Under the pieces are notes generated by a model, which saw only the letters and a program-made list of their open reading frames with translations, did not search any database and was not told the origin of the DNA. Shown piece after piece: positions 1 through 64,000 of a DNA stretch of 64,000 nt; the stretch's first letter is position 1, and the number at the start of each line of letters is the position of its first letter. Source of the DNA: Rhododendron vialii (lineage: Eukaryota > Streptophyta > Magnoliopsida > Ericales > Ericaceae); NCBI RefSeq assembly GCF_030253575.1, contig NC_080566.1:12541501-12605500 (forward strand). The letters are read 5' to 3'. Both the position numbers and the translations under genes were made by a program.

Positions 1-465
1 CACTTACTAATATCATTTTTTTCACTAGGTTCAATAATTACCTTTTAAAATTGGTATAAATGCACAAGATTGTATGCATGTAATCATATATGATACTATA
101 TTTAATTATAATTGTTTTTTTTAACAGAAATTATAATTATTTAGATTGATGCAAAGTAGGATAATAATTTTGAGAGGTGTTTTATTTTGTAATATTCATT
201 TACAAAAAATGATATCTTGTGTGAGAAAAATAGTTCCATTATTCACTCATCTTCAATTAAATTGACTTGCACCATGTACATAAAAAAATAAAAAAAAACC
301 TCTCTGTTTTCCTATTTTTTTTTCAATATTAATTTTGCCTTTTCTAAATTTTTGTTAGATTCACAAAAAAAAATTTGATTGGTAAGTCATTTCTATGAGA
401 TGAGTCTAAAAAATAAAATAAAAATGCAATTAAAAGCATAAAAAATCAATATGGGCAAAAAAATA

Positions 466-741
466 CTCCCTCCGTCCCTTTTTAAGTGTCCTGCTTCGTA
501 ACTCCAACTTATTAAAAAGACATCATCATTATACCTTTCACATCAACTTTTTCCTCCACTTTTCCTACTTACCCATCATCATTACACTTTTACTCACTAA
601 CTTTTCAAAATAAAATCTACTTTTAGAGACAAAATAGACAATACACCAACTTTTACGTACCCCCCTAACTTTACAAAATGGACACTTATTAAGGGACAAC
701 TCAAAATGAAATACTGGACACAAAAAAATGGACGGAGGGAG
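466..741. mobile_element. Stowaway-type MITE
   Basis: The termini are inverted repeats beginning CTCCCTCCGTCCC and ending GGACGGAGGGAG, and a TA dinucleotide lies on each side (464-465 and 742-743). This is the classic Stowaway (Tc1/mariner-derived) signature. It is about 276 bp, AT-rich and non-coding. The AT-rich DNA to its left (1-465) holds nothing recognisable. Confidence 0.85.
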
Positions 742-929
742 TATCAAACAACTAACATTTGTTGTCTTCAGTGTCATCTTATATGATATTTTTTTCAACT
801 TCGGTCCACAATTTTATACTTTTTTTATTCTTATTAAGATGAATGATTAATCCCAAAATGAGATTAGTTTCAAAAATTACCACAAAATGCTAAAAAATAC
901 GTTAAATAAACAATACCGGAAAAAATACC

Positions 930-1542
930 ACAACAAAAATTTAGAAAAAATAGCCCTAACAAAAGCAACGGTCTCGATCATCATGATTGTATCACGGTCA
1001 AGGGGCTAAAGTATGTTCAAGAATGAAGTTAATCGAGTATCGCTACACACTTATCGGATAGAAAAACTCATTTTATTAATGAAATTGTGTATCGATAAAG
1101 AAATTTTCTAAATCTGATCGAGCCAAATTTCTACGAGAACGTTTTAATCAACATGAAAAAAAAAAATCAACGGTCTCGATCGTTAGTTCGGGTTTGGAAA
1201 ACCGATCGTATGAAAGAAAATTGATTTTGGCGGTGTAAAATTCTACTAATGGTTAATGAAAACCGTTGCTATAGTCCAGTTTATAGTAACGGTTATTTAA
1301 AACCGTTGCTATAATCTAGCATATAGTAACGGTTATTGAAAACCGTTGCTATAGGTCAGTTTTTACTAACGGTTAATGAAAACCGTTGCTATAGTGTTGT
1401 AATCTACTAACGGTCACATGAAAACCGTTGCTATAGTCATGTTTCTAGTAACGTTTTGTAAACCGTTACTATACACTATCTATAGCGACGGTTTTTTCAA
1501 CCGTTGCGAAAAAAATCGTTGAGATCTTGAATTTCTTGTAGT
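930..1542. mobile_element. Right end of a CACTA (En/Spm-type) DNA transposon with subterminal repeats
   Basis: The right end reads aatttcttgtagtg, the reverse complement of the CACTACAAGAAATT terminus of plant CACTA elements. Inside it (about 1230-1520) are at least six degenerate direct repeats of 40-45 bp built on AACCGTTGCTATAG and AGTAACGGTTA, the subterminal repeats to which CACTA transposases bind. No transposase coding is visible. The other terminus was not found, so the element is truncated or begins left of the window. The left limit given is approximate. DNA at 1543-1676 holds nothing recognisable. Confidence 0.75.
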
Positions 1543-1684
1543 GAAAAGAGTGATTTTCTTTGTTTCGTTGAGTTTATCCAGTTAAAAATAATAATTAAAC
1601 TGATCAGCAATTAGCGGTATCATGAACTCGCGGATCCCCATACCTAAAGGCACATAGAAACATAATACACATGTGGCTATCAAT

Positions 1685-2082
1685 GGGAGGCGAGGGGGCT
1701 GTTGTCCCCTTGGGGCAGCAGTGCGCTGCTGTGCTCGAATTCTGGGCCTACTTCGGTCTCGCTCCGATGATCGAAAGCATTCATTTCGTAGAGCTCATCG
1801 AGTAGAACAACTATGCAAAAAATCAGCTTAATTGGATATCGTAAGTGCCTGATCGGAACCCATATAACTCTCAGTCCATAGGTTACAGTGGATTTGATCT
1901 AGTGTTTCGAATCTATTCTTTTCAAGATAAAAAGGTTCCAATCAGGCACTTAATGACATCCAATTACGCTAATTTTTTGCATAGTTGTTCTACTCAACAA
2001 GCTCTACGAAGTGAAAGCTTACGATCATCGGAACGAGACCGAAGTTGGCTCAAAATTCGGGCACAGCAGCCCCCCCGCCTCC
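1685..2082. mobile_element. Foldback (long-TIR) non-autonomous DNA element
   Basis: The left arm (about 1685-1858) is the reverse complement of the right arm (about 1930-2082), with small indels. Each arm begins GGGAGGCG and includes a stretch around CTTCGGTCTCG. The sequence CTATCAAT occurs directly outside both ends (1677-1684 and 2083-2090) and looks like an 8 bp target-site duplication, possibly 9 bp. That would suit a hAT- or Mutator-type MITE. A 107-codon open frame across it is only the translated right arm and is not a gene. DNA at 2091-2310 is unassigned. Confidence 0.75.
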
Positions 2083-2315
2083 CTATCAATGCATGTAACC
2101 TACTTATAGTATCAGTTACCATAAATTTTGGAATGTTTTTTTGTTTGATCATAAAAGATAAAGTTTAAATATGGATACATTGACTTAAAAAGAAAGAGAG
2201 AGTGGGCTATATACGTTTGGAGAATATTCTTCGAATCTTGTAAAATAGAAATGATCTAACGGCTACTACATAATATGAAAATTTGATTTGACGGTCAAGG
2301 ATGTTATTTTGTTAG

Positions 2316-4225
2316 TGTAGAGATCCATAAAATTGTTATAATTTTACAAATCATTTGGTGTGAAAAAGAATAGTTTTATTATTAAAGTCGTACGTATGTT
2401 TGTGGGGGTGTACGGATATACGAGTTTGGTTGTGTATCGGACTCTCGGAGAATAATAAAATGTAAGTTTTGATGTTGTAATGTTGTTTGGAAGTGTTGGT
2501 ATCAAGTTGGGTTCGTTCCGGAGTCTGCTGAAAATTTTTACTTTTCTGCCTAGCCAGTACCGGTACTGGCTGTCGCCCAGTACCGGTACCCGTTGTCCAG
2601 ACCTTGATCAAATTATCATTTTGAAGGCTCCAGTACCGGTACTGGCTGCCGCCCAGTACCGGTACCCACTGCGTTTTTCTGCAATTTTCAGCACGCTTTT
2701 TGGACTTCTATAAATACCCCCATTTTGTCATTTCTCACTCCCAAACCCACGAAAAGCACCTAAAAACACCCCCTTTCACCTACCCAACTCCGATCTCACC
2801 CAAAACCCTTGATTTCAACCTCAAATCTCCAAGATCCAAGGTTTTTTTCCTCAAAATCTCAAGATTCTTGCATTTGGTGAACCAATGGTGAGTTTTGTGT
2901 TCTTGTTCTCACTTCTCTTGGCTCTATCACGTTTTTCTCTCTCTTCTCTTGATTATTTGTTGATCTTTGCTTGTTATTCATGTTTTTGGGCTTTATTTGC
3001 TCTAGATCTTGTATCCAAGTTCGGGTAAAGCTTGTCTTTGGAGGATTCGAGCTTTTTGCTCTTGATAGACCTCGGGTTTTGCTCGAAACCCATCTAGGTA
3101 GGGATTTCTCTCTTCCTCTACATGTTTTGCGGTGACTAAGTATGATTTAGATGTTTATTTGCTATATATGGTCGAATGGAATGTTTTATGGCTTGAAGAG
3201 TGTAAATCCTTTGAAAGTAGTATCGTGACTTATGAGCTATGCGCGGTGTATTTGATAATGTTTGGTCGTGTGTAGAAGGTGTTTATGGTATTAGTGTTGA
3301 TTGCGATGATTGGGTGGTTGTCGATGTGAAGTGATTGTGGAGTATGTTGTGTTGCGAGGGGTGGATACACAATGTCGCAAGGGGTGGGGTATATTGTGTC
3401 GCGAGGGATAGATACACAATGTCGCAAGGGGTGGAGGTTCGTTGGAAAAGGTGTATATGCGTGTGTGTGTACGAGAATGTTATGACACTCATAGTGGGAG
3501 TTGACGTGCATCCGTTTGGGATTTAATATCTAATTTAATTTGCTGTGTTCATACTCATCATCTCATTGCATATAGATTTTGTAAAGAATTTCCTACTGGG
3601 TTAGTGTAGCTTAGCAAAATCCTTCTTTTCAGGTTCGAACGCAGGGCAATAGGTTGTACGACATTGTGTTTCTAGAAACGAAGACTTTTGGAAGCTAACA
3701 TGACTTAGTTACTCTCTCTTCTTTGAAATGGGATTGCTTTTGATTAAAGATGGCTTGTAAGGCCATCCACAGTGGTATAATCAAATGCCAATTGTTTTTA
3801 AAGTTAACAATGTTGGTACAAAAGATTACTCACAATGGTATAATCAAACTTAGCAACATCTTTAGAAATAATCAAATTTTGGGCTTTGAATAACCAAAAC
3901 TAACAACCTTTTTCAATAATCAAAATTTGTGGATCCTACACCACATAAGTTAACTAGTTCTAAAATTTGTATACACACGTGTTTCAACTAGTATTTTCTT
4001 CTTTCCTTCTTCGCCCACTCTTTTTTTTTTTTTTGGTTAAAAAAATAAAATTGAAGAATAAAAATTTTATGTAGCCAAGCTTTTTCACTACTCTATATAT
4101 TTTTCACTTCGCCAACAAACTATTTCTCTTTCTTTTCCTCCAAAAGTGAAACTCATATCTCTCGATCATCTACAATTCAATCCATCGTCGCCGGATTAAG
4201 GTGTTTTACTATTCTTTCTTGTTTC

Positions 4226-4268
<43 letters not shown>

Positions 4269-4792
4269 AAAAAAAGAGAGGAAAAAATCATAATAGGAGG
4301 GAAGGAAGTCACCGATTTCTTTTTCAAAATTAAGAGAGGAAATCGATATATTTTAACTCATAAAAAACGTAAATGGAGGGAAGTGAATGACGAAAAACAA
4401 GGGAGGAGAGAGAATGAAATTGTAGTGGACCATATTTTGATTATGGACTAGAAGTGACCATAGTAAAGCTTTAAGCTTAGCAACCCCTTAAGTGAATAAT
4501 CAAAAGCTGATGTGTCAACTTTTGGTTATCATTTTTTGATTATACCACTGTGGATGGCCTAACTAATCTAACTCTTGTATTATCTTTTGACTATAAGTTG
4601 TAATATTCTAAACATGTTGCACTTGTATCGAAATTAATTTGGGCTACGGTACCAAGGATGTATTTCTGTTCAACTTGGGGACTTGTTTGTAATTTAACAG
4701 GTGGCAAATGCATTTTGGGTATTATCTAGTTTATACGAGGATCCTTTATTGAACTAATTTATACATTTATGTTTAAAATCGAGGACGTGACA
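2316..4792. mobile_element. Solo LTR of a Ty3/Gypsy-like family (host of a nested MITE)
   Basis: It starts TGTAGAGATCCATAAAATTG and ends GAGGACGTGACA. The 5 bp sequence GTTAG flanks it on both sides (2311-2315 and 4793-4797), so it is a complete LTR with target-site duplication and no internal region. Features inside are a TATA-like CTATAAATACCCCC at about 2707, four copies of the palindrome GTACCGGTAC at 2540-2670, and a tandem repeat around 3350-3430 (tacacaatgtcgcaaggggt). A Tourist MITE is nested at 3761-4559. The ends resemble the LTRs at 23517 and 33900, so they may form one lineage. DNA at 4798-5290 is unassigned; a 93-codon open frame there has no recognisable similarity. Confidence 0.85.
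3761..4559. mobile_element. Tourist-type MITE (PIF/Harbinger), nested in a solo LTR
   Basis: The inverted termini are GGCCATCCACAGTGGTATAA and its near-exact complement, and TAA is duplicated on each side (3758-3760, 4560-4562). The element is about 800 bp and non-coding. It contains a run of 32 C residues (4227-4258) followed by 17 A residues; related copies near 58.48 and 59.29 kb have only three or four C there. Further relatives lie at 31635, 58077 and 58887. Confidence 0.85.
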
Positions 4793-5289
4793 GTTAGTAT
4801 ACCTAGACATTTTATAAGAAACCACTCTGATTTATATTATAGATGAAATAAGTTTATCCGGAAAAAAAGTCATGACTAATACAATCTTGTAAATGTCAAG
4901 ACAAACATGTCTACATTATGTGACTATCGATATACGATCAGTGTTGTATTTTACTGGCATGATACCCTCAACGGGTCGAACAAACTGAAAGGTTCAGATC
5001 ACATTTTTAAGATCACGATGAAACCTATACGAAAAGCACAACAGAGACTGGTTGTGTCAAATAAAATACATAACGTATGTTCTTTATCACTTGATAATTT
5101 CAGGGGTTTGTTCCGTGCTTGGCTTTTGCCCCCAAAAATGAAGACATCTCCGGCTCAAGAAGTGTACAAAGAATTCCAATATCGATAGTGATGTGAGTAT
5201 TAGCTTTAACTTTTGATTGATATTCCAAGATTGCAGCCTTCATCCGGATTCTCAAGATTAATATTTGGATGAACCCACCCTGTCAGCAT

Positions 5290-5601
5290 TGCATAAAGCA
5301 AGAACTGTGGTTATAATTATTCTACTCTTTAGTTTATGCTCGTTAATTAAGATAAATGTTTAACCCGAAAATTGATTATCAAAACTAGCAAACTTTTGGA
5401 AAAATAGAAATACTTCAAGGTAAAAAAGATAGGCCAAAGGAAGTCAAGCATGTAGAAATAGTGTAATCCTTCAGATAAACGTACCGAGCGGGTTCTAGAA
5501 ATTTGAGAAACCAAAAAAACATAATTCCGAATGGAACAATCGAAAGAGTATTTTCTAACCATGCACAACATGAGCGAAACAAGATACGTTTGACGCACTT
5601 T
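5290..5601. repeat. Downstream-flank duplication block, copy a (3' of GT34 copy 1)
   Basis: This block lies immediately after the stop codon of GT34 copy 1 on the minus strand. It is clearly homologous to 9880-10160 beside GT34 copy 2, and to 8800-9100 where no gene follows. Shared landmarks are tttatgctcgtta, aaactagcaaac, agcatgtagaaata and gagtattttctaa. It shows that the duplication unit extended beyond the coding sequence. No coding potential is claimed. Confidence 0.8.
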
Positions 5602-6942
5602 CTATTTCTCTTTGATGTAAGACGAGGAACCAAAGGGCAGAGGGCTGAGGGAGGAGGTGTTCATTAGGTCCGGGCGCACGAAACCGTAGTTGCGAAGCAC
5701 CTGATTATCAGCGAAATTCAGAACCTTTTCCATCCCACCGTAGCATTGCTCAGCAGTGTACCCCCAGTGCATCCCACTACACGGCCTACATGCCGTAAAA
5801 TGCGTGATGAACGGCCGCTTTGCTCCCCCACCATCGCCGCCCAGGCTGATAACCGCCTCCCTCATCACGGCCGCATAGTGCTCACTCACCTTCTCCGCAT
5901 GTCGTCTCTGCAACTCCGCCACCCCTTTCTCTATCCTCGCATAGCTGTCACTAATATTATCGAACGAGTCAACGAAGCTGCCCCAATACCCATTTAATTC
6001 ATACTCACTCTCTATGTAAATCTTATTACCCCACGTCTCCTTCCTTTTCAATAGCAAATAAACCAAAGCTGACTGGTCATCAGAATCTGGGTGTTTTTTG
6101 TCACTAAGCGCTGATATCTGAATTTGACCCCAATTTTCATAGTTTGGAGTCTGTGGGCCCATCTCGGCCCACGCCTCCATAAACTCCATCGACCATTGAC
6201 AATTGCGGATCAAAAACACCCCAGCGTTAACCCCGCCCCAACTCTTCTTCTCATAGACCAAGTAGGACCACCCGTGCACCACGAAGTTATAATCCTTATA
6301 CTTATCCAATGGCAGCTTAAAATCCATATCAGTAAATACAGCATCTGAGTCAACCCAAAAGATCCACTCAGCCTCTGGGTGGGCCAACATTGTTGGCCGA
6401 AGCACGGGTATTTTGATCCACCAATTGACCATTTTCGGGTGCATAAACGCGTTGTTGTAGAAGATGTCGTAGCCGTGGATCCGGCAGTAATCCACCTTGT
6501 TCTTGAAAAGCCTCAAGTTCAAATGATCTCCGATTGGATTCTTGCACGGCGACGGCTGCGATCCGGTCAACACGAAAACCCGGTCCTCTACTCCCGTGGC
6601 AAACGACGGATGATACTTCAGCCACTCTCTTCTCTTCTCATCCCAGTTCTTGCCTGGATTCCCTATCTCATAACTCAGCGTCGGGTCGTCGTAGAACGTC
6701 TGGTCGACTGGGTCGTGGCCCAGGTTGAGGCCTTGATCACTCAGTACGGTTGTGCAATCTTTCGTAGCTGCGCCATCTTTTTCCTGCGATATCGTCATCT
6801 TTGACACGTCAAACATGTTGGGAAAACTAGTGGAAGGTGAGAAACTCAAAAGCAGCATTACCAGAGCCACCCCTGCTACGCATATGAAAATGGGTTTGCT
6901 CGGGCCTATGATTTTCGCAACTGTTTTTGTTACTCTGCCCAT
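5602..6942 (-). CDS. GT34 galactomannan galactosyltransferase-like enzyme, copy 1
   Basis: A 446-residue, single-exon GT34 enzyme. The family transfers galactose (GMGT, MUCI10) or xylose (XXT) in alpha-1,6 linkage to polysaccharide backbones in the Golgi; sequence style favours the GMGT branch. Visible parts are a short cytosolic tail, one signal anchor (about residues 16-35), a variable stem, and a catalytic domain starting near FYDDPTLSYEIG (83-94). The metal-binding DSD motif lies in FWVDSDAVFTD (195-205), followed by NAGVFLIRNCQWS, DSDDQSALVYLL, and the C-terminal HFTACRPCSG and LNFADNQVLRNYGF blocks. The start is the ATG of MGRVTKTV. Copies 2 and 3 start two codons earlier, but here that ATG has become ATC. 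The four residues MEKF present in copies 2 and 3 are missing. The frame is open for 65 more codons upstream, but that extension is not conserved. Exact acceptor and donor sugar are inferred. Confidence 0.92.
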   Translation of the reverse strand: MGRVTKTVAKIIGPSKPIFICVAGVALVMLLLSFSPSTSFPNMFDVSKMTISQEKDGAATKDCTTVLSDQGLNLGHDPVDQTFYDDPTLSYEIGNPGKNWDEKRREWLKYHPSFATGVEDRVFVLTGSQPSPCKNPIGDHLNLRLFKNKVDYCRIHGYDIFYNNAFMHPKMVNWWIKIPVLRPTMLAHPEAEWIFWVDSDAVFTDMDFKLPLDKYKDYNFVVHGWSYLVYEKKSWGGVNAGVFLIRNCQWSMEFMEAWAEMGPQTPNYENWGQIQISALSDKKHPDSDDQSALVYLLLKRKETWGNKIYIESEYELNGYWGSFVDSFDNISDSYARIEKGVAELQRRHAEKVSEHYAAVMREAVISLGGDGGGAKRPFITHFTACRPCSGMHWGYTAEQCYGGMEKVLNFADNQVLRNYGFVRPDLMNTSSLSPLPFGSSSYIKEK

Positions 6943-7229
6943 ACCGATTTTCTGAATCGGTAGGGGAAAGAGATGAAGGCTATCAGTGGACTGTTTATCA
7001 GATTTGCCTGAGAAGTGAGAATATAAGAGGGAATTATTTGCAACTGTAAAAGCAGGAAAAACTTTCCTCAGATAGATATGAGGAAAGAAAAGAGGAGACG
7101 GAAAAAACAAATTCCAAATGGGTAGAAATATGATCAATAAACAAAAGGGCCAAAGGCTTAAGAATGCGGATCAGGATCGTCTCTAGGGATGGGGATCCTA
7201 TCTCCCGAGTTAAGAAGAGACAATAGAAT
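6943..7229. promoter_or_regulatory. 5' flank of GT34 copy 1 (shared with copies 2 and 3)
   Basis: The DNA just upstream of the start is conserved beside copy 2 (12103-12350) and copy 3 (15855-15941 plus 17228-17410). Shared words are aaagagatgaaggctatcag, gattgcctgag-like DNA and gcaggaaaaac. It therefore probably holds the core promoter and 5' leader. No single TATA box or transcription start can be fixed by eye. Confidence 0.45.
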
Positions 7230-7231
7230 TA

Positions 7232-7879
7232 CTCCCTCCGTTCATATATTTTTACTTTTTAGATTTTTTTCGTCGAGATAAATCAATAATTTTATAAAAA
7301 AAATTAACACAAAACTTTCAAATGCGAAAAAAATTCAAATTAAAACAAAAAATTACTCCCGTTCTCTAAACTCTTATATCTCACCATTGATGCTATGGTG
7401 TCTCCGGTTATTTTGAGGATACTGTAATTTTTGGCATAACTTTACCATTAGGAGCATAACTAAAATTAATTACAAGCATAACAGAACCCAAACAAGGCAT
7501 AACCAAGGAATATCCAAAAAACCAACCAAGGCGTAACTAAACCCAACCAACGCATAACAAATAAGTTATGTCTTGCTATAGTTTTGGTTATGCATTGCTA
7601 TGGTTCTGTTAGGCTTGTAATGGGTTTTGGTTATACTCATAATAGTTTTGCTATGCAAAAAGTTACGGTGTTCCAAAAAATGACCGGGGACACCGAAGTC
7701 ATTCCCCTCACGATTTATGATATTTTTCATAATTTTAAAAACTTTGTATTATAGATTTAATCGAGAACTATCAAACAAGCTTTATATTCCATAATTTTAG
7801 ATATTCATATCAGAAGATATTAGATTTTAAAGAACGACGTCGATATCAAAAAAGCCCAAATATTTTAGGACGGAGGTAG
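7232..7879. mobile_element. Stowaway-like element carrying a nested foldback MITE
   Basis: The left terminus CTCCCTCCGTTC and right terminus GGACGGAGGTAG are imperfect Stowaway ends, each next to TA. At 648 bp it is longer than the other Stowaways here because a second foldback sequence sits inside (7397-7694). Parts of its left third also occur upstream of copy 3 (about 17580-17700), so the ends may belong to an older composite. No coding sequence. Confidence 0.5.
7397..7694. mobile_element. Foldback MITE rich in GCATAAC repeats
   Basis: The left end GGTGTCTCCGGTTATTTTGA and the right end pair as inverted repeats (right complement GGTGTCCCCGGTCATTTTTT). The arms contain many copies of GCATAAC on one side and GTTATGC on the other, so the whole element can fold on itself. 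No clear target-site duplication was identified. Confidence 0.6.
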
Positions 7880-7889
7880 TAATTCAATT

Positions 7890-8465
7890 TTTTTATTAGA
7901 CGCTCTAGACAGGATTTTGATCCGGCAAACGGGTAGTGGAGTTGACTAGAATGCACGTAGATTGTGCAAATGGTAACGTGAAGGACTTCTGGGATTCAGT
8001 AGCTGTTAAGTTGTTTATCTTTTTTTCTTATTTATCAACAAGTACTGTATCTATTTGTTTTCGTTATTTTAGCTTATTTTTTAATCAACAAGACCTGTAA
8101 ATGGTTTCCCATGTTGATCGGGTAACGTGAAAAATTGCCCTAGATCCAATCGGCACGTTGGGGAGCGCTGAGGTAGTTGCTAGTGATTCATGGTTTACTC
8201 CTCAGTGGTTTCGATGGTCAAGAGGATCATGTGATCCATGCACTCTCGAACTTTGCCTTCTTGCTATACGCTCAACTATGTTCCTCTGGCATTCATTAGG
8301 GATGTAGAGACTATGGCTTTTGGTCTCGACGGGATATGCCGAAAATCCAAATTCTTTGCGATCACGCCTATGAGATCATTGCTACACATGATCGTCCCCT
8401 CCTCCACCTTTTTTCTCCATCAACAAAACTTGGCGCACCGAAGAGTATGGCTCATGGGTTAGCCA
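7890..8465. repeat. Upstream-flank duplication block, copy 1
   Basis: This stretch recurs at 12430-13000 upstream of GT34 copy 2, and in two pieces (17955-18262 and 21425-21660) upstream of copy 3. Shared landmarks are gcactccagacaggattttg-like DNA, gaggagttgact, tcaacaagacctgtaaatgg and the cgggatatgccgaaaa-like stretch. A 74-codon open frame at 8238-8462 is not kept intact in the other copies, so no gene is called. DNA at 8466-8690 is unassigned. Confidence 0.75.
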
Positions 8466-8689
8466 TTGCCTAGTTATCTAGACACTTTACCACAGTTTTT
8501 GCTTTGGAGTGGATGTGCATATATAATAGACTAGTACTGGATTGATTGTCTAAGCACTTCTCCTCATTGTTGAACTAAAAGGTAGCCAATACACACAAAA
8601 AATGTACCTACTGGACTAACCGTTGGCTGGTTATCTAGACACTTTGTTGCAACTTTAAGCTCTGATGGCTTGGTTTGACTTGTGGAGAA

Positions 8690-9100
8690 TATGCTCAATC
8701 ACTGGGCTCCCAAAACTTATGACAACAAATTCAAAGAAAACAAAATGATTGAAAAAATCTGTTCATTTTTGTTTATTTGTGTGTTTAATTAGTAAATATT
8801 TTTCTAACTTCTGGGCATAATTGTTTCACTTTTTAGTTTCTGCTCATTAAGGATGAATGTTTAAATCGACAAATTTACTAGTATCAAACTAGCATACATT
8901 TGAGAAAATATATAGTCAAAATTCAAATTAAAAAAGTTAGGTCAAAGCAATTAAGTAAAGCATGTAGAAATATTGCATGCAATCCTTGAGATGAATCACG
9001 CGGGTTCTGGAACTTCAAGAAACCAAAGAGACTGATCATTCCAACTAGCTAAAAATTCAAAAGAGAAGTTTCTAATCATGCATGCTTAACATGAGTGTCG
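8690..9100. repeat. Orphan copy b of the GT34 downstream block
   Basis: It is homologous to 9770-10160 (3' of GT34 copy 2) and, for its right part, to 5290-5600 (3' of copy 1). Shared landmarks are gcatgtagaaatattg-like DNA, cgggttctgga and caagaaaccaaag. Unlike the other two copies it is not followed by a GT34 coding region. The homology stops around the point where an LTR-like sequence starts (9117). The simplest reading is a gene copy lost by deletion, or a partial duplication. Confidence 0.65.
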
Positions 9101-9116
9101 TGATTTGCCTTGAATT

Positions 9117-9614
9117 TGTTGGTTGCAGCCAACAACGTTCGGACGGGAGGAGCCACATCTGTTCGGACGAACGAAGCTGGTCCATCCAGTTTTGTCCCAG
9201 CAAGTCTGATCCCGACCAGAGGAGGTCTCGTCTGGACAAACGAAGAGAGTTATACGCAATTTAGGGTTTTGTCCGATTTTTTGGTCCTCTATGTATGGGC
9301 TGCTAGGATTATGTTCTTTTGATCAAGGTCTTAGATATTAAAGTTTTGTTCATCTCTTAGGGTTCCACTGAGGGTTTGTGTCTCTCTCTTGGTTTCCATC
9401 AGAGATTTGTCCTAAATATATGTTTGGTGCTTCAATGAGAGTTACGGGTATGGTCGGCTTTTATTTTCTCTCCCCGTTTATAGTGAATTCTCTCTCGCTC
9501 TTCTCCCCGTGGAGTCCATTCTTGCTTTGTACTTGAGCGGAACCACGTAAATCTTGTGTTCTTGTTTATCGCTTATCGGTCTATTATATTCTCAATTTCG
9601 TGTTGGGCACAACA
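9117..9614. mobile_element. Probable Copia-type solo LTR or LTR fragment
   Basis: It starts TGTTGGTTGCAGCC and ends GTGTTGGGCACAACA. The TG...CA limits and the TTGGGCACAACA ending are typical of plant Copia LTRs. It replaces the expected continuation of the duplicated flank. No convincing 5 bp target-site duplication was found, so it may be truncated. A 70-codon open frame inside is not considered a gene. DNA at 9615-9770 is unassigned. Confidence 0.45.
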
Positions 9615-9769
9615 ATGTGGTGTAGGAGAATAAGGTGGGGGACAGTGCAGTTTAACATGGTGGAGTTTGAACGCACAATAATACAAGTTATTTAAATTAG
9701 TGACATCTTTTCCTAGTTAGTGTAGCTTTATTTTTTGTCAAAGTTTTCATTTTTTGAACTCGTAGTACA

Positions 9770-10155
9770 CAGGGAACTTAAAAAATGCCAACGAAACTCA
9801 CTACAAATTCCAAGAAGACAAAATAATTCACATGAACTAGTCATTTTGGATTATCTATGTGTTCAGTAAAAGTTTTCTAACTTTTGGTCATAATTATTTT
9901 ACATTTTATTATGCTCGTTAAGATAAATATTTAACACAAAAATTGACTATCAAACTAGCAAACATTTGGGAAAATAGAAATACTTCAAAGTATTTCTATT
10001 TGCCAAATTAAAGGAAGTTAAGCATGTAGAAATAAAGTAATCTTTCAAATGAATCGTATGTGTTTTAGAAATTCGAGAAATCAAAGAAACAGAATTCCAA
10101 CTAAAACAATATCAAAAGAGTATTTTCTAATCATGTTTAATTTAACATGAGCAAA
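9770..10155. repeat. Downstream-flank duplication block, copy c (3' of GT34 copy 2)
   Basis: Homologous to 8690-9100 over its length and to 5290-5600 over its right part. Landmarks are tttatgctcgttaa-like DNA, caaactagcaaacattt and ttctaatcatg. It is separated from the stop codon of copy 2 by the solo LTR at 10161-10726. Confidence 0.75.
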
Positions 10156-10160
10156 ACAAG

Positions 10161-10726
10161 TGATGCAGCGGAATTCACGAGAGATTAGTTAGCGTATTAG
10201 TTCAAACTAGATAAACAACTCGTTGCAACGCAAACCTTGCGCACAAGGAAGAAATAGAGAAACTCTGCAATATTATTGGTAAAAAAACTCCATAAACTCT
10301 AGCTTACAATCCCTTATATAGGCCGAAACCCTAAAAATAAACTTGGAAAATAAAAAGTTCCAGAATTTGGGTTTTTTCCTAAAATTGAAAAAGGGAAAGA
10401 AAAACAAAACTTTCCCAAAATGAATCAACTTAAAAGGAATTATGGACTATGAGTTATTAACGAAACAAATTTTTCTTAAAACAGCAAAATAACGTAATTG
10501 AAGGCCTAAACGAAGGAATTAGGCCGAAATACACCAAGGCTCACAAACTTAGGGTGGTGAGCCTCGACCGGAACGCAAAAATACATCAGCCCACCAAGTT
10601 TGAGCCTATTCCGAGCTCGTCCGAATTTTGTCAAATTGCATAATCTAAAAGTAAACACTGTTTGGGCTTCCAAGGCTTAGCTCGATCCAGCTGATCATGG
10701 AATTGGCCTTTACGTGTTCTACATCA
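10161..10726 (-). mobile_element. Solo LTR, 566 bp, probably Copia type
   Basis: Limits are TGATGCAGCGGAATTC at the left and GTTCTACATCA at the right. The 5 bp sequence ACAAG is duplicated on both sides (10156-10160 and 10727-10731). The interrupted host sequence is seen uninterrupted 3' of GT34 copy 1 (5580-5590), which confirms the insertion. On the minus strand CTATATAAGGG gives a TATA-like box, so the LTR probably reads right to left. It sits about 20 bp beyond the stop codon of GT34 copy 2 and may alter its 3' end. Confidence 0.85.
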
Positions 10727-10749
10727 ACAAGATTCGTGTGACGCACTTT

Positions 10750-12102
10750 CTATTTCTCTTTGTTGTAAGACGAGAAACCAAAGGGCAGAGGGCTGAGAAC
10801 GGAGGTATTCATTAGGTCCGGGCGCACAAAACCGTAGTTGCGAAGCACTTGATTATCAGCGAAATTCAAAGCCTTTTCCATCCCACCATAGCATTGCTCA
10901 GCAGTGTACCCCCAGTGCAACCCACTACAATGCCTACACGCCGTAAAATGCGTGATAAACGGCCGCTTTCGTCCACCTCCAACGCTGCCTTGGTTGATAA
11001 CCGCGACCCTCATCAAGGCTGCATAATGCTCGCTCACCTTCTCCGCATGTCGTCTTCTCAACTCTGTCACCCCTTTCTCTATCCTCGCGTAGTTTTCAGT
11101 AATATTATCGAATGAATCGACAAGGTAGCCCCAATACCCACTTAAGTCGTACATATTCTCTATGTAAACCTTAATCCCCCATTTCTCCTTCTCTGTCAAT
11201 AGCAAATAAACCAGAGCGGACTGATCATCAGAATCCTGGTGTTTTTTGTCACTAAGCGCTTCCATTTGGATCTGACCCCACTTTTCGTAGTTTGGAGTTT
11301 GGGGGCCCATCTCGGCCCACGCTTCCATAAACTCCATCGACCATTGACAGTTTCGAATATAAAACACCCCAGCGTTAAGCCCGCCCCAACTCTTCTTGTC
11401 ATAGACCAAGTCGGACCCTCCGGGCACCACGAAGTTATGATTCTTATACTTCTCCAATGGCAGCTTAAAATCCATATCAGTAATTACTGCATCCGAGTCA
11501 ACCCAAAAGATCCACTCAGCCTCCGGGTGGGCCAACATCATTGGCCGAAGCACGGCTATTTTGATCCACCAATTGACCATTTTCGGGTGTATAAACGCGT
11601 TGTTGTAAAAGATGTCGTAGCCGTGGATCCGGCAGTAATCCACCTTGTTCTTGAAAAGCCTCAAGTTCAAATGATCTCCGATTGGATTCTTGCACGGCGA
11701 CGGCTGCGATCCGGTCAACACGAAAACCCTGTCCTCTACTCCCGTGGCAAACGACGGATGATGCTTCAGCCATTCTCTTCTCTTCTCATCCCAGTTCTTG
11801 CCTGGATTCCCTATCTCATAACTCAGCGTCGGGTCATCGTAGAACGTTTGGTCTGCCGGGTCGTGGCCCAGGCTAAGGCCTTGATCACTCACGGTTGTGC
11901 AATCTTTCATAGCTGCGCCGTCTTTTTCCGGCGATATCGTCATCTTTGACACGTCAAACATGTTGGGAAAACTAGTGGAAGCTGAGAAACTCAAAAGCAG
12001 CATTAACAGAGCCGCCCCTGCTACGCCTATGAAAATGGGTTTGCTCGGGCCTATGAATTTCTCCATTTTCGCAACTGTTTCAGTCACTCTGCCCATACCC
12101 AT
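10750..12102 (-). CDS. GT34 galactomannan galactosyltransferase-like enzyme, copy 2
   Basis: A 450-residue, single-exon GT34 enzyme and the closest relative of copy 1. The signal anchor spans about residues 21-39, with a stem to about residue 86. The catalytic domain carries FYDDPTLSYEIG, the DSD metal site in FWVDSDAVITD (202-204), NAGVFYIRNCQWS, DSDDQSALVYLL, HFTACRHCSG and LNFADNQVLRNYGF. Copy 1 has proline where this copy has histidine in the ACRHCSG block, and copies 3 and 4 have CQPC. Several potential N-glycosylation sites are visible, for example NIT in the region aligned with copy 1 NIS. The start is the first of two closely spaced Met codons (MGMGRV), shared with copy 3. Predicted role: Golgi type II enzyme adding alpha-1,6-galactose to a mannan-type backbone; substrate is inferred from family only. 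Confidence 0.92.
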   Translation of the reverse strand: MGMGRVTETVAKMEKFIGPSKPIFIGVAGAALLMLLLSFSASTSFPNMFDVSKMTISPEKDGAAMKDCTTVSDQGLSLGHDPADQTFYDDPTLSYEIGNPGKNWDEKRREWLKHHPSFATGVEDRVFVLTGSQPSPCKNPIGDHLNLRLFKNKVDYCRIHGYDIFYNNAFIHPKMVNWWIKIAVLRPMMLAHPEAEWIFWVDSDAVITDMDFKLPLEKYKNHNFVVPGGSDLVYDKKSWGGLNAGVFYIRNCQWSMEFMEAWAEMGPQTPNYEKWGQIQMEALSDKKHQDSDDQSALVYLLLTEKEKWGIKVYIENMYDLSGYWGYLVDSFDNITENYARIEKGVTELRRRHAEKVSEHYAALMRVAVINQGSVGGGRKRPFITHFTACRHCSGLHWGYTAEQCYGGMEKALNFADNQVLRNYGFVRPDLMNTSVLSPLPFGFSSYNKEK

Positions 12103-12425
12103 TTTCTGAATGAGTAATTCTAGAGAGTTGTAATTGATACCTTAATAGGAATAGGAATAGGGGAAAGAGATGAAGGCTATCAGTTGACTGTTCATCAGAT
12201 TTGCCTGAGAATATAAGAGGGAATTATTTACAACTATAAAAGCAGGAAAAACTTAATATAAGAGGGAATTATTTCGAAGGGTAGTGATGTGGTCAATAAA
12301 CAAATGGGGATCCATCTACCCGGTGAAGAAGACAAATAGAACTCTTTAAATGAACCAATAATTTATAATTAAAAAAATTAATGTAAAACTTACTAACGGG
12401 GAAATTTTTTAAATAAAAACAAAAA
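12103..12425. promoter_or_regulatory. 5' flank of GT34 copy 2
   Basis: Contains the leader sequence shared with copy 3 (gaatgagtaattctagagag) and the conserved aaagagatgaaggctatcag stretch. A short internal repeat around ataagagggaattattt occurs twice (12212 and 12260). It probably includes the promoter, but no element was assigned with confidence. Confidence 0.4.
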
Positions 12426-12429
12426 AATT

Positions 12430-13395
12430 AATTCAGTTTTTTTATTAGGCACTCCAGACAAGATTTTAATTCGCGCGGCGAACGGACAGAGGAGTTGACT
12501 AAAATGCACGTAGATTGTGCAAATTAAATGGTAACGTGAAGGACTTTTGGGAATTAGAAGCTTTGAAGTTCTTTATCTTGTTTTTATTTTTATTTTATCA
12601 AGAAGTACTTTATCTATTTGTTTTCGTTATTTTAGCTTCTTTTTTAATCAACAAGACCTGTAAATGGTTTCCCATGTTTATCGGGAAACGGGAAAAATTG
12701 CCCTAGATCCTGTTGGCACGTGGGGGAGCACTGAGGTAGTTGCTGAGTGATTCATGGCTTACTCGTGAGTGGTTTCGATGGTCAAGAGGTCTCCATGTAC
12801 TCTCGAATTTTGTCCTCCTGCGACGTTCAATTATGTTCCTCTGGTCTTTAGTGGGGATGTAGAGGCTACGGCTTTTGGTCTCGACGGGATATGCCGAAAA
12901 CCCAAAGTCTTTACGATCACGCCTACGAGATTGCTACTACACATGATCACCAACTCCTAATCTACCCTTTTTGTCCTGCAACATAACTTGTCACACCGAG
13001 GAGTCTATGGCTCATGACATCTAATTACTGAAACATCTTCTAACATACACTATACTCCCATCCTTTACGCTCTCCAACTACTGCCTGTAACATTTTTCTT
13101 TGAACAGATATAATTCAACATCTTCTAGCATCAAATTCAAGAATGATTGAGATATGAATTTGAGAGGTCTTATGGTGGGTTTGGATTTGAGATTGATAGG
13201 AGTTTAGAAAGGAGGTAGATCGATCCAATTAAATGGAGCTACAAGAAGGAGCGGCAGTGGCTACAGTTGGCAGTTGGGTTTATATTGGCCTTTCGCTTGT
13301 TCTGACCCGTTTCTCCCGTTTCTCAAGGAATAGACAATGCCCCCAAGGCTCCCTCTCGCAGCCACACCCAAATGCATGGCTTGCATAATCACGTA
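12430..13395. repeat. Upstream-flank duplication block, copy 2
   Basis: The most complete copy of the upstream block. The first half matches 7890-8465 and 17955-18262, and the second half (from about 12780) matches 21425-22045. It carries no large insertion, so it shows the arrangement before the LINE and a MITE interrupted copy 3. No protein-coding gene is supported. DNA at 13396-13584 is unassigned. Confidence 0.75.
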
Positions 13396-13584
13396 ATCCA
13401 AAAAAGTGGTTATTTCTTAAAATACTTAGGTAAAAATGTCAAAATTTTATTTTTTCGATTCCTCTTGTCGAAATGAATCAATAACCTAAAAAAATTTGAT
13501 GCAAAACTAACGAAAACAAAGAAAATTTAAATAAAAAAATTCAAATTTAAGTTAAGTCCAAAACAATGAAGCCTAAATATGACA

Positions 13585-14275
13585 AATGTGGTCGCCTCAT
13601 GTAGTACTAACAATCGTGCACTCAACTGTACTTTTTGCGAGACCCATATGCTCGGAATCTAAACAACAATGTCGAAAATTCTTTTGCCTCTGTTGCGAGG
13701 ATTTTTGAATCGTTGGATTTAAAATATTTGTTGGTCGCGAACCAGTATCATGTCCACGAGAGTCGAACCGTGGCGCTTGAAGCCTGTTATGCTTTGGTAA
13801 AAGGATATAAAGTTACACATTTACCACTGCCTGCGGGTTTTGGTAAAGATGGTAAGCATTTTATCCTACAACATTAAAGACCGTTCCACTTTTTTTAAAA
13901 ATGAAGTTTAAGAAAAACAAGGTAATTTCAAAGTCAAAAATTATGTATTTACGCAAATAATTTTTCTATCAATATGGATTTTGTTTGATAGATCTCATTG
14001 AGATATTTTAAACAGTGCAAAAAAATTTGAAAATTTATTTTTCATTTTCGTTATATTTGAGTTTAAAATTACCTTCTTTTTGAAAAAAGAAGATTTTGGA
14101 AAAAAGCGGAACGGGATCTAAACAAAATTTACACAATTCAAAGGCTGGAAAACAAGTTGGCACAAAGGCACAAAAATTTTCGAGACACAATAGATTGGAC
14201 CACAATTGAACAGTCGGGTCGAATACCCAAATTGACATCAATCCAAACCCATCTTGCATTTTTCGTCCATGAATA
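13585..14275. repeat. Type-B downstream block of GT34 copy 3 (homologous to 53590-53880)
   Basis: The pieces 13585-13700 and 14115-14270 match the DNA downstream of copy 4. Landmarks are gacaaatgtggtcgc, gacccatatgctcgg, aatccaaacccatcttgcat and tttttcgtcc. About 410 bp between them, including the MITE at 13878-14119, is absent beside copy 4. An 80-codon open frame at 13635-13877 crosses this junction and has no recognisable similarity. This block shows that the 3' half of copy 3 and its flank came from the copy 4 lineage. Confidence 0.75.
13878..14119. mobile_element. Small MITE (CCGTTCC-ended family)
   Basis: Ends are AGACCGTTCCACTTTTTT and the complement of AGATCCCGTTCCGCTTTTTT. The interior (gtatttacgcaaataattttt, atatttgagtttaaaattacc in part) is shared with the element at 14280-14499, so both belong to one family. 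Non-coding, AT-rich. Confidence 0.6.
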
Positions 14276-14279
14276 ATTA

Positions 14280-14499
14280 GGCCCCGTTCTGGTTTCTTAA
14301 AAAATGAACTTTTAGAAAATGAAGATAATTTGAAGTTTAAAAATCATGTGTTTACGCAAATAATTTTCCTATCAATATGAATCATGTATTAAACGATGCA
14401 AAAAAATAAGAAATTTCATTTTTAATTTTCGTTATATTTGAGTTTAAAATTACCTTCTTTTTAAAAAATAAGATTTATTAAGAAAGCAAAACGGGACTC
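14280..14499. mobile_element. Small MITE abutting the stop codon of GT34 copy 3
   Basis: Ends are GGCCCCGTTCTGGTTTCTTAA and the complement of GAGTCCCGTTTTGCTTTCTTAA. It is a relative of 13878-14119. The corresponding site beside copy 4 (about 53896) lacks it, so it arrived after the two lineages separated. It ends two bases from the stop codon of copy 3 and would supply most of its 3' untranslated region. Confidence 0.65.
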
Positions 14500-14501
14500 A
14501 A

Positions 14502-15854
14502 TCATGACGGAGAATCAAATTGCAAAGGAGACACAAACGAAGAATTCCCCAAACCATCGTGCACAAAACCGTAGTTCCGAAGCACCTGATTATCCGCGAA
14601 ATTCAACGCCCTCTCCATCCCATTCCAGCAACTCTCACCCCCGTAAATCGGGTTGTGCTGCCCGCTACACGGCTGACACCCCGTAAAATGCGTAGTAAAC
14701 GGCCGCCTCCACCCACCAATCCCACCGTCCCGAGTTCCATTCAAATAAACCTCCCTCATCTCCCCATACCACCCGCTCACCGCCTCCCCCCGCCGCCGCC
14801 TCAACCCACTCGCCGCCGCTTCCACCGCCCTATACATCTCCTCAATCTTCTCGTACCCATCAACTATTACCACCCAGTACCCATTAAAACTGTACCCATT
14901 CTCTATATAAACCTTTTCCCCCCATTTCTTCTTCTCTTTCAACATCAAGTAAACCAAAGCCGATTGCTCGTCACCCGGGAATTCTTTATCCGTCAGAGTC
15001 CCCCTTATGATTTCCTTCAGTTCATCGTGATTCGGATTCGCGGGGCCCAGCGACGCCCAAGTTTCGATGAAATCAATCGACCATTGACAGTTTCTGATCA
15101 AGAAGATTCCTGTGTTCAGACCCAACCAGCTTCTCTTCTCGTAAATCAAGTTTTCCCATCCGCTAATGACAAAGTTGTGATTTCCGTACTTTTCGAAGGG
15201 TAACTTGAACTCCATGTCCGTCACGACGGCGTCGGAGTCGAGCCACAAGACCCACTCGGCCTCCGGGTGGGCCACCATCGCCGCCCTCACCGGCGGCAGC
15301 TTCGCCCACACCGACGTCATCTCCCGGTGGAGGAACGCGTTGTTGTAGAAGATGTCGTGGCCCTGGATTCTGCAGTAGTCGACCTTGTTCTTGAACAGCC
15401 GCAGCAGGAGGGCGTCCCCGACCGGGTTCTCGCACGGCGGGGGCTGCGAGCCCGTCACGACGACGACACGGTTGAGTACTCCTCCTCCCGCGGCGGCGGC
15501 CAAGGAGGGGTGGTGATAGAGCCACTTTTGTCTCTTCTCGTCCCAGTTTGTTAACGGGGTCCCAATGGAGTAGCTGAATGAAGGGTCGTCGTAGAACGTT
15601 GGGTCGGCCGGGTCGTGGCCCAGGTCAAGGCCTTGATCACTCACGGTGGTGCAATCTTTCGTAGCTTCGCCGTCTTTTTCCGGCGACATCGTCATCTTTG
15701 ACATGTCAAACATGTTGGGAAAACTAGTGGAAGGTGAGAAACTCAAAAGCAGCATTAACAGAGCCACCCCTGCTACCCCTATGAAAATGGGTTTGCTCGG
15801 GCCTATGAATTTCTCCATTTTCGTAACTGTTTCAGTCACTCTACCCATACCCAT
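14502..15854 (-). CDS. Chimeric GT34 galactosyltransferase-like enzyme, copy 3
   Basis: A 450-residue, single-exon GT34 enzyme. Residues 1 to about 87 (tail, signal anchor at about 21-39, stem through DQGLDLGHDPAD) are nearly identical to copy 2. From FYDDPSFSYSIG (88-99) onward the protein is nearly identical to copy 4, including NRVVVVTGSQPPPCENPVGD, DSD in LWLDSDAVVTD (206-208), NTGIFLIRNCQWS, FPGDEQSALVYLM and HFTGCQPCSG. The switch lies close to 15590-15602. The 5' flank is of the copy 1/2 type and the 3' flank of the copy 4 type, so the joint is a real recombination point rather than local convergence. All catalytic motifs are intact and there is no stop or frameshift. Predicted Golgi enzyme of mannan galactosylation; its regulation is expected to follow the copy 1/2 promoter. 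Confidence 0.92.
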   Translation of the reverse strand: MGMGRVTETVTKMEKFIGPSKPIFIGVAGVALLMLLLSFSPSTSFPNMFDMSKMTMSPEKDGEATKDCTTVSDQGLDLGHDPADPTFYDDPSFSYSIGTPLTNWDEKRQKWLYHHPSLAAAAGGGVLNRVVVVTGSQPPPCENPVGDALLLRLFKNKVDYCRIQGHDIFYNNAFLHREMTSVWAKLPPVRAAMVAHPEAEWVLWLDSDAVVTDMEFKLPFEKYGNHNFVISGWENLIYEKRSWLGLNTGIFLIRNCQWSIDFIETWASLGPANPNHDELKEIIRGTLTDKEFPGDEQSALVYLMLKEKKKWGEKVYIENGYSFNGYWVVIVDGYEKIEEMYRAVEAAASGLRRRRGEAVSGWYGEMREVYLNGTRDGGIGGWRRPFTTHFTGCQPCSGQHNPIYGGESCWNGMERALNFADNQVLRNYGFVHDGLGNSSFVSPLQFDSPS

Positions 15855-15943
15855 TTTCTGAATGAGTAATTCTAGAGAGTTGGTAGGGGAAAGAGATGAA
15901 GGCTATCAGTTGACTGTTTGTTAGATTTGCCTGAGAATATATA
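15855..15943. promoter_or_regulatory. Proximal 5' flank of GT34 copy 3
   Basis: Matches the proximal flank of copies 1 and 2 (gaatgagtaattctagagag, aaagagatgaaggctatcag) and is then cut by a Stowaway MITE at 15944. The flank resumes at about 17228 (acaactataaaagcagg) after two insertions totalling about 1.3 kb. Any promoter element beyond the first 90 bp has been pushed away from the gene. Confidence 0.5.
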
Positions 15944-16152
15944 CTCCCTCCGTCCCAAATTGGATGTCAATTTTTGATATCCGTGTCAATTTCAACTCCT
16001 TATATCTTTCAATATGGATCTTAAAAAATATGCAATATGAATCTTGTTTGATAGTTCTCGATTAATTCTATTATATAAAGTTTTTAAACTTATGAAAAAT
16101 ATTATAGATTGAAAGATATAAGTGATGAAAAATCTTTTTGGGACGGAGGGAG
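15944..16152. mobile_element. Stowaway-type MITE in the GT34 copy 3 promoter region
   Basis: Inverted ends CTCCCTCCGTCCC and GGGACGGAGGGAG with TA on both sides, 209 bp. The uninterrupted site is visible upstream of copy 2. Non-coding. Confidence 0.88.
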
Positions 16153-16161
16153 TATATAATA

Positions 16162-16412
16162 GGAAAATTTTCAAAATGGCACCTGAACTTTCACTCAAAT
16201 ATCATAGAAACACATAAACTTAAATTTTTTTCAATTAAACACTTAGACTTATAAAATCCCCAAATCTAGGCCCTTGCCATTATACTCCATCCAATTTGTT
16301 CACAAAAGTGATGATGTGGCATATTTCTCCCGTTGAGTGCCCCAATTGCACAGGATAGGAAGTCTAAAAGATACACATAATCAAAACTCCTCCCCTCTCT
16401 TTCCCTTCTCCC

Positions 16413-16469
<57 letters not shown>

Positions 16470-17217
16470 TTGTTAGGTTTTCTCATTTTAATCTCTTTTT
16501 GTTCCCATAGGATATGTGTAAATGAGAAATGAATAAATCCTTTAATCATATCTCATGGGAAAGGGAAAAAATCCAAAACCCGAGCCCAAACTTCGCGTCA
16601 CTCACGTGTAATCACCATCACCAAATGACAGCAACTAGAATAGCAAGCCAAATCCTCCTAAGACTAGTATCTGCTTTATTTGAAAATTTCCAACCTTCCC
16701 ACCGGTAAACAGAGGAGTGGCGGAGCGGAAAACTTGCCTGCAAACTCAAACTCACCTGCGAGGTTCATCGATGGGAGCGGCGGAAAGGGGGAGGCGGAGG
16801 CGCTTGTTAATGACTGAGGACGGGGCCATCAATGGATGCTGAGACGGGCGTTGTTGCCAATTTTCTTTCAATTTTGATCGATTTGGTTTATGGGTGATCG
16901 ATTTGGTTATGGGTTTACGAGTTTATGGGTTTTTGTTCTGGATTTGCAAGAGAGATGAGAGAGAGAGAAAGAAGGGAAAGAGGGGAGAGGGGTTTTGATT
17001 GTATGTATATTTTAGACTTCCTATTATGTGCAATTGGGGCACTTAACGGGAGAAATATGCAACGTCATCACTTTTGTGAACAAATTGGATGAATTATAAC
17101 AGCAAGGGCCAAGATTTGGGAATTTTGTAAGTTCAGATGTTTAATTGAAATAAACTTAAGTTCAAATGTTTTTGTGACATTTGGGTGAAAGTTCAGATGT
17201 CATTTTAAAATTTCTCC
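16162..17217. mobile_element. Mutator-type foldback element (about 220 bp TIRs)
   Basis: The left terminus GGAAAATTTTCAAAATGGCA and the complement of the right terminus (GGAGAAATTTTAAAATGACA) begin long inverted repeats, about 16162-16385 and 17000-17217. The 9 bp sequence TATATAATA is duplicated at 16153-16161 and 17218-17226. Long TIRs, GGAAAATTT-like ends and a 9 bp duplication are Mutator (MULE) hallmarks. The middle has a (CT)n tract at about 16416-16465 and a GC-richer segment at 16690-16850, with no transposase. Confidence 0.85.
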
Positions 17218-17227
17218 TATATAATAG

Positions 17228-17714
17228 GGAAATTTACAACTATAAAAGCAGGAAAAACTTTCCTCAGGTGAAAGAAAAGAGGAGACGGAAAAAACAATTC
17301 CAAATGGGTAGTGAAGTGATCAATAAACAAAAGGGTCAAAGGCTTGGAGAATGGGGATTAGGATCGTCTCTAGGGATGGGGATCCATCTCCCCAGTGGAG
17401 AAGACAATATATATGGAGGGCATTTCCTTAATGCATTTATTAATATAATTATTTACTTATTAAAAAAAAGTCCGGCTGGAGGGACAGAGTGTACGGAGAG
17501 ACAGAGAATCAAAGTTTCATTAGCTGCCGTTAGTGTTGAATTCCTCTCAAGTTTGGCGTTCATTTGAAATAATAGCATTTTCTTTTAATAAGGTGTTCAT
17601 ATATTTTTACGTTTTATATATCTTTCGTCGAGATAAATCAATAATTTATAATTAAAAAATTAACACAAAACTTATTAATGCGAAAAAAATTTAAATGAAA
17701 ACAAAATACACTTA
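17228..17714. repeat. Distal 5' flank of GT34 copy 3
   Basis: Continues the duplicated upstream flank: acaactataaaagcagg, atcaataaacaaaagggtca and gatcgtctctagggatgggg are shared with copy 1 (7110-7200). A 128-codon open frame (17181-17567) crosses the transposon boundary and is not considered a gene. DNA at 17575-17700 matches the left part of 7232-7400. Confidence 0.6.
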
Positions 17715-17953
17715 GAGTCCGTTTCAGAACATCTTCTTAAAAAATAAGTACTTATTTCACATTTTTAAACTTAAAAATAATGAAAATGAAAAATAATTTT
17801 TCGATTTTTTTTACACCGTATTAAAGATCTCATTGAGATCTTTCAAACAAGATCCATATTACACATTTTTAAATTTCAATAAACCTATTATTTTTTAACT
17901 TGAAATTGCCTTATTAAAAAATAAGTACTTTTTTTACGTTTCGGAACGAGGCC
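17715..17953. mobile_element. Small Tourist-like MITE
   Basis: Inverted ends GAGTCCGTTTCAGAACATC and the complement of GGCCTCGTTCCGAAACGTA, with TTA on both sides (17712-17714, 17954-17956). It is 239 bp, and the inner arms share AAAAAATAAGTACTT. It sits inside the duplicated GT34 upstream flank. Confidence 0.7.
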
Positions 17954-17954
17954 T

Positions 17955-18262
17955 TAATTAGCCTTTTTATTTGGCACTCCAGACAGGATTTTGATCCGGC
18001 GAATGGGTAGAGGAGTTGACTACAATGTACGTAGATTTTGCAATGGGTAACGTGAAGAACTTTTGGGAATCAGCAGCTTTTAAGTTCTTTGTCTTGTTTT
18101 TTATTTTTTTTTAATCAACAAATATACTTTATCTATGTTTTCCCGTTATTTCAGATTCTTATGTAGTACGTAATCAACAAGACTTGTAATTCCCTAGATC
18201 CAACTGGCACGTTGGGGAGCGCTTGAGGTAGTTCATGGTTTTCTTATGAGTGGTTTCAATGG
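17955..18262. repeat. Upstream-flank duplication block, copy 3 (first part)
   Basis: Matches 7890-8210 and 12430-12775 (ggcactccagacaggatttt, gaggagttgact, ggtttcaatggtc). The match breaks off near 18262 and resumes at about 21425. The roughly 3.1 kb between holds a Stowaway MITE, an unassigned segment (18553-18881) and a LINE. Confidence 0.75.
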
Positions 18263-18338
18263 TCGAGATTGTTGGAAATAAACGATAGAGAATTTCTGTA
18301 AACATAAATGAATGGAGACAACCACAAAAATTGAAATA

Positions 18339-18552
18339 CTCCCTCCGTCCCATAATATTTGTCCGATCCGCAAAACAGAGACGTAAAAATAATACAATTT
18401 TTGTAAGAAAAGTTAGAAAAAAATTCAACAATTTACTAGATCTTAATGAGTTCTTTTAACTTATGAAAAAAATTTTAATTTTTTCTTGAAAGAAATACAT
18501 TATTTTATAGTCCCGTTTTGCGGACCGGACAAATATTATGGGACGGAGGGAG
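18339..18552. mobile_element. Stowaway-type MITE
   Basis: Ends CTCCCTCCGTCCC and GGGACGGAGGGAG with TA on both sides, 214 bp. The inner arms are complementary (ataatatttgtccg against its complement). The next 330 bp (18553-18881) have no recognisable content. Confidence 0.88.
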
Positions 18553-18890
18553 TAATATTTTAGATAGAGATGTAGGAGAATATAGAAAACTTATATCGAG
18601 TCACGCGTAAAGCACTGTCTTAAGAGATGATATGTCCCCTCTTGCATCGAGTTGTGTGACATTCCACTCCCAAGATAAAACGATCATGGGAAGCTTTGTT
18701 TGCAGCTAAAGCTTTCTCCGCAAACCAAGAACCGCCCGTATGCTCAAAATACTAGTATATGCAAGATATTTTTAGAATATGTGTATGGTGTACCATGTTT
18801 ATCTTTGATCAAAATATATCTTCAAAACCACACCACCATCTTGTACACCAACTACCTTTTATACTAAACCAACCACAAATGCAATTTAAT

Positions 18891-21353
18891 CATTGCATAT
18901 AATAGGAACTAAATGCATTATATAATGATAGGGAGTTACAAATGTTTATTCTCCATATAATGATAGGTCTGAAATCTTTAAATGATGTAGGATAGTCCAC
19001 CTTAGGAATCAAGGCAATGAAAGTTGAGTTTATACCTTTGGTGAGCTTTCCGTTCTCATGGAATTCAGCAAAAAATTGTAGTACCAAATCCTTCATGAAA
19101 TCCTAGCCTTTCTTAACAAAAGAAAAGTTGAAATCGTCAGGGCTTGGAGCTTTGAGACTATTGCAATCCTTCAGTGCAGCCACAATCTCCCCATATCATT
19201 CATTGTTGGAAACAAAGTGCTCAAGGAGGTCTCATCCTCAAACTAGACTTTGAAAGGGCTTACAACTGTGTCAATTGGGGCTTTCTGTTTGACTTGTTGG
19301 TGGGCTGTGGTGGGAAATGGTGCGACTGGATTAGAGAATGTTGCTCCTCGGTTTCTATGTTAGTCTTGATTAATGGCTCTACGTCAAAAGAATTCCAAAC
19401 TCAGTAGGGAGTTAGACAAGGAGACCCCCTTTCCCCTTTTCTCTTCAACATAGTGGCTGAGGCTCTGAACATTTTGCTGGAAAGAGCTAGGGAGAGAGAC
19501 ATTATCAAAGGAGTAAAGCTTGGGAGGAAAGGGGTAATTATCTCTCACCTACAGTTTGTGGATGATACAATAATTTTTTGTAACAATAATATGGAGGAAA
19601 TAAGCAATATCAAAAGGATTTTAAGGTGCTTCCAGCTAATGTCAGGACTAAAGATAAATTTCTCTAAAAGCTCTCTTTATGGTGTTAAAGTTCAGCAACA
19701 GGATGTGTTCAATCTTGCTTAGATTATGGGGTGCAGAGTGGAATCCTTACCTATTAAATATCTGGGCCTTCCTTTGGGTGCAAATCCGAGGAGGATAAAA
19801 TCATGCCAGCCTGTCATTGATCGAACCCAAAAGAGGCTTAATGTGTGGGGTGGTAGCTCAATGTCCACCGGAGGTCGCCTCACCCTTATCAATTCCAATA
19901 TGAGTAGTTTGCCCATGTATTTTATGTCATTGTTCAAGATGCCAGGTGCGGTAGCTAAAACTCTTGAGAAGTTGCAGAGACGTTTCTTTTGGGGAGATAA
20001 AGTGGATAGGAAGAAGCTGCACCTAATAAAATGGGAGCAAATTACTAAAAGCAAACAAGATGGGGGCTTAGGGGTAAAAAAGTTGATGTAAACAAAACTT
20101 GGCACTCCTTGCAAAATGGTGGTGGAAGTTTAACAATGATAAAGATTCCCTCTGGGTAAAGGTCATTAGAGGGAAATATTACTTTGATCAGGGTTGTTGG
20201 TTGCCCTATGTTCATCGGCTAGCCTCAACTTCCATCTTTTGGAAGGACATATGCTCTGTTGGGAACCTCAAATCGGGCCTTGGAAGTATTATTCAAGAGG
20301 GTTTTAGTGTGCAGGTCAACTCAGGTCATGAAACCTCGTTCTGGAATCATATTTGGCTAGGGAATATAGCTCTCAAAGATAAATATCCCCGACTGTTCTC
20401 TCTATCTACTCAAAGGATGCGTTAGTAAGTTCAGTGGGGGAAAATCTGGAAAACAGAAGGTGGAATCTGACATTTAACTGAAGGCTGCGTGATTTGGAAA
20501 ATCAACGACTAGAGAGCTTAATATTGAGGCTTCAAAATGTGGCTTTAGACCCTTCTAAACCTGATTCATTACAGTGGAAATGGGCAGCGGATAGATGTTT
20601 CACGGTGAGATCAGCGTATGGGTAAGCGGAGCTGCATTCTCAGTCAAGGAACTCAGTGCTGGGGTCTTTGTGGAAGAACTTGAGTCCTCCAAAGGTGGAA
20701 ATATTTGCATGGATGGCTATTCAGGAGAGAGTAGCAACCAGGTCTGTCTTACATTCCCGAAACATCATCACAGAAACTCATTTGCTAGACTGCCCCCTTT
20801 GTGCTCACCATCTGGAAACACCTAAACATTTGTTTCTACATTGTCAATTTTCATGGGTTGTGTGGTCTTTAATTATGGAGTGGTGGCATGTTAAATGAGT
20901 CTGCCCCTCATCGATGGAGGCTCTTGCTAGTTGATGGTTTGTAAACAGGCTTCGAAATTTGGAAAAAAAACATATGGGAATCATGTTTTTTTGCAACTAT
21001 AAGGTCCATCTGGCTTGTGAGGAATGACTACATCTTCAATAACGCATCGATGCAAGTTTGGGAAGTGGCGGATCTTATCAAAAGCAGGGTGGCTATATGG
21101 ATGAAGACCAAGCATGACCTCAAGCTATATACGGTGGAGGATTTTAAAGGCTACCTTGATGGGATTCGTAAGCTAAGATTATAGTTCTCTTATGAGGAGT
21201 TCCTCATCCGACTTTTTGTTGGATGAAGCTTCGTTTCTTTTATTGTACGTTCCATCTCTTTTATTTTCAGTGTGATGTTCTTTTTATCTCTCATTTTTTC
21301 CTCGATGTATCCCTTCGAGATTAATAAAATTTCGTTTGCCAAGAAAAAAAAAA
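18891..21353 (+). mobile_element. L1-type LINE, 5'-truncated and 5'-inverted
   Basis: The 9 bp target-site duplication CAATTTAAT is at 18882-18890 and 21354-21362, and the right end has an A-rich tail after attaataaaatttcg. The plus-strand part (from about 19206) encodes reverse transcriptase pieces, then zinc-binding reverse-transcriptase C-terminal pieces. The left piece (about 18965-19195) encodes an earlier part of the same reverse transcriptase on the minus strand (KAPSPDDFNF, STFIALIPKVDYPTSFKDFR). Such 5' inversion is a known product of L1 twin priming. The element interrupts the duplicated upstream flank of GT34 copy 3. Confidence 0.88.
19206..20900 (+). pseudogene. L1 reverse transcriptase remnant
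   Basis: Recognisable L1 ORF2 pieces in order: LILKLDFERAYNCVNWGFL (first catalytic Asp region, about 19230-19290), GVRQGDPLSPFLFN (19410-19450), the active-site FVDD (19555-19566), GLKINFSKSS and YLGLPLGA (19740-19780). These are followed by FFWGDKVDRKKLHLIKW, SFWNHIWLGN and the zinc-binding-type CPLCAHHLETPKHLFLHC (about 20795-20850). Stops at 19405, 19720 and 20089, and frame changes after 20090, destroy the frame. Catalytic Asp residues remain in FVDD, but the protein cannot be made. Confidence 0.88.
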
Positions 21354-21424
21354 CAATTTAATTAGTAAAGGTAATTAGCATAATAAATTATTTTGACTAA
21401 GTTTTTAAAAGCTTTTTTTTCCAA

Positions 21425-22050
21425 CAGATGTCATGTGATCTATGTACTCTCAAACTCTGTCCTCCTGCAACGCTCAACTATGTTCCATTGGCCTTTAGTA
21501 GTAGGGATGTAGAAGCTATGGCTTTTGGTCTTTGACGGGATATGCCGAAAACCCGAAGTCTTCATGATCACGCCTACGACATCGCTGCTACACATGATTG
21601 CCGCCCCCTCCACCCTTTTTGTCCAGCAACAAAACTTGGCACGCGGAGGAATCTATGGCTCATGACATCCTAATTACCGAAACCTGATGTTTCCATACAC
21701 TATACTCCCATCCTTTACGCTCTCCACCTACGGCTTGTAACATTTTTCTTGGAACAGAAATAATCCAACATCTTCTGACATCGAATTCGAAGATCAAGAA
21801 TGATTGAGATATGGATTTGAGAGGTCTTATGGTGGGTTTTGGTTTGAGATTGATAGGAGTTTAGAAAGGAGCTAGATCGAATTAAATGGAGCTACAAGAA
21901 GGAGCGGCGGTGGTTACGGTTGGCAGAGTGGTTGAGATTGACCTTTGACTTGTCATGACCCGTTTCTCGAGGAATAGACGATACCCCCAAGGCTCCCTCT
22001 CGCAACCACACCCAAATGCAGGGCTTGCATAATCGTGTGACCGCAAGGGG
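21425..22050. repeat. Upstream-flank duplication block, copy 3 (second part)
   Basis: Resumes the match to 12780-13395: ctatgtactctcaaactctg, gggatatgccgaaaacccg, catcctttacgctctccacc, gatcgaattaaatggagcta and caaggctccctctcgcaacc. It is the rightmost visible part of the GT34 duplication. DNA at 22051-22432 is unassigned; its last 100 bp are GC-richer and pair with the sequence right of 30356. Confidence 0.75.
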
Positions 22051-23516
22051 CATTCGGGTATTGTCCTCATTGCATTTGGTGATTGCTAGCTATTGACCTA
22101 ATCTTTAAAGGCGCCGCAGCCCAATAACAAATATGGGTATATACTATTTCTACTCTCATTGCCAGTATACAAAAAGCACAATACTAGTAGCAAGGTTAGA
22201 TACTAGTATCGATGCTTATCTTTTTCTATTGTATCAGTTTCATTTTTTAATTCCTCGTGATAAATGAAAATATATATATTTTGCCATTCAAAAGAAGAAA
22301 AGTAGCAAAGGTTGAATATAAATTCTAAGATGTGCACCTTGTAGAAAAGGCCAATAGGCGCGACCGTTGACCGTTTGACTAGCCAATGGGCATGCGACAC
22401 CCGTACTCGTCCTCGCGGGATTGACGATTTGACTAACTGCTTGACCGATTCCTAGACCTAAAATAATGGGTTGCCTCAAGCGTAGGGTAAAGATCAACGC
22501 AGCATAATATCCGGTAAGACCGGAGTCAAATCCACAGAGACAGCGATGTGTGCTGACTAAAAACTCGGGTTTAACTAGTGTAACAGGCTCTTAGGTAGCC
22601 ACCCCTTGTCATTTTATGCGGAGATTAACTAAAACCTAGAAATTAATTGTACTTTTCAAATAATTAAAAGAAAGGTACGGTCGTAGAGTTCATAGCACTC
22701 GCAACTAGCCCGGACTCATTTGCTCCAATCGGTGTTCTTTAAAAAGTTTAATTTTAGACTGAAAAAGATACCCCTTAATATGCGAACCCTTATGGTCACC
22801 ATTTACCCATGCGTAGCGGAGAATGAGTTTTGGACCCCCATTCCCCGTTCACATGGGCTCCGACAATGCCCCGGTTCGTCTATGGGAAGTATTTTACCAA
22901 TTTAAAATTATTTTTTTAACATTCTTTATTTCGAAATAGGAGCAGAACGCATCCAATCCGATCACAGTGTGCTATTCACCCCACTACCCTACCCCGAAGA
23001 CTACTCACTAATCATTGCATAAAAAAATAGAAAAAACCTAAAATTAATCATGCTTTTTAATACACGAGATAAAAAATAAATAAAATATCTGAATTAAACA
23101 AGAACTAACGAACAACTTTTATAAAGAACTAAAATTAAAAAGAATTACTGGGATGCAAATAATTGAACAAAACTTGAAATAACTTGAAAGGAACAAAACT
23201 CATAAGAAAAATAAACAATATTCCGAACCAATGCCGCTACCGCTTGTGTGCATTGAGCAGCCCTGTTTTTCCTTTTCTTTTCCGTCAAAAGTTTCCACGG
23301 CAGCAGCGAGACCCCAAAAGTCAGTAGGTTAAATTGCTTATATAAGCTTTGAACACCTTAATCACACAAAAGCCCTTTAGATTTCATGAAATAATAAATC
23401 AATCTTTCAATTTTGAATCATTTTGCATTTTAACTCCAAACTTCTTTAAAATCTTCTTTTTATCCAAAATCTCGGACAACGGGCTCGAGCAACCTAAAAA
23501 TATAAAAACACATAAT

Positions 23517-24540
23517 GTAAAGACCCGTAAATTTATAAAATTGATTTAAATATTTTATATAAGAATAATAAAAAAAGGAAATTGGTTTGGAATATTGAGA
23601 TTTGGGGCAAATGTGTTAAAGTGTTATATTGGAGGGGTGAATGTGTGATGTGTATATATATCTGTGTGGGGGGTGAGAGGCAAGAAATTTATTTCCCTTC
23701 TCTCCATCTCTCTCGCCCCTCTCCTCCCTCTCGGCTCACTCTCTCTCACTCACACTCCCACTCAAACTCCACCCAAAACCCCCATAAAGCAACCTCAAAT
23801 CCTTCACCCCTTCGCGTATTTCAGTCCGTATATCGTCGGTTTGAGCTCGGTGGAGGCGTAATCCTTCCATTTTCAAAGTTTAGAGTTAGGGCTTGGAAAA
23901 TCATTCAAATTCGTTCTTCAATCTTAAGGTAGGGAGTTCTAACTTGTAATATATGTTTATGACTTGTTTCTATTGCTTGATTTGTGCCATTGATCGTGGT
24001 TATTGTTGTTGATGTGGTTGTTGTTGAGAAACCCATGAAAATCTGCAGAAAATCTGCTCAAACAACTTTTGTTATCGATACCTTAGCCTTTGTTATCGAT
24101 ACATTTGTGTTCCAAAACCTAGAAAATCACTTGTTATCGATACCATTTGCCATTGTTAGGGGTGATACCGGTCCGGTTTCAACCGGTTTGGGTGTATTTT
24201 TCGGTCGAAATCGGTTATCCGGTTTGAGATTTTTAGAAAGCGGAACCGGTTGAGATAAACTGGTCCGATTTCGACCGGCTCAACCGATTTCAGTCTGGTT
24301 TATCCAGTTTTCATTCATGAGCCATATTTTTGGCCCAACACATCAAAAAATTCACAATTCAACCTATAAAATATCAACCAAAAATCTATAATTCAACACT
24401 TTTTTCTGGGCCCAACAAAAAATGATCAATTTTGAGCCCAATAAATAAAAAAAAACCCATAAAAATAGTTTTTATATAATAAATATCTTTATGAGACCAA
24501 TATACACCACAAAATATCAACCAAAAACCCATAATTCAAA

Positions 24541-24579
<39 letters not shown>

Positions 24580-25876
24580 CACATATATATATGTGTGTAT
24601 ATATATACATATATATATATATATGTATATATTATACATATATATAACCGATCCGGTTTCAACCGGTTTTTAAAACACATAAATCGGATCAAAATTATTT
24701 TTCCGGTTTACAAAATGTTATAAACAGGAACCGGATCGAAATTATTCAACCGGTTTAAAAAATTCGGTCCGGTCCGATTTTTCCGGTTTCGATCGATTTT
24801 TTGGTTTCGAGTAACAACCCTAGCCATTGTTATCGATACCCTTGCGTCTGGAATCATTTTTAACCAAATGGTATCGATAGCTTTGTGTTAGGTATCGATA
24901 CTTGTTGCTTATCTCCAATTTTCACTGTTTTGCTTCATTTTTCACCGTTTTGGTTTTTAGTCACTTCCAACCTACCCAAATACTTCCCGAATGATCCATT
25001 AACTTGATTACTTGTATTCGAAGAACTCATTGTACGTTCCCATGACTCTAATCTTCGTTTGGACATGATTTCACGAAATTGCTTTATGAATCCAAGTTGG
25101 ATTGAATGGTATAAACGTGACGGAAAGATGATTTTTGAAACATTATGGACACGGCAAGAACACTTCAGGACATCCCAATGGGTAAAGTGTCTAGCAGAGG
25201 ACATCGGGGTCCTTTAATTGGCCCGGTATGAGCTATATGCTCGTATGTGATACTTCAGGACATCCCAAATGGGTAAAGAGCCTGGCAGAGGACATTGGGG
25301 TCCTTTAATTGGCCCAGTAAGAGCTTCGGCTCATGACACATGTACGAGACACATTTGACATATGGTGTTTTCAAAGTTTGTTTTGTAAGACACATGATTG
25401 GTTTTGAAAATGAAAGGTTGGAATCGGATTACTGTTGTTGTCCTTTCCATTGGTTTTGGTTGCCATCTTTCATCCCATAACCGTTCTTGCATTTCATCTG
25501 CATATATTGTTAGATTAGAACTTTCTACTGGGCTAGTGTAGCTCAAACCTTACATTATATTTCAGGTACAAACCTTGGGCAGTAGTTGCATGCTTGGAGT
25601 GCTTGAGCGTGGACACTCTTTTGAAAGCTAATATTGAAGAAGTTACATAGCCATCTTTGTAAATCACTTTTTGGAAGATGTATTTGTAACTCCATTTGAT
25701 ACTTTTGTTGAATTTGGGGCCATTGAGCCGATAATGTACCTTTTGTAAACATTTGAACATTGAAGTGTAATTTATGGAAATGGACTTGTTAAATCCTTTT
25801 GGGATATCGTACGGATAATTGTGAGGTTTTATTTATGAAAATCCTTTATCATTATGTTTAAAATCGAGGGTGTGAC
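23517..25876. mobile_element. Solo LTR of a Ty3/Gypsy-like family, nested in another LTR
   Basis: It starts TGTAAAGACCCGTAAATTT and ends AATCGAGGGTGTGACA. CATAA lies directly on both sides (23512-23516 and 25877-25881). The right part (tgggctagtgtagctcaaac, ttcaggtacaaaccttgggc) is similar to the solo LTR at 2316-4792. Inside are six TATCGATA palindromes, two tandem 90 bp units (25162-25251 and 25252-25340) and a nested hAT-type element (24157-24822). No internal coding region. Confidence 0.88.
24157..24822. mobile_element. hAT-type non-autonomous element, third level of nesting
   Basis: Ends are TAGGGGTGATACCGG and the complement of TAGGGTTGTTACTCG, flanked by the 8 bp duplication GCCATTGT (24149-24156, 24823-24830). 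The body is rich in AACCGGTTT/CCGGTTTCAACCGG motifs and contains an (AT)n/(ATGT)n microsatellite at about 24545-24645. No transposase. Confidence 0.82.
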
Positions 25877-25972
25877 ACATAATAAAAATCAGTTAACAAA
25901 TATAAAAGACTAATAAATGTAGATTGGAGGGCTAAAATATGTATATTTTGGCACTTATCACGCCCCCCAACT

Positions 25973-28045
25973 TACACTTTAATAGTCCTTGAGCAAAGAA
26001 AACAAAAAGCAACTAAAGAAAACTAATTAAAATCGATAGTTCTTTTAAACCCTCAGGTGGCCCCGGTAGGACGTGTGAAGTCTCATGAGGGTTTTCAGCA
26101 GTGATCACCCACAAAACACCGCGAATCCTTTTAATTGAAACTCAAAAACCTACAATGCGACTCATTGATACGCCAATGCCTAGAATATAACATATGCAAA
26201 AAATAGTTCTAGAGGCTATCAAAACATAGAAATAAATCATGGCACTCAAGCTTAGCGTGTGTGAGTAAGGACCTTAACCACAAGTGAACCACAACCAAAT
26301 ACTCTCTCCGAACCGAGTCTCGACTTCAATTCTTACCCTGTCATGCACTCAACAAAAGAAAACGCTCGAAACAAGGTGCATTTAATAAACTCTCAATGTG
26401 TGCGGGCGGAAGTTATACAATAAAGAATCAAAGTACCCCACACACTTTAGACACGAAGGGAAAGCTTTTTAAGGTAGACACATGGTCTCATGAAGGAATG
26501 TCAAGCATTAAAGACTATGTATCCATTGATCCACAACACATTACCCCTAAGATCAAATAGGACTCTTATTCGGTTATATCATTGGGTAAGGAAAAGTACT
26601 TCAAAGGTTAAAATAAATCATAAGCAAGTGTCCGAGAATAGGCTAAAATAACATAGGACAAGTATGCCAATGTGCACCCTCTTATCATTCTTTTCAACTC
26701 CACCATATCTCTCAAATTTTTCACCATTCACACAATTCCCCAATGAAGTTCACACGTTTCTTTCTTCAAACAAATGTATGGGTGTCTTCCCCCTTTTTGA
26801 TCTAAGTTCCTTTCTTTCTTTCTTTTTTGTTGTTGTTGCTATTGGAAAGAACACACCACATTTCAAGCACATTTCACAAATACACTTTCACTATTCTCTT
26901 CAAAAATTAACCCTCACATGATTAACTTGTCATTCTCAAGACACAATATATGGTTTGTGAAGCTTAACAAGAAAAAAAAAAGGCTCATGCAAAAGGCACA
27001 ATGTGGATTGCAAGGGATTAGTGTTTAAGAAAAAAAACGAACCGGCTCAATTAGCAAAGATGGCCTATTATCATCTCCTAGGGGCAATACAACCAAGTAA
27101 CGGTCCAATCCCAAAAAATAAAATAACAAGCATGTATTAAGTCTCCACACTTGATGACAAAAGATAATGAGATCAACAACGATTAAGCCTTTTTTTTATG
27201 ACAAACGAAGAATGTATGTGACACCACTCCAAAGAAAGGTAAGGCACTAAAGCTCACATGGGTATAAGTCTCCACTAATCTAGCCATTGAAAGCACTCAA
27301 GTCACAACTCACAAGCAGTCAAGGTGCAAGAAACATGCAGTGCAAAGATGCTAAGAGTGAATGCCAAGATAAATTCCTATCGCTAAGCTAGCAAAAAGAA
27401 CTATCATGCACATAAATATTTAAGGAATGCCCACAGATTCTTAGCACAAGCAACCAACAAGTAAACATCGCAATCTCCAAGTCTCAAGTAGAAAGGATCC
27501 AACAAATATTTTTTTTAATAACAAAATAAAGAACAAAGTGATCCCTCCCCCCAATTTGAACTATTCAATGTCCGCATTGAAAACATGAAAAATAACGATA
27601 GAACATAAACGTATAAGAGATGAGAGATATCACCTCGAAAAGGAGGGACTAAGCAGAGTAAATGACGTTGAGAGGGAGACCCTCCAACTTGGATCGAACA
27701 ACCTGCAAAATATTAGCCTCCAAGACAGCAAGAAAAATAACTAAAAGAAATAAACAAGGTAAGAAATAAAAGAAATACAAAAACAAACAAAAATAAACAT
27801 CCACTTTCTTCACGCGAAAGACACGGATACTACTTTTCTCCCCATTTCTCAACCGAGAAACAGGTGGCTATACCAGACCAAAAAAAAAATATTTATGTAC
27901 GAGCAGCCAAACGTGGGTACCGAACATTTATCATGCCAGTGAGAGCTAAGACAATGAATATCGCGCTCCATTCTACACCTTTTATCAAGAATTGAACCCG
28001 ACCATACCACAAGATAAGATACTTCGAGTAGCACATTTGCCGAAT
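25973..28045 (-). other. Non-coding interior of the LTR element at 22.4-30.4 kb
   Basis: About 2.1 kb between the polypurine tract and the gag remnant with no supported coding sequence. Scattered open frames (26664, 27649, 27849) have no recognisable domains. In plant Gypsy elements lacking pol this space is typically non-coding, which is how it is read here. Confidence 0.6.
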
Positions 28046-28385
28046 TCATTTTAGACATTTAAATTCCAACAAGTGTATAGCCCAAACGAGATCAATTTTC
28101 AAATTGTCGACAAAATCCACAAGATATGGATGATAAACTAAATTAAATTCATCAAAACAAAGAAAATCAATCAGCTCCACATTTAAAAACTCTTGCGAAA
28201 GTGGAGATTCAGTAGGAGGGGTGACACTATCTAAGGCCGAGAGTATTTGGTTATTCAGAACAAGTGGACTTTGCACAATTATTGGCAACAACTCCTCAGG
28301 AGTCGCGTCATGTAAATCCATCTCAAGTGTACTAGAATGCTCTTGAGAAGCCTGTTGCACTTCAGGTGAACTAACTATTCGTTAG

Positions 28386-29055
28386 TTATGACTCTGTTGT
28401 TTCATCTTCCAATACACAAGAATTAATCACATGAAAATTTTCAATTTGAGAATCAGCTAATTGATTAAAATAAGGCGGCTCTATTTCCTCTTTTTCCCTC
28501 CCATCAGAACTGGTATCCTCGGAACTTTCAGTCAACTCACAAAATTGGAGTTCTTGGGTTAATTCATCTAGGTAATCCCAAGCATCTTCAGGGTTTTTAT
28601 CCAGAAATTCATTAGTGGACCTAAAATCCATCTGGCATGGCTTAGGATTTAAACTACAGCAAAAGATAACTAGAAAACTGCCAAGCTCACAATTAAAACT
28701 CGACCAAGAGAATACGGAAAATTTAAATCGCTCCCAACACTGTGACAAAGACTCATCATCTTGTTGAGAGAAATGTGATAGTTCTTATAAAAGCATATGA
28801 GTCTCATATGAGGGATTGAAAGTTTTGAAAAACTGTATTACAATCTCATTCCATGTCAATCTTGGACTCAAAAAATTTAACCAATCTAGAGCACCATCAT
28901 GCAAAGATGCTGGGAATACATGTAAAAGAGTCACTTAATCGCTAGCAAAAGCTTTCTCAAGGTCATGAACATGCGTAAAATGATTTTCTGAGGCCAAATC
29001 ATAAAATATAGGAAGTGACACTGAACAATTAACGTGGTTTGCATAACCTCCATAT
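28386..29055 (-). pseudogene. Degenerate retrotransposon gag domain
   Basis: Read on the minus strand just inside the primer-binding site, the frame resembles the retrotransposon gag domain of plant Gypsy elements. Recognisable pieces are FPASLHDGALDWLNFL, TWNEIVIQFFKTFNPSYETH and SHFSQQDDESLSQCWERFKF, then NEFLDKNPEDAWDYLDEL. At least two in-frame stops interrupt it before residue WERFKF; the last 120 codons (28748-28386) are open. A further open frame at 28360-28046 may be the tail of the same region. Not functional as it stands. Confidence 0.75.
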
Positions 29056-29196
29056 CACATTGCAAAATCGGCCATTTTTTTTTTCCTTTTCAACAATAAA
29101 AAAAAATTAAAGAAAAAGAACTAAAAAGAAAACAAATAAAAATTAACTACCCAAATTCTTAACACACATTACTGTCCCCGGCAATGGCGCCAAAAA

Positions 29197-30355
29197 TGTT
29201 CGACCAATTCCTAGACCTAAAATAATGGGTTGCCCCAAACGTAGGGTAAAGATCGACGCAGCATAATATCCTGTATGACTGGAGTCGAATCCACAGAGAC
29301 AACGATGTGTGCTGACTAAAAACTCGGGTTTAACTAGTTTAACAGGCTCTTAGGTAGCCACCCCTTGTCATTTTATGCGGAGATTAACTAAAACCTAGAA
29401 ATTAATTGTACTTTTCAAATAATTAAAAAAGAGGTACGGTCGTAGGGTTCATAGCACTCGCAACTGGCCCGGACTCATTTGCTCCAATCGGTGTTCTTTA
29501 AAAAGTTTGATTTTAGACTGAAAAAGATACCCCGTAAGATGTGAACCCTTATGGTCGCCGTTTACCCATGCACAGCGGAGAATGAGTTTTGGACCCCCAT
29601 TCTCCCGTTCACATGGGCTCCGACAATGCCCCGGTCCGTCTACGGAAAGTATTTTACCAATCTAAAATTATTTTTTTAACATTCTTTATTTCGAAATAGG
29701 AGCAGAACACATCCAATCCGGTCACAGTGTGCTATTCACCCCGCGACCCTATCCCGAAGACTACTCACTAATCATTGCATAAAAAAATAGAAGAAACCTA
29801 AAATTAATCATACTTTTTAATACGCGAGATAAATAAATAAATAAAATATCTGAATTAAACAAGAACCAACGAACAACTTTTATAAAGAACTAAAATTAAA
29901 AAGAATTACCGGGATGCAAATAATTGAACAAAACTTGAAATAACTTGAAAGGAACAAAACTCATAAGAAAAATAAACAATATTCCAAACCAATGCCGCTG
30001 TCGCTTGTGCGCATTGAGCAGCCCTATTTTTCCTTTTCTTTTCCGTCAAAAGTTTCCACAGCAACAGCCAGACCCCCAAAAGTCAGTAGGTTAAATTGCT
30101 TATATATTGCTTGAACACCTTAATCACACAAAAGCCCTTTAGATTTCATGAAATAATAAATCAACTTTTCAATTTTGAATCATTTTGCATTTTAACCCCA
30201 AACTTCTTTAAAATCTTCTTTTTATCCAAAATCTCGGACAACGGGCTCGAGCAACCTATAAATATAAAAACACATAATAAAAATCAGTTAACAAATATAA
30301 AAATCTAATAAATGTAAATTGGAGGGCCAAAATATATATATTTTGGCACTTATCA
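29197..30355 (-). repeat. 5' LTR of the 22.4-30.4 kb element
   Basis: Intact LTR of 1159 bp, homologous to the split LTR at 22438-25960. Its end abuts a primer-binding site at 29173-29192. It preserves the empty target of the solo LTR that interrupts the other copy. Confidence 0.88.
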
Positions 30356-30360
30356 CTAAC

Positions 30361-31252
30361 GAACCTTAGCACGCCACGTGGCGCCTCAGTCGCGCGACAC
30401 GTGACCCCGCGCGTGGGAGCCACGCGCTACCCATAGCTTTGCAGCGTCCATATAAGGGTCACGAGCTGAGATTCCTCCCTTAAGGAGAGAGTTGCACTTA
30501 TTCAGGTGGATGTTTGGCGCAGTCCCAATCTAATGGAGTCGATAACGCGGTAACCAGGATGAACAAAGAACTTGCCCAGACTCTTATGTCTGCTCCAGCC
30601 TTTAGGCGGGATCCGAGGGGCCCCTTGAGGCTTGGCAGCGGTATTGGCGCGACCGAATAGGTCATGACCTTGCCCTACGGGAATGAAGGGGATCTAGTGG
30701 CTTGGTGGCTGTAAAAGAAGAAGAGGATCTCCGCGAATAAGAGGATATGCATACCATCATACTCACAATCATCGCAAGGGTAGCGACACCTCGGCGGTCA
30801 GGGGGGACAGAAGGGACACGTGTCATTTTATCAGCGCGCTACTTAGTGCCCGAGCATTAGCTCGTGTGGTCTATAAATATGAAACGTTGTGAGCACTAAT
30901 TTTAAAGGAGGTCTTATCCTCTTTCAGGGGCTCTATTGTCTTTCTTCTTGGGGATCTCTGGGTTTGGGTCTCCACTGCCTACCCTCTCTGTTCACCCCTG
31001 CTCTTCTTCTTCACTCTTCTAGATCATTCATCTCATTCCTTTCCATAGACTATTCTAACCTATCCGGCACATTTATTCCTAAGAGGTATTTGTCCACTCA
31101 GAAATTGGACCGATCCTACACACCTATTATCGTTTCTCCAGCTTCCTGTGTACAATATTATCGTTCTAACAACCCTATGTAGGTGTTGAAGATAACCAAA
31201 AAACCCTAGGCGGCCAGCTTGGGAAATCCATTTACAACAGAGGAAAAAGAAG
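30361..31252. other. GC-richer, LTR-like unassigned segment
   Basis: About 0.9 kb with a composition unlike its surroundings. It contains cgccacgtggcg, two TATA-like motifs (catataagggtc at about 30450 and ctataaatatg at about 30872) and a C/T-rich stretch after the second. It looks like promoter-leader sequence of an older LTR or other element that was split by the 22.4-30.4 kb insertion, but no matching termini were found. A 97-codon open frame at 30889-31182 is unsupported. Confidence 0.35.
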
Positions 31253-31260
31253 AGTCTAAA

Positions 31261-32309
31261 CAGGGATGGCTCAAAGTATATGGGGTCCTAGGCCGAATCA
31301 TCAAGTGGGGCCTTAAATTTTTTCATAATTAAACAATAAATATAGATAATTTCTATATATAAAAGTTTTAGGACACATTTCATGCAAAACATACGTTGGT
31401 TCACTGGTTTGGGTGTTTCCTTGTGTTCTCTTTGACACAAGTTTGAAACCCAGCAATAACAGATTTCCTACGAAGCTATTTGTTTTTTTTTTTTTGACAA
31501 AAACTTAAAAGAATTGTTACGGCGGTAATCAAACCCAATCATCAACATGTGGATTGATACTCAATGTTATCACTGAACCACAGAGACTTATACACTTTAT
31601 ATTGCGAACAAAAAGTATATATAACTACTTCTAAGGGTAACCACAATGCTATAATCAAAAATTGATATACAAAAGTTGCCACATCAGTTTATGATTATTC
31701 ATTTAAGAGATTGTTAAGATTAGCAATGTAGATGTTTACAATGGCATAATCAAAATTGGATAACCAAACTTGTCACATCATCTTTTCAAACTACAAAAAA
31801 CTAAAAACTTTTTTTGAAAATAGTTTTGAAACTAATAAGAACTATTTAGTAGAAATAGAAAATAGTTTTTGAAACTTTTTTTTTGGACAAAAATAATTTT
31901 TAAAAAACTCTTTTCAAAAAAAAAACAATTTTTTAGTAAATTTTTTTTTTTCCCCAAAATATTGTTTGAAAAGAAAGAGAGAGGGGAAAAGGGAAGAGAG
32001 ATAGAAAATTTTTGTATAATGATTGGTGTATTTGATTGAGAATATGTAGGGTCTATTAAATTTGGTTATTGTCAAAAAGTTGCTAGTTTTGGTTATCCAA
32101 AGCCCATAATTTGGTTATTTTTAAGGAGGTTGTTATGTTTGATTATAGTATTGTGAGTCATATTTTACACCAACATTGTTAACTTTAAAAACCTTTTACT
32201 TTTGATTATAACATTGTGGATACTCTGACGAGGAGCCCTCTTTTTGGGCCAAAGTTTGGGGCCCCAGATCGAGGCCTCTCAGGCCTTGCCCTTATTTAGG
32301 TCGGGCCTG
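31261..32309. mobile_element. hAT-like element containing a Tourist-like MITE
   Basis: The left end CAGGGATGGCTC and the complement of the right end (CAGGCCCGACC) are flanked by AGTCTAAA (31253-31260) and GGTCTAAA (32310-32317), an 8 bp duplication with one mismatch. The ends carry GGGGTCCTAGGCC and GGGGCCCCAG-type sequence common in plant hAT elements. Most of the interior is the MITE at 31635-32225. No transposase was found. Confidence 0.55.
31635..32225. mobile_element. Tourist-like MITE
   Basis: Ends GGGTAACCACAATGCTATAA and the complement GAGTATCCACAATGTTATAA, flanked by TAA and TGA. It is a diverged relative of 3761-4559 by its ends and the ttggttatccaaa and gttgctagttttgg-type interior. 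Non-coding and rich in A/T runs. DNA at 32318-32540 is unassigned apart from a (TG)n tract at about 32459-32486. Confidence 0.7.
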
Positions 32310-33899
32310 GGTCTAAATAGTGATATTTCATGTGATGCTAAAGTGAGAACCCCTCGGTTCTACTTTGACGATTCAAAATGTTCAGTCTATAAACTTTATG
32401 TGTAAATCATTCACGCAAAACAGGGTCAGGCAAATCCTTAAAATGAGGCCCCTCAGAGAGTGTGTGTGTATGTGTGTGTGTGTGTAAAGAAATAACATAT
32501 ACTTACCATATATGAAAGGAAAAACTCTAAAAAGTTCTTATCTATTCTAATATATAAAGGGGGAGCACCAGTTTGGTGTCTCCTCTGTCATGTATTTTCC
32601 TTTTCTAAAATAGCCTCTATAGAGAAAAAACATACAAAATAAAATAGTTAGTTTTGAGGATATATTGGACATTTTAACGCAAAAAAAAACTCTCAAAAAC
32701 AGTTACAAACAATTTAAAATAAAGCAGCAGTATTCTCTCTCTAAAATGAGAGCTTCTCTCTCTAAAATAGGGATTTCCCCTGAGACTGGAAATTCCTTTG
32801 GTTTATCCATGTTTTCAGCTTATCCATTCCCTTTCCTAGAACCCTAGCCTTTCTAAAATCTCTTTCTCAGTCAATCTTGTCTGCTCGCACCACATTCCGA
32901 TTTCTTTCTCCATAATCACCCATCATCCCCCTGTCTCTTTCTTGATCCCGCACATATCGTTTCTCTCATCTTATCCCGAGTCAGCTTTTCTCGCTCATCT
33001 CTGTTTTCTTCTATTTTTTTCCTCTCGTCGTTCTCTTTTCCCCTTTGTCTTGCCCTCCGCTTCTCTCTCTGGTCCTTTTTCTTCTCCTTCTCATGGAGTC
33101 AGTGGATTTCATTACCCTTTACCCAAGCTTCGAGGATAACGCTGTCAAAGCAAAGTTCACCTTGGTAGGTAAAATACTCTCTCCTAAAGTTCTCAACAAA
33201 AAAGGAGTATCAAATGTGGTATCCAAAGCCTAGAGCAGGTTTTCTGAGGAAATAGTAGTCACAGCTTGGGGAGGGAATATTTTTGCTTTTGGTTTCAAAT
33301 CGGAGGACGCGGTTTGCAAAATTATGAGCCTTGGCCCATGGTCGGTTATGGGGTGTCTCTTGATCCTTCGGAAATGGGAAGCCAATAGAACTTTGGAGGA
33401 GCTGGATTTTGATTTCAGCCCTTTTTGGGTCCAAATCCAAGGCCTTCCTTTTTGTTTTTTGAATGCTAAAAGTGGGCTAAAGATAGCAGAAGCTTTGGGG
33501 GAGGTTATCGCTGTTGCAGATCCAGAAAAGGAGAGGAAGTTGATGAAGTTTATCCGAGTCAGGGTTTGGGTGGATATAACTAAGCCCTTGAAGAGGGGCT
33601 TCTTCCTCAGAAGACCAGGCGAAGAGAACCTATGGGTGAAATTCAGGTATGAACGTCTTTCGAATTTTTGCTATAGTTGTGGAAGAGTTGGCCATAATTT
33701 CAACGAATGCAAAGAAAAGGATGAATCAAAGGAAAAGACAGTGTATGATGGGGACCTACGGGCGAAGATCTCTTGGCTTGACACCATTAATTTTGGGATC
33801 AAAGAACCAACCAAGTTTTTCTACCCTGATTCCAGAAATAGGAGCAGTAGAGGCGGCGACGACGGCAGTGCGGCGGCCTCCCAAGCCCATGTGAGTACC

Positions 33900-36281
33900 T
33901 GTCACAACCCTGACCCGCCCCTCGAGGTCTTAATCATGACAAATGCCAGTGATTTCTCACTAAGGCCAAATCACAAATCAAATATTATCTAAGCAAGCGA
34001 TGATCAAAAGGGGCTAAACATAACAGCGGAAGCAAAAGTTAACTTTTATTGATAACAAACCAAAGTCTTACATAGGTTTACAAACCAAAAGGATAAACCT
34101 CTCAGAGCTGTGCTTACCTACAAATTTACAAACTAAAGTAAACACTCTGCCACACTACGCGTCGCTTCCTGAAAGGTGGAAAAGAAAATACTTAAGCCAA
34201 AGCTCGTGTGAATGATTAATACTTAACTCACATGCCTTCCATGGACAATGCAAAATAATTTGATAATATTTCAAAACAAAGAACTCAAAACTATAAGCCA
34301 AATATAATGCACATTCCGCTATTCAAAATTCAAAGCTACCAGGCGTCCCCGGTAGTGGATAAGCCAGACGTCTACGCATTATCCCAAAACACATACCAAC
34401 CTCAAACACCCTTGCTAGCCATTAAGCCGTCCCCTAGCAAGACCGGACGTTGGGAATGCCATTAAATAGATTCGCAAATATTTCACAAATAAGTCCACCT
34501 TTCATTGTTATCCATGGAGTACATACTTTATAAAACATGTTCAAATAAGCTTGATAAGGAAAACAAGTTCAAAACCATGTGTTTAAGTATTAAATCACTC
34601 ACCTCGATCCACGTGACGACTCGAACTTCCTAAAACATTCAATCAAATGGAAACATGTTTAGACAATACTCAATGATTCTATTTATGCTCAATACAATAC
34701 CCTAAAAGTGTATATTTCTCTAAGTATCAAACAACATCAACATCAATACACCAACAATGCATATCTCTTACACACCACAAGTTCTCTTTAATCCAACACC
34801 TAATCATCTAAATCAATCCATTGTATCCCCACATGTCAAATTGGCAAAGTTAATCCTTTACATTAGACTATATCCAATTAAACAACGTTAATTTAAGGAC
34901 GACACTTGAACCATTGAAAAGTATACTTCTTTTTCTTCGATCCATAGGTCATGCATCAAAAACGGAGTTCGGATAACCTTACTATGGCCTAGCGATTATA
35001 GCTCAGCGTAGCAGTGAAACTGGTGCAAAGCAGAATTTGGGTCAGTTTTGTGTGCAAATCTGTTATCGCTCGGACATACCCATGATGCATGGGATGCATC
35101 GTTGGAAAGCTTTATATGTCTAGTTTCTAACAAAACAAATGGTGCATCATTTCGAGTCCCGAGCTAAAAGTTATGGCCATTTTACCAAAGTCTGCCGGTG
35201 CTGTCAGATTCTACACGAAAATAAGTAAAATTGATTGAAAAATCATAACTCACTCATCTTAAACCCAAAAATAGTGAAACCAAAGCCAAAAGTTGCACTA
35301 CGACAAGCCCTACACTCAGTAAAAATCCCAGGTTCAGAAACAAGAGGAGATTAACCCAAAAATCAAAAGAAAAACAGTTTCGTAATCATTTTCGCACCTA
35401 TCAACCAACCCTACTTTAGAAATTCACCAAAAATTGTATACTTAACCAAATTACTTGATTCCAATGCCAATCTCTTCTTAACTTAAATATGCAGCTCCTG
35501 TAAAAGACCCAAAGCTACCCAAAATGTTCGTCACGCCCAGAAAATTAAAAGAAGACAGCCACGCACAGATTCGCGTATACAGAAAACAGCCGATATTCAA
35601 AAATTCATAACTAATTATGTGATTATCGGTTTTGCATGATCTTGGTACCGAAATCTTCGTATTAAAACGTACTTTAACAGTTATGAAGGCACCAAAAATT
35701 AATTCCTAGCAGAAAGGCTCCAAAAAGACAGATTACCAGAACCCACGAAATTTTCAGCATACGATAGGTTTATTCAAGACTCAAATAGATGATCAAACTT
35801 GATTCTTATACATCTAACCAACACTTAAACATGTAAAGAAGGCAGGAGATCCCTACCTCGAAGGTTAGAAGCAAGCCCGAACATGGAGGAAACTTCGAAG
35901 TGCTCCTATCGTGAATTTTCTTGGATGGATAGAAAGCTCTCGTCGCAAAGAACAACTTTAGTACTTGATATTTTTCAAAAGTCTCACTCGCGGTCGATGA
36001 AATCGAAGAGAGAAGGTGAGAGAGGTGAGAGCCGAGAGAGAGGAGAGAACGGGAGAGAGAGAGGCGTACGGGGGAAGAAAATAATCTTCCCTGATATTTT
36101 GATCCTTATATAGGCCAATTCACACACACACCCTTCAAGTATATAACTACATCATCAACTCCCACAACTTACAAGTCATCTCACATTGACCCAACTCATA
36201 TCTTCTGCATTATCCATATTTCGATAATCCAAATACATATTAAACATTTAAAATTTGAGAAAATAATTATGGGTCTCTACA
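33900..36281 (-). repeat. 3' LTR of the young LTR element
   Basis: Nearly identical to 40227-42607. Differences seen include attatc versus atcatc near 33984, tagaaattcacc versus tagatttcacc near 35415, and ccaatgcc versus ccaattcc near 35461. A GA-rich stretch (about 36005-36070) followed by TATA-like ttatataggcc lies near its right end. The 76-codon open frame at 35883 is repeated in the other LTR and is not a gene. Confidence 0.92.
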
Positions 36282-39200
36282 ATCTACCCTCCTTAAAAAA
36301 ATTTCGTCCTCGAAATTTGATAAACCAAATTAACTAATTCATGCAACAATTTAGATATGTAACAACACACCAGGCAAGATAACACAACGAGTCTACACCA
36401 CGGAACCCAGATTCAAGAAACTTATATCAATCACGACGACGATAAGTCCAAATACTTCTTTCTATTTCATCTTTTCTCGTTTCATTTCTTTTGCAATTTC
36501 AAATTCTCACATTAGAATAACCTCATCACATCCCCATATATCCACTCTTTCCTTTCAAGGCACAACTTTTCATTTCAACATTTTCTTCCGCGCAGAATCG
36601 TCATGAGACTAAAATCAACCACCAATTCATACTAGAGTTCTAGTTAATCAAACGATATCATCAAATCACACTCTAACATCACTTAACATCAAGGCTATAC
36701 GTATCAACTTAATCTCATGAAAGTAATAGAAGGCATTTTAATTTCAAATGTGTTTGACCATTTTACTTCACTCTCACATATTCATAGAAGACAAAGTGAA
36801 GTCACTTAAACATGCATGCTTGTCACAACCTCTTTCTCCTCGCTTAATGATCTCAGCGGATCGCTCTCGGGAATTCATATTTTTCTTGGAATCTAATTGA
36901 AGGATTCTTATAGTAATCATGTAACAAATCTTGGAGAAAATATCTTGGAACATCTACGTGTAAAACATCGTGTATATAGGACAGTTCTAGTGACAAAGCT
37001 AACTGGGAACTAACATCTTTAATACTTCTTATCATTCCAAAGAGACGCTATTCCGATACTAGCTGAAAATTATAAAAGGTATAAAACTCGACACTAAAGC
37101 AAGTGTCCACCAATTTCCTTTGAAATCTAAAATGGAAACACAAAACATGTCCTCCAAACTATGGATCCCTATCTTGTAAATCTGCAATACTCCACTCCAG
37201 AAAGGTTAACACCTTCTGTCTAAATGAAAATTATCATTCTTGTTAAGGTTTTCTCTACTAATACAAGACAAGTCAACTAAGTAGATTACAGTCAGCTTTT
37301 AAAATAAACATACATAAGAAGCTACACCAGATGAGTTATGCGTCCAAACGAGTCTGTATGCTACGAATTCCACTTCAAAGATATACCCCAACCTTTACAA
37401 AACCAATAAGAACACAAGCGGAAAGCCCCCTTCTCAATCGGAGGTGGAGAATTGCAAATATACTGTATTAACATGTCTAAAATTTGTTCCCAATTCTTAT
37501 TCTCTATCTCTAATAGAGAACCAAATGCAACCAATGCAATAAGATTAAAGGATAATATGCCTCAATACTCCAAAAATGACTCGAAGTGATTAGATGCAAA
37601 AATTTCCAAAATTTGAGATTTTAATTCATGACCATAAGATACAGTTCTGATCATACGTGAGGGAATAACATATATTCAGTGATACACTTAAACCATTGGG
37701 AAGTAAATTTATTTTCTTCCTTCTTTTCCTTTTTTTTTTTTTTTTTTGATAGGTCACACAACAAAAATGAAGTTCAGGTAACCTTTCTACTAGTGAAGGT
37801 ACTATGGAAAAGTCGCTCAATGGAGTATACAATGTGCAAAACAGAAAGTTATAAACGGAAGCAATATCCCATCTATTAGGACTTAGATCTATAAGGTGTG
37901 TTACCCAACAGTTTAATAATTGAAAGGTTATACCAGTCCACAATTCAATACCATAATTTTATGCATTTATTCCAAAGATTCCAAACACATGCAGAATTAC
38001 ACTCTACAATATTAGGAGTCGAACCTTTAGGAAGTTAATCCAATTCCCACGGCATGATGCAAAATACAGTTCAGCTGTGATCTTCTTTACCAAAAATGAA
38101 TTAGATTAATAATGTTCATCATATCCCAATAGGATTTCATAACAGAAGATACAGTTTGAACTTACAACAAAATTTCATTTTTTTTTTTTTTCCCCTTGGT
38201 ACGTCATAATAATTGACGGCGTTATTTTACCGGATTGCTTCATGTATTCACATCAGATAAGTAATTCAACAACAGGAAGCAAAAAGGTTCTTTTTCTTCT
38301 TCATAGCTCAAGATTATTAGAAAGTAAGAAGTATCTCAAATTTGTTAAGGATTTCCAATCTAGTTTTTCGACAACCATACGATTTGATCTCAAAACAATA
38401 TATACAAGTCATATTATGCGTAACCGTCATTACATATTAACTCTAAACATGGATGAGACAGTTCTTTTTTTTTTTTGGTCAAAACTAACAAACAATGTTG
38501 CATCATATTATGTCAGCGTGTAAGTCTAATGTGTTCCCTTCCACTTATGCTCCCACTTCACCTTTTCAGTTCCTATTAATCCACCCAATTATAACTTTAG
38601 CAGCAAACTGTGATTTAGTCTGTCAAAGCTTATTGTCCAACTTTTTGTATCTCTATATATAAAGCGAATCTTGTATGGTTCAAATACTCTTGGAGACATT
38701 TTAGATTCCCATGTCCTCCTAACCTAACTACCGATTCTAGTTACACAGAAATAGATAAGTCCCAACGACACTAATTGTTTCCGAAACATTCTACTCCTAT
38801 TCTAATAGAACATCAACATCTAGAGCTACACAAAGAGCAAAACAAACAGTTCAATTCTAGCAACTCCAAATATGACAATCTATAACATATTATGATAACA
38901 AGTCAAGTCTCTAAAAGTCATTAACATCATCTTTTCCTACCTATCCATTTATAATTTCACCAATTTTTATAGAACATAAAAACAATATTCACAGTAGACC
39001 CATCAAGCAATGATAAGAGGACATGCATACTCTTCATAATTATGCTCAAACAAATTAATAAGCTAATTTTTAGAGAGAAGTCATCATAGTTAAATCGTTT
39101 ACTTCATATTAAAAGAAATCGAGTAGCATTTTGCTTATTCGTATCCTATATAGCAACAAGGTCCAAAGTGATATGTTTTCTTCTTTTTGCTATTGAAATC

Positions 39201-40226
39201 TTCACACCAAAATAGTCCCATATTTCAAAATATAAGATCAACAAGCAAGTATAAATCTTTAACTATAATGACACGTGAACTATCAATATTCAGTTCCTTC
39301 GTAGGGTACGAATCTTCTCTTCTTTTTTTTTTTTAATCTTGTTTAAGGGCTTCTATTCTAGATATCCAATCATAAAGCTGCGGTGGCCAGTCGCACTTCA
39401 AATTGAATATCCGGAGATAGATTCCCAAAGTCTTAAGAACGCATTTCACCTTTCGCCATATACATTCACCTTTAACAACCAACACATCACTTAGCACGCA
39501 CACATATCAATGCATTGTAAATTTAAGCTTATCCTCTTAAATAGCACAATAAAATCGACCATCACATTCTGCTCTCCTATTTCCATACCCAATGTTCCTA
39601 AAATAGAACACATGTGAAATTCAGGCAATTTAAAAGGTCAAGTAGTATGGTTACGACTAGTTAAAAGCAAGAACATATACAAAGATGTACAAAGACAAAA
39701 ACATTTTATACCAATCAGATAACTACATAGGTAAGGTATACCTATTTGCTCTAAATTAACCCCATGTACATCTTTAGGAATTGATTTATCCACCTTAACT
39801 CGCATATGCCAATCAATGATACACAAAACACATTTCTTTTTCGACATTCAAAACTAAAAAGAAATATACCACATATACATCAAGGTATATAACTTAATAT
39901 CTCAATACCTTTAGTTTCACCATTTACTAGTAAAACACAACACAGCACATAGTCGCTAAAGATACACATAATCACAAAGCATTCAATTTTCAGTTACAGG
40001 AGTTCATCCTATAGCTCTGAGGGTAAGTGTAAGTGTAGTCATAAATAGTGCTCCGGTCAAAATAAACAATCCCTTCGAATAACCTTTGGAACCATCCTAA
40101 ATACTTTACATCGAGACTATGTTTCCATTTCAAACTCTATTGAGGTTCTATAAATCCCAAGGATGTGTCCCTAGCGATGTGAACCTCCACACTTTCGGTC
40201 GGACCATGCTCTGATACCAAAAACTT
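36282..40226 (-). other. Interior of the young LTR element, no coding potential
   Basis: A 3.9 kb AT-rich region bounded by a polypurine tract (36282-36294) and a primer-binding site (about 40201-40219). The longest open frames are about 100 codons on either strand, and none resembles gag, protease, reverse transcriptase, RNase H or integrase. Many oligo-T/oligo-A tracts are present. A sequence near 38650 (ctctatatataaagcgaatc) resembles a Helitron 5' end but has no partner. Confidence 0.75.
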
Positions 40227-42607
40227 TGTCACAACCCTGACCCGCCCCTCGAGGTCTTAATCATGACAAATGCCAGTGATTTCTCACTAAGGCCAAATCA
40301 CAAATCAAATATCATCTAAGCAAGCGATGATCAAAAGGGGCTAAACATAACAGCGGAAGCAAAAGTTAACTTTTATTGATAACAAACCAAAGTCTTACAT
40401 AGGTTTACAAACCAAAAGGATAAACCTCTCAGAGCTGTGCTTACCTACAAATTTACAAACTAAAGTAAACACTCTGCCACACTACGCGTCGCTTCCTGAA
40501 AGGTGGAAAAGAAAATACTTAAGCCAAAGCTCGTGTGAATGATTAATACTTAACTCACATGCCTTCCATGGACAATGCAAAATAATTTGATAATATTTCA
40601 AAACAAAGAACTCAAAACTATAAGCCAAATATAATGCACATTCCGCTATTCAAAATTCAAAGCTACCAGGCGTCCCCGGTAGTGGATAAGCCAGACGTCT
40701 ACGCATTATCCCAAAACACATACCAACCTCAAACACCCTTGCTAGCCATTAAGCCGTCCCCTAGCAAGACCGGACGTTGGGAATGCCATTAAATAGATTC
40801 GCAAATATTTCACAAATAAGTCCACCTTTCATTGTTATCCATGGAGTACATACTTTATAAAACATGTTCAAATAAGCTTGATAAGGAAAACAAGTTCAAA
40901 ACCATGTGTTTAAGTATTAAATCACTCACCTCGATCCACGTGACGACTCGAACTTCCTAAAACATTCAATCAAATGGAAACATGTTTAGACAATACTCAA
41001 TGATTCTATTTATGCTCAATACAATACCCTAAAAGTGTATATTTCTCTAAGTATCAAACAACATCAACATCAATACACCAACAATGCATATCTCTTACAC
41101 ACCACAAGTTCTCTTTAATCCAACACCTAATCATCTAAATCAATCCATTGTATCCCCACATGTCAAATTGGCAAAGTTAATCCTTTACATTAGACTATAT
41201 CCAATTAAACAACGTTAATTTAAGGACGACACTTGAACCATTGAAAAGTATACTTCTTTTTCTTCGATCCATAGGTCATGCATCAAAAACGGAGTTCGGA
41301 TAACCTTACTATGGCCTAGCGATTATAGCTCAGCGTAGCAGTGAAACTGGTGCAAAGCAGAATTTGGGTCAGTTTTGTGTGCAAATCTGTTATCGCTCGG
41401 ACATACCCATGATGCATGGGATGCATCGTTGGAAAGCTTTATATGTCTAGTTTCTAACAAAACAAATGGTGCATCATTTCGAGTCCCGAGCTAAAAGTTA
41501 TGGCCATTTTACCAAAGTCTGCCGGTGCTGTCAGATTCTACACGAAAATAAGTAAAATTGATTGAAAAATCATAACTCACTCATCTTAAACCCAAAAATA
41601 GTGAAACCAAAGCCAAAAGTTGCACTACGACAAGCCCTACACTCAGTAAAAATCCCAGGTTCAGAAACAAGAGGAGATTAACCCAAAAATCAAAAGAAAA
41701 ACAGTTTCGTAATCATTTTCGCACCTATCAACCAACCCTACTTTAGATTTCACCAAAAATTGTATACTTAACCAAATTACTTGATTCCAATTCCAATCTC
41801 TTCTTAACTTAAATATGCAGCTCCTGTAAAAGACCCAAAGCTACCCAAAATGTTCGTCACGCCCAGAAAATTAAAAGAAGACAGCCACGCACAGATTCGC
41901 GTATACAGAAAACAGCCGATATTCAAAAATTCATAACTAATTATGTGATTATCGGTTTTGCATGATCTTGGTACCGAAATCTTCGTATTAAAACGTACTT
42001 TAACAGTTATGAAGGCACCAAAAATTAATTCCTAGCAGAAAGGCTCCAAAAAGACAGATTACCAGAACCCACGAAATTTTCAGCATACGATAGGTTTATT
42101 CAAGACTCAAATAGATGATCAAACTTGATTCTTATACATCTAACCAACACTTAAACATGTAAAGAAGGCAGGAGATCCCTACCTCGAAGGTTAGAAGCAA
42201 GCCCGAACATGGAGGAAACTTCGAAGTGCTCCTATCGTGAATTTTCTTGGATGGATAGAAAGCTCTCGTCGCAAAGAACAACTTTAGTACTTGATATTTT
42301 TCAAAAGTCTCACTCGCGGTCGATGAAATCGAAGAGAGAAGGTGAGAGAGGTGAGAGCCGAGAGAGAGGAGAGAACGGGAGAGAGAGAGGCGTACGGGGG
42401 AAGAAAATAATCTTCCCTGATATTTTGATCCTTATATAGGCCAATTCACACACACACCCTTCAAGTATATAACTACATCATCAACTCCCACAACTTACAA
42501 GTCATCTCACATTGACCCAACTCATATCTTCTGCATTATCCATATTTCGATAATCCAAATACATATTAAACATTTAAAATTTGAGAAAATAATTATGGGT
42601 CTCTACA
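40227..42607 (-). repeat. 5' LTR of the young LTR element
   Basis: About 2.38 kb and almost identical to 33900-36281. The adjacent primer-binding site lies at about 40201-40219. The 76-codon open frame at 42209 duplicates that of the other LTR and is not called as a gene. Confidence 0.92.
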
Positions 42608-43463
42608 GTACCTCTGGCACCTTGGCGTTTTCTGATAGTGACAAAAACAATCTGATTGGTTCGGACCAAAATCGGACCGGGGTGGTGGAGAAGGCCTCTG
42701 CGGAGCCCGTTGGATTACAGGTGTCATCTCCTGATGTAGGCTTCGTTGGCAATAAAACAAAGGATGTTGGACCTTTGTCAACTGACGTAGGCTCACATCA
42801 CGCTTTGGCCACCCTGGCTGCAATTCAAGTAACCCCTTCACCTAAGCCTGCAAGTGGGCTGAGTTCTCAAAGCCCAATTGGATCTCTAACCTCGGGCCAG
42901 TTGGATTATTTTGTGGAAGAGCCAGATAGCCCATCCAGTTCTCATCGGACCTTAGTGGATTTGGAGAGTGATAAGTCCTCCTCCCTAAAGCCCCCCAAAA
43001 ACCCTCTTATGGGCCAGGCTGAGGTTAGTCTCTCTAATATTTTTAATCGCTTTCTTAGTATCAAGCGTAAATATGAGGAAGATTCAGAGGATAATCTGCC
43101 TCTGAAGAAATCCAATCTGGCCATTAGGGATGGTGATTCTGCTCTCATCACCTTTCCACCATCCCCTATTATTCATTCTCCCCCCACCTTTTATCCTGCT
43201 ACTTCGGTTTCGTTCGAGCTATCCAAAGGCAGACCTGTCAAAGGTGATGTTGGCCTTCGTCGCAGTCCTCGGAAGAAGGGAGTACCTCGATCTCGCCCAT
43301 CTGATCTTCAGTTGTTGGAGGTAAATGTGGCTCATGAAGCTGAGATTCCTAGTGTTAAAGCGAATCAGGATGTCGAGTTGGAGGAGGCTATCTCAAATGA
43401 AGAATCTCAATTGGGATCTGTTTCTCGGGCTTTAGTGGCTGGCCCTAATCAGCCACAGGTCCA

Positions 43464-46400
43464 ATGGTGATTATCAGCTGGAATGTCCAAGTGTTGGGGC
43501 GACCGCTGACGTTCCAGATCTTACGAGGGTTGTGCACAACCCATTGCCCCCTAGTGGTTTTTCTCATGGAGACAAAAAATAAGAGAGAAACCCTAGAAGG
43601 AATAAGGAGAAGACTCCACTTCTCGATGTGTTGTTACGTGGATCCTGTTGGCCTATCTGGAGGTCTGGCTTTATGGTGGAAAGACGAGGTGGATATCAAG
43701 GTGTGGGCACGCGCCCCAAAAATGCTCGATTGGGTCCATTTTAAAAGATTGGGCGCGGCCCCTTTTTCGGAGAAAGCGCGGCGAAACGCCTCGATTCAGA
43801 GTCGCCACTCGGGTTTTAGTGGTGAAGTACCCAAGGAACCGAACTCGAAAACGTTTGCCACGTTTGTTTGATTTTTGAAAAGGCTTGTAGACTGGACCGT
43901 CGTCACCTTCGATATCTGAGGTTCGGGAGCCAGGTTACGAGAGGGGAAGGGTTTTATGGCACCTCTCTCGCCCAATCCGGAGATCGGTCTCTACTCGGGC
44001 ATTTTATAAAACGTTTGCATTTTTCTCTCATTTGATCACTTTTTAGCCAGTTAGGGCGGGGGAACAGATAATGGGGATTAAAGCACTGTAACAAGTTGCA
44101 ATTATGTGACGAAATGTTTATGGATGGCTTGATTGCAATGCTAAATATAGATTGAGAACAAGCACTGAGCAAACTGGACAAACTGCAGTACGCTGCCCCG
44201 CAGGGGCATGAGCAAGTTCTACCAGCATGCACTGGCCGAGCCACTGCATGTTGATTTGACTTGCGCACGCCACAGGGAGACTGGCGTACTCCACTTTTCT
44301 AGTTTCACAGTCTTTGTTTGCAACCCTCTGGGCTCTGGAAAGGGACCAGCGCACACCCAGGACAAACCATGCAGTTCAAACAAACAGGATGTATATATTT
44401 TACAGACAGATGAGATGGCTTTAAGCCATGAAAATAAACGGAACACCCCATAAACAGTGTGGGAACGCAAAAGAGGACAAGACTAAGCTAAGATACAAGG
44501 GCCAGCCACTGGATCTTGGCATAACTACCGTACGCCCGTCGCATGAGACCGTACGCCAGTTATACCCCTTACCCAATGCTTGGCTTTGCATCATCTGGGT
44601 TCTGGAACTTGACCAGAAAGCATCCCAGAGGCTTTCTAAAACAGATATGGACAAATATTGAATATTACAACTAAACAGTTCTAAATACCAAAAAGTAGTA
44701 GACTAGTTTTTAGCATGCAATAAGGTGATGAATAGGCAGGAAATAAAACATAAAACAAAGATCTGGACCCCATTTCACAACTGGAGTACGCCAGTTCTGG
44801 AGGGCTTGGAACTGGAGTACGCCAGTTCCAGACAGACTCCAAACAGATCAAATTTAAAACTGTACGTTCTGCCACGGATCGGCGTACGCGGGCTTATGAC
44901 CGGCGCACACCGATTCTAGTCAGAAACGATTTTTTTTGTTTGTGAAACCTTGACAGCGTTAGGGCCAGGACTGGTATTGATTACCAGCCTTGACCCTGTC
45001 AGCTCCCCTCAGCAATCGGAACAAGAAAACAGTTCAAAGGTGTATACCTTTTGCTTTTAAGTTTGATGGTGTGTTTTGAGCTTGAGCTTGAGGTTTGAAG
45101 GATGGATGATGAATGTTTGGGCTTGGATGATGTATGAAAGGGGCTGCTTGCTTACTCTTTCAAGTGGTGGAAGAAGAGAAAACAAGAAACCAAAGGAGAG
45201 AGATAGAGAAAGAGACTTAGGAACTCTTTTTTTTTGTAACCCCCTTGCAAGGATGAAGAGAGGGGGTTTATATAGGAGGAGAGGGAGAGAGAGGGGCTAA
45301 GGCCAATCAAAGGGACTGGAGCCTTAGCCCTTAAGCCTTCCTTCTTATTGGATGAAAGGAGAAAGGTGATGGGATGGGTGTAAGAAAATGTCCCCCGGCG
45401 GAGAATACTTTTTCAGTGGATTGGAAGGTTCTCAAGTGCTGTAGACCCCTACCCATGGCTTCTGCATGCTTAAAAACACAAGTTTGACCGGAAGTTTGAC
45501 TGGCGTACTCCAGTTTGGGCTTGGTCAACGGTCAAAGTTGACCGATGACTGACACGTGGCAGAGGACCGGCGCACGCCAATTGATTACCGGCGTATGCAA
45601 GTTGGGTTTTGTTGAGGCCTTTTGGTTCTGGTTTAGAGAATTTGAAAGGATCTGAAAGGGTTTTGGAATGCTCAAAGCTCAAACATACTAACATTTTCGG
45701 GTGTTCTTGATCCATTTCATCATCGGGGAAATAAAATACCGTAAAATAGCGTTATCTGGACAGACCAGAATGGGGTGTCTACACAAGGTCAAGTTCAAGT
45801 CGAAGAATATCATGAGATGCATAGTCAACTGGCCCAATCATCGTAACAGGTGGTTTTGCTCTTTTATCTATGCACCCCCGGTAATGCAACGAAGAAGGGA
45901 GCTCTGGGATTACTTGCGTTCTATTCATAGGGAAAGCAACTTTCCCTGGCTGTGTGTAGGGGATTTCAACGAAGTAGGGTCTATTCTAGAGAAACAAGGG
46001 GGAGGAGTTTGTAGGCGCTCTAGAATTGAAGAATTTCAACAATTGCTATCGGATTGCGAACTAATGGATTTGGAATTCAAAGGATCGCTCTATACATGGA
46101 CCAACAACCAGGGAGGAGGTGCAAATATTAGAGAAAGATTGGATAGAGCTGTAGCAAACATAGACTAGAGGATTTTGTACCCTCATGCCCAAGTTTTTCA
46201 TGATTTGTTACCAGGGTCTGATCATTGTTCTCTTATCATTAACTGTTGCATTCCTCTTAAGCGCGTCCCTTACAAGTTCAAGTTTGAGTCGATGTGGTGT
46301 ACTAGTGATGAATGTGAAGGGGTTATTTTTGAGGCGTGGGGTCCTAATAATTTCAACTCTGATTGTGCCTCTATAGTTCAGAAGCTCAACAGGTGTAGAG

Positions 46401-49400
46401 CCTCCTTGAAGAGGTGGAGCAGGAGAACATTTGGAAACAACAAGGAAAGAATTCAAAGCCTGAGGAATAGTCTCGGTTGGGTCCAACAACAACCCTATTC
46501 GGAGCTTATCTGCAAAGAGGAGAAAGCCTTAAAGGAGGATCTGGAGTTGGCTATGGTAAGAGAAGAGATGTACCTCCATCAACGATCAAGACTTAACTGG
46601 ATTTCTTATGGTGACAGGAATACGGCTTTCTTCCATGCAACAGTGATTCAGATGCCAAAGAAACCAGCTGTCTAAGATCAGAGTGAAGGGTGGTAGTTGG
46701 GTTTCTTCGAATTGTGAGATTAATGAGCAGTTACATGATTATTTCTCTTCTCTGTTCCAAGCTACTGGACCTAGAAACTTTGATTCGGTTTTGGGGCAAG
46801 TAGAGACTTCTGTTACGCAAAGCATGAATATATCTCTTATTCGCCCTTTCTCTGATGAGGAGATAAAATAGGCTACTTTTCAGCTTGGGTCTCTCAAATC
46901 TCCTGGTCCGGATGGCTTTCCTGGCATGTTTTATCAACGGTATTGGAACCTAGTGGGGATGGATGTTTGCATGGCTGTGAAGAGCTTTTTCAATGATGGT
47001 GGTCTGATTCGAGATGTTAATGCCACTAATCTGGTCTTTATTCCAAAAACCCAATTTCCAGAAACTCTCTCCCAATATCGGCCTATAAGTCTGTATAATT
47101 TTTTCCTCAAGATAATTACAAAGGTGATGGCGAACAGACTCAAGGTGGTCTTGAAAGCTCTGGTCTCTCCCAATCAGTCAGCCTTTGTCCCAGATAGAAT
47201 GATCCAGGATAGCATCATTGTTGCCCACGAAGCTTTCCATTTCCTTCGCCGTAAAAAACAAGGGAAGGAAGGTTTCATGGCTCTGAAGCTAGATTTCAAC
47301 AAAGCTTACGATAGGGTGGAATGGGACTTTTTGGAAGCTTTATTGAGGAAAATGGGTTTTGATGAGAGATGGGTGAAATGGACAATGGAGAGTGTCTCAT
47401 CTGTGGATTTTGAGGTCCAAGTTAATGGAGAAGCTAGAACCAGGGTTACCCCAGGCAGAGGTTTGAGGCAGGGAGATCCGCTATCCCCATATCTTTTTGT
47501 TCTCGTGAAAGATGCTCTGTCTAAACTTATTAAGCAGGAGATTGACTCTGGTCGCTTAGTAGGTATGAAATTAATAGGAGCTGCCCTATTTTATCCCATA
47601 TTTTCTTTGCAGATGATGCTATTCTGTTCTTTAAAGCTGAGTTACGTGAATGTGCTTTGATTAAAGAGATATTAGAGAAGTATGGCCATGCTTCTGGGCA
47701 ATTGATTAATTTTGAAAAATCTGGTGTTTGCTTCTCTGCTAACCTTTGTGATATAGATAAACAACTTTTCTGTGACTTTCTTAACGTTAGCCCTATTAAA
47801 GGGGACTCCAAATACTTGGGGCTCCCTTCCTTCTGGGGAAGATCTAAAGCCGAAGCTTAGACTTTTTTGGTGGAGAAAACTATGAGGAAAATGCAGGGTT
47901 GGAAAACTCAACTTATTTCTTTAGGGGGAAAAGAAACTCTAATCAAATCTGTGGTTCAGGGGATTCCTTCGTATGCTATGGCGTGCTTCCTACTCCCTTT
48001 AAGCCTTTGTGACAAATTAAACTCTCTGACTTGGAATTTTTGGTGGAGGGGAAATCCAGATGATAAGGGGATAAATTGGGTGGCTTAGGATAAGTTGTCA
48101 GAAGGAAAGGAGCATGGAGGAATGGGGTTTCGTAACTATAGAGCCTTCAATGAGGCCATGTTGGCAAGACAAGGATGGAGATTGGTGATGAACCCTCACG
48201 CATACTGGGCTAGAATTCTAAAAGGGATTTACTTTCCTAATTCTTCTTTTCTGCATGCTGCAAGGGGTAGTAGAGCGTCTTGGGTCTGGCTTAGTCTTCT
48301 TCATGGTAGACAACTTTTGCTAAAAGGTTTAAGGTGGCAGATTCAAAATGGAAGGAACACGGATTTTTGGGGGGATGCTTGGATTCCCACTCTCCCAGGC
48401 TTCAAGATTTCTACAACTAAATCTCCCGGAAGTACCATTGAGAAGGTGTCGGACGCTATTGACCCGAGAAGGAGGACCTGGGATAAGCAGAAGCTGGCAG
48501 GGGAGGTTAGCCAAAAGGAGCTGGAAGCAATTCTCAACATTCCTCTTCCTGTGAGAGATAGGGTGGACCAACTTGTATGGCACTTTAACTCCAATGGAAT
48601 TTACTCTGTTAAGTCAGGTTACCATATAGCCCACAGTCAGATCTTGAGCAAATCATCCGATACTCCGGAATCCTCTTTCAAGCCTAACAAAGAAGTATGG
48701 AAGTGTTTATGGAAAATGAAAATTCCGAACAAAATAAAGTGCTTTTGGTGGCGAGCTTGCAGAAACAGTTTGGCAACAAAGGAGAATCTTTTCAAACGCA
48801 AATGCTCCCCTACCAAGTGCTGCCCAATGTGTTATACAAAGGTGGAATCAGTGGAACATCTTCTTTTCGCCTGCCCATGGACAAGAGCTGTCTGGTTTGG
48901 TAGTAGTATAAAGCCGTTGGGTGAATTAGGAGGTCATGCCTCTACTCTGAAATGGACAGCAGAGATTGTGGATAAATTAAGCAATAAGAAGGCAACGAAT
49001 CTCTTAGGTCGTGCAGCCATGATTGGGTGGAACATTTGGAAGGCAAGGAATGAGATAATTTTCAAGGGTAAGTCAGTTAACCCTTTGGAAACGTTGGCAA
49101 ATATTAGATTCAGTAGTTTGGAGAATTCATCCTGTTCTGAGATTTCCCAAGTCCACATGGATAACCCAACTACCCAGGATGGTTCACACCACTGGAGGGC
49201 TCCGAACTCTGGTTCTTTCAAGATTAATTGTGATGCGGCTTTGCCAAGGAGCAAGGGAGAAGGTAGAATAGCAAGAGTTCTGAGGAATTGCGGGGGAATA
49301 GTTCTTGATGGTTTTGGTAGAACAGTGAAGTCGTGCTCCAGCCTCTGTGGAGAACTCCTGGCGATCAGAGACGCTTGCATTCTGGCCCTCAACTTGGGGC

Positions 49401-49678
49401 TGTCAGGAGTGGAGATCGAGTCGGACAATAAGCAGGCCATCCTCTTTAGCGTCTCTGAATTGGTCCCGCCATGGGACTCTAGGGCCGTGGTGTTGGATAT
49501 TCGTAATCTCGCTGAAAAGGGTAGTTTTTCTTTTAACTGGGTCACAAGGGCAGCTAACAAAGCCCCCCATGTCTTAGCTGCTCTTGCTTTATGTAATTCT
49601 CCTCCTCTAAATTGGATTGGTAACCCCCCTTTAAATCTTGTATCTGCTTTGGAGTTTGATATTAATGCAAGCCCGTGA
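43464..49678 (+). pseudogene. L1 ORF2 (endonuclease, reverse transcriptase, RNase H), interrupted
   Basis: Begins MVIISWNVQVLGRP (endonuclease domain), is cut at 43701 by a solo LTR and resumes at 45789. The endonuclease continues with FIYAPP and LCVGDFNEV (about 45950-45975). The reverse transcriptase shows NLVFIPKTQFPETLSQYRPIS (about 47030-47090), MALKLDFNKAYDRVEWDF (47278-47330), GLRQGDPLSPYLF and the active-site FADD (47606-47617). The zinc-binding block CPMCYTKVESVEHLLFACPW (about 48820-48880) and an RNase H domain (INCDAALP, GELLAIRDA, ESDNKQAI; about 49225-49440) follow. TAG stops occur at 46166, 46868, 47858 and 48086, with frameshifts near 46672 and 47560-47605. Inactive. Confidence 0.92.
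43702..45783. mobile_element. Solo LTR inside the L1 endonuclease domain
   Basis: Starts TGTGGGCACGCGCCCC and ends ATGGGGTGTCTACA, with CAAGG duplicated at 43697-43701 and 45784-45788. Joining across it restores the L1 frame (DIK then VKFKSK). It is 2.08 kb with no coding region. It contains many variants of the palindrome-like motif CTGGCGTACGCCAG (44187-45600), and a TATA-like tttatataggagg at about 45269. Small open frames within it (44208-45715) are not genes. Confidence 0.9.
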
Positions 49679-50071
49679 GGCGTCTTTGAGGATAAAAAAA
49701 AAACAATTTAAAATAAAACCCACGTTCATTGTTGGCAATTACCCCCTTTCTTTCCATAGTAGTGCTCTGAAAGCAAACCCCACCCCCCTCAAGTACACGT
49801 CCAATTCAATCGAACCTTCAAATCCTAAGCGCTCTCTCTCTCTCGTGTTACGTATTTGATTTCAGTTTAATCTACTTAATCAATAATCAGTAGCTTGGGT
49901 AAATTCGATTTGGTTTATTAGTTAGGGTTTGCAATAGTAGCGATTAAATTGGTAGTAATTAGTTTCTTAAACCACTGTATTCTTCTTTATTTTATGATGC
50001 TGTTTCAGTTTATTGATGACTTGATTCTGCTATTTGTCGCAGTAACCGAGTAAAGCTTTTAAACATCGGAA

Positions 50072-50491
50072 ATGTCAAGACGCGGAAAGGGAGGCAAGGG
50101 GCTGGGAAAGGGAGGCGCGAAACGGCACCATAAGGTCCTCCGAGACAACATCCAGGGGATCACGAAGCCAATCATCAGGAGGCTGGCTCGCAGAGGAGGA
50201 GTGAAGCGCATCAAGATCTTCTTGGAGAACGTGATCCGTGACGCAGTGACGTACACGGAGCACGCGAAAATTAGCAAGTTCTACTCCCCCCTTTCCCTCA
50301 TCTTCCTCCTTTACATCATCACTTTTTATCGACGCGAAAATCGTTTCCCCGCTACAACCACACCAACTCAATTCCTCAATAAGAGAGGCATACTCGATAT
50401 TCTCTCTGACTCTCTGTTTTTATGGAATAAAATGCAAAAGAAAATGTTATACTCTGCTATCGTTTATGTGCTTTGTATGTGTTTCATGTAA
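50072..50491 (+). pseudogene. Truncated histone H4
   Basis: The first 65 codons are recognisable as histone H4: [45 protein letters not shown], then [16 protein letters not shown]. Compared with the near-invariant H4 there are Gly-to-Arg (residue 3), Arg-to-His (20) and Ala-to-Ile (34) changes, and a clean 12-residue deletion between VKRI and KIFLEN. After TEHA the match ends; the remaining 74 codons are unrelated and the H4 C-terminus is missing. It cannot fold as a normal nucleosomal H4. The upstream 330 bp includes a CT-rich leader (49830-49850) and a possible 5'-UTR intron ending tttgtcgcag (about 50041). Its position inside a candidate Helitron suggests a captured gene fragment; the alternative is a simply decayed gene. 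Confidence 0.85.
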
Positions 50492-50971
50492 ACAAGGTGA
50501 CGGTGTATTAACAACAAAGTACCCTATAGTCTATAGTTCAATCGGTCATCGGACATTGCATCTTAACAAGTGAGTTTTATTTTTCTAAAGTCTTTTGATT
50601 AATTTTTGATATATCAAAAAAAACCTGTTGATTGCTTCTTTTTATACAACTTTGATTGTTGAAACTTTTTTTTATATTTTATAATCTATGTCAACTTATT
50701 CTCATCTCGATTAATTTTTAGGGATCAACCCCACTGTCCAATGTTTTGTAAGCCAATTAAAATTAAAGGAAGCCCGTATGTGTTATCTCGAACTTTGACC
50801 ACCATACCAATCTCTTATGTCAAGAAATAAAGAGAAGCTATTAACAAAACGAAAAGGAACAAGGTATAAGATTAGTTTTTGTGTGAACTGAAAATTGGTT
50901 GTGGAAGACAAAGCCATGGCTGGACAAATAGAGAAAAATGATGTCATACTTGATTGTCATGCATAAAACTA

Positions 50972-51097
50972 GAGGTCGGGGCACACGCGATGTGTATGCA
51001 ATATGTACAATAGCTTTCTGCTTATTGTTTGTTTGATCCAATTTTGTCAAAACATGCAAAAACTGACTTGCACACGCATCGCGTGTGCCCCGGCCTC
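50972..51097. mobile_element. Small TA-flanked foldback element A
   Basis: Inverted ends GAGGTCGGGGCACACGCGAT and the complement of GAGGCCGGGGCACACGCGATG, flanked by TA. It forms one of two similar units in tandem (the other at 51113-51253). Each end also contains a small gcacacgc/gcgtgtgc hairpin followed by CTA(G), reminiscent of a Helitron 3' terminus. DNA at 50500-50960 is otherwise unassigned. Confidence 0.6.
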
Positions 51098-51112
51098 TAT
51101 TAGAATAGACTA

Positions 51113-51253
51113 AAGGCCAAGGCACATGCGATGCGTGTGCAAGTCGGATTTTCACAACATTTGTGAAAATTTAATCAAACAATAAGAGGGAAGCATTTTT
51201 ACAAAAACGTTGTGAAAATCTGACTTGCACACGCATTGTGTGTGCCCGGCCTC
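51113..51253. mobile_element. Small TA-flanked foldback element B
   Basis: Inverted ends AAGGCCAAGGCACATGCGATG and the complement of GAGGCCGGGCACACACAATG; the inner arms (ttttcacaac) also pair. TA lies on both sides. Diverged relative of element A. DNA from 51258 to 52030 shows nothing recognisable. Confidence 0.6.
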
Positions 51254-52029
51254 TAGTCGTTATAAAAAGACACAGAAATACAATAACTGTATCTAATGAT
51301 TTATAGATAACAAGTACATAAATTGACTTGAGAAATGAGAAATAGCAAACTTACAAACTATAGTTTGAGATACTCAAATGCACTCTTCGTAATGAAGGGC
51401 GAGAATTAAGCGTTCAAAACGCACTCTTCTTTTCAATTGTTGCTTGTCGTTCTTGTTCGATGTATTAAAAATTTTTGGACACAACGGTTATTTGTAACCT
51501 CCCTCACGTGAAATGAATTTCATGTATGTATAGGACCACTCCAAATGAGAAGAACATTACAAATAACAGTTAGATCTAAATTTTTCTCTTTTGTGGATTT
51601 TCGTATGGGTTTTGTAATTTAGGGAAGAGTTGCTAGCTCCTTGTTAAATGCTTGTTTGAGGTATAATGTGAAGCACTTTCGGCCTTGGCTTTGGGTATAA
51701 ATTGGGCTTAATGAATATAGGAGCGAATCAACTGGAACTAACTCTATTGGTCAGGACTCTTACATATCACTAAAAAGTCAAGAGTTTGAATTTCTCCATC
51801 CGCTTGTGGGTGTTCTCTTAGAGTAGTTTATCCTCTCTTTTTCTTTGTTTCTTCCTTAACTAATAAGTTGTTGGACATGGTTATTTTGTGGACTTTCACA
51901 ATTGATGCAGTGTTTCGGATTTATACTTCATACTTTATACATGATGTAAATAATCTCTTCTATTGACAAAAAAATAAAAATAGAATTTAGGTGCCGAAGG
52001 ACAAAAACCCTTAGTGCAAATTGGACTAG

Positions 52030-52157
52030 TGAATCTAGACTTTGAAGATCCCTACCTAGCCCAACACCAAATATTACAATTGAGGAGGGCCCTTTGGGAG
52101 GCTATTTTTAGGGCCCTAGGCAATGGCCCTTTGGGCCTTGCCCAAGGGCTGGGCCTG
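52030..52157. mobile_element. Fragment of a hAT-like element end
   Basis: The sequence gaggagggccctttgggagg and the ending gggctgggcctg resemble the right end of the hAT-like element at 31261-32309 (complement starts CAGGCCCAGCCC). The left end was not found. DNA at 52158-52889 contains an (AT)n(AC)n microsatellite at about 52419-52460 and a poly-A run at about 52586, and is otherwise unassigned. Confidence 0.4.
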
Positions 52158-52418
52158 ACACTGAAAATCAACGTAGCATAAGAGGTTCATTTTGCAATGG
52201 TGCATGCTTTACATGCAAATATATTTCTGCATGGAATTGTATTATTTTTTTTCTTACAATAATAGGAGTATCGTACTTGTCGAAAAGTTTGAGTTTCAAG
52301 AATTTGAAGGGCTGCTAGAGGAATTCAGTTCCAATTATCGATTTGCAGGGGAACTATGGTTTGCTTGAAGTTGTCTTTTCAAACCATACTGAATATGATC
52401 ATGTGTAAATATAAAATA

Positions 52419-52453
<35 letters not shown>

Positions 52454-52889
52454 CACACATTCAGGCCGCAAGAAAGTAATTTCTTATGAATTTCTTAGTC
52501 CCGATGTAGATGGTCTACCTTTATCTGGACATGAAAATTAATAGAGGTACGCGTAAGCTAATCCGAATACTTCTGACCATCGAACCAAAAAAAAAAAAAA
52601 AAACTCGTGCTTTTGCATTAGATGAATCGATGACATATATGATATTGCTGTATAAATGGTAAGAAGGTTGTCAGCCGTAACCGATCAAAATTTAAAAAGG
52701 GTTTCAGGCATTATTACTTTTATCTCCCTTTCCGCGTAAAGTTTTTGATTTCTTTGAGAACTTCCTTATTGGAAAACTTCTTTTTTCATCGCTAGATTAA
52801 ATTTATAAATAAAAAAAAATTCACTAGATTAAAAGAAACCCAACGGTTTCTGTTTTGGTTAAGTTTCTGTTCGGGTTATGAATTCTATG

Positions 52890-53324
52890 CTCCATTTGTT
52901 TCAATGTAAAATATTTTTCTCAAAAACATGTTACCTATTTTCTGGTGTTTGGTTGGACAAAAACCGATGAAAACATTTTCCGGTGTAAAAACATTTTCCA
53001 TCATCTGACGTAAAATAACTTACGTCCGAAATCAAAGTCATTTCCCCAAAACCTTTGTCACGGCCTGAAGTTTTGAAGTTCCCCCAATAGCTCACCAACA
53101 GGAGGAAACTCTCTCTCTCTCTCTCTAAATTCTATGTCTCGATCTCTCGTCTCTACAAATACACACTTCTATCTCTACACTTGTGATTAGTCAAAATAAA
53201 AAAAATGCACATTTTCAACTGCAACCAAACAGTGGAAAATACGCATAAAAATAAACATTTTACGCAAAATTATTTTACGTGAAATATTTTCATTCAAAAA
53301 TATTTTACATCGAAACATGCGGAG
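52890..53324. mobile_element. MITE with CTCCATTTGTTTC ends
   Basis: The left end CTCCATTTGTTTCAATGTAA and the complement of the right end (CTCCGCATGTTTCGATGTAA) form inverted repeats that continue into AAATATTTT. It is 435 bp, AT-rich and non-coding, with a (CT)n tract at about 53109-53126. The target-site duplication is unclear. DNA at 53325-53590 is unassigned. Confidence 0.65.
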
Positions 53325-53589
53325 TTCTGGTCCCAAACCGTTGTCATCCCTAAAAGGGAAAAAATATGAAAAGAATAATGAAAACACTCAAAAAAAAAAA
53401 AAGGCAAAAGTAAGCCACAAAATATGGACAACAAATATGCTTTGTGTTTCTAAGCTACCGCTTGTATTGTACTAACTTGTAAGGTATGATAGATGGAAAG
53501 AATGTAGCAATTTTTAAAAGGTACACGATTGTCTTCCTTTTTGAAAATACTAAGAGACAAATCTTCCTTATGATCAAATTTGTCATCAA

Positions 53590-53908
53590 ATATGACAAAT
53601 GTGGTCGCATCATGCAGTATCAATTGTGCACTCAACTGAACTTTTTGCAAGACCCATATGCTCGGGAAACTAAATAACAATCAGTGTCGAAAAACCCCGT
53701 GCTTCCATGTCGAGGTTTAATAAGCTCTTGAATTTAAAATATAAAAAAAATATTCACACAATTCAACGATTAGAAAACATTTCGGCACAAAGACATAAAT
53801 TTTCGGGACAAAAGAGATCGGACTCCGAGTGAACAGTCCAGTCGGATTTCCAAATTGACAACAATCCAAACCCATCTTGCATTTTTCGTCCTAGGATAAT
53901 CGAATCAA
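53590..53908. repeat. Type-B downstream block of GT34 copy 4
   Basis: Homologous to 13585-13700 plus 14115-14275 next to GT34 copy 3, without the roughly 410 bp insertion seen there. Landmarks are caaatgtggtcgc, gacccatatgctcggg and aatccaaacccatcttgcat. It probably contains the 3' untranslated region of copy 4. Confidence 0.75.
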
Positions 53909-55192
53909 TCATGCCGGAGAATCAAATTGTAAAGGAGACACAAACGAAGAATTCCCTAAACCATTGTGCACAAAACCGTAGTTCCGAAGCACCTGATTAT
54001 CCGCGAAATTCAACGCCCTCTCCATCCCGTTCCAGCAACTCTCGGACCCGTAACTCGGGTCGTGGTGCCCGCTACACGGCTGACACCCCGTAAAATGCGT
54101 AATAAACGGCCGCCTCCACCCACCATTCCCGTCCCGAGTTCCCTTCAAATAAACCTCCCTCATCTCCCCATACCACCCGCTCACCGCCTCCCCCCGCCGC
54201 CTCCTCAACCCACTAGCCGCCGCCTCCACCGCCCTATACCTCTCCTCAATTCTCTCAAACCCATCAACTATTCCCACCCAGTACCCAGAAAAACTGTACC
54301 CATTCTCTATATAAACCTTTTCCCCCCATTTCTCCTTCTCTTTCAACATCAAGTAAACCAAAGCCGATTGCTCGTCACCGGGGAATTCTTTATCCGTCAG
54401 AGTACCCCTTATGATTTCCTTCAGTTCATCGTGATTCGGATTCGCGGGGCCCAGCGACGCCCAAGTTTCGATGAAATCAATCGACCATTGACAGTTTCTG
54501 ATCAAGAAGATTCCTGTGTTCAGACCCAACCAGCTTCTCTTCTCGTAAATCATGTCTTCCCATCCGTTGACGACGAAGTTGTGATTTCCGTACTTTTCAA
54601 AGGGTAACTTGAACTCCATGTCCGTCACGACGGCGTCGGAGTCGAGCCACAATACCCACTCGGCCTCCGGGTGGGCCACCATCGCCGCCTTCACCGGCGG
54701 CAGCTTCGCCCACACCGACTTCATCTCCCGGTGGAGGAAAGCGTTGTTGTAGAAGATGTCGTGGCCCTGGATTCTGCAGTAGTCGACCTTGTTCTTGAAC
54801 AGCCGCAGCAGGAGGAGGTCCCCGACCGGGTTCTCGCACGGCGGCGGCTGCGAGCCCGTCACGACGACGACGCGGTTCATGAGTACTCCCGTTGCAGCGG
54901 CGGCGAAGGAGGGGTGGTGATGGAGCCACTGTTGTCTCTTCTCGTCCCAGTTTTTTAACGGGGACCCAATGGAGTAGCTGAGTGAAGGGTCATCGTAGAA
55001 TGTTGTATCCCGCGACTCGGTGGTGGTGGTGTTAGCGCAACCGCTTGTGGCGGTGGGACTGGAGGGTGCTGGGTTAATGAAAGACCATAAGGCAGAAAGG
55101 ATTAGAAGAGAAGCAACTGCGGCTGCAATGAAGGGAGACTTGTCTCTGAGAAATAGAAATGGTTTGGTGGGGATGGTGGTGGTTTTGGCCAT
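53909..55192 (-). CDS. GT34 galactomannan galactosyltransferase-like enzyme, copy 4
   Basis: A 427-residue, single-exon GT34 enzyme. The N-terminus (MAKTTTIPTKPFLFLRDKSP) differs entirely from copies 1-3. The signal anchor spans about residues 21-39, followed by a short Thr/Ser-rich stem. The catalytic domain starts near FYDDPSLSYSIG (65-76) and has NRVVVVTGSQPPPCENPVGD, the DSD metal site in LWLDSDAVVTD (184-186), NTGIFLIRNCQWS, DEQSALVYLM, HFTGCQPCSG (366-375) and LNFADNQVLRNYGF. An Arg-rich patch LRRRRGEAVSG (329-339) lies in the helical segment. Its catalytic part is the donor type for copy 3, and the coding DNA is GC-richer than its surroundings. Predicted Golgi type II alpha-1,6-galactosyltransferase acting on a mannan or glucomannan; acceptor specificity is inferred from the family. 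Confidence 0.93.
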   Translation of the reverse strand: MAKTTTIPTKPFLFLRDKSPFIAAAVASLLILSALWSFINPAPSSPTATSGCANTTTTESRDTTFYDDPSLSYSIGSPLKNWDEKRQQWLHHHPSFAAAATGVLMNRVVVVTGSQPPPCENPVGDLLLLRLFKNKVDYCRIQGHDIFYNNAFLHREMKSVWAKLPPVKAAMVAHPEAEWVLWLDSDAVVTDMEFKLPFEKYGNHNFVVNGWEDMIYEKRSWLGLNTGIFLIRNCQWSIDFIETWASLGPANPNHDELKEIIRGTLTDKEFPGDEQSALVYLMLKEKEKWGEKVYIENGYSFSGYWVGIVDGFERIEERYRAVEAAASGLRRRRGEAVSGWYGEMREVYLKGTRDGNGGWRRPFITHFTGCQPCSGHHDPSYGSESCWNGMERALNFADNQVLRNYGFVHNGLGNSSFVSPLQFDSPA

Positions 55193-55600
55193 GGGTGCCG
55201 ATGGGGTAATGGGGAGAGTGAGACTGAGTGGGAGACCCCCCTGCTATTGGAGTAAACTCTACTTTTGAGCCTGTGATTATGGGGAACTTTTTTTCTCAAA
55301 AGAACACAAGACTGCAGCGTGAGAAATGACTTTGGCCTTGTTGCTTTGGTAATTTTTGGTATTTCAGTTTTGACGGTGGATAAAAAGAGAAATAAGATAA
55401 TAATTTGAGAGAAGAATAATGAGAAGAGAGATAGAAATAAATGATATTAATAATTGGAGATATATGGTAATGATTGAAAAAAAAAAGATATAAGATAATG
55501 ATTGAAAAATAAAGTTAAAACAAAGTAAAGTATGAAAACGAATCAAGGCCTTTGGCACTGCAATTCTTTTTACTATAATTCTTCTGCAAACCCAATCACT
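55193..55600. promoter_or_regulatory. 5' flank of GT34 copy 4
   Basis: Upstream of copy 4 on the minus strand. It does not resemble the flank shared by copies 1-3. After about 130 bp of mixed sequence it becomes strongly AT-rich (55380-55560). No core promoter element was assigned with confidence. Confidence 0.4.
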
Positions 55601-55603
55601 TTT

Positions 55604-55766
55604 CTTTTTTTTTATAACGTAGAGTGTTTTCAGACCAATTTATGCGCATCACAGGATTAAATCTTTACGGCCCCCACCAGCGTAAGCCTATGGGGTGGCC
55701 CTTAGGACTCGAACCGGAGACTTGGGGGAACATACTCCTGACCTTAACCAACTGAGATAACCCCTC
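55604..55766 (-). mobile_element. tRNA-derived SINE
   Basis: On the minus strand the head contains TATCTCAGTTGG (A-box-like, 55748-55759) and GGTTCGAGTCC (exact B-box form, 55705-55715) at tRNA-like spacing, which are RNA polymerase III promoter elements. A tRNA-unrelated body follows, and then an A-rich tail (about 55604-55615, read as T on the plus strand). The length of about 165 bp suits plant SINEs. It cannot fold as a normal tRNA because no acceptor stem pairs. DNA at 55767-56270 has nothing recognisable. Confidence 0.7.
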
Positions 55767-56399
55767 GATAGTCCATTAACACTTACACGAACATATCCGT
55801 GTTCACATGGGAACTCACACACCACACATTTAGAGGTGTTTTCATAATTAATCAGACTTGAAAGTTCAACTTCGTGTGTTTTTGTTTGTACCCAAATGTG
55901 GCACTAAATTATGGGCCGCCGTGTGTGGGTAATTTTTAGTCGAGACCCAAGGAGGTGCACGGAAATTCCTCCATTTGTTGGTCACTTTTAAGTATTTTTG
56001 ATGAAGTGGGCTCGGTGCGGCGTCGGGAATTCAGTCGGGAATCCCCGGTTGGGATTCTCAGACTTTCTGTATAAATCACTCCATCAAAAAAGGTCAAACA
56101 AAATTTTGAATGACAAAAATGACCATAACGCTTCCTATTCTTCAATCTTTAAGATGAGAAAACTTGGCGCCAGTTTTGGAGGGAAATCTAATTAGTTGAC
56201 CAAATGACTCTTCATATGGAAACTTGTCGCCAGTTTCTTAGTTTCATTTCCATAAGAGAAACAAATGCCTTAATTGGTGGAGCATTGTTCCTCTGACCAG
56301 CTGTTTCAAACGGGAAAAAAAACATACATATCCATGTTGTTACAAATCAAGCTCGTTGCATTCTTTTTTCGAAGGCCAATACAAAGGTATAAATTTTTT

Positions 56400-56560
56400 C
56401 TTATGTTCATCTTCTTTTTCTTTTATTTTGAGTTATTCGGAAAGACTTGTAGATTGTGCAAGGGTATCGGACACAATTTTACTATGTGTCCGAGAAGGAA
56501 AACATCGTCACTGGTTCACAAAAGAAGAAGAAAACCATTTCGAGCTACATAGGATTGAAT
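56400..56560 (+). pseudogene. Possible CCHC zinc-knuckle fragment
   Basis: The reading CRLCKGIGHNFTMCPRRK (about 56449-56502) fits the C-x2-C-x4-H-x4-C zinc knuckle found in gag-like, FAR1-related and MULE-related proteins. It lies in a 92-codon open frame without other recognisable domains, surrounded by AT-rich DNA. Probably a small remnant of a transposon or transposon-derived gene. The region 56560-57450 has no supported gene; complementary AT-rich arms around 56940-57170 suggest a small foldback. Confidence 0.3.
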
Positions 56561-57452
56561 CCTATATTTTGTGTGAAATATTAGAAATTAGAATTTTGGT
56601 CAATTTGTTTTTTTTTTGTTATCTCATCCGAGTTTTAAATGGTTTTTATACAATTGTAATTTTTATTTTTGTTGTACGGTTGAATCCCACGGCATTTGCC
56701 GTCAAGCGTTGATCGGAAAGTAATGCTTTGTGAATACCCATGAACACAACTCATGAATTTAGATATATTTATTACACCTAAAGTATTGCCTGAGAGCACT
56801 TATTAGCTGAACCGTTATTTAATTAATGGCCCCATTATCCTATTTTCTCCATGGTTTAAGGTGGTAAACCCATGTGGCTTATTTTTTTGTTTTTACTCAA
56901 AAAAATTCGCATTTGTTAGTTTTTCGTCAATTTTTTGGGGATTATTTCTTCATCATAACGAAAGGGATCTAAAAAGTAAAAAATTAAGCTCGAAATCTAA
57001 TTTTTTTGAATAAAGACAAAAATATGCCGATAAGCCAATTTTTTGGTCTTTATTCAAAAAAAATTTGATTTCGATCGTAATTTTTTACTTTTTAGATTCT
57101 TCTTGTCATGAAGAAACAATAATTTTCAAAAAATTGGCAAAAAACTAACAAATGCGAAAAAAATTTGAATAAAAACAAAAAAATAAACCACTTTGCTTAT
57201 TTAACCGAACGGCCCGTGACTCCACGACTAGAAGTAACTGCCAAAAGCCACCAACGGGAAAAGTGTACGTGGACATGGGACACATGGCAGCACCTTGGAT
57301 GAGCATGAAGCACAATTCTGGGGTTTTATAAAAGAGAAAGAGAAAACATTCTTTTTGGAGTCGGAGGAGGAAGAGGGGGTTTTCGGCCATCCCGTGGGCC
57401 TCTTTCGTGATTCATTTTTGGGTAATTAGAACCTTTTATTATATAGGATCCG

Positions 57453-57669
57453 TAAAATAATGTATTCAAGCGAAAAATCAGCTTGTCCAAACATCAATAA
57501 GTATGTCAAAAGTTGAGTTTAAGACGAAAAAATGGACGACCGTGGACAGTTTAACTTAGAAAACAGTCGACAGATTCATGCTATCCATATTTCTGTCTAA
57601 AACTCAACATTTGACACACTTATCGATGTCCAAACATGCTAATTTTTTGCGTTGATACATTATTTTGTA
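57453..57669. mobile_element. Foldback MITE with about 78 bp arms
   Basis: The left arm (taaaataatgtattcaagcg onward) and the right arm are inverted complements for about 78 bp. Shared words are ttgtccaaacatc, ataagt(a/g)tgtcaaa and gttgag. About 60 bp separate the arms. No clear target duplication. DNA at 57670-57860 has a run of G residues at about 57826-57837 and no gene. Confidence 0.7.
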
Positions 57670-58076
57670 TGCCCTGCAAGATGCACGGTTCGAATTACCA
57701 AAAAAAATGTGCGGTGGGGGCCCACATTGAGGGCGGCAAAAAACCCCATTGCCTGCTGGCGTCGAACAGAATTCATTCTCAAAGAGAAAAGGAGAAGGCA
57801 AAACAGAGAAAGAAGAAACGGGACGGGGGGGGGGGGGTGAGAGAAGGAAAATTGTTGGGGGGTGGGGGAAATATTTGAGAAAAGGTGTAGCACAATTGTA
57901 GAGAGAGAAGTGAGCTAGGATTGTCAGAAAAGGTGTAGCACAATTGTAGAGAGAGAAGTGAGCTAGGATTGTCAGATCCCGTTTGATAAGCTACGTACAT
58001 ATTTAGAGGCCCTTTAACTTGGCAAATGCACTTTTGAGTTGGATTAAGAGGGAAGCTTCTTTTGATGTTTCTGTTA

Positions 58077-58735
58077 AGTTATCTATAGTAGTATAATTAA
58101 AAGTCAATTATTTTTAAAATTAAAATATTAGTGCAAAAGATGGCTTACAATGGTATAATCAAACTTAGCAACATTTTTAAAAATAATCAAATTTTGGATT
58201 TTGGATAATCAAAATTAGCAATTTTTTTCAATAATTAAAATTTGTGAACTCCACTCCACATAAGTTAACTAGTTCCAAAATTTGTATACACGCGTGTTTC
58301 AATTGATATTTTTTTCTTCTCTTCTTCGCCTACTTTATATCTTCTTCACTTCACCTACAAACTATTTCTCTTTCTTTCTCTCAAAAAGTGAAGCTCATAT
58401 TTCTCGATCATCTATAATTCAACCCATCATCGTCGGATTAAGGTATTTCACTCTTCTTTTTCGTTTCTATTTTTTTCCCCAAAAAAAATTTATAATAGAA
58501 AGGAAGAAAGTCACTGATTTTTTCCCAAAATTAAGAGAGGGAATCGATATATTTTTGTAAAAAAAAAAAACGTAAATGGAGAGAAGCGAATGACAAGAAA
58601 CAGAGGGAGAGAGTGAGTGAGTGAAATTGTAGTGGACCCTTATTTTGGTTATGGACTAAAAGTGATTATTGTGAAGCTCAACATTGTTAAGTTTAGCAAC
58701 CTCTTAAGTGAATAATCAAAAGCTCATGTAGAGAG
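58077..58735. mobile_element. Tourist-like MITE, array copy 1 (right end lost)
   Basis: Left end aagttatctatagtagtata, a mutated form of the 58887 copy; TTA precedes it. The interior matches 3761-4559 (ctatttctctttctttctct, caacccatcatcgtcggatt). The right terminus is missing after aataatcaaaagctcatg. Confidence 0.7.
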
Positions 58736-58886
58736 AAAAGAATGAGCACAATTGTAGAGAGAGAAGTGAGCTAAGATTGTCAGATCTACTTTGATAAGTT
58801 ACGTAGATCTTTAGAGGGCCCTTTAACTTGGCAACGGTACTTTTCGAGTTTGGTTCAGAGGGAAGCTTCCTTTGATGTTTCTATTA

Positions 58887-59572
58887 GGCCATCCATAGTG
58901 GTATAATCAAAAGCCAATTATTTTTAAAGTTAACAATGTTAGTACAAAAGATGACTCACAATAGTATAATCAAACTTAGCAACATCCTTAGAAATAATCA
59001 AATTTTGAGTTTTGGATAACCAAAACTAGCAACTTTTTTCAGTAATTAAAATTTGTAGACTCCACACCACATAAGTTAACTAGTTCCAAAATTTGTATAC
59101 ACGCGTGTTTCAATTGATATTTGTTTCTACACTTTTTCGCCTACTCTATACCTTCTTCACTTCACCCATAAACTATTTCTCTTTCTTTCCCTCAAAAAGT
59201 GAAGCTCATATTTTTCGATCATCTATAATTCAACCCATCATCGCCGGATTAGGGTATTTCACTCTTCTTTCCCGTTTCTATTTTTTTTTCCCAAAAAAAA
59301 TGCATAATAGAAGGGAAGAAAGTTACCGATTTTTTTCCAAAATTAAGAGAGAGAATCGATATATTTTTGTCAAAAAAAAAACGTAAATGGAGAGAAGTGA
59401 ATGACAGAAAACAGAGGGAGAGAGGGAGTGAGAGTGAAATTGTAGTGGACCATTATTTTGGTTATAGACTAGAAGTGATTATTGTGAAGCTCAACATTGT
59501 TAAGCTTAACAACCTCTTAAGTGAATAATCAAAAGCTGATGTGTCAACTTTTGGTTATCCTTTTTTGATTAT
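58887..59572. mobile_element. Tourist-like MITE, array copy 2 (right end lost)
   Basis: Left end GGCCATCCATAGTGGTATAA preceded by TTA. The interior aligns with 58077-58735 and 3761-4559. The right end stops at ttttttgattat, where the other copy has the terminal inverted repeat, and joins directly to the next array unit. The missing terminus marks the duplication joint. Confidence 0.72.
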
Positions 59573-60929
59573 GGGGGGAATATTGGAGAAAAGAATGAGC
59601 ACAATTGTAGAGAGAGAAGTGAGCTAAGATTGTCAGATCTACTTTGATAAGCTACGTAGATCTTTAGAGGCCCCTTTAACTTGGCAACGGGACTTTTCAA
59701 GTTGGGTTCAGAGGAAAGCTTCCTTTGATGTTTCTGTTATGCAGTAATTAATAATACCATTTTCGATTGGAAAAAAAAAGTGAGCTAGGATTGTCAGATC
59801 TACTTTGATAAGCTACGTATATTGAAGTATTTGTCTCGTGCCTACTGTAATTAACGAAGGAGTGAATATTGACCAGTGTCGAATGGAGATAACAACTCCC
59901 TGCCTTCTTCCGTTAAAATAGGGCTCAATGAGGCAATCTAAAGTCATTCCAAGGACGAAAAAACACTATACTCTTTTTCCGTCGTCAAGATTTTTTCCAC
60001 TGAATTTTTTTTTACAAGGTTTTGAATAAGGCATATCATCTTAGGGGGAATGTTATGAATAACTTATGGATAATCAAGTTGGAAGACTTTGAAGACAAGA
60101 TGTGGTTGGCCAGGGGCGGACCGAGTAAGGGGCACATAGGTTCACGTGCCCCCACCCCACCCCATCCTTTTTTTTAATTTATAGTTTATTTTTATGCAAA
60201 AATGAGTTTTTTTCGAAAAAAAATGAGTGGGAAAACAAGAAACCCACACAGAAAACTCGACGGGGAGAACTCGCACGACGCATGATTTACTTTGTCGTTG
60301 CCAGTTGCTCGTCTCAATGGTCATTGCCCATCACCTCACCGTTTTTCTCACCAAAAATCAATTAAATTTGGGACTATACGCCAAAAGTAACATTTTATTG
60401 AAAAGACTTTTAATTTGGGGCTACATAATTTAGAACTTTTTATTCTTTAAGGTTCGTAATATATGTCTTGATTGTTTAGAAAAATTAGGCCTTCATTTCT
60501 TTACTTTGTTTTTACCCAATGAATGAAATTTGCAATTCAATTTTCCATAGTTTGTGCATTTGAGCTTAATTTCGATTTTCGCTTAAGGGCCCGTTTGGAT
60601 GCGGGGGAAAAATTGGGGGTATTAGTTAATAAGAGGGGATAAGATAGTATGGGGTATTAGTTAACAAGGGATGACCCACATTGATGTGATGTTTATGGAG
60701 GGGGGATTAAATAGTAGGTTGTTTGGATGAGATACTAGAGAAGAGGGATTAAGCTGTCAAATGACATTTTTGCCTTTGTGCAGTTCCTAAATTAATTATG
60801 TATTACGTTTTATATGTAATTGCAAATTTAATTATTCTTTCACAATTTAAGTCGTAATATTTATTTCTATTAACAAATTAACGAATTTCATATTATTATT
60901 AAACATTTTTTTATAAAATTTGGTTTTAA

Positions 60930-61213
60930 AAAAAAAATTAAGTGTTCCAAATTTCAATCCGTTTGAACCGGTGGAAAGATTTTAGTTTTCTGATCATTTT
61001 ATCCTAAATAATCACAATTAAATTTTGACTCTAAGGCTCTCGTTGATTAACCCTAAGAAAGTCATAGAATCAAATATCTCTTAGAGCTAATCAATGAGAG
61101 TCATAGAGTCAAAATTTAATTATGACCATTTAGGATAAAATGATTAGAAAACTAAAATCTTTCCACCGGTTCAAACGGATTGAAATTTGAAATACTTAAT
61201 TTTTTAACCATAT
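60930..61213. repeat. Large palindrome (hairpin) 1
   Basis: The arms begin aattaagtgttccaaatttc and pair with the complement at about 61080-61213 over about 135 nt with few mismatches. Landmarks are gtttgaaccggtggaaagat on the left and atctttccaccggttcaaac on the right. Transcription would give a long near-perfect hairpin. Confidence 0.8.
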
Positions 61214-61239
61214 TTTTTAATATATAAACTGTCTAAAAA

Positions 61240-61520
61240 GATTAAAAAATTAAGTGTTCCAAATTTCAATCTGTTTGAACCGGTGCGAAAATCTTAATTT
61301 TCTGATCATTTTATCCTAAGTGGTCATAGTTAAATTTTAACTCTAGGGCTCTCGTTGATTAGCCCTAAGAAAGTTGTTGAATCAAATATCTCTTAGGGTT
61401 AATTAACGAATGTCCTAGAGTCAAAATTTAATTATGATCATTTAGGATAAAATGATCAGAAAACTAAGATCTTCGCACCGGTTTAAACGGATTAAAATTT
61501 GGAACACTTATTTTTTAACC
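61240..61520. repeat. Large palindrome (hairpin) 2
   Basis: A second, diverged copy of the preceding palindrome in direct tandem. Landmarks are gtttgaaccggtgcgaaaat and atcttcgcaccggtttaaac. The arms pair over about 135 nt. Confidence 0.8.
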
Positions 61521-61963
61521 TCTTTACGCCGTCTATATATTAAAAAATATAATTAAAAAATTAAGTACTCCAAATAAAGAGTCTTAGGATATTTTTGAAT
61601 GGAAAGTATGATTTTGGGTAGAATGGAGAGTAAAAGTTGGTTAAATGGTGAATGGAGAAAGGGGATAACGAGGGGTATTTTCGTCCACAAAACACCCTCC
61701 ACAACCTGATTATTTTTAGGGACCCCAGGAGGAGCCCAAATATAATACCTGATAAACCGGAGAAGAGGGGAAAACGTGGAGCGGGTAAAAAGTTATCAGG
61801 GAATTAATTTGGATACCAAACGGGGGGAAAAGGGATGGGGCCCTCCCATATACCCCTTCTTATTTTTCCCCACCCTTTTTGGCTCCATCCAAGCAGGCTC
61901 TAAGATTGTTAGTATAATGTGCCCCCACATGAGGTAAATCTTAGGTCCGCCACTGTGGTTCGC

Positions 61964-63111
61964 ATAGTGTTAGCATAGTGTTTATATTAAACACATTATT
62001 TTGTCTATATAAGAATCATTTGGATTGTAAGAAATTACGCAGGCAATTGAGCACGGAGAAATGCTGCCTCCTGGGGGGGAGAGGTGCTCTTCCTTCCCTC
62101 CTCCCCGGGCTTCCCTCTTCCTCACTTCCCTCTTCGCTCTCTACCTTTCCCTCCTCCCTCAGATCGTTGTCCCATTGTCCCTTTGTTTTCTCTCTGCCTC
62201 GTTTCCTCCGCCCTCCCTGGTGTGGGAGGGTGTGGCGGTTCTTTCCGCCTCCGGTCGAAGGGTCCTTGGTCCCTCCGGGAGCCTAGCGGTGTTGGGTGGT
62301 TCGATGTGCTTTCGAAGGTGCACAGGTGGCAGTGGCGGCGATCTAGTGGTGGTTGTGGTTTTGGTGGTGGGTGGTGGTGTGGCGGTGTTGGGGGATGTTC
62401 TCTGTTTTCTTTAACTTTTGTTTTGCAGGTTTCTCTTATTTCAAAAAACAATCGATAAAGTTGCGGTGTTGATCGGCGATTGCTGTTTTCGGTGGTGATG
62501 AGGTGGATGTGGCTCCCATGGCTGTTCTGCTCAGGTCGCTTTATGTGCCGAAGTACGGTCGATGGCCATTCCAAGTGCTCAGTCGAGTGAGGGGTCAGCA
62601 GCTCGTCGCTTATGGGTCTATTGTTGCTGGTTGAGATCGTTATTCCTGGGATCTGTGCTGGGGCTTGATGTGGTGGTGGTGGGTTCCTCTCTACCTTGGT
62701 TGCTTTGGTGTTCATTTCCGTAGGCTTGTCTCCACTGCCGATCTCTACATCTAGGAGAGGTTGGTCGGCTTAATGGTGAGGTTGGGTGATAGGCGCATGA
62801 TATCATGGATATGAGCGCCTAAGTAGGGTGAATTAGCGCTTTAGAGGTGCATTTTATTCCATTTACTACTTGATGCCGTGCTTTTCCGTGTTTTGTGTTT
62901 TTGGTTATTTTTGTAGGCAATAAGGCGGATTTAGTACAAAGGTTGGAATGCGTTGCCCTGAGGTCGGCTTGAACGTCGCCAGGGAGTCAAAGCGAAGGCG
63001 TATGTCGTCGGGTGACGTCATTGAAACATGGGGTGGCCAAATTCCATGCAAAGCTCTTGAGTTGACCACTAAGACAAGCGGTATCGATACTGCTGATGCA
63101 TGTATCGATAC
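61964..63111. other. Unassigned segment with C/T-rich then G/T-rich stretch
   Basis: At 62060-62220 the plus strand is very C/T-rich, and at 62280-62400 it is GGTGG-rich. Open frames over 100 codons in three overlapping frames there reflect composition and show no conserved domain. The stretch 62815-62960 (agcgctttagaggtgcattt) resembles non-coding parts of plant Gypsy elements. Two TATCGATA palindromes lie at about 63082 and 63103. No gene is supported. Confidence 0.4.
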
Positions 63112-64000
63112 TGTTAGAAATAATTGATTTTGATTATATTTTTGGCATAATTGATTTCTTAAAAAGCATTGTTAAAATTGCAGTTATTAAAATCTCTATT
63201 GACTTGAACAAACCAATATACATGATCAATTTGTGTACAAATATTTTCTAGGAAAGGAAAGTCCCCTGGCTCGTACTTGTCTTTAGCATGACAAATAAAG
63301 GAACCCTTTATTAAATCTTGGCCCACTTATTTAATGACTTTGGTCCTTACTGGTTTTGGCTATTTATAGGCATCCTATTTTGTCAAATAAAAGAAAAAGT
63401 TAGAAGACTTAGAAACTCTCTTTTGCAAAGTAGAGACAAGTGGACAACCAGTAGTTTCTGCAGTTTTGGTTCAGTTCACCATTGTTGACTTTGGAGTTGT
63501 GCATTTAAGCCTCAAGATCGTTGCAGATCAAAATTTTCCGAAGATTTCGGCAGTTTTGGTTCAGTTCACCATTGTTGACTTTGGAGTTGTGCATTTAAGC
63601 CTCAAGATCGTTGCAGATCAAAATTTTCCGAAGATTTCGGCTCAACGTTCATAAGGTGCATTTAATGAAGATCAATTGTTGTAGAAAAAAAGATTTAGAC
63701 TCAACGGAAAGAACACAACGTTCATATTTTCTTCCTTATAAAAGAAAGGCTTCTGCACCAGAAAAAAACAACAAAAAAAGCTTCATCAGAGAAAATACTT
63801 AGAGCAATCTTCTCATACACTTCATTTTTTTTTAATTACTTTGAGAGATTTGTGAGCAAAATTGTTATATCTACTCTTTGAGGATTGTTGTAATTGTGAG
63901 CTACAAATTCTATTATCTTTTGAGCGATCAAGTGTTTGAGAAATCAAACACTGGTTCTGTAATTCCAAAAACAGGGGTTTTTGTTTTTGGTTGGAAGGGG
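63112..64000 (+). mobile_element. Probable Copia-type LTR, cut by the window end
   Basis: It begins TGTTAGAAATAATTG. A TATA-like ggctatttataggcatcc (about 63358) is followed by a leader, and the later part has the repetitive tttgagag and caagtgtttgag-type phrases of Copia LTRs. The right end is outside the window. A 90 bp segment is exactly duplicated in tandem (63461-63550 and 63551-63640). Small open frames here are not genes. Confidence 0.55.
63461..63640. repeat. Exact 90 bp tandem duplication inside an LTR
   Basis: Two adjacent copies, each starting cagttttggttcagttcacc and ending aagatttcgg, appear identical by eye. It lies just downstream of the predicted LTR transcription start. Confidence 0.9.

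Follow-up and report, generated by a model that had tools for sequence, protein, structure and literature searches.

The GT34 gene at 14502-15854 (minus strand) of the analyzed stretch of Rhododendron vialii DNA (64,000 nucleotides, hereafter the window), here called copy 3, is a mosaic of two other genes of the same cluster. Its segment for the predicted cytosolic tail, membrane anchor and stem (15597-15854, minus strand; supported by silent-site divergence, dS, and hydropathy) is of the copy-2 type, and its segment for the catalytic domain (14502-15582, minus strand; supported by dS and a PF05637 match at residues 128-398) is of the copy-4 type. The mosaic is confirmed by silent-site distances, a sliding-window profile and a recombination test, and copy 3 quite probably arose as the central gene in the duplication product ('anti-Lepore') of an unequal crossover. 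Here nature has cleanly exchanged the anchor of a putative Golgi glycosyltransferase at its border with the catalytic part, and both parent genes are preserved nearby, so that copy 3 can show directly whether the anchor and stem determine Golgi position and partner choice independently of catalysis.

A mosaic gene in a four-gene GT34 cluster

The window holds four GT34 ORFs, each uninterrupted and on the minus strand, and all four exceeded the PF05637 cut-off in a Pfam profile search: copy 1 (5602-6942), copy 2 (10750-12102), copy 3 with its intact ORF of 450 codons (450 aa), and copy 4 (53909-55192). For copy 3 the score was 177.4 bits against a cut-off of 23 (5.3e-52), with residues 128-398 covering profile positions 3-236 of 238. 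Identity windows and dS separate the genes into two types, B (copies 1 and 2) and A (copy 4), with copy 3 mixing both; in the catalytic stretch, copies 1 and 2 share 60-63% identity with copy 4 at a dS of ~1.5-1.7. Read along the direction of transcription, copy 4 (A) comes first, then copy 3 (5'B/3'A) and then copy 2 (B). A tblastn search revealed no GT34 relic in the window, all matches better than E 0.01 falling inside the four genes; an Rfam search returned 0 matches, and scans of genome-contig and viral-contig collections yielded pattern matches, no GT34 relative among them. As a side observation, copies 1 and 2 differ from each other at 31 of 635 aligned nucleotides in the 5' part (0.049) and at 91 of 700 after column 673 (0.130), a shift reached by 2 of 20,000 permutations (third positions, Fisher p 0.0006), which may mark a second, conversion-like boundary in the cluster.

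In 90-nt windows up to codon-alignment column 270, copy 3 is 0.92-0.96 identical to copy 2 and 0.42-0.54 identical to copy 4, and in windows that start at column 271 or later the identity is 0.84-1.00 with copy 4 against 0.52-0.78 with copy 2; the profile thus switches at column 270/271, and there is no uniform likeness to one parent. MaxChi, used as the recombination test, returned a chi2 of 327 on 444 informative sites, a value that 0 of 100,000 permutations reached (highest, 30.9), with 91 of 94 informative sites being copy-2-like to the left of the break and 330 of 350 copy-4-like to the right. At silent sites, the distance to copy 2 is 0.062 (0-0.141) over alignment codons 1-80 and 1.40 (1.07-2.15) in the catalytic part, while the distance to copy 4 is saturated (>1) N-terminally and 0.113 (0.066-0.171) in the catalytic part. 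Because this contrast lies in dS, selection on the protein, however uneven, is unable to produce the mosaic. Silent-site distances were chosen over a four-taxon tree test since the unrooted four-taxon tree gives the same split for both parts. The original prediction had assigned residues 1 to about 87 to copy 2 and everything from FYDDPS onward to copy 4, and both assignments hold.

The MaxChi break falls at 15602/15601, yet site 15597 is again copy-2-like and a steady copy-4 run begins at 15582, so that the joint most likely lies within 15583-15596 (minus strand), a 14-bp tract that is identical in copies 2 and 4 and falls within codons 87-91 (FYDDP). This refined position overlaps the 15590-15602 first proposed and agrees with the proposal that the joint sits inside a stretch common to both types. 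It is in frame, at homologous codons of copies 2 and 4. Its predicted location at the stem/catalytic boundary is likewise borne out: the match to the XXT1 crystal chain (6bsu_A) begins at copy-3 residue 95, 4-8 residues past the joint, which therefore immediately precedes the folded domain. Copies 2 and 4 are today 46% identical (81/177) before the joint and 65% identical (695/1,062) after it, which places the exchange at the edge of their homology. For genome evolution, copy 3 exemplifies exchange between paralogues ~65% alike, at such an edge.

The duplicated interval and the origin of copy 3

The mosaic extends beyond the coding sequence. As predicted, the 3' flank of copy 3 (13575-14277, minus strand) is of the copy-4 type, with matches in two blocks split by insertion (14277-14120, 81% to 53900-53745; 13727-13575, 78% to 53742-53588; 158 columns each), and it matched neither copy 1 nor copy 2. 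Dispersed short repeats occur at 13881-14115, 14284-14496 and 17763-17915, two of them being the insertions that split this flank. Further toward copy 2 lies the middle of a duplicated interval (12781-13390, minus strand; 83.5% to 21430-22034, E 4e-165), followed by the copy-2 upstream blocks (12103-12787, minus strand), which are collinear with the copy-3 upstream region at 15855-18268. Overall, the copy 3-copy 2 interval (2,399 bp) has 14 matches in the copy 4-copy 3 interval (best E values 4e-165, 3e-50, 8e-35 and 8e-29), nine of which run on the same strand in strict order from 14277 to 12103, amount to ~1,555 bp (65%) and are collinear with both ends of the longer interval; the remaining five, reversed in strand or misplaced in the series, resemble dispersed repeats. 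When the longer interval was shuffled 50 times and compared on the plus strand only, no match below E 1e-3 arose, and the two control stretches, which lie past copy 4 and past copy 1, each produced a single weak match. The segment 12428-13016 (including 12792-13016 of the middle block) is found before copy 1 too and is therefore generic B-type upstream DNA. The two A-side blocks have no other occurrence in the window, and 13017-13390 is confined to the two intervals; judged by this distribution, these three are the diagnostic blocks of the duplication.

Between copies 4 and 3, 31.5 kb (22035-53587) are not matched collinearly by any DNA between copies 3 and 2, and ~24 kb of them are spanned by an LTR-like repeat pair (22435-23516 and 29194-30278, 94.65%) and a LINE with a nested LTR element. 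The LINE remains (33237-49675) were recognized by their protein domains, namely DUF4283 and zf-CCHC_4 (33237-33989), RVT_1 (46875-47657), and zf-RVT and RVT_3 (48092-49675). The nested LTR element (33900-42607) sits in the first ORF of the LINE, has 2.38-kb LTRs that are 99.83% identical, TG...CA ends and GTACC on either side, holds no ORF of at least 150 aa wholly within it, and is apparently young. Consequently, the 38 kb between copies 3 and 4 noted originally is not the original spacing.

Unequal crossing-over is a well-known route to new genes. Between an A- and a B-type gene, its duplication product has just the gene order observed here, and it predicts that the copy 3-copy 2 interval repeats the copy 4-copy 3 interval. 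We propose that two tandem GT34 genes of long-separated types, an A gene that is now copy 4 and a B gene ancestral to copy 2 or to both copies 1 and 2, mispaired and exchanged inside FYDDP, at the start of the catalytic domain. The resulting array would have read A - X - (5'B/3'A) - X' - B, the intergenic DNA X being present twice. Transposons would later have swollen X to 38 kb and invaded the copy-3 upstream region, and later conversion probably evened out parts of the coding sequences. The event is of a known kind in a new instance; among the publications listed by literature searches, none was named as describing a GT34 chimera from unequal crossing-over. Anti-Lepore globin is a beta-delta fusion gene between delta and beta, and the copy-3 locus resembles it in the order A-(5'B/3'A)-B in one orientation, the in-frame homologous joint, the retention of both parents and the duplicated, here collinear, intergenic DNA. 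Unlike anti-Lepore globin, copy 3 is a plant GT34 gene whose parents are far more diverged (catalytic dS ~1.5); its origin also lies well back in time, the segments being 5-19% apart by now, and has been overprinted by transposons and probably by conversion.

Several observations fit a single crossover poorly. After one event, all duplicated parts should be equally diverged at neutral sites, but copy 3 shows a range of 0.045-0.19 from its parents (p-distance 0.045 in the 5' UTR, dS 0.06 N-terminally and 0.11 in the catalytic part, 0.12-0.19 in the intergenic blocks). Divergence from copy 4 is also uneven within the gene, with 19/134 (0.142) just after the joint and 45/960 (0.047) beyond (57 of 20,000 permutations; third positions 9/45 versus 20/320, Fisher p 0.004), which suggests later conversion in the catalytic part. 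Such conversion could account for the unequal divergence, as an added assumption. The 46% and 65% identities of copies 2 and 4 appear to offer little homology for an ordinary crossover and count against it, and the five disordered interval matches of 14, together with conflicting upstream affinities to copies 1 and 2 (see below), would likewise count against a single crossover.

The original prediction had named unequal crossing-over or gene conversion; the gene order and the collinear duplicated interval favor the former over the latter. That copy 3 is a plain tandem copy of copy 4 whose 5' part was overwritten by B-type gene conversion draws some support from similar heterogeneity in the cluster (copies 1 and 2, from 0.049 to 0.130; copies 3 and 4, from 0.142 to 0.047), but the entire upstream interval up to 22034 is of the type that precedes copy 2, so that the tract would have to span all of it; moreover, a comparison with the DNA upstream of copy 4 revealed no A-type 5' flank upstream of copy 3, the one common piece (~104 bp, 78%) being present upstream of copy 1 too, and we regard this origin as very improbable. 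A tandem duplication through replication template switching, with microhomology at the 14-bp FYDDP tract, would give an identical product, and the position of the exchange within an identical tract at the 5' edge of alignable homology, where identity steps from 46% to 65%, is in its favor. However, an in-frame joint at exactly homologous codons comes free with homologous pairing, and of the six longest tracts identical between copies 2 and 4, four exceed it in length (19, 19, 16 and 16) at other sites, so tract length does not mark the FYDDP site; we consider template switching an unlikely route.

The polarity of the event rests on parsimony among the genes of the cluster. Copy 3 could in principle be ancestral and the recombination have affected the 5' part of copy 4 or the 3' part of copy 2 instead, given that the N-terminal part is unrooted and the genome- and viral-contig scans gave no relatives. 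This reversal would require an extra donor or event, while one crossover yields genes, flanks and interval together, and the divergence of copy 2 from copy 4 is ancient on either side of the joint (dS ~1.5 or saturated), which leaves the reversal a marginal probability. An assembly artefact fusing two genes has a negligible one: a misjoin would be expected to be near-identical to its parents, but 13 of 252 aligned 5' sites distinguish copy 3 from copy 2, 64 of the 1,094 that follow distinguish it from copy 4, its frame is open, and the intergenic blocks are 12-19% apart. An unequal crossover between A and B remains our preferred origin of copy 3.

Catalytic domain, acceptor pocket and putative function

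The copy-3 protein most likely works in the Golgi as a type II GT34 transferase, combining an anchor of type B with a catalytic domain of type A. Its best hydrophobic 19-mer, the putative membrane anchor, lies at residue 23 (mean hydropathy 2.29), and DSDA at residue 206 aligns with the DSD of XXT1 and XXT5, the metal-binding motif of GT34, which all four copies keep. Where copies 1 and 2, XXT1 and XXT5 read DDQ, copies 3 and 4 read DEQ. XXT1 (6bsu) and XXT5 (9p3j_B) are the best solved relatives, alignable from just past the joint, and the cluster copies are 45-51% identical to them, compared with 70% between XXT1 and XXT5 over the same stretch. An XXT identity of the copies was rejected on these values (copy 3-XXT1 0.484 and copy 3-XXT5 0.457 versus XXT1-XXT5 0.699), and the likeliest candidate activity of copy 3 would be that of a mannan alpha-galactosyltransferase (MAGT).

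Like AtMAGT1, AtMAGT2, CtMAGT and PtMAGT (PMC11785759), the cluster copies have a GT34 domain, a predicted type II layout and residues that can be mapped to the acceptor subsites S2 and S3. MAGT acceptor specificity has been placed at S3 (Thr; Leu in pine) and S2, the latter being Gly in AtMAGT2 and acidic in the others, and Thr at S3 is said to occur in most eudicots (PMC11785759). We placed both sites by sequence alignment alone, since an AlphaFold2 model on the four-sequence alignment (mean pLDDT 28.4) was unusable. The mapped S2 residue is Ser, Tyr, Val and Gly in copies 1-4 (Val329 in copy 3, Gly307 in copy 4), so that only copy 4 has Gly as in AtMAGT2 (PMC11785759). The mapped S3 residue is Gly in copies 1 and 2 and Leu in copies 3 and 4, unlike the Thr reported for most eudicots (PMC11785759). 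Two observations support the S2 placement. In copies 1 and 2, S3 and S2 are 86 positions apart, just as T222 and G308 are in AtMAGT2 (PMC11785759), and in copies 3 and 4 a one-residue gap brings this to 85. Moreover, within copy-3 residues 95-341, no column other than that of residue 329 pairs Ile in XXT1 with Gly in XXT5. Against the placement, a review numbers the XXT1 residue I391 (PMC9201394), which did not match the chain position behind the S2 mapping.

The original assumption that catalysis is unchanged has become doubtful, as 34 aligned positions differ between copies 3 and 4 from residue 85 on (gaps included), among them the mapped S2 residue. If the S2 mapping is right, copy 4 would accept galactosylated neighbors and copy 3 would not, and copy-3 catalysis has probably changed; the S2 pocket of its A-type domain would have gone from Gly to Val, provided that Gly is ancestral for A. 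Copies 3 and 4 carry 16 and 20 unique sites, respectively (similar rates), at a dN/dS of 0.42, which is compatible with two working genes under moderate constraint. More tentatively, the cluster might vary the mannan side-chain pattern: the crossover would have put a B anchor on an A domain, the four S2 and two S3 residues would space galactose differently, and copy 3 would be a spacing-restricted form of the copy-4 activity at the type-B Golgi position, a scenario we consider possible and rather doubtful. Copies 3 and 4, which differ at the mapped S2 site (Gly to Val), are a natural pair to test the published steric-pocket proposal for GT34 side-chain spacing.

Upstream region and insertions

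Overall, the 5' flank of copy 3 is of the copy 1/2 type. Its description as copy-2-like applies to the proximal 83 bp, which like the N-terminal codons are nearest to copy 2, but not to the upstream blocks 17219-17409 and 17595-17706, which are nearer to copy 1 (85% and 89%) than to copy 2; owing to this split, the 5' parent is best called B-type.

Two insertions interrupt this flank 83 bp before the copy-3 ATG, a Stowaway-like MITE of 209 bp with CTCCCTCCGTCCC ends (15944-16152) and a foldback element of 1,056 bp with ~250-bp inverted repeats (16162-17217). The latter is flanked by a 9-bp target-site duplication (TATTATATA, at 16153-16161 and 17218-17226), from which we infer a Mutator-like element. 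Together they total ~1.28 kb and part DNA that is contiguous in copies 1 and 2, where no such insertion is present at the same upstream site. All that still adjoins the copy-3 gene is the 83 bp and a possible TATA-like stretch created at the MITE edge. With ~1.28 kb inserted, the earlier reading that copy 3 stands under the copy 1/2 promoter is unproven, and for any altered expression of copy 3 the insertions are as likely a source as the fusion. Further, AATAATTCCCTCTTATATT occurs twice upstream of copy 2 (about 12190-12240) and once upstream of copy 1.
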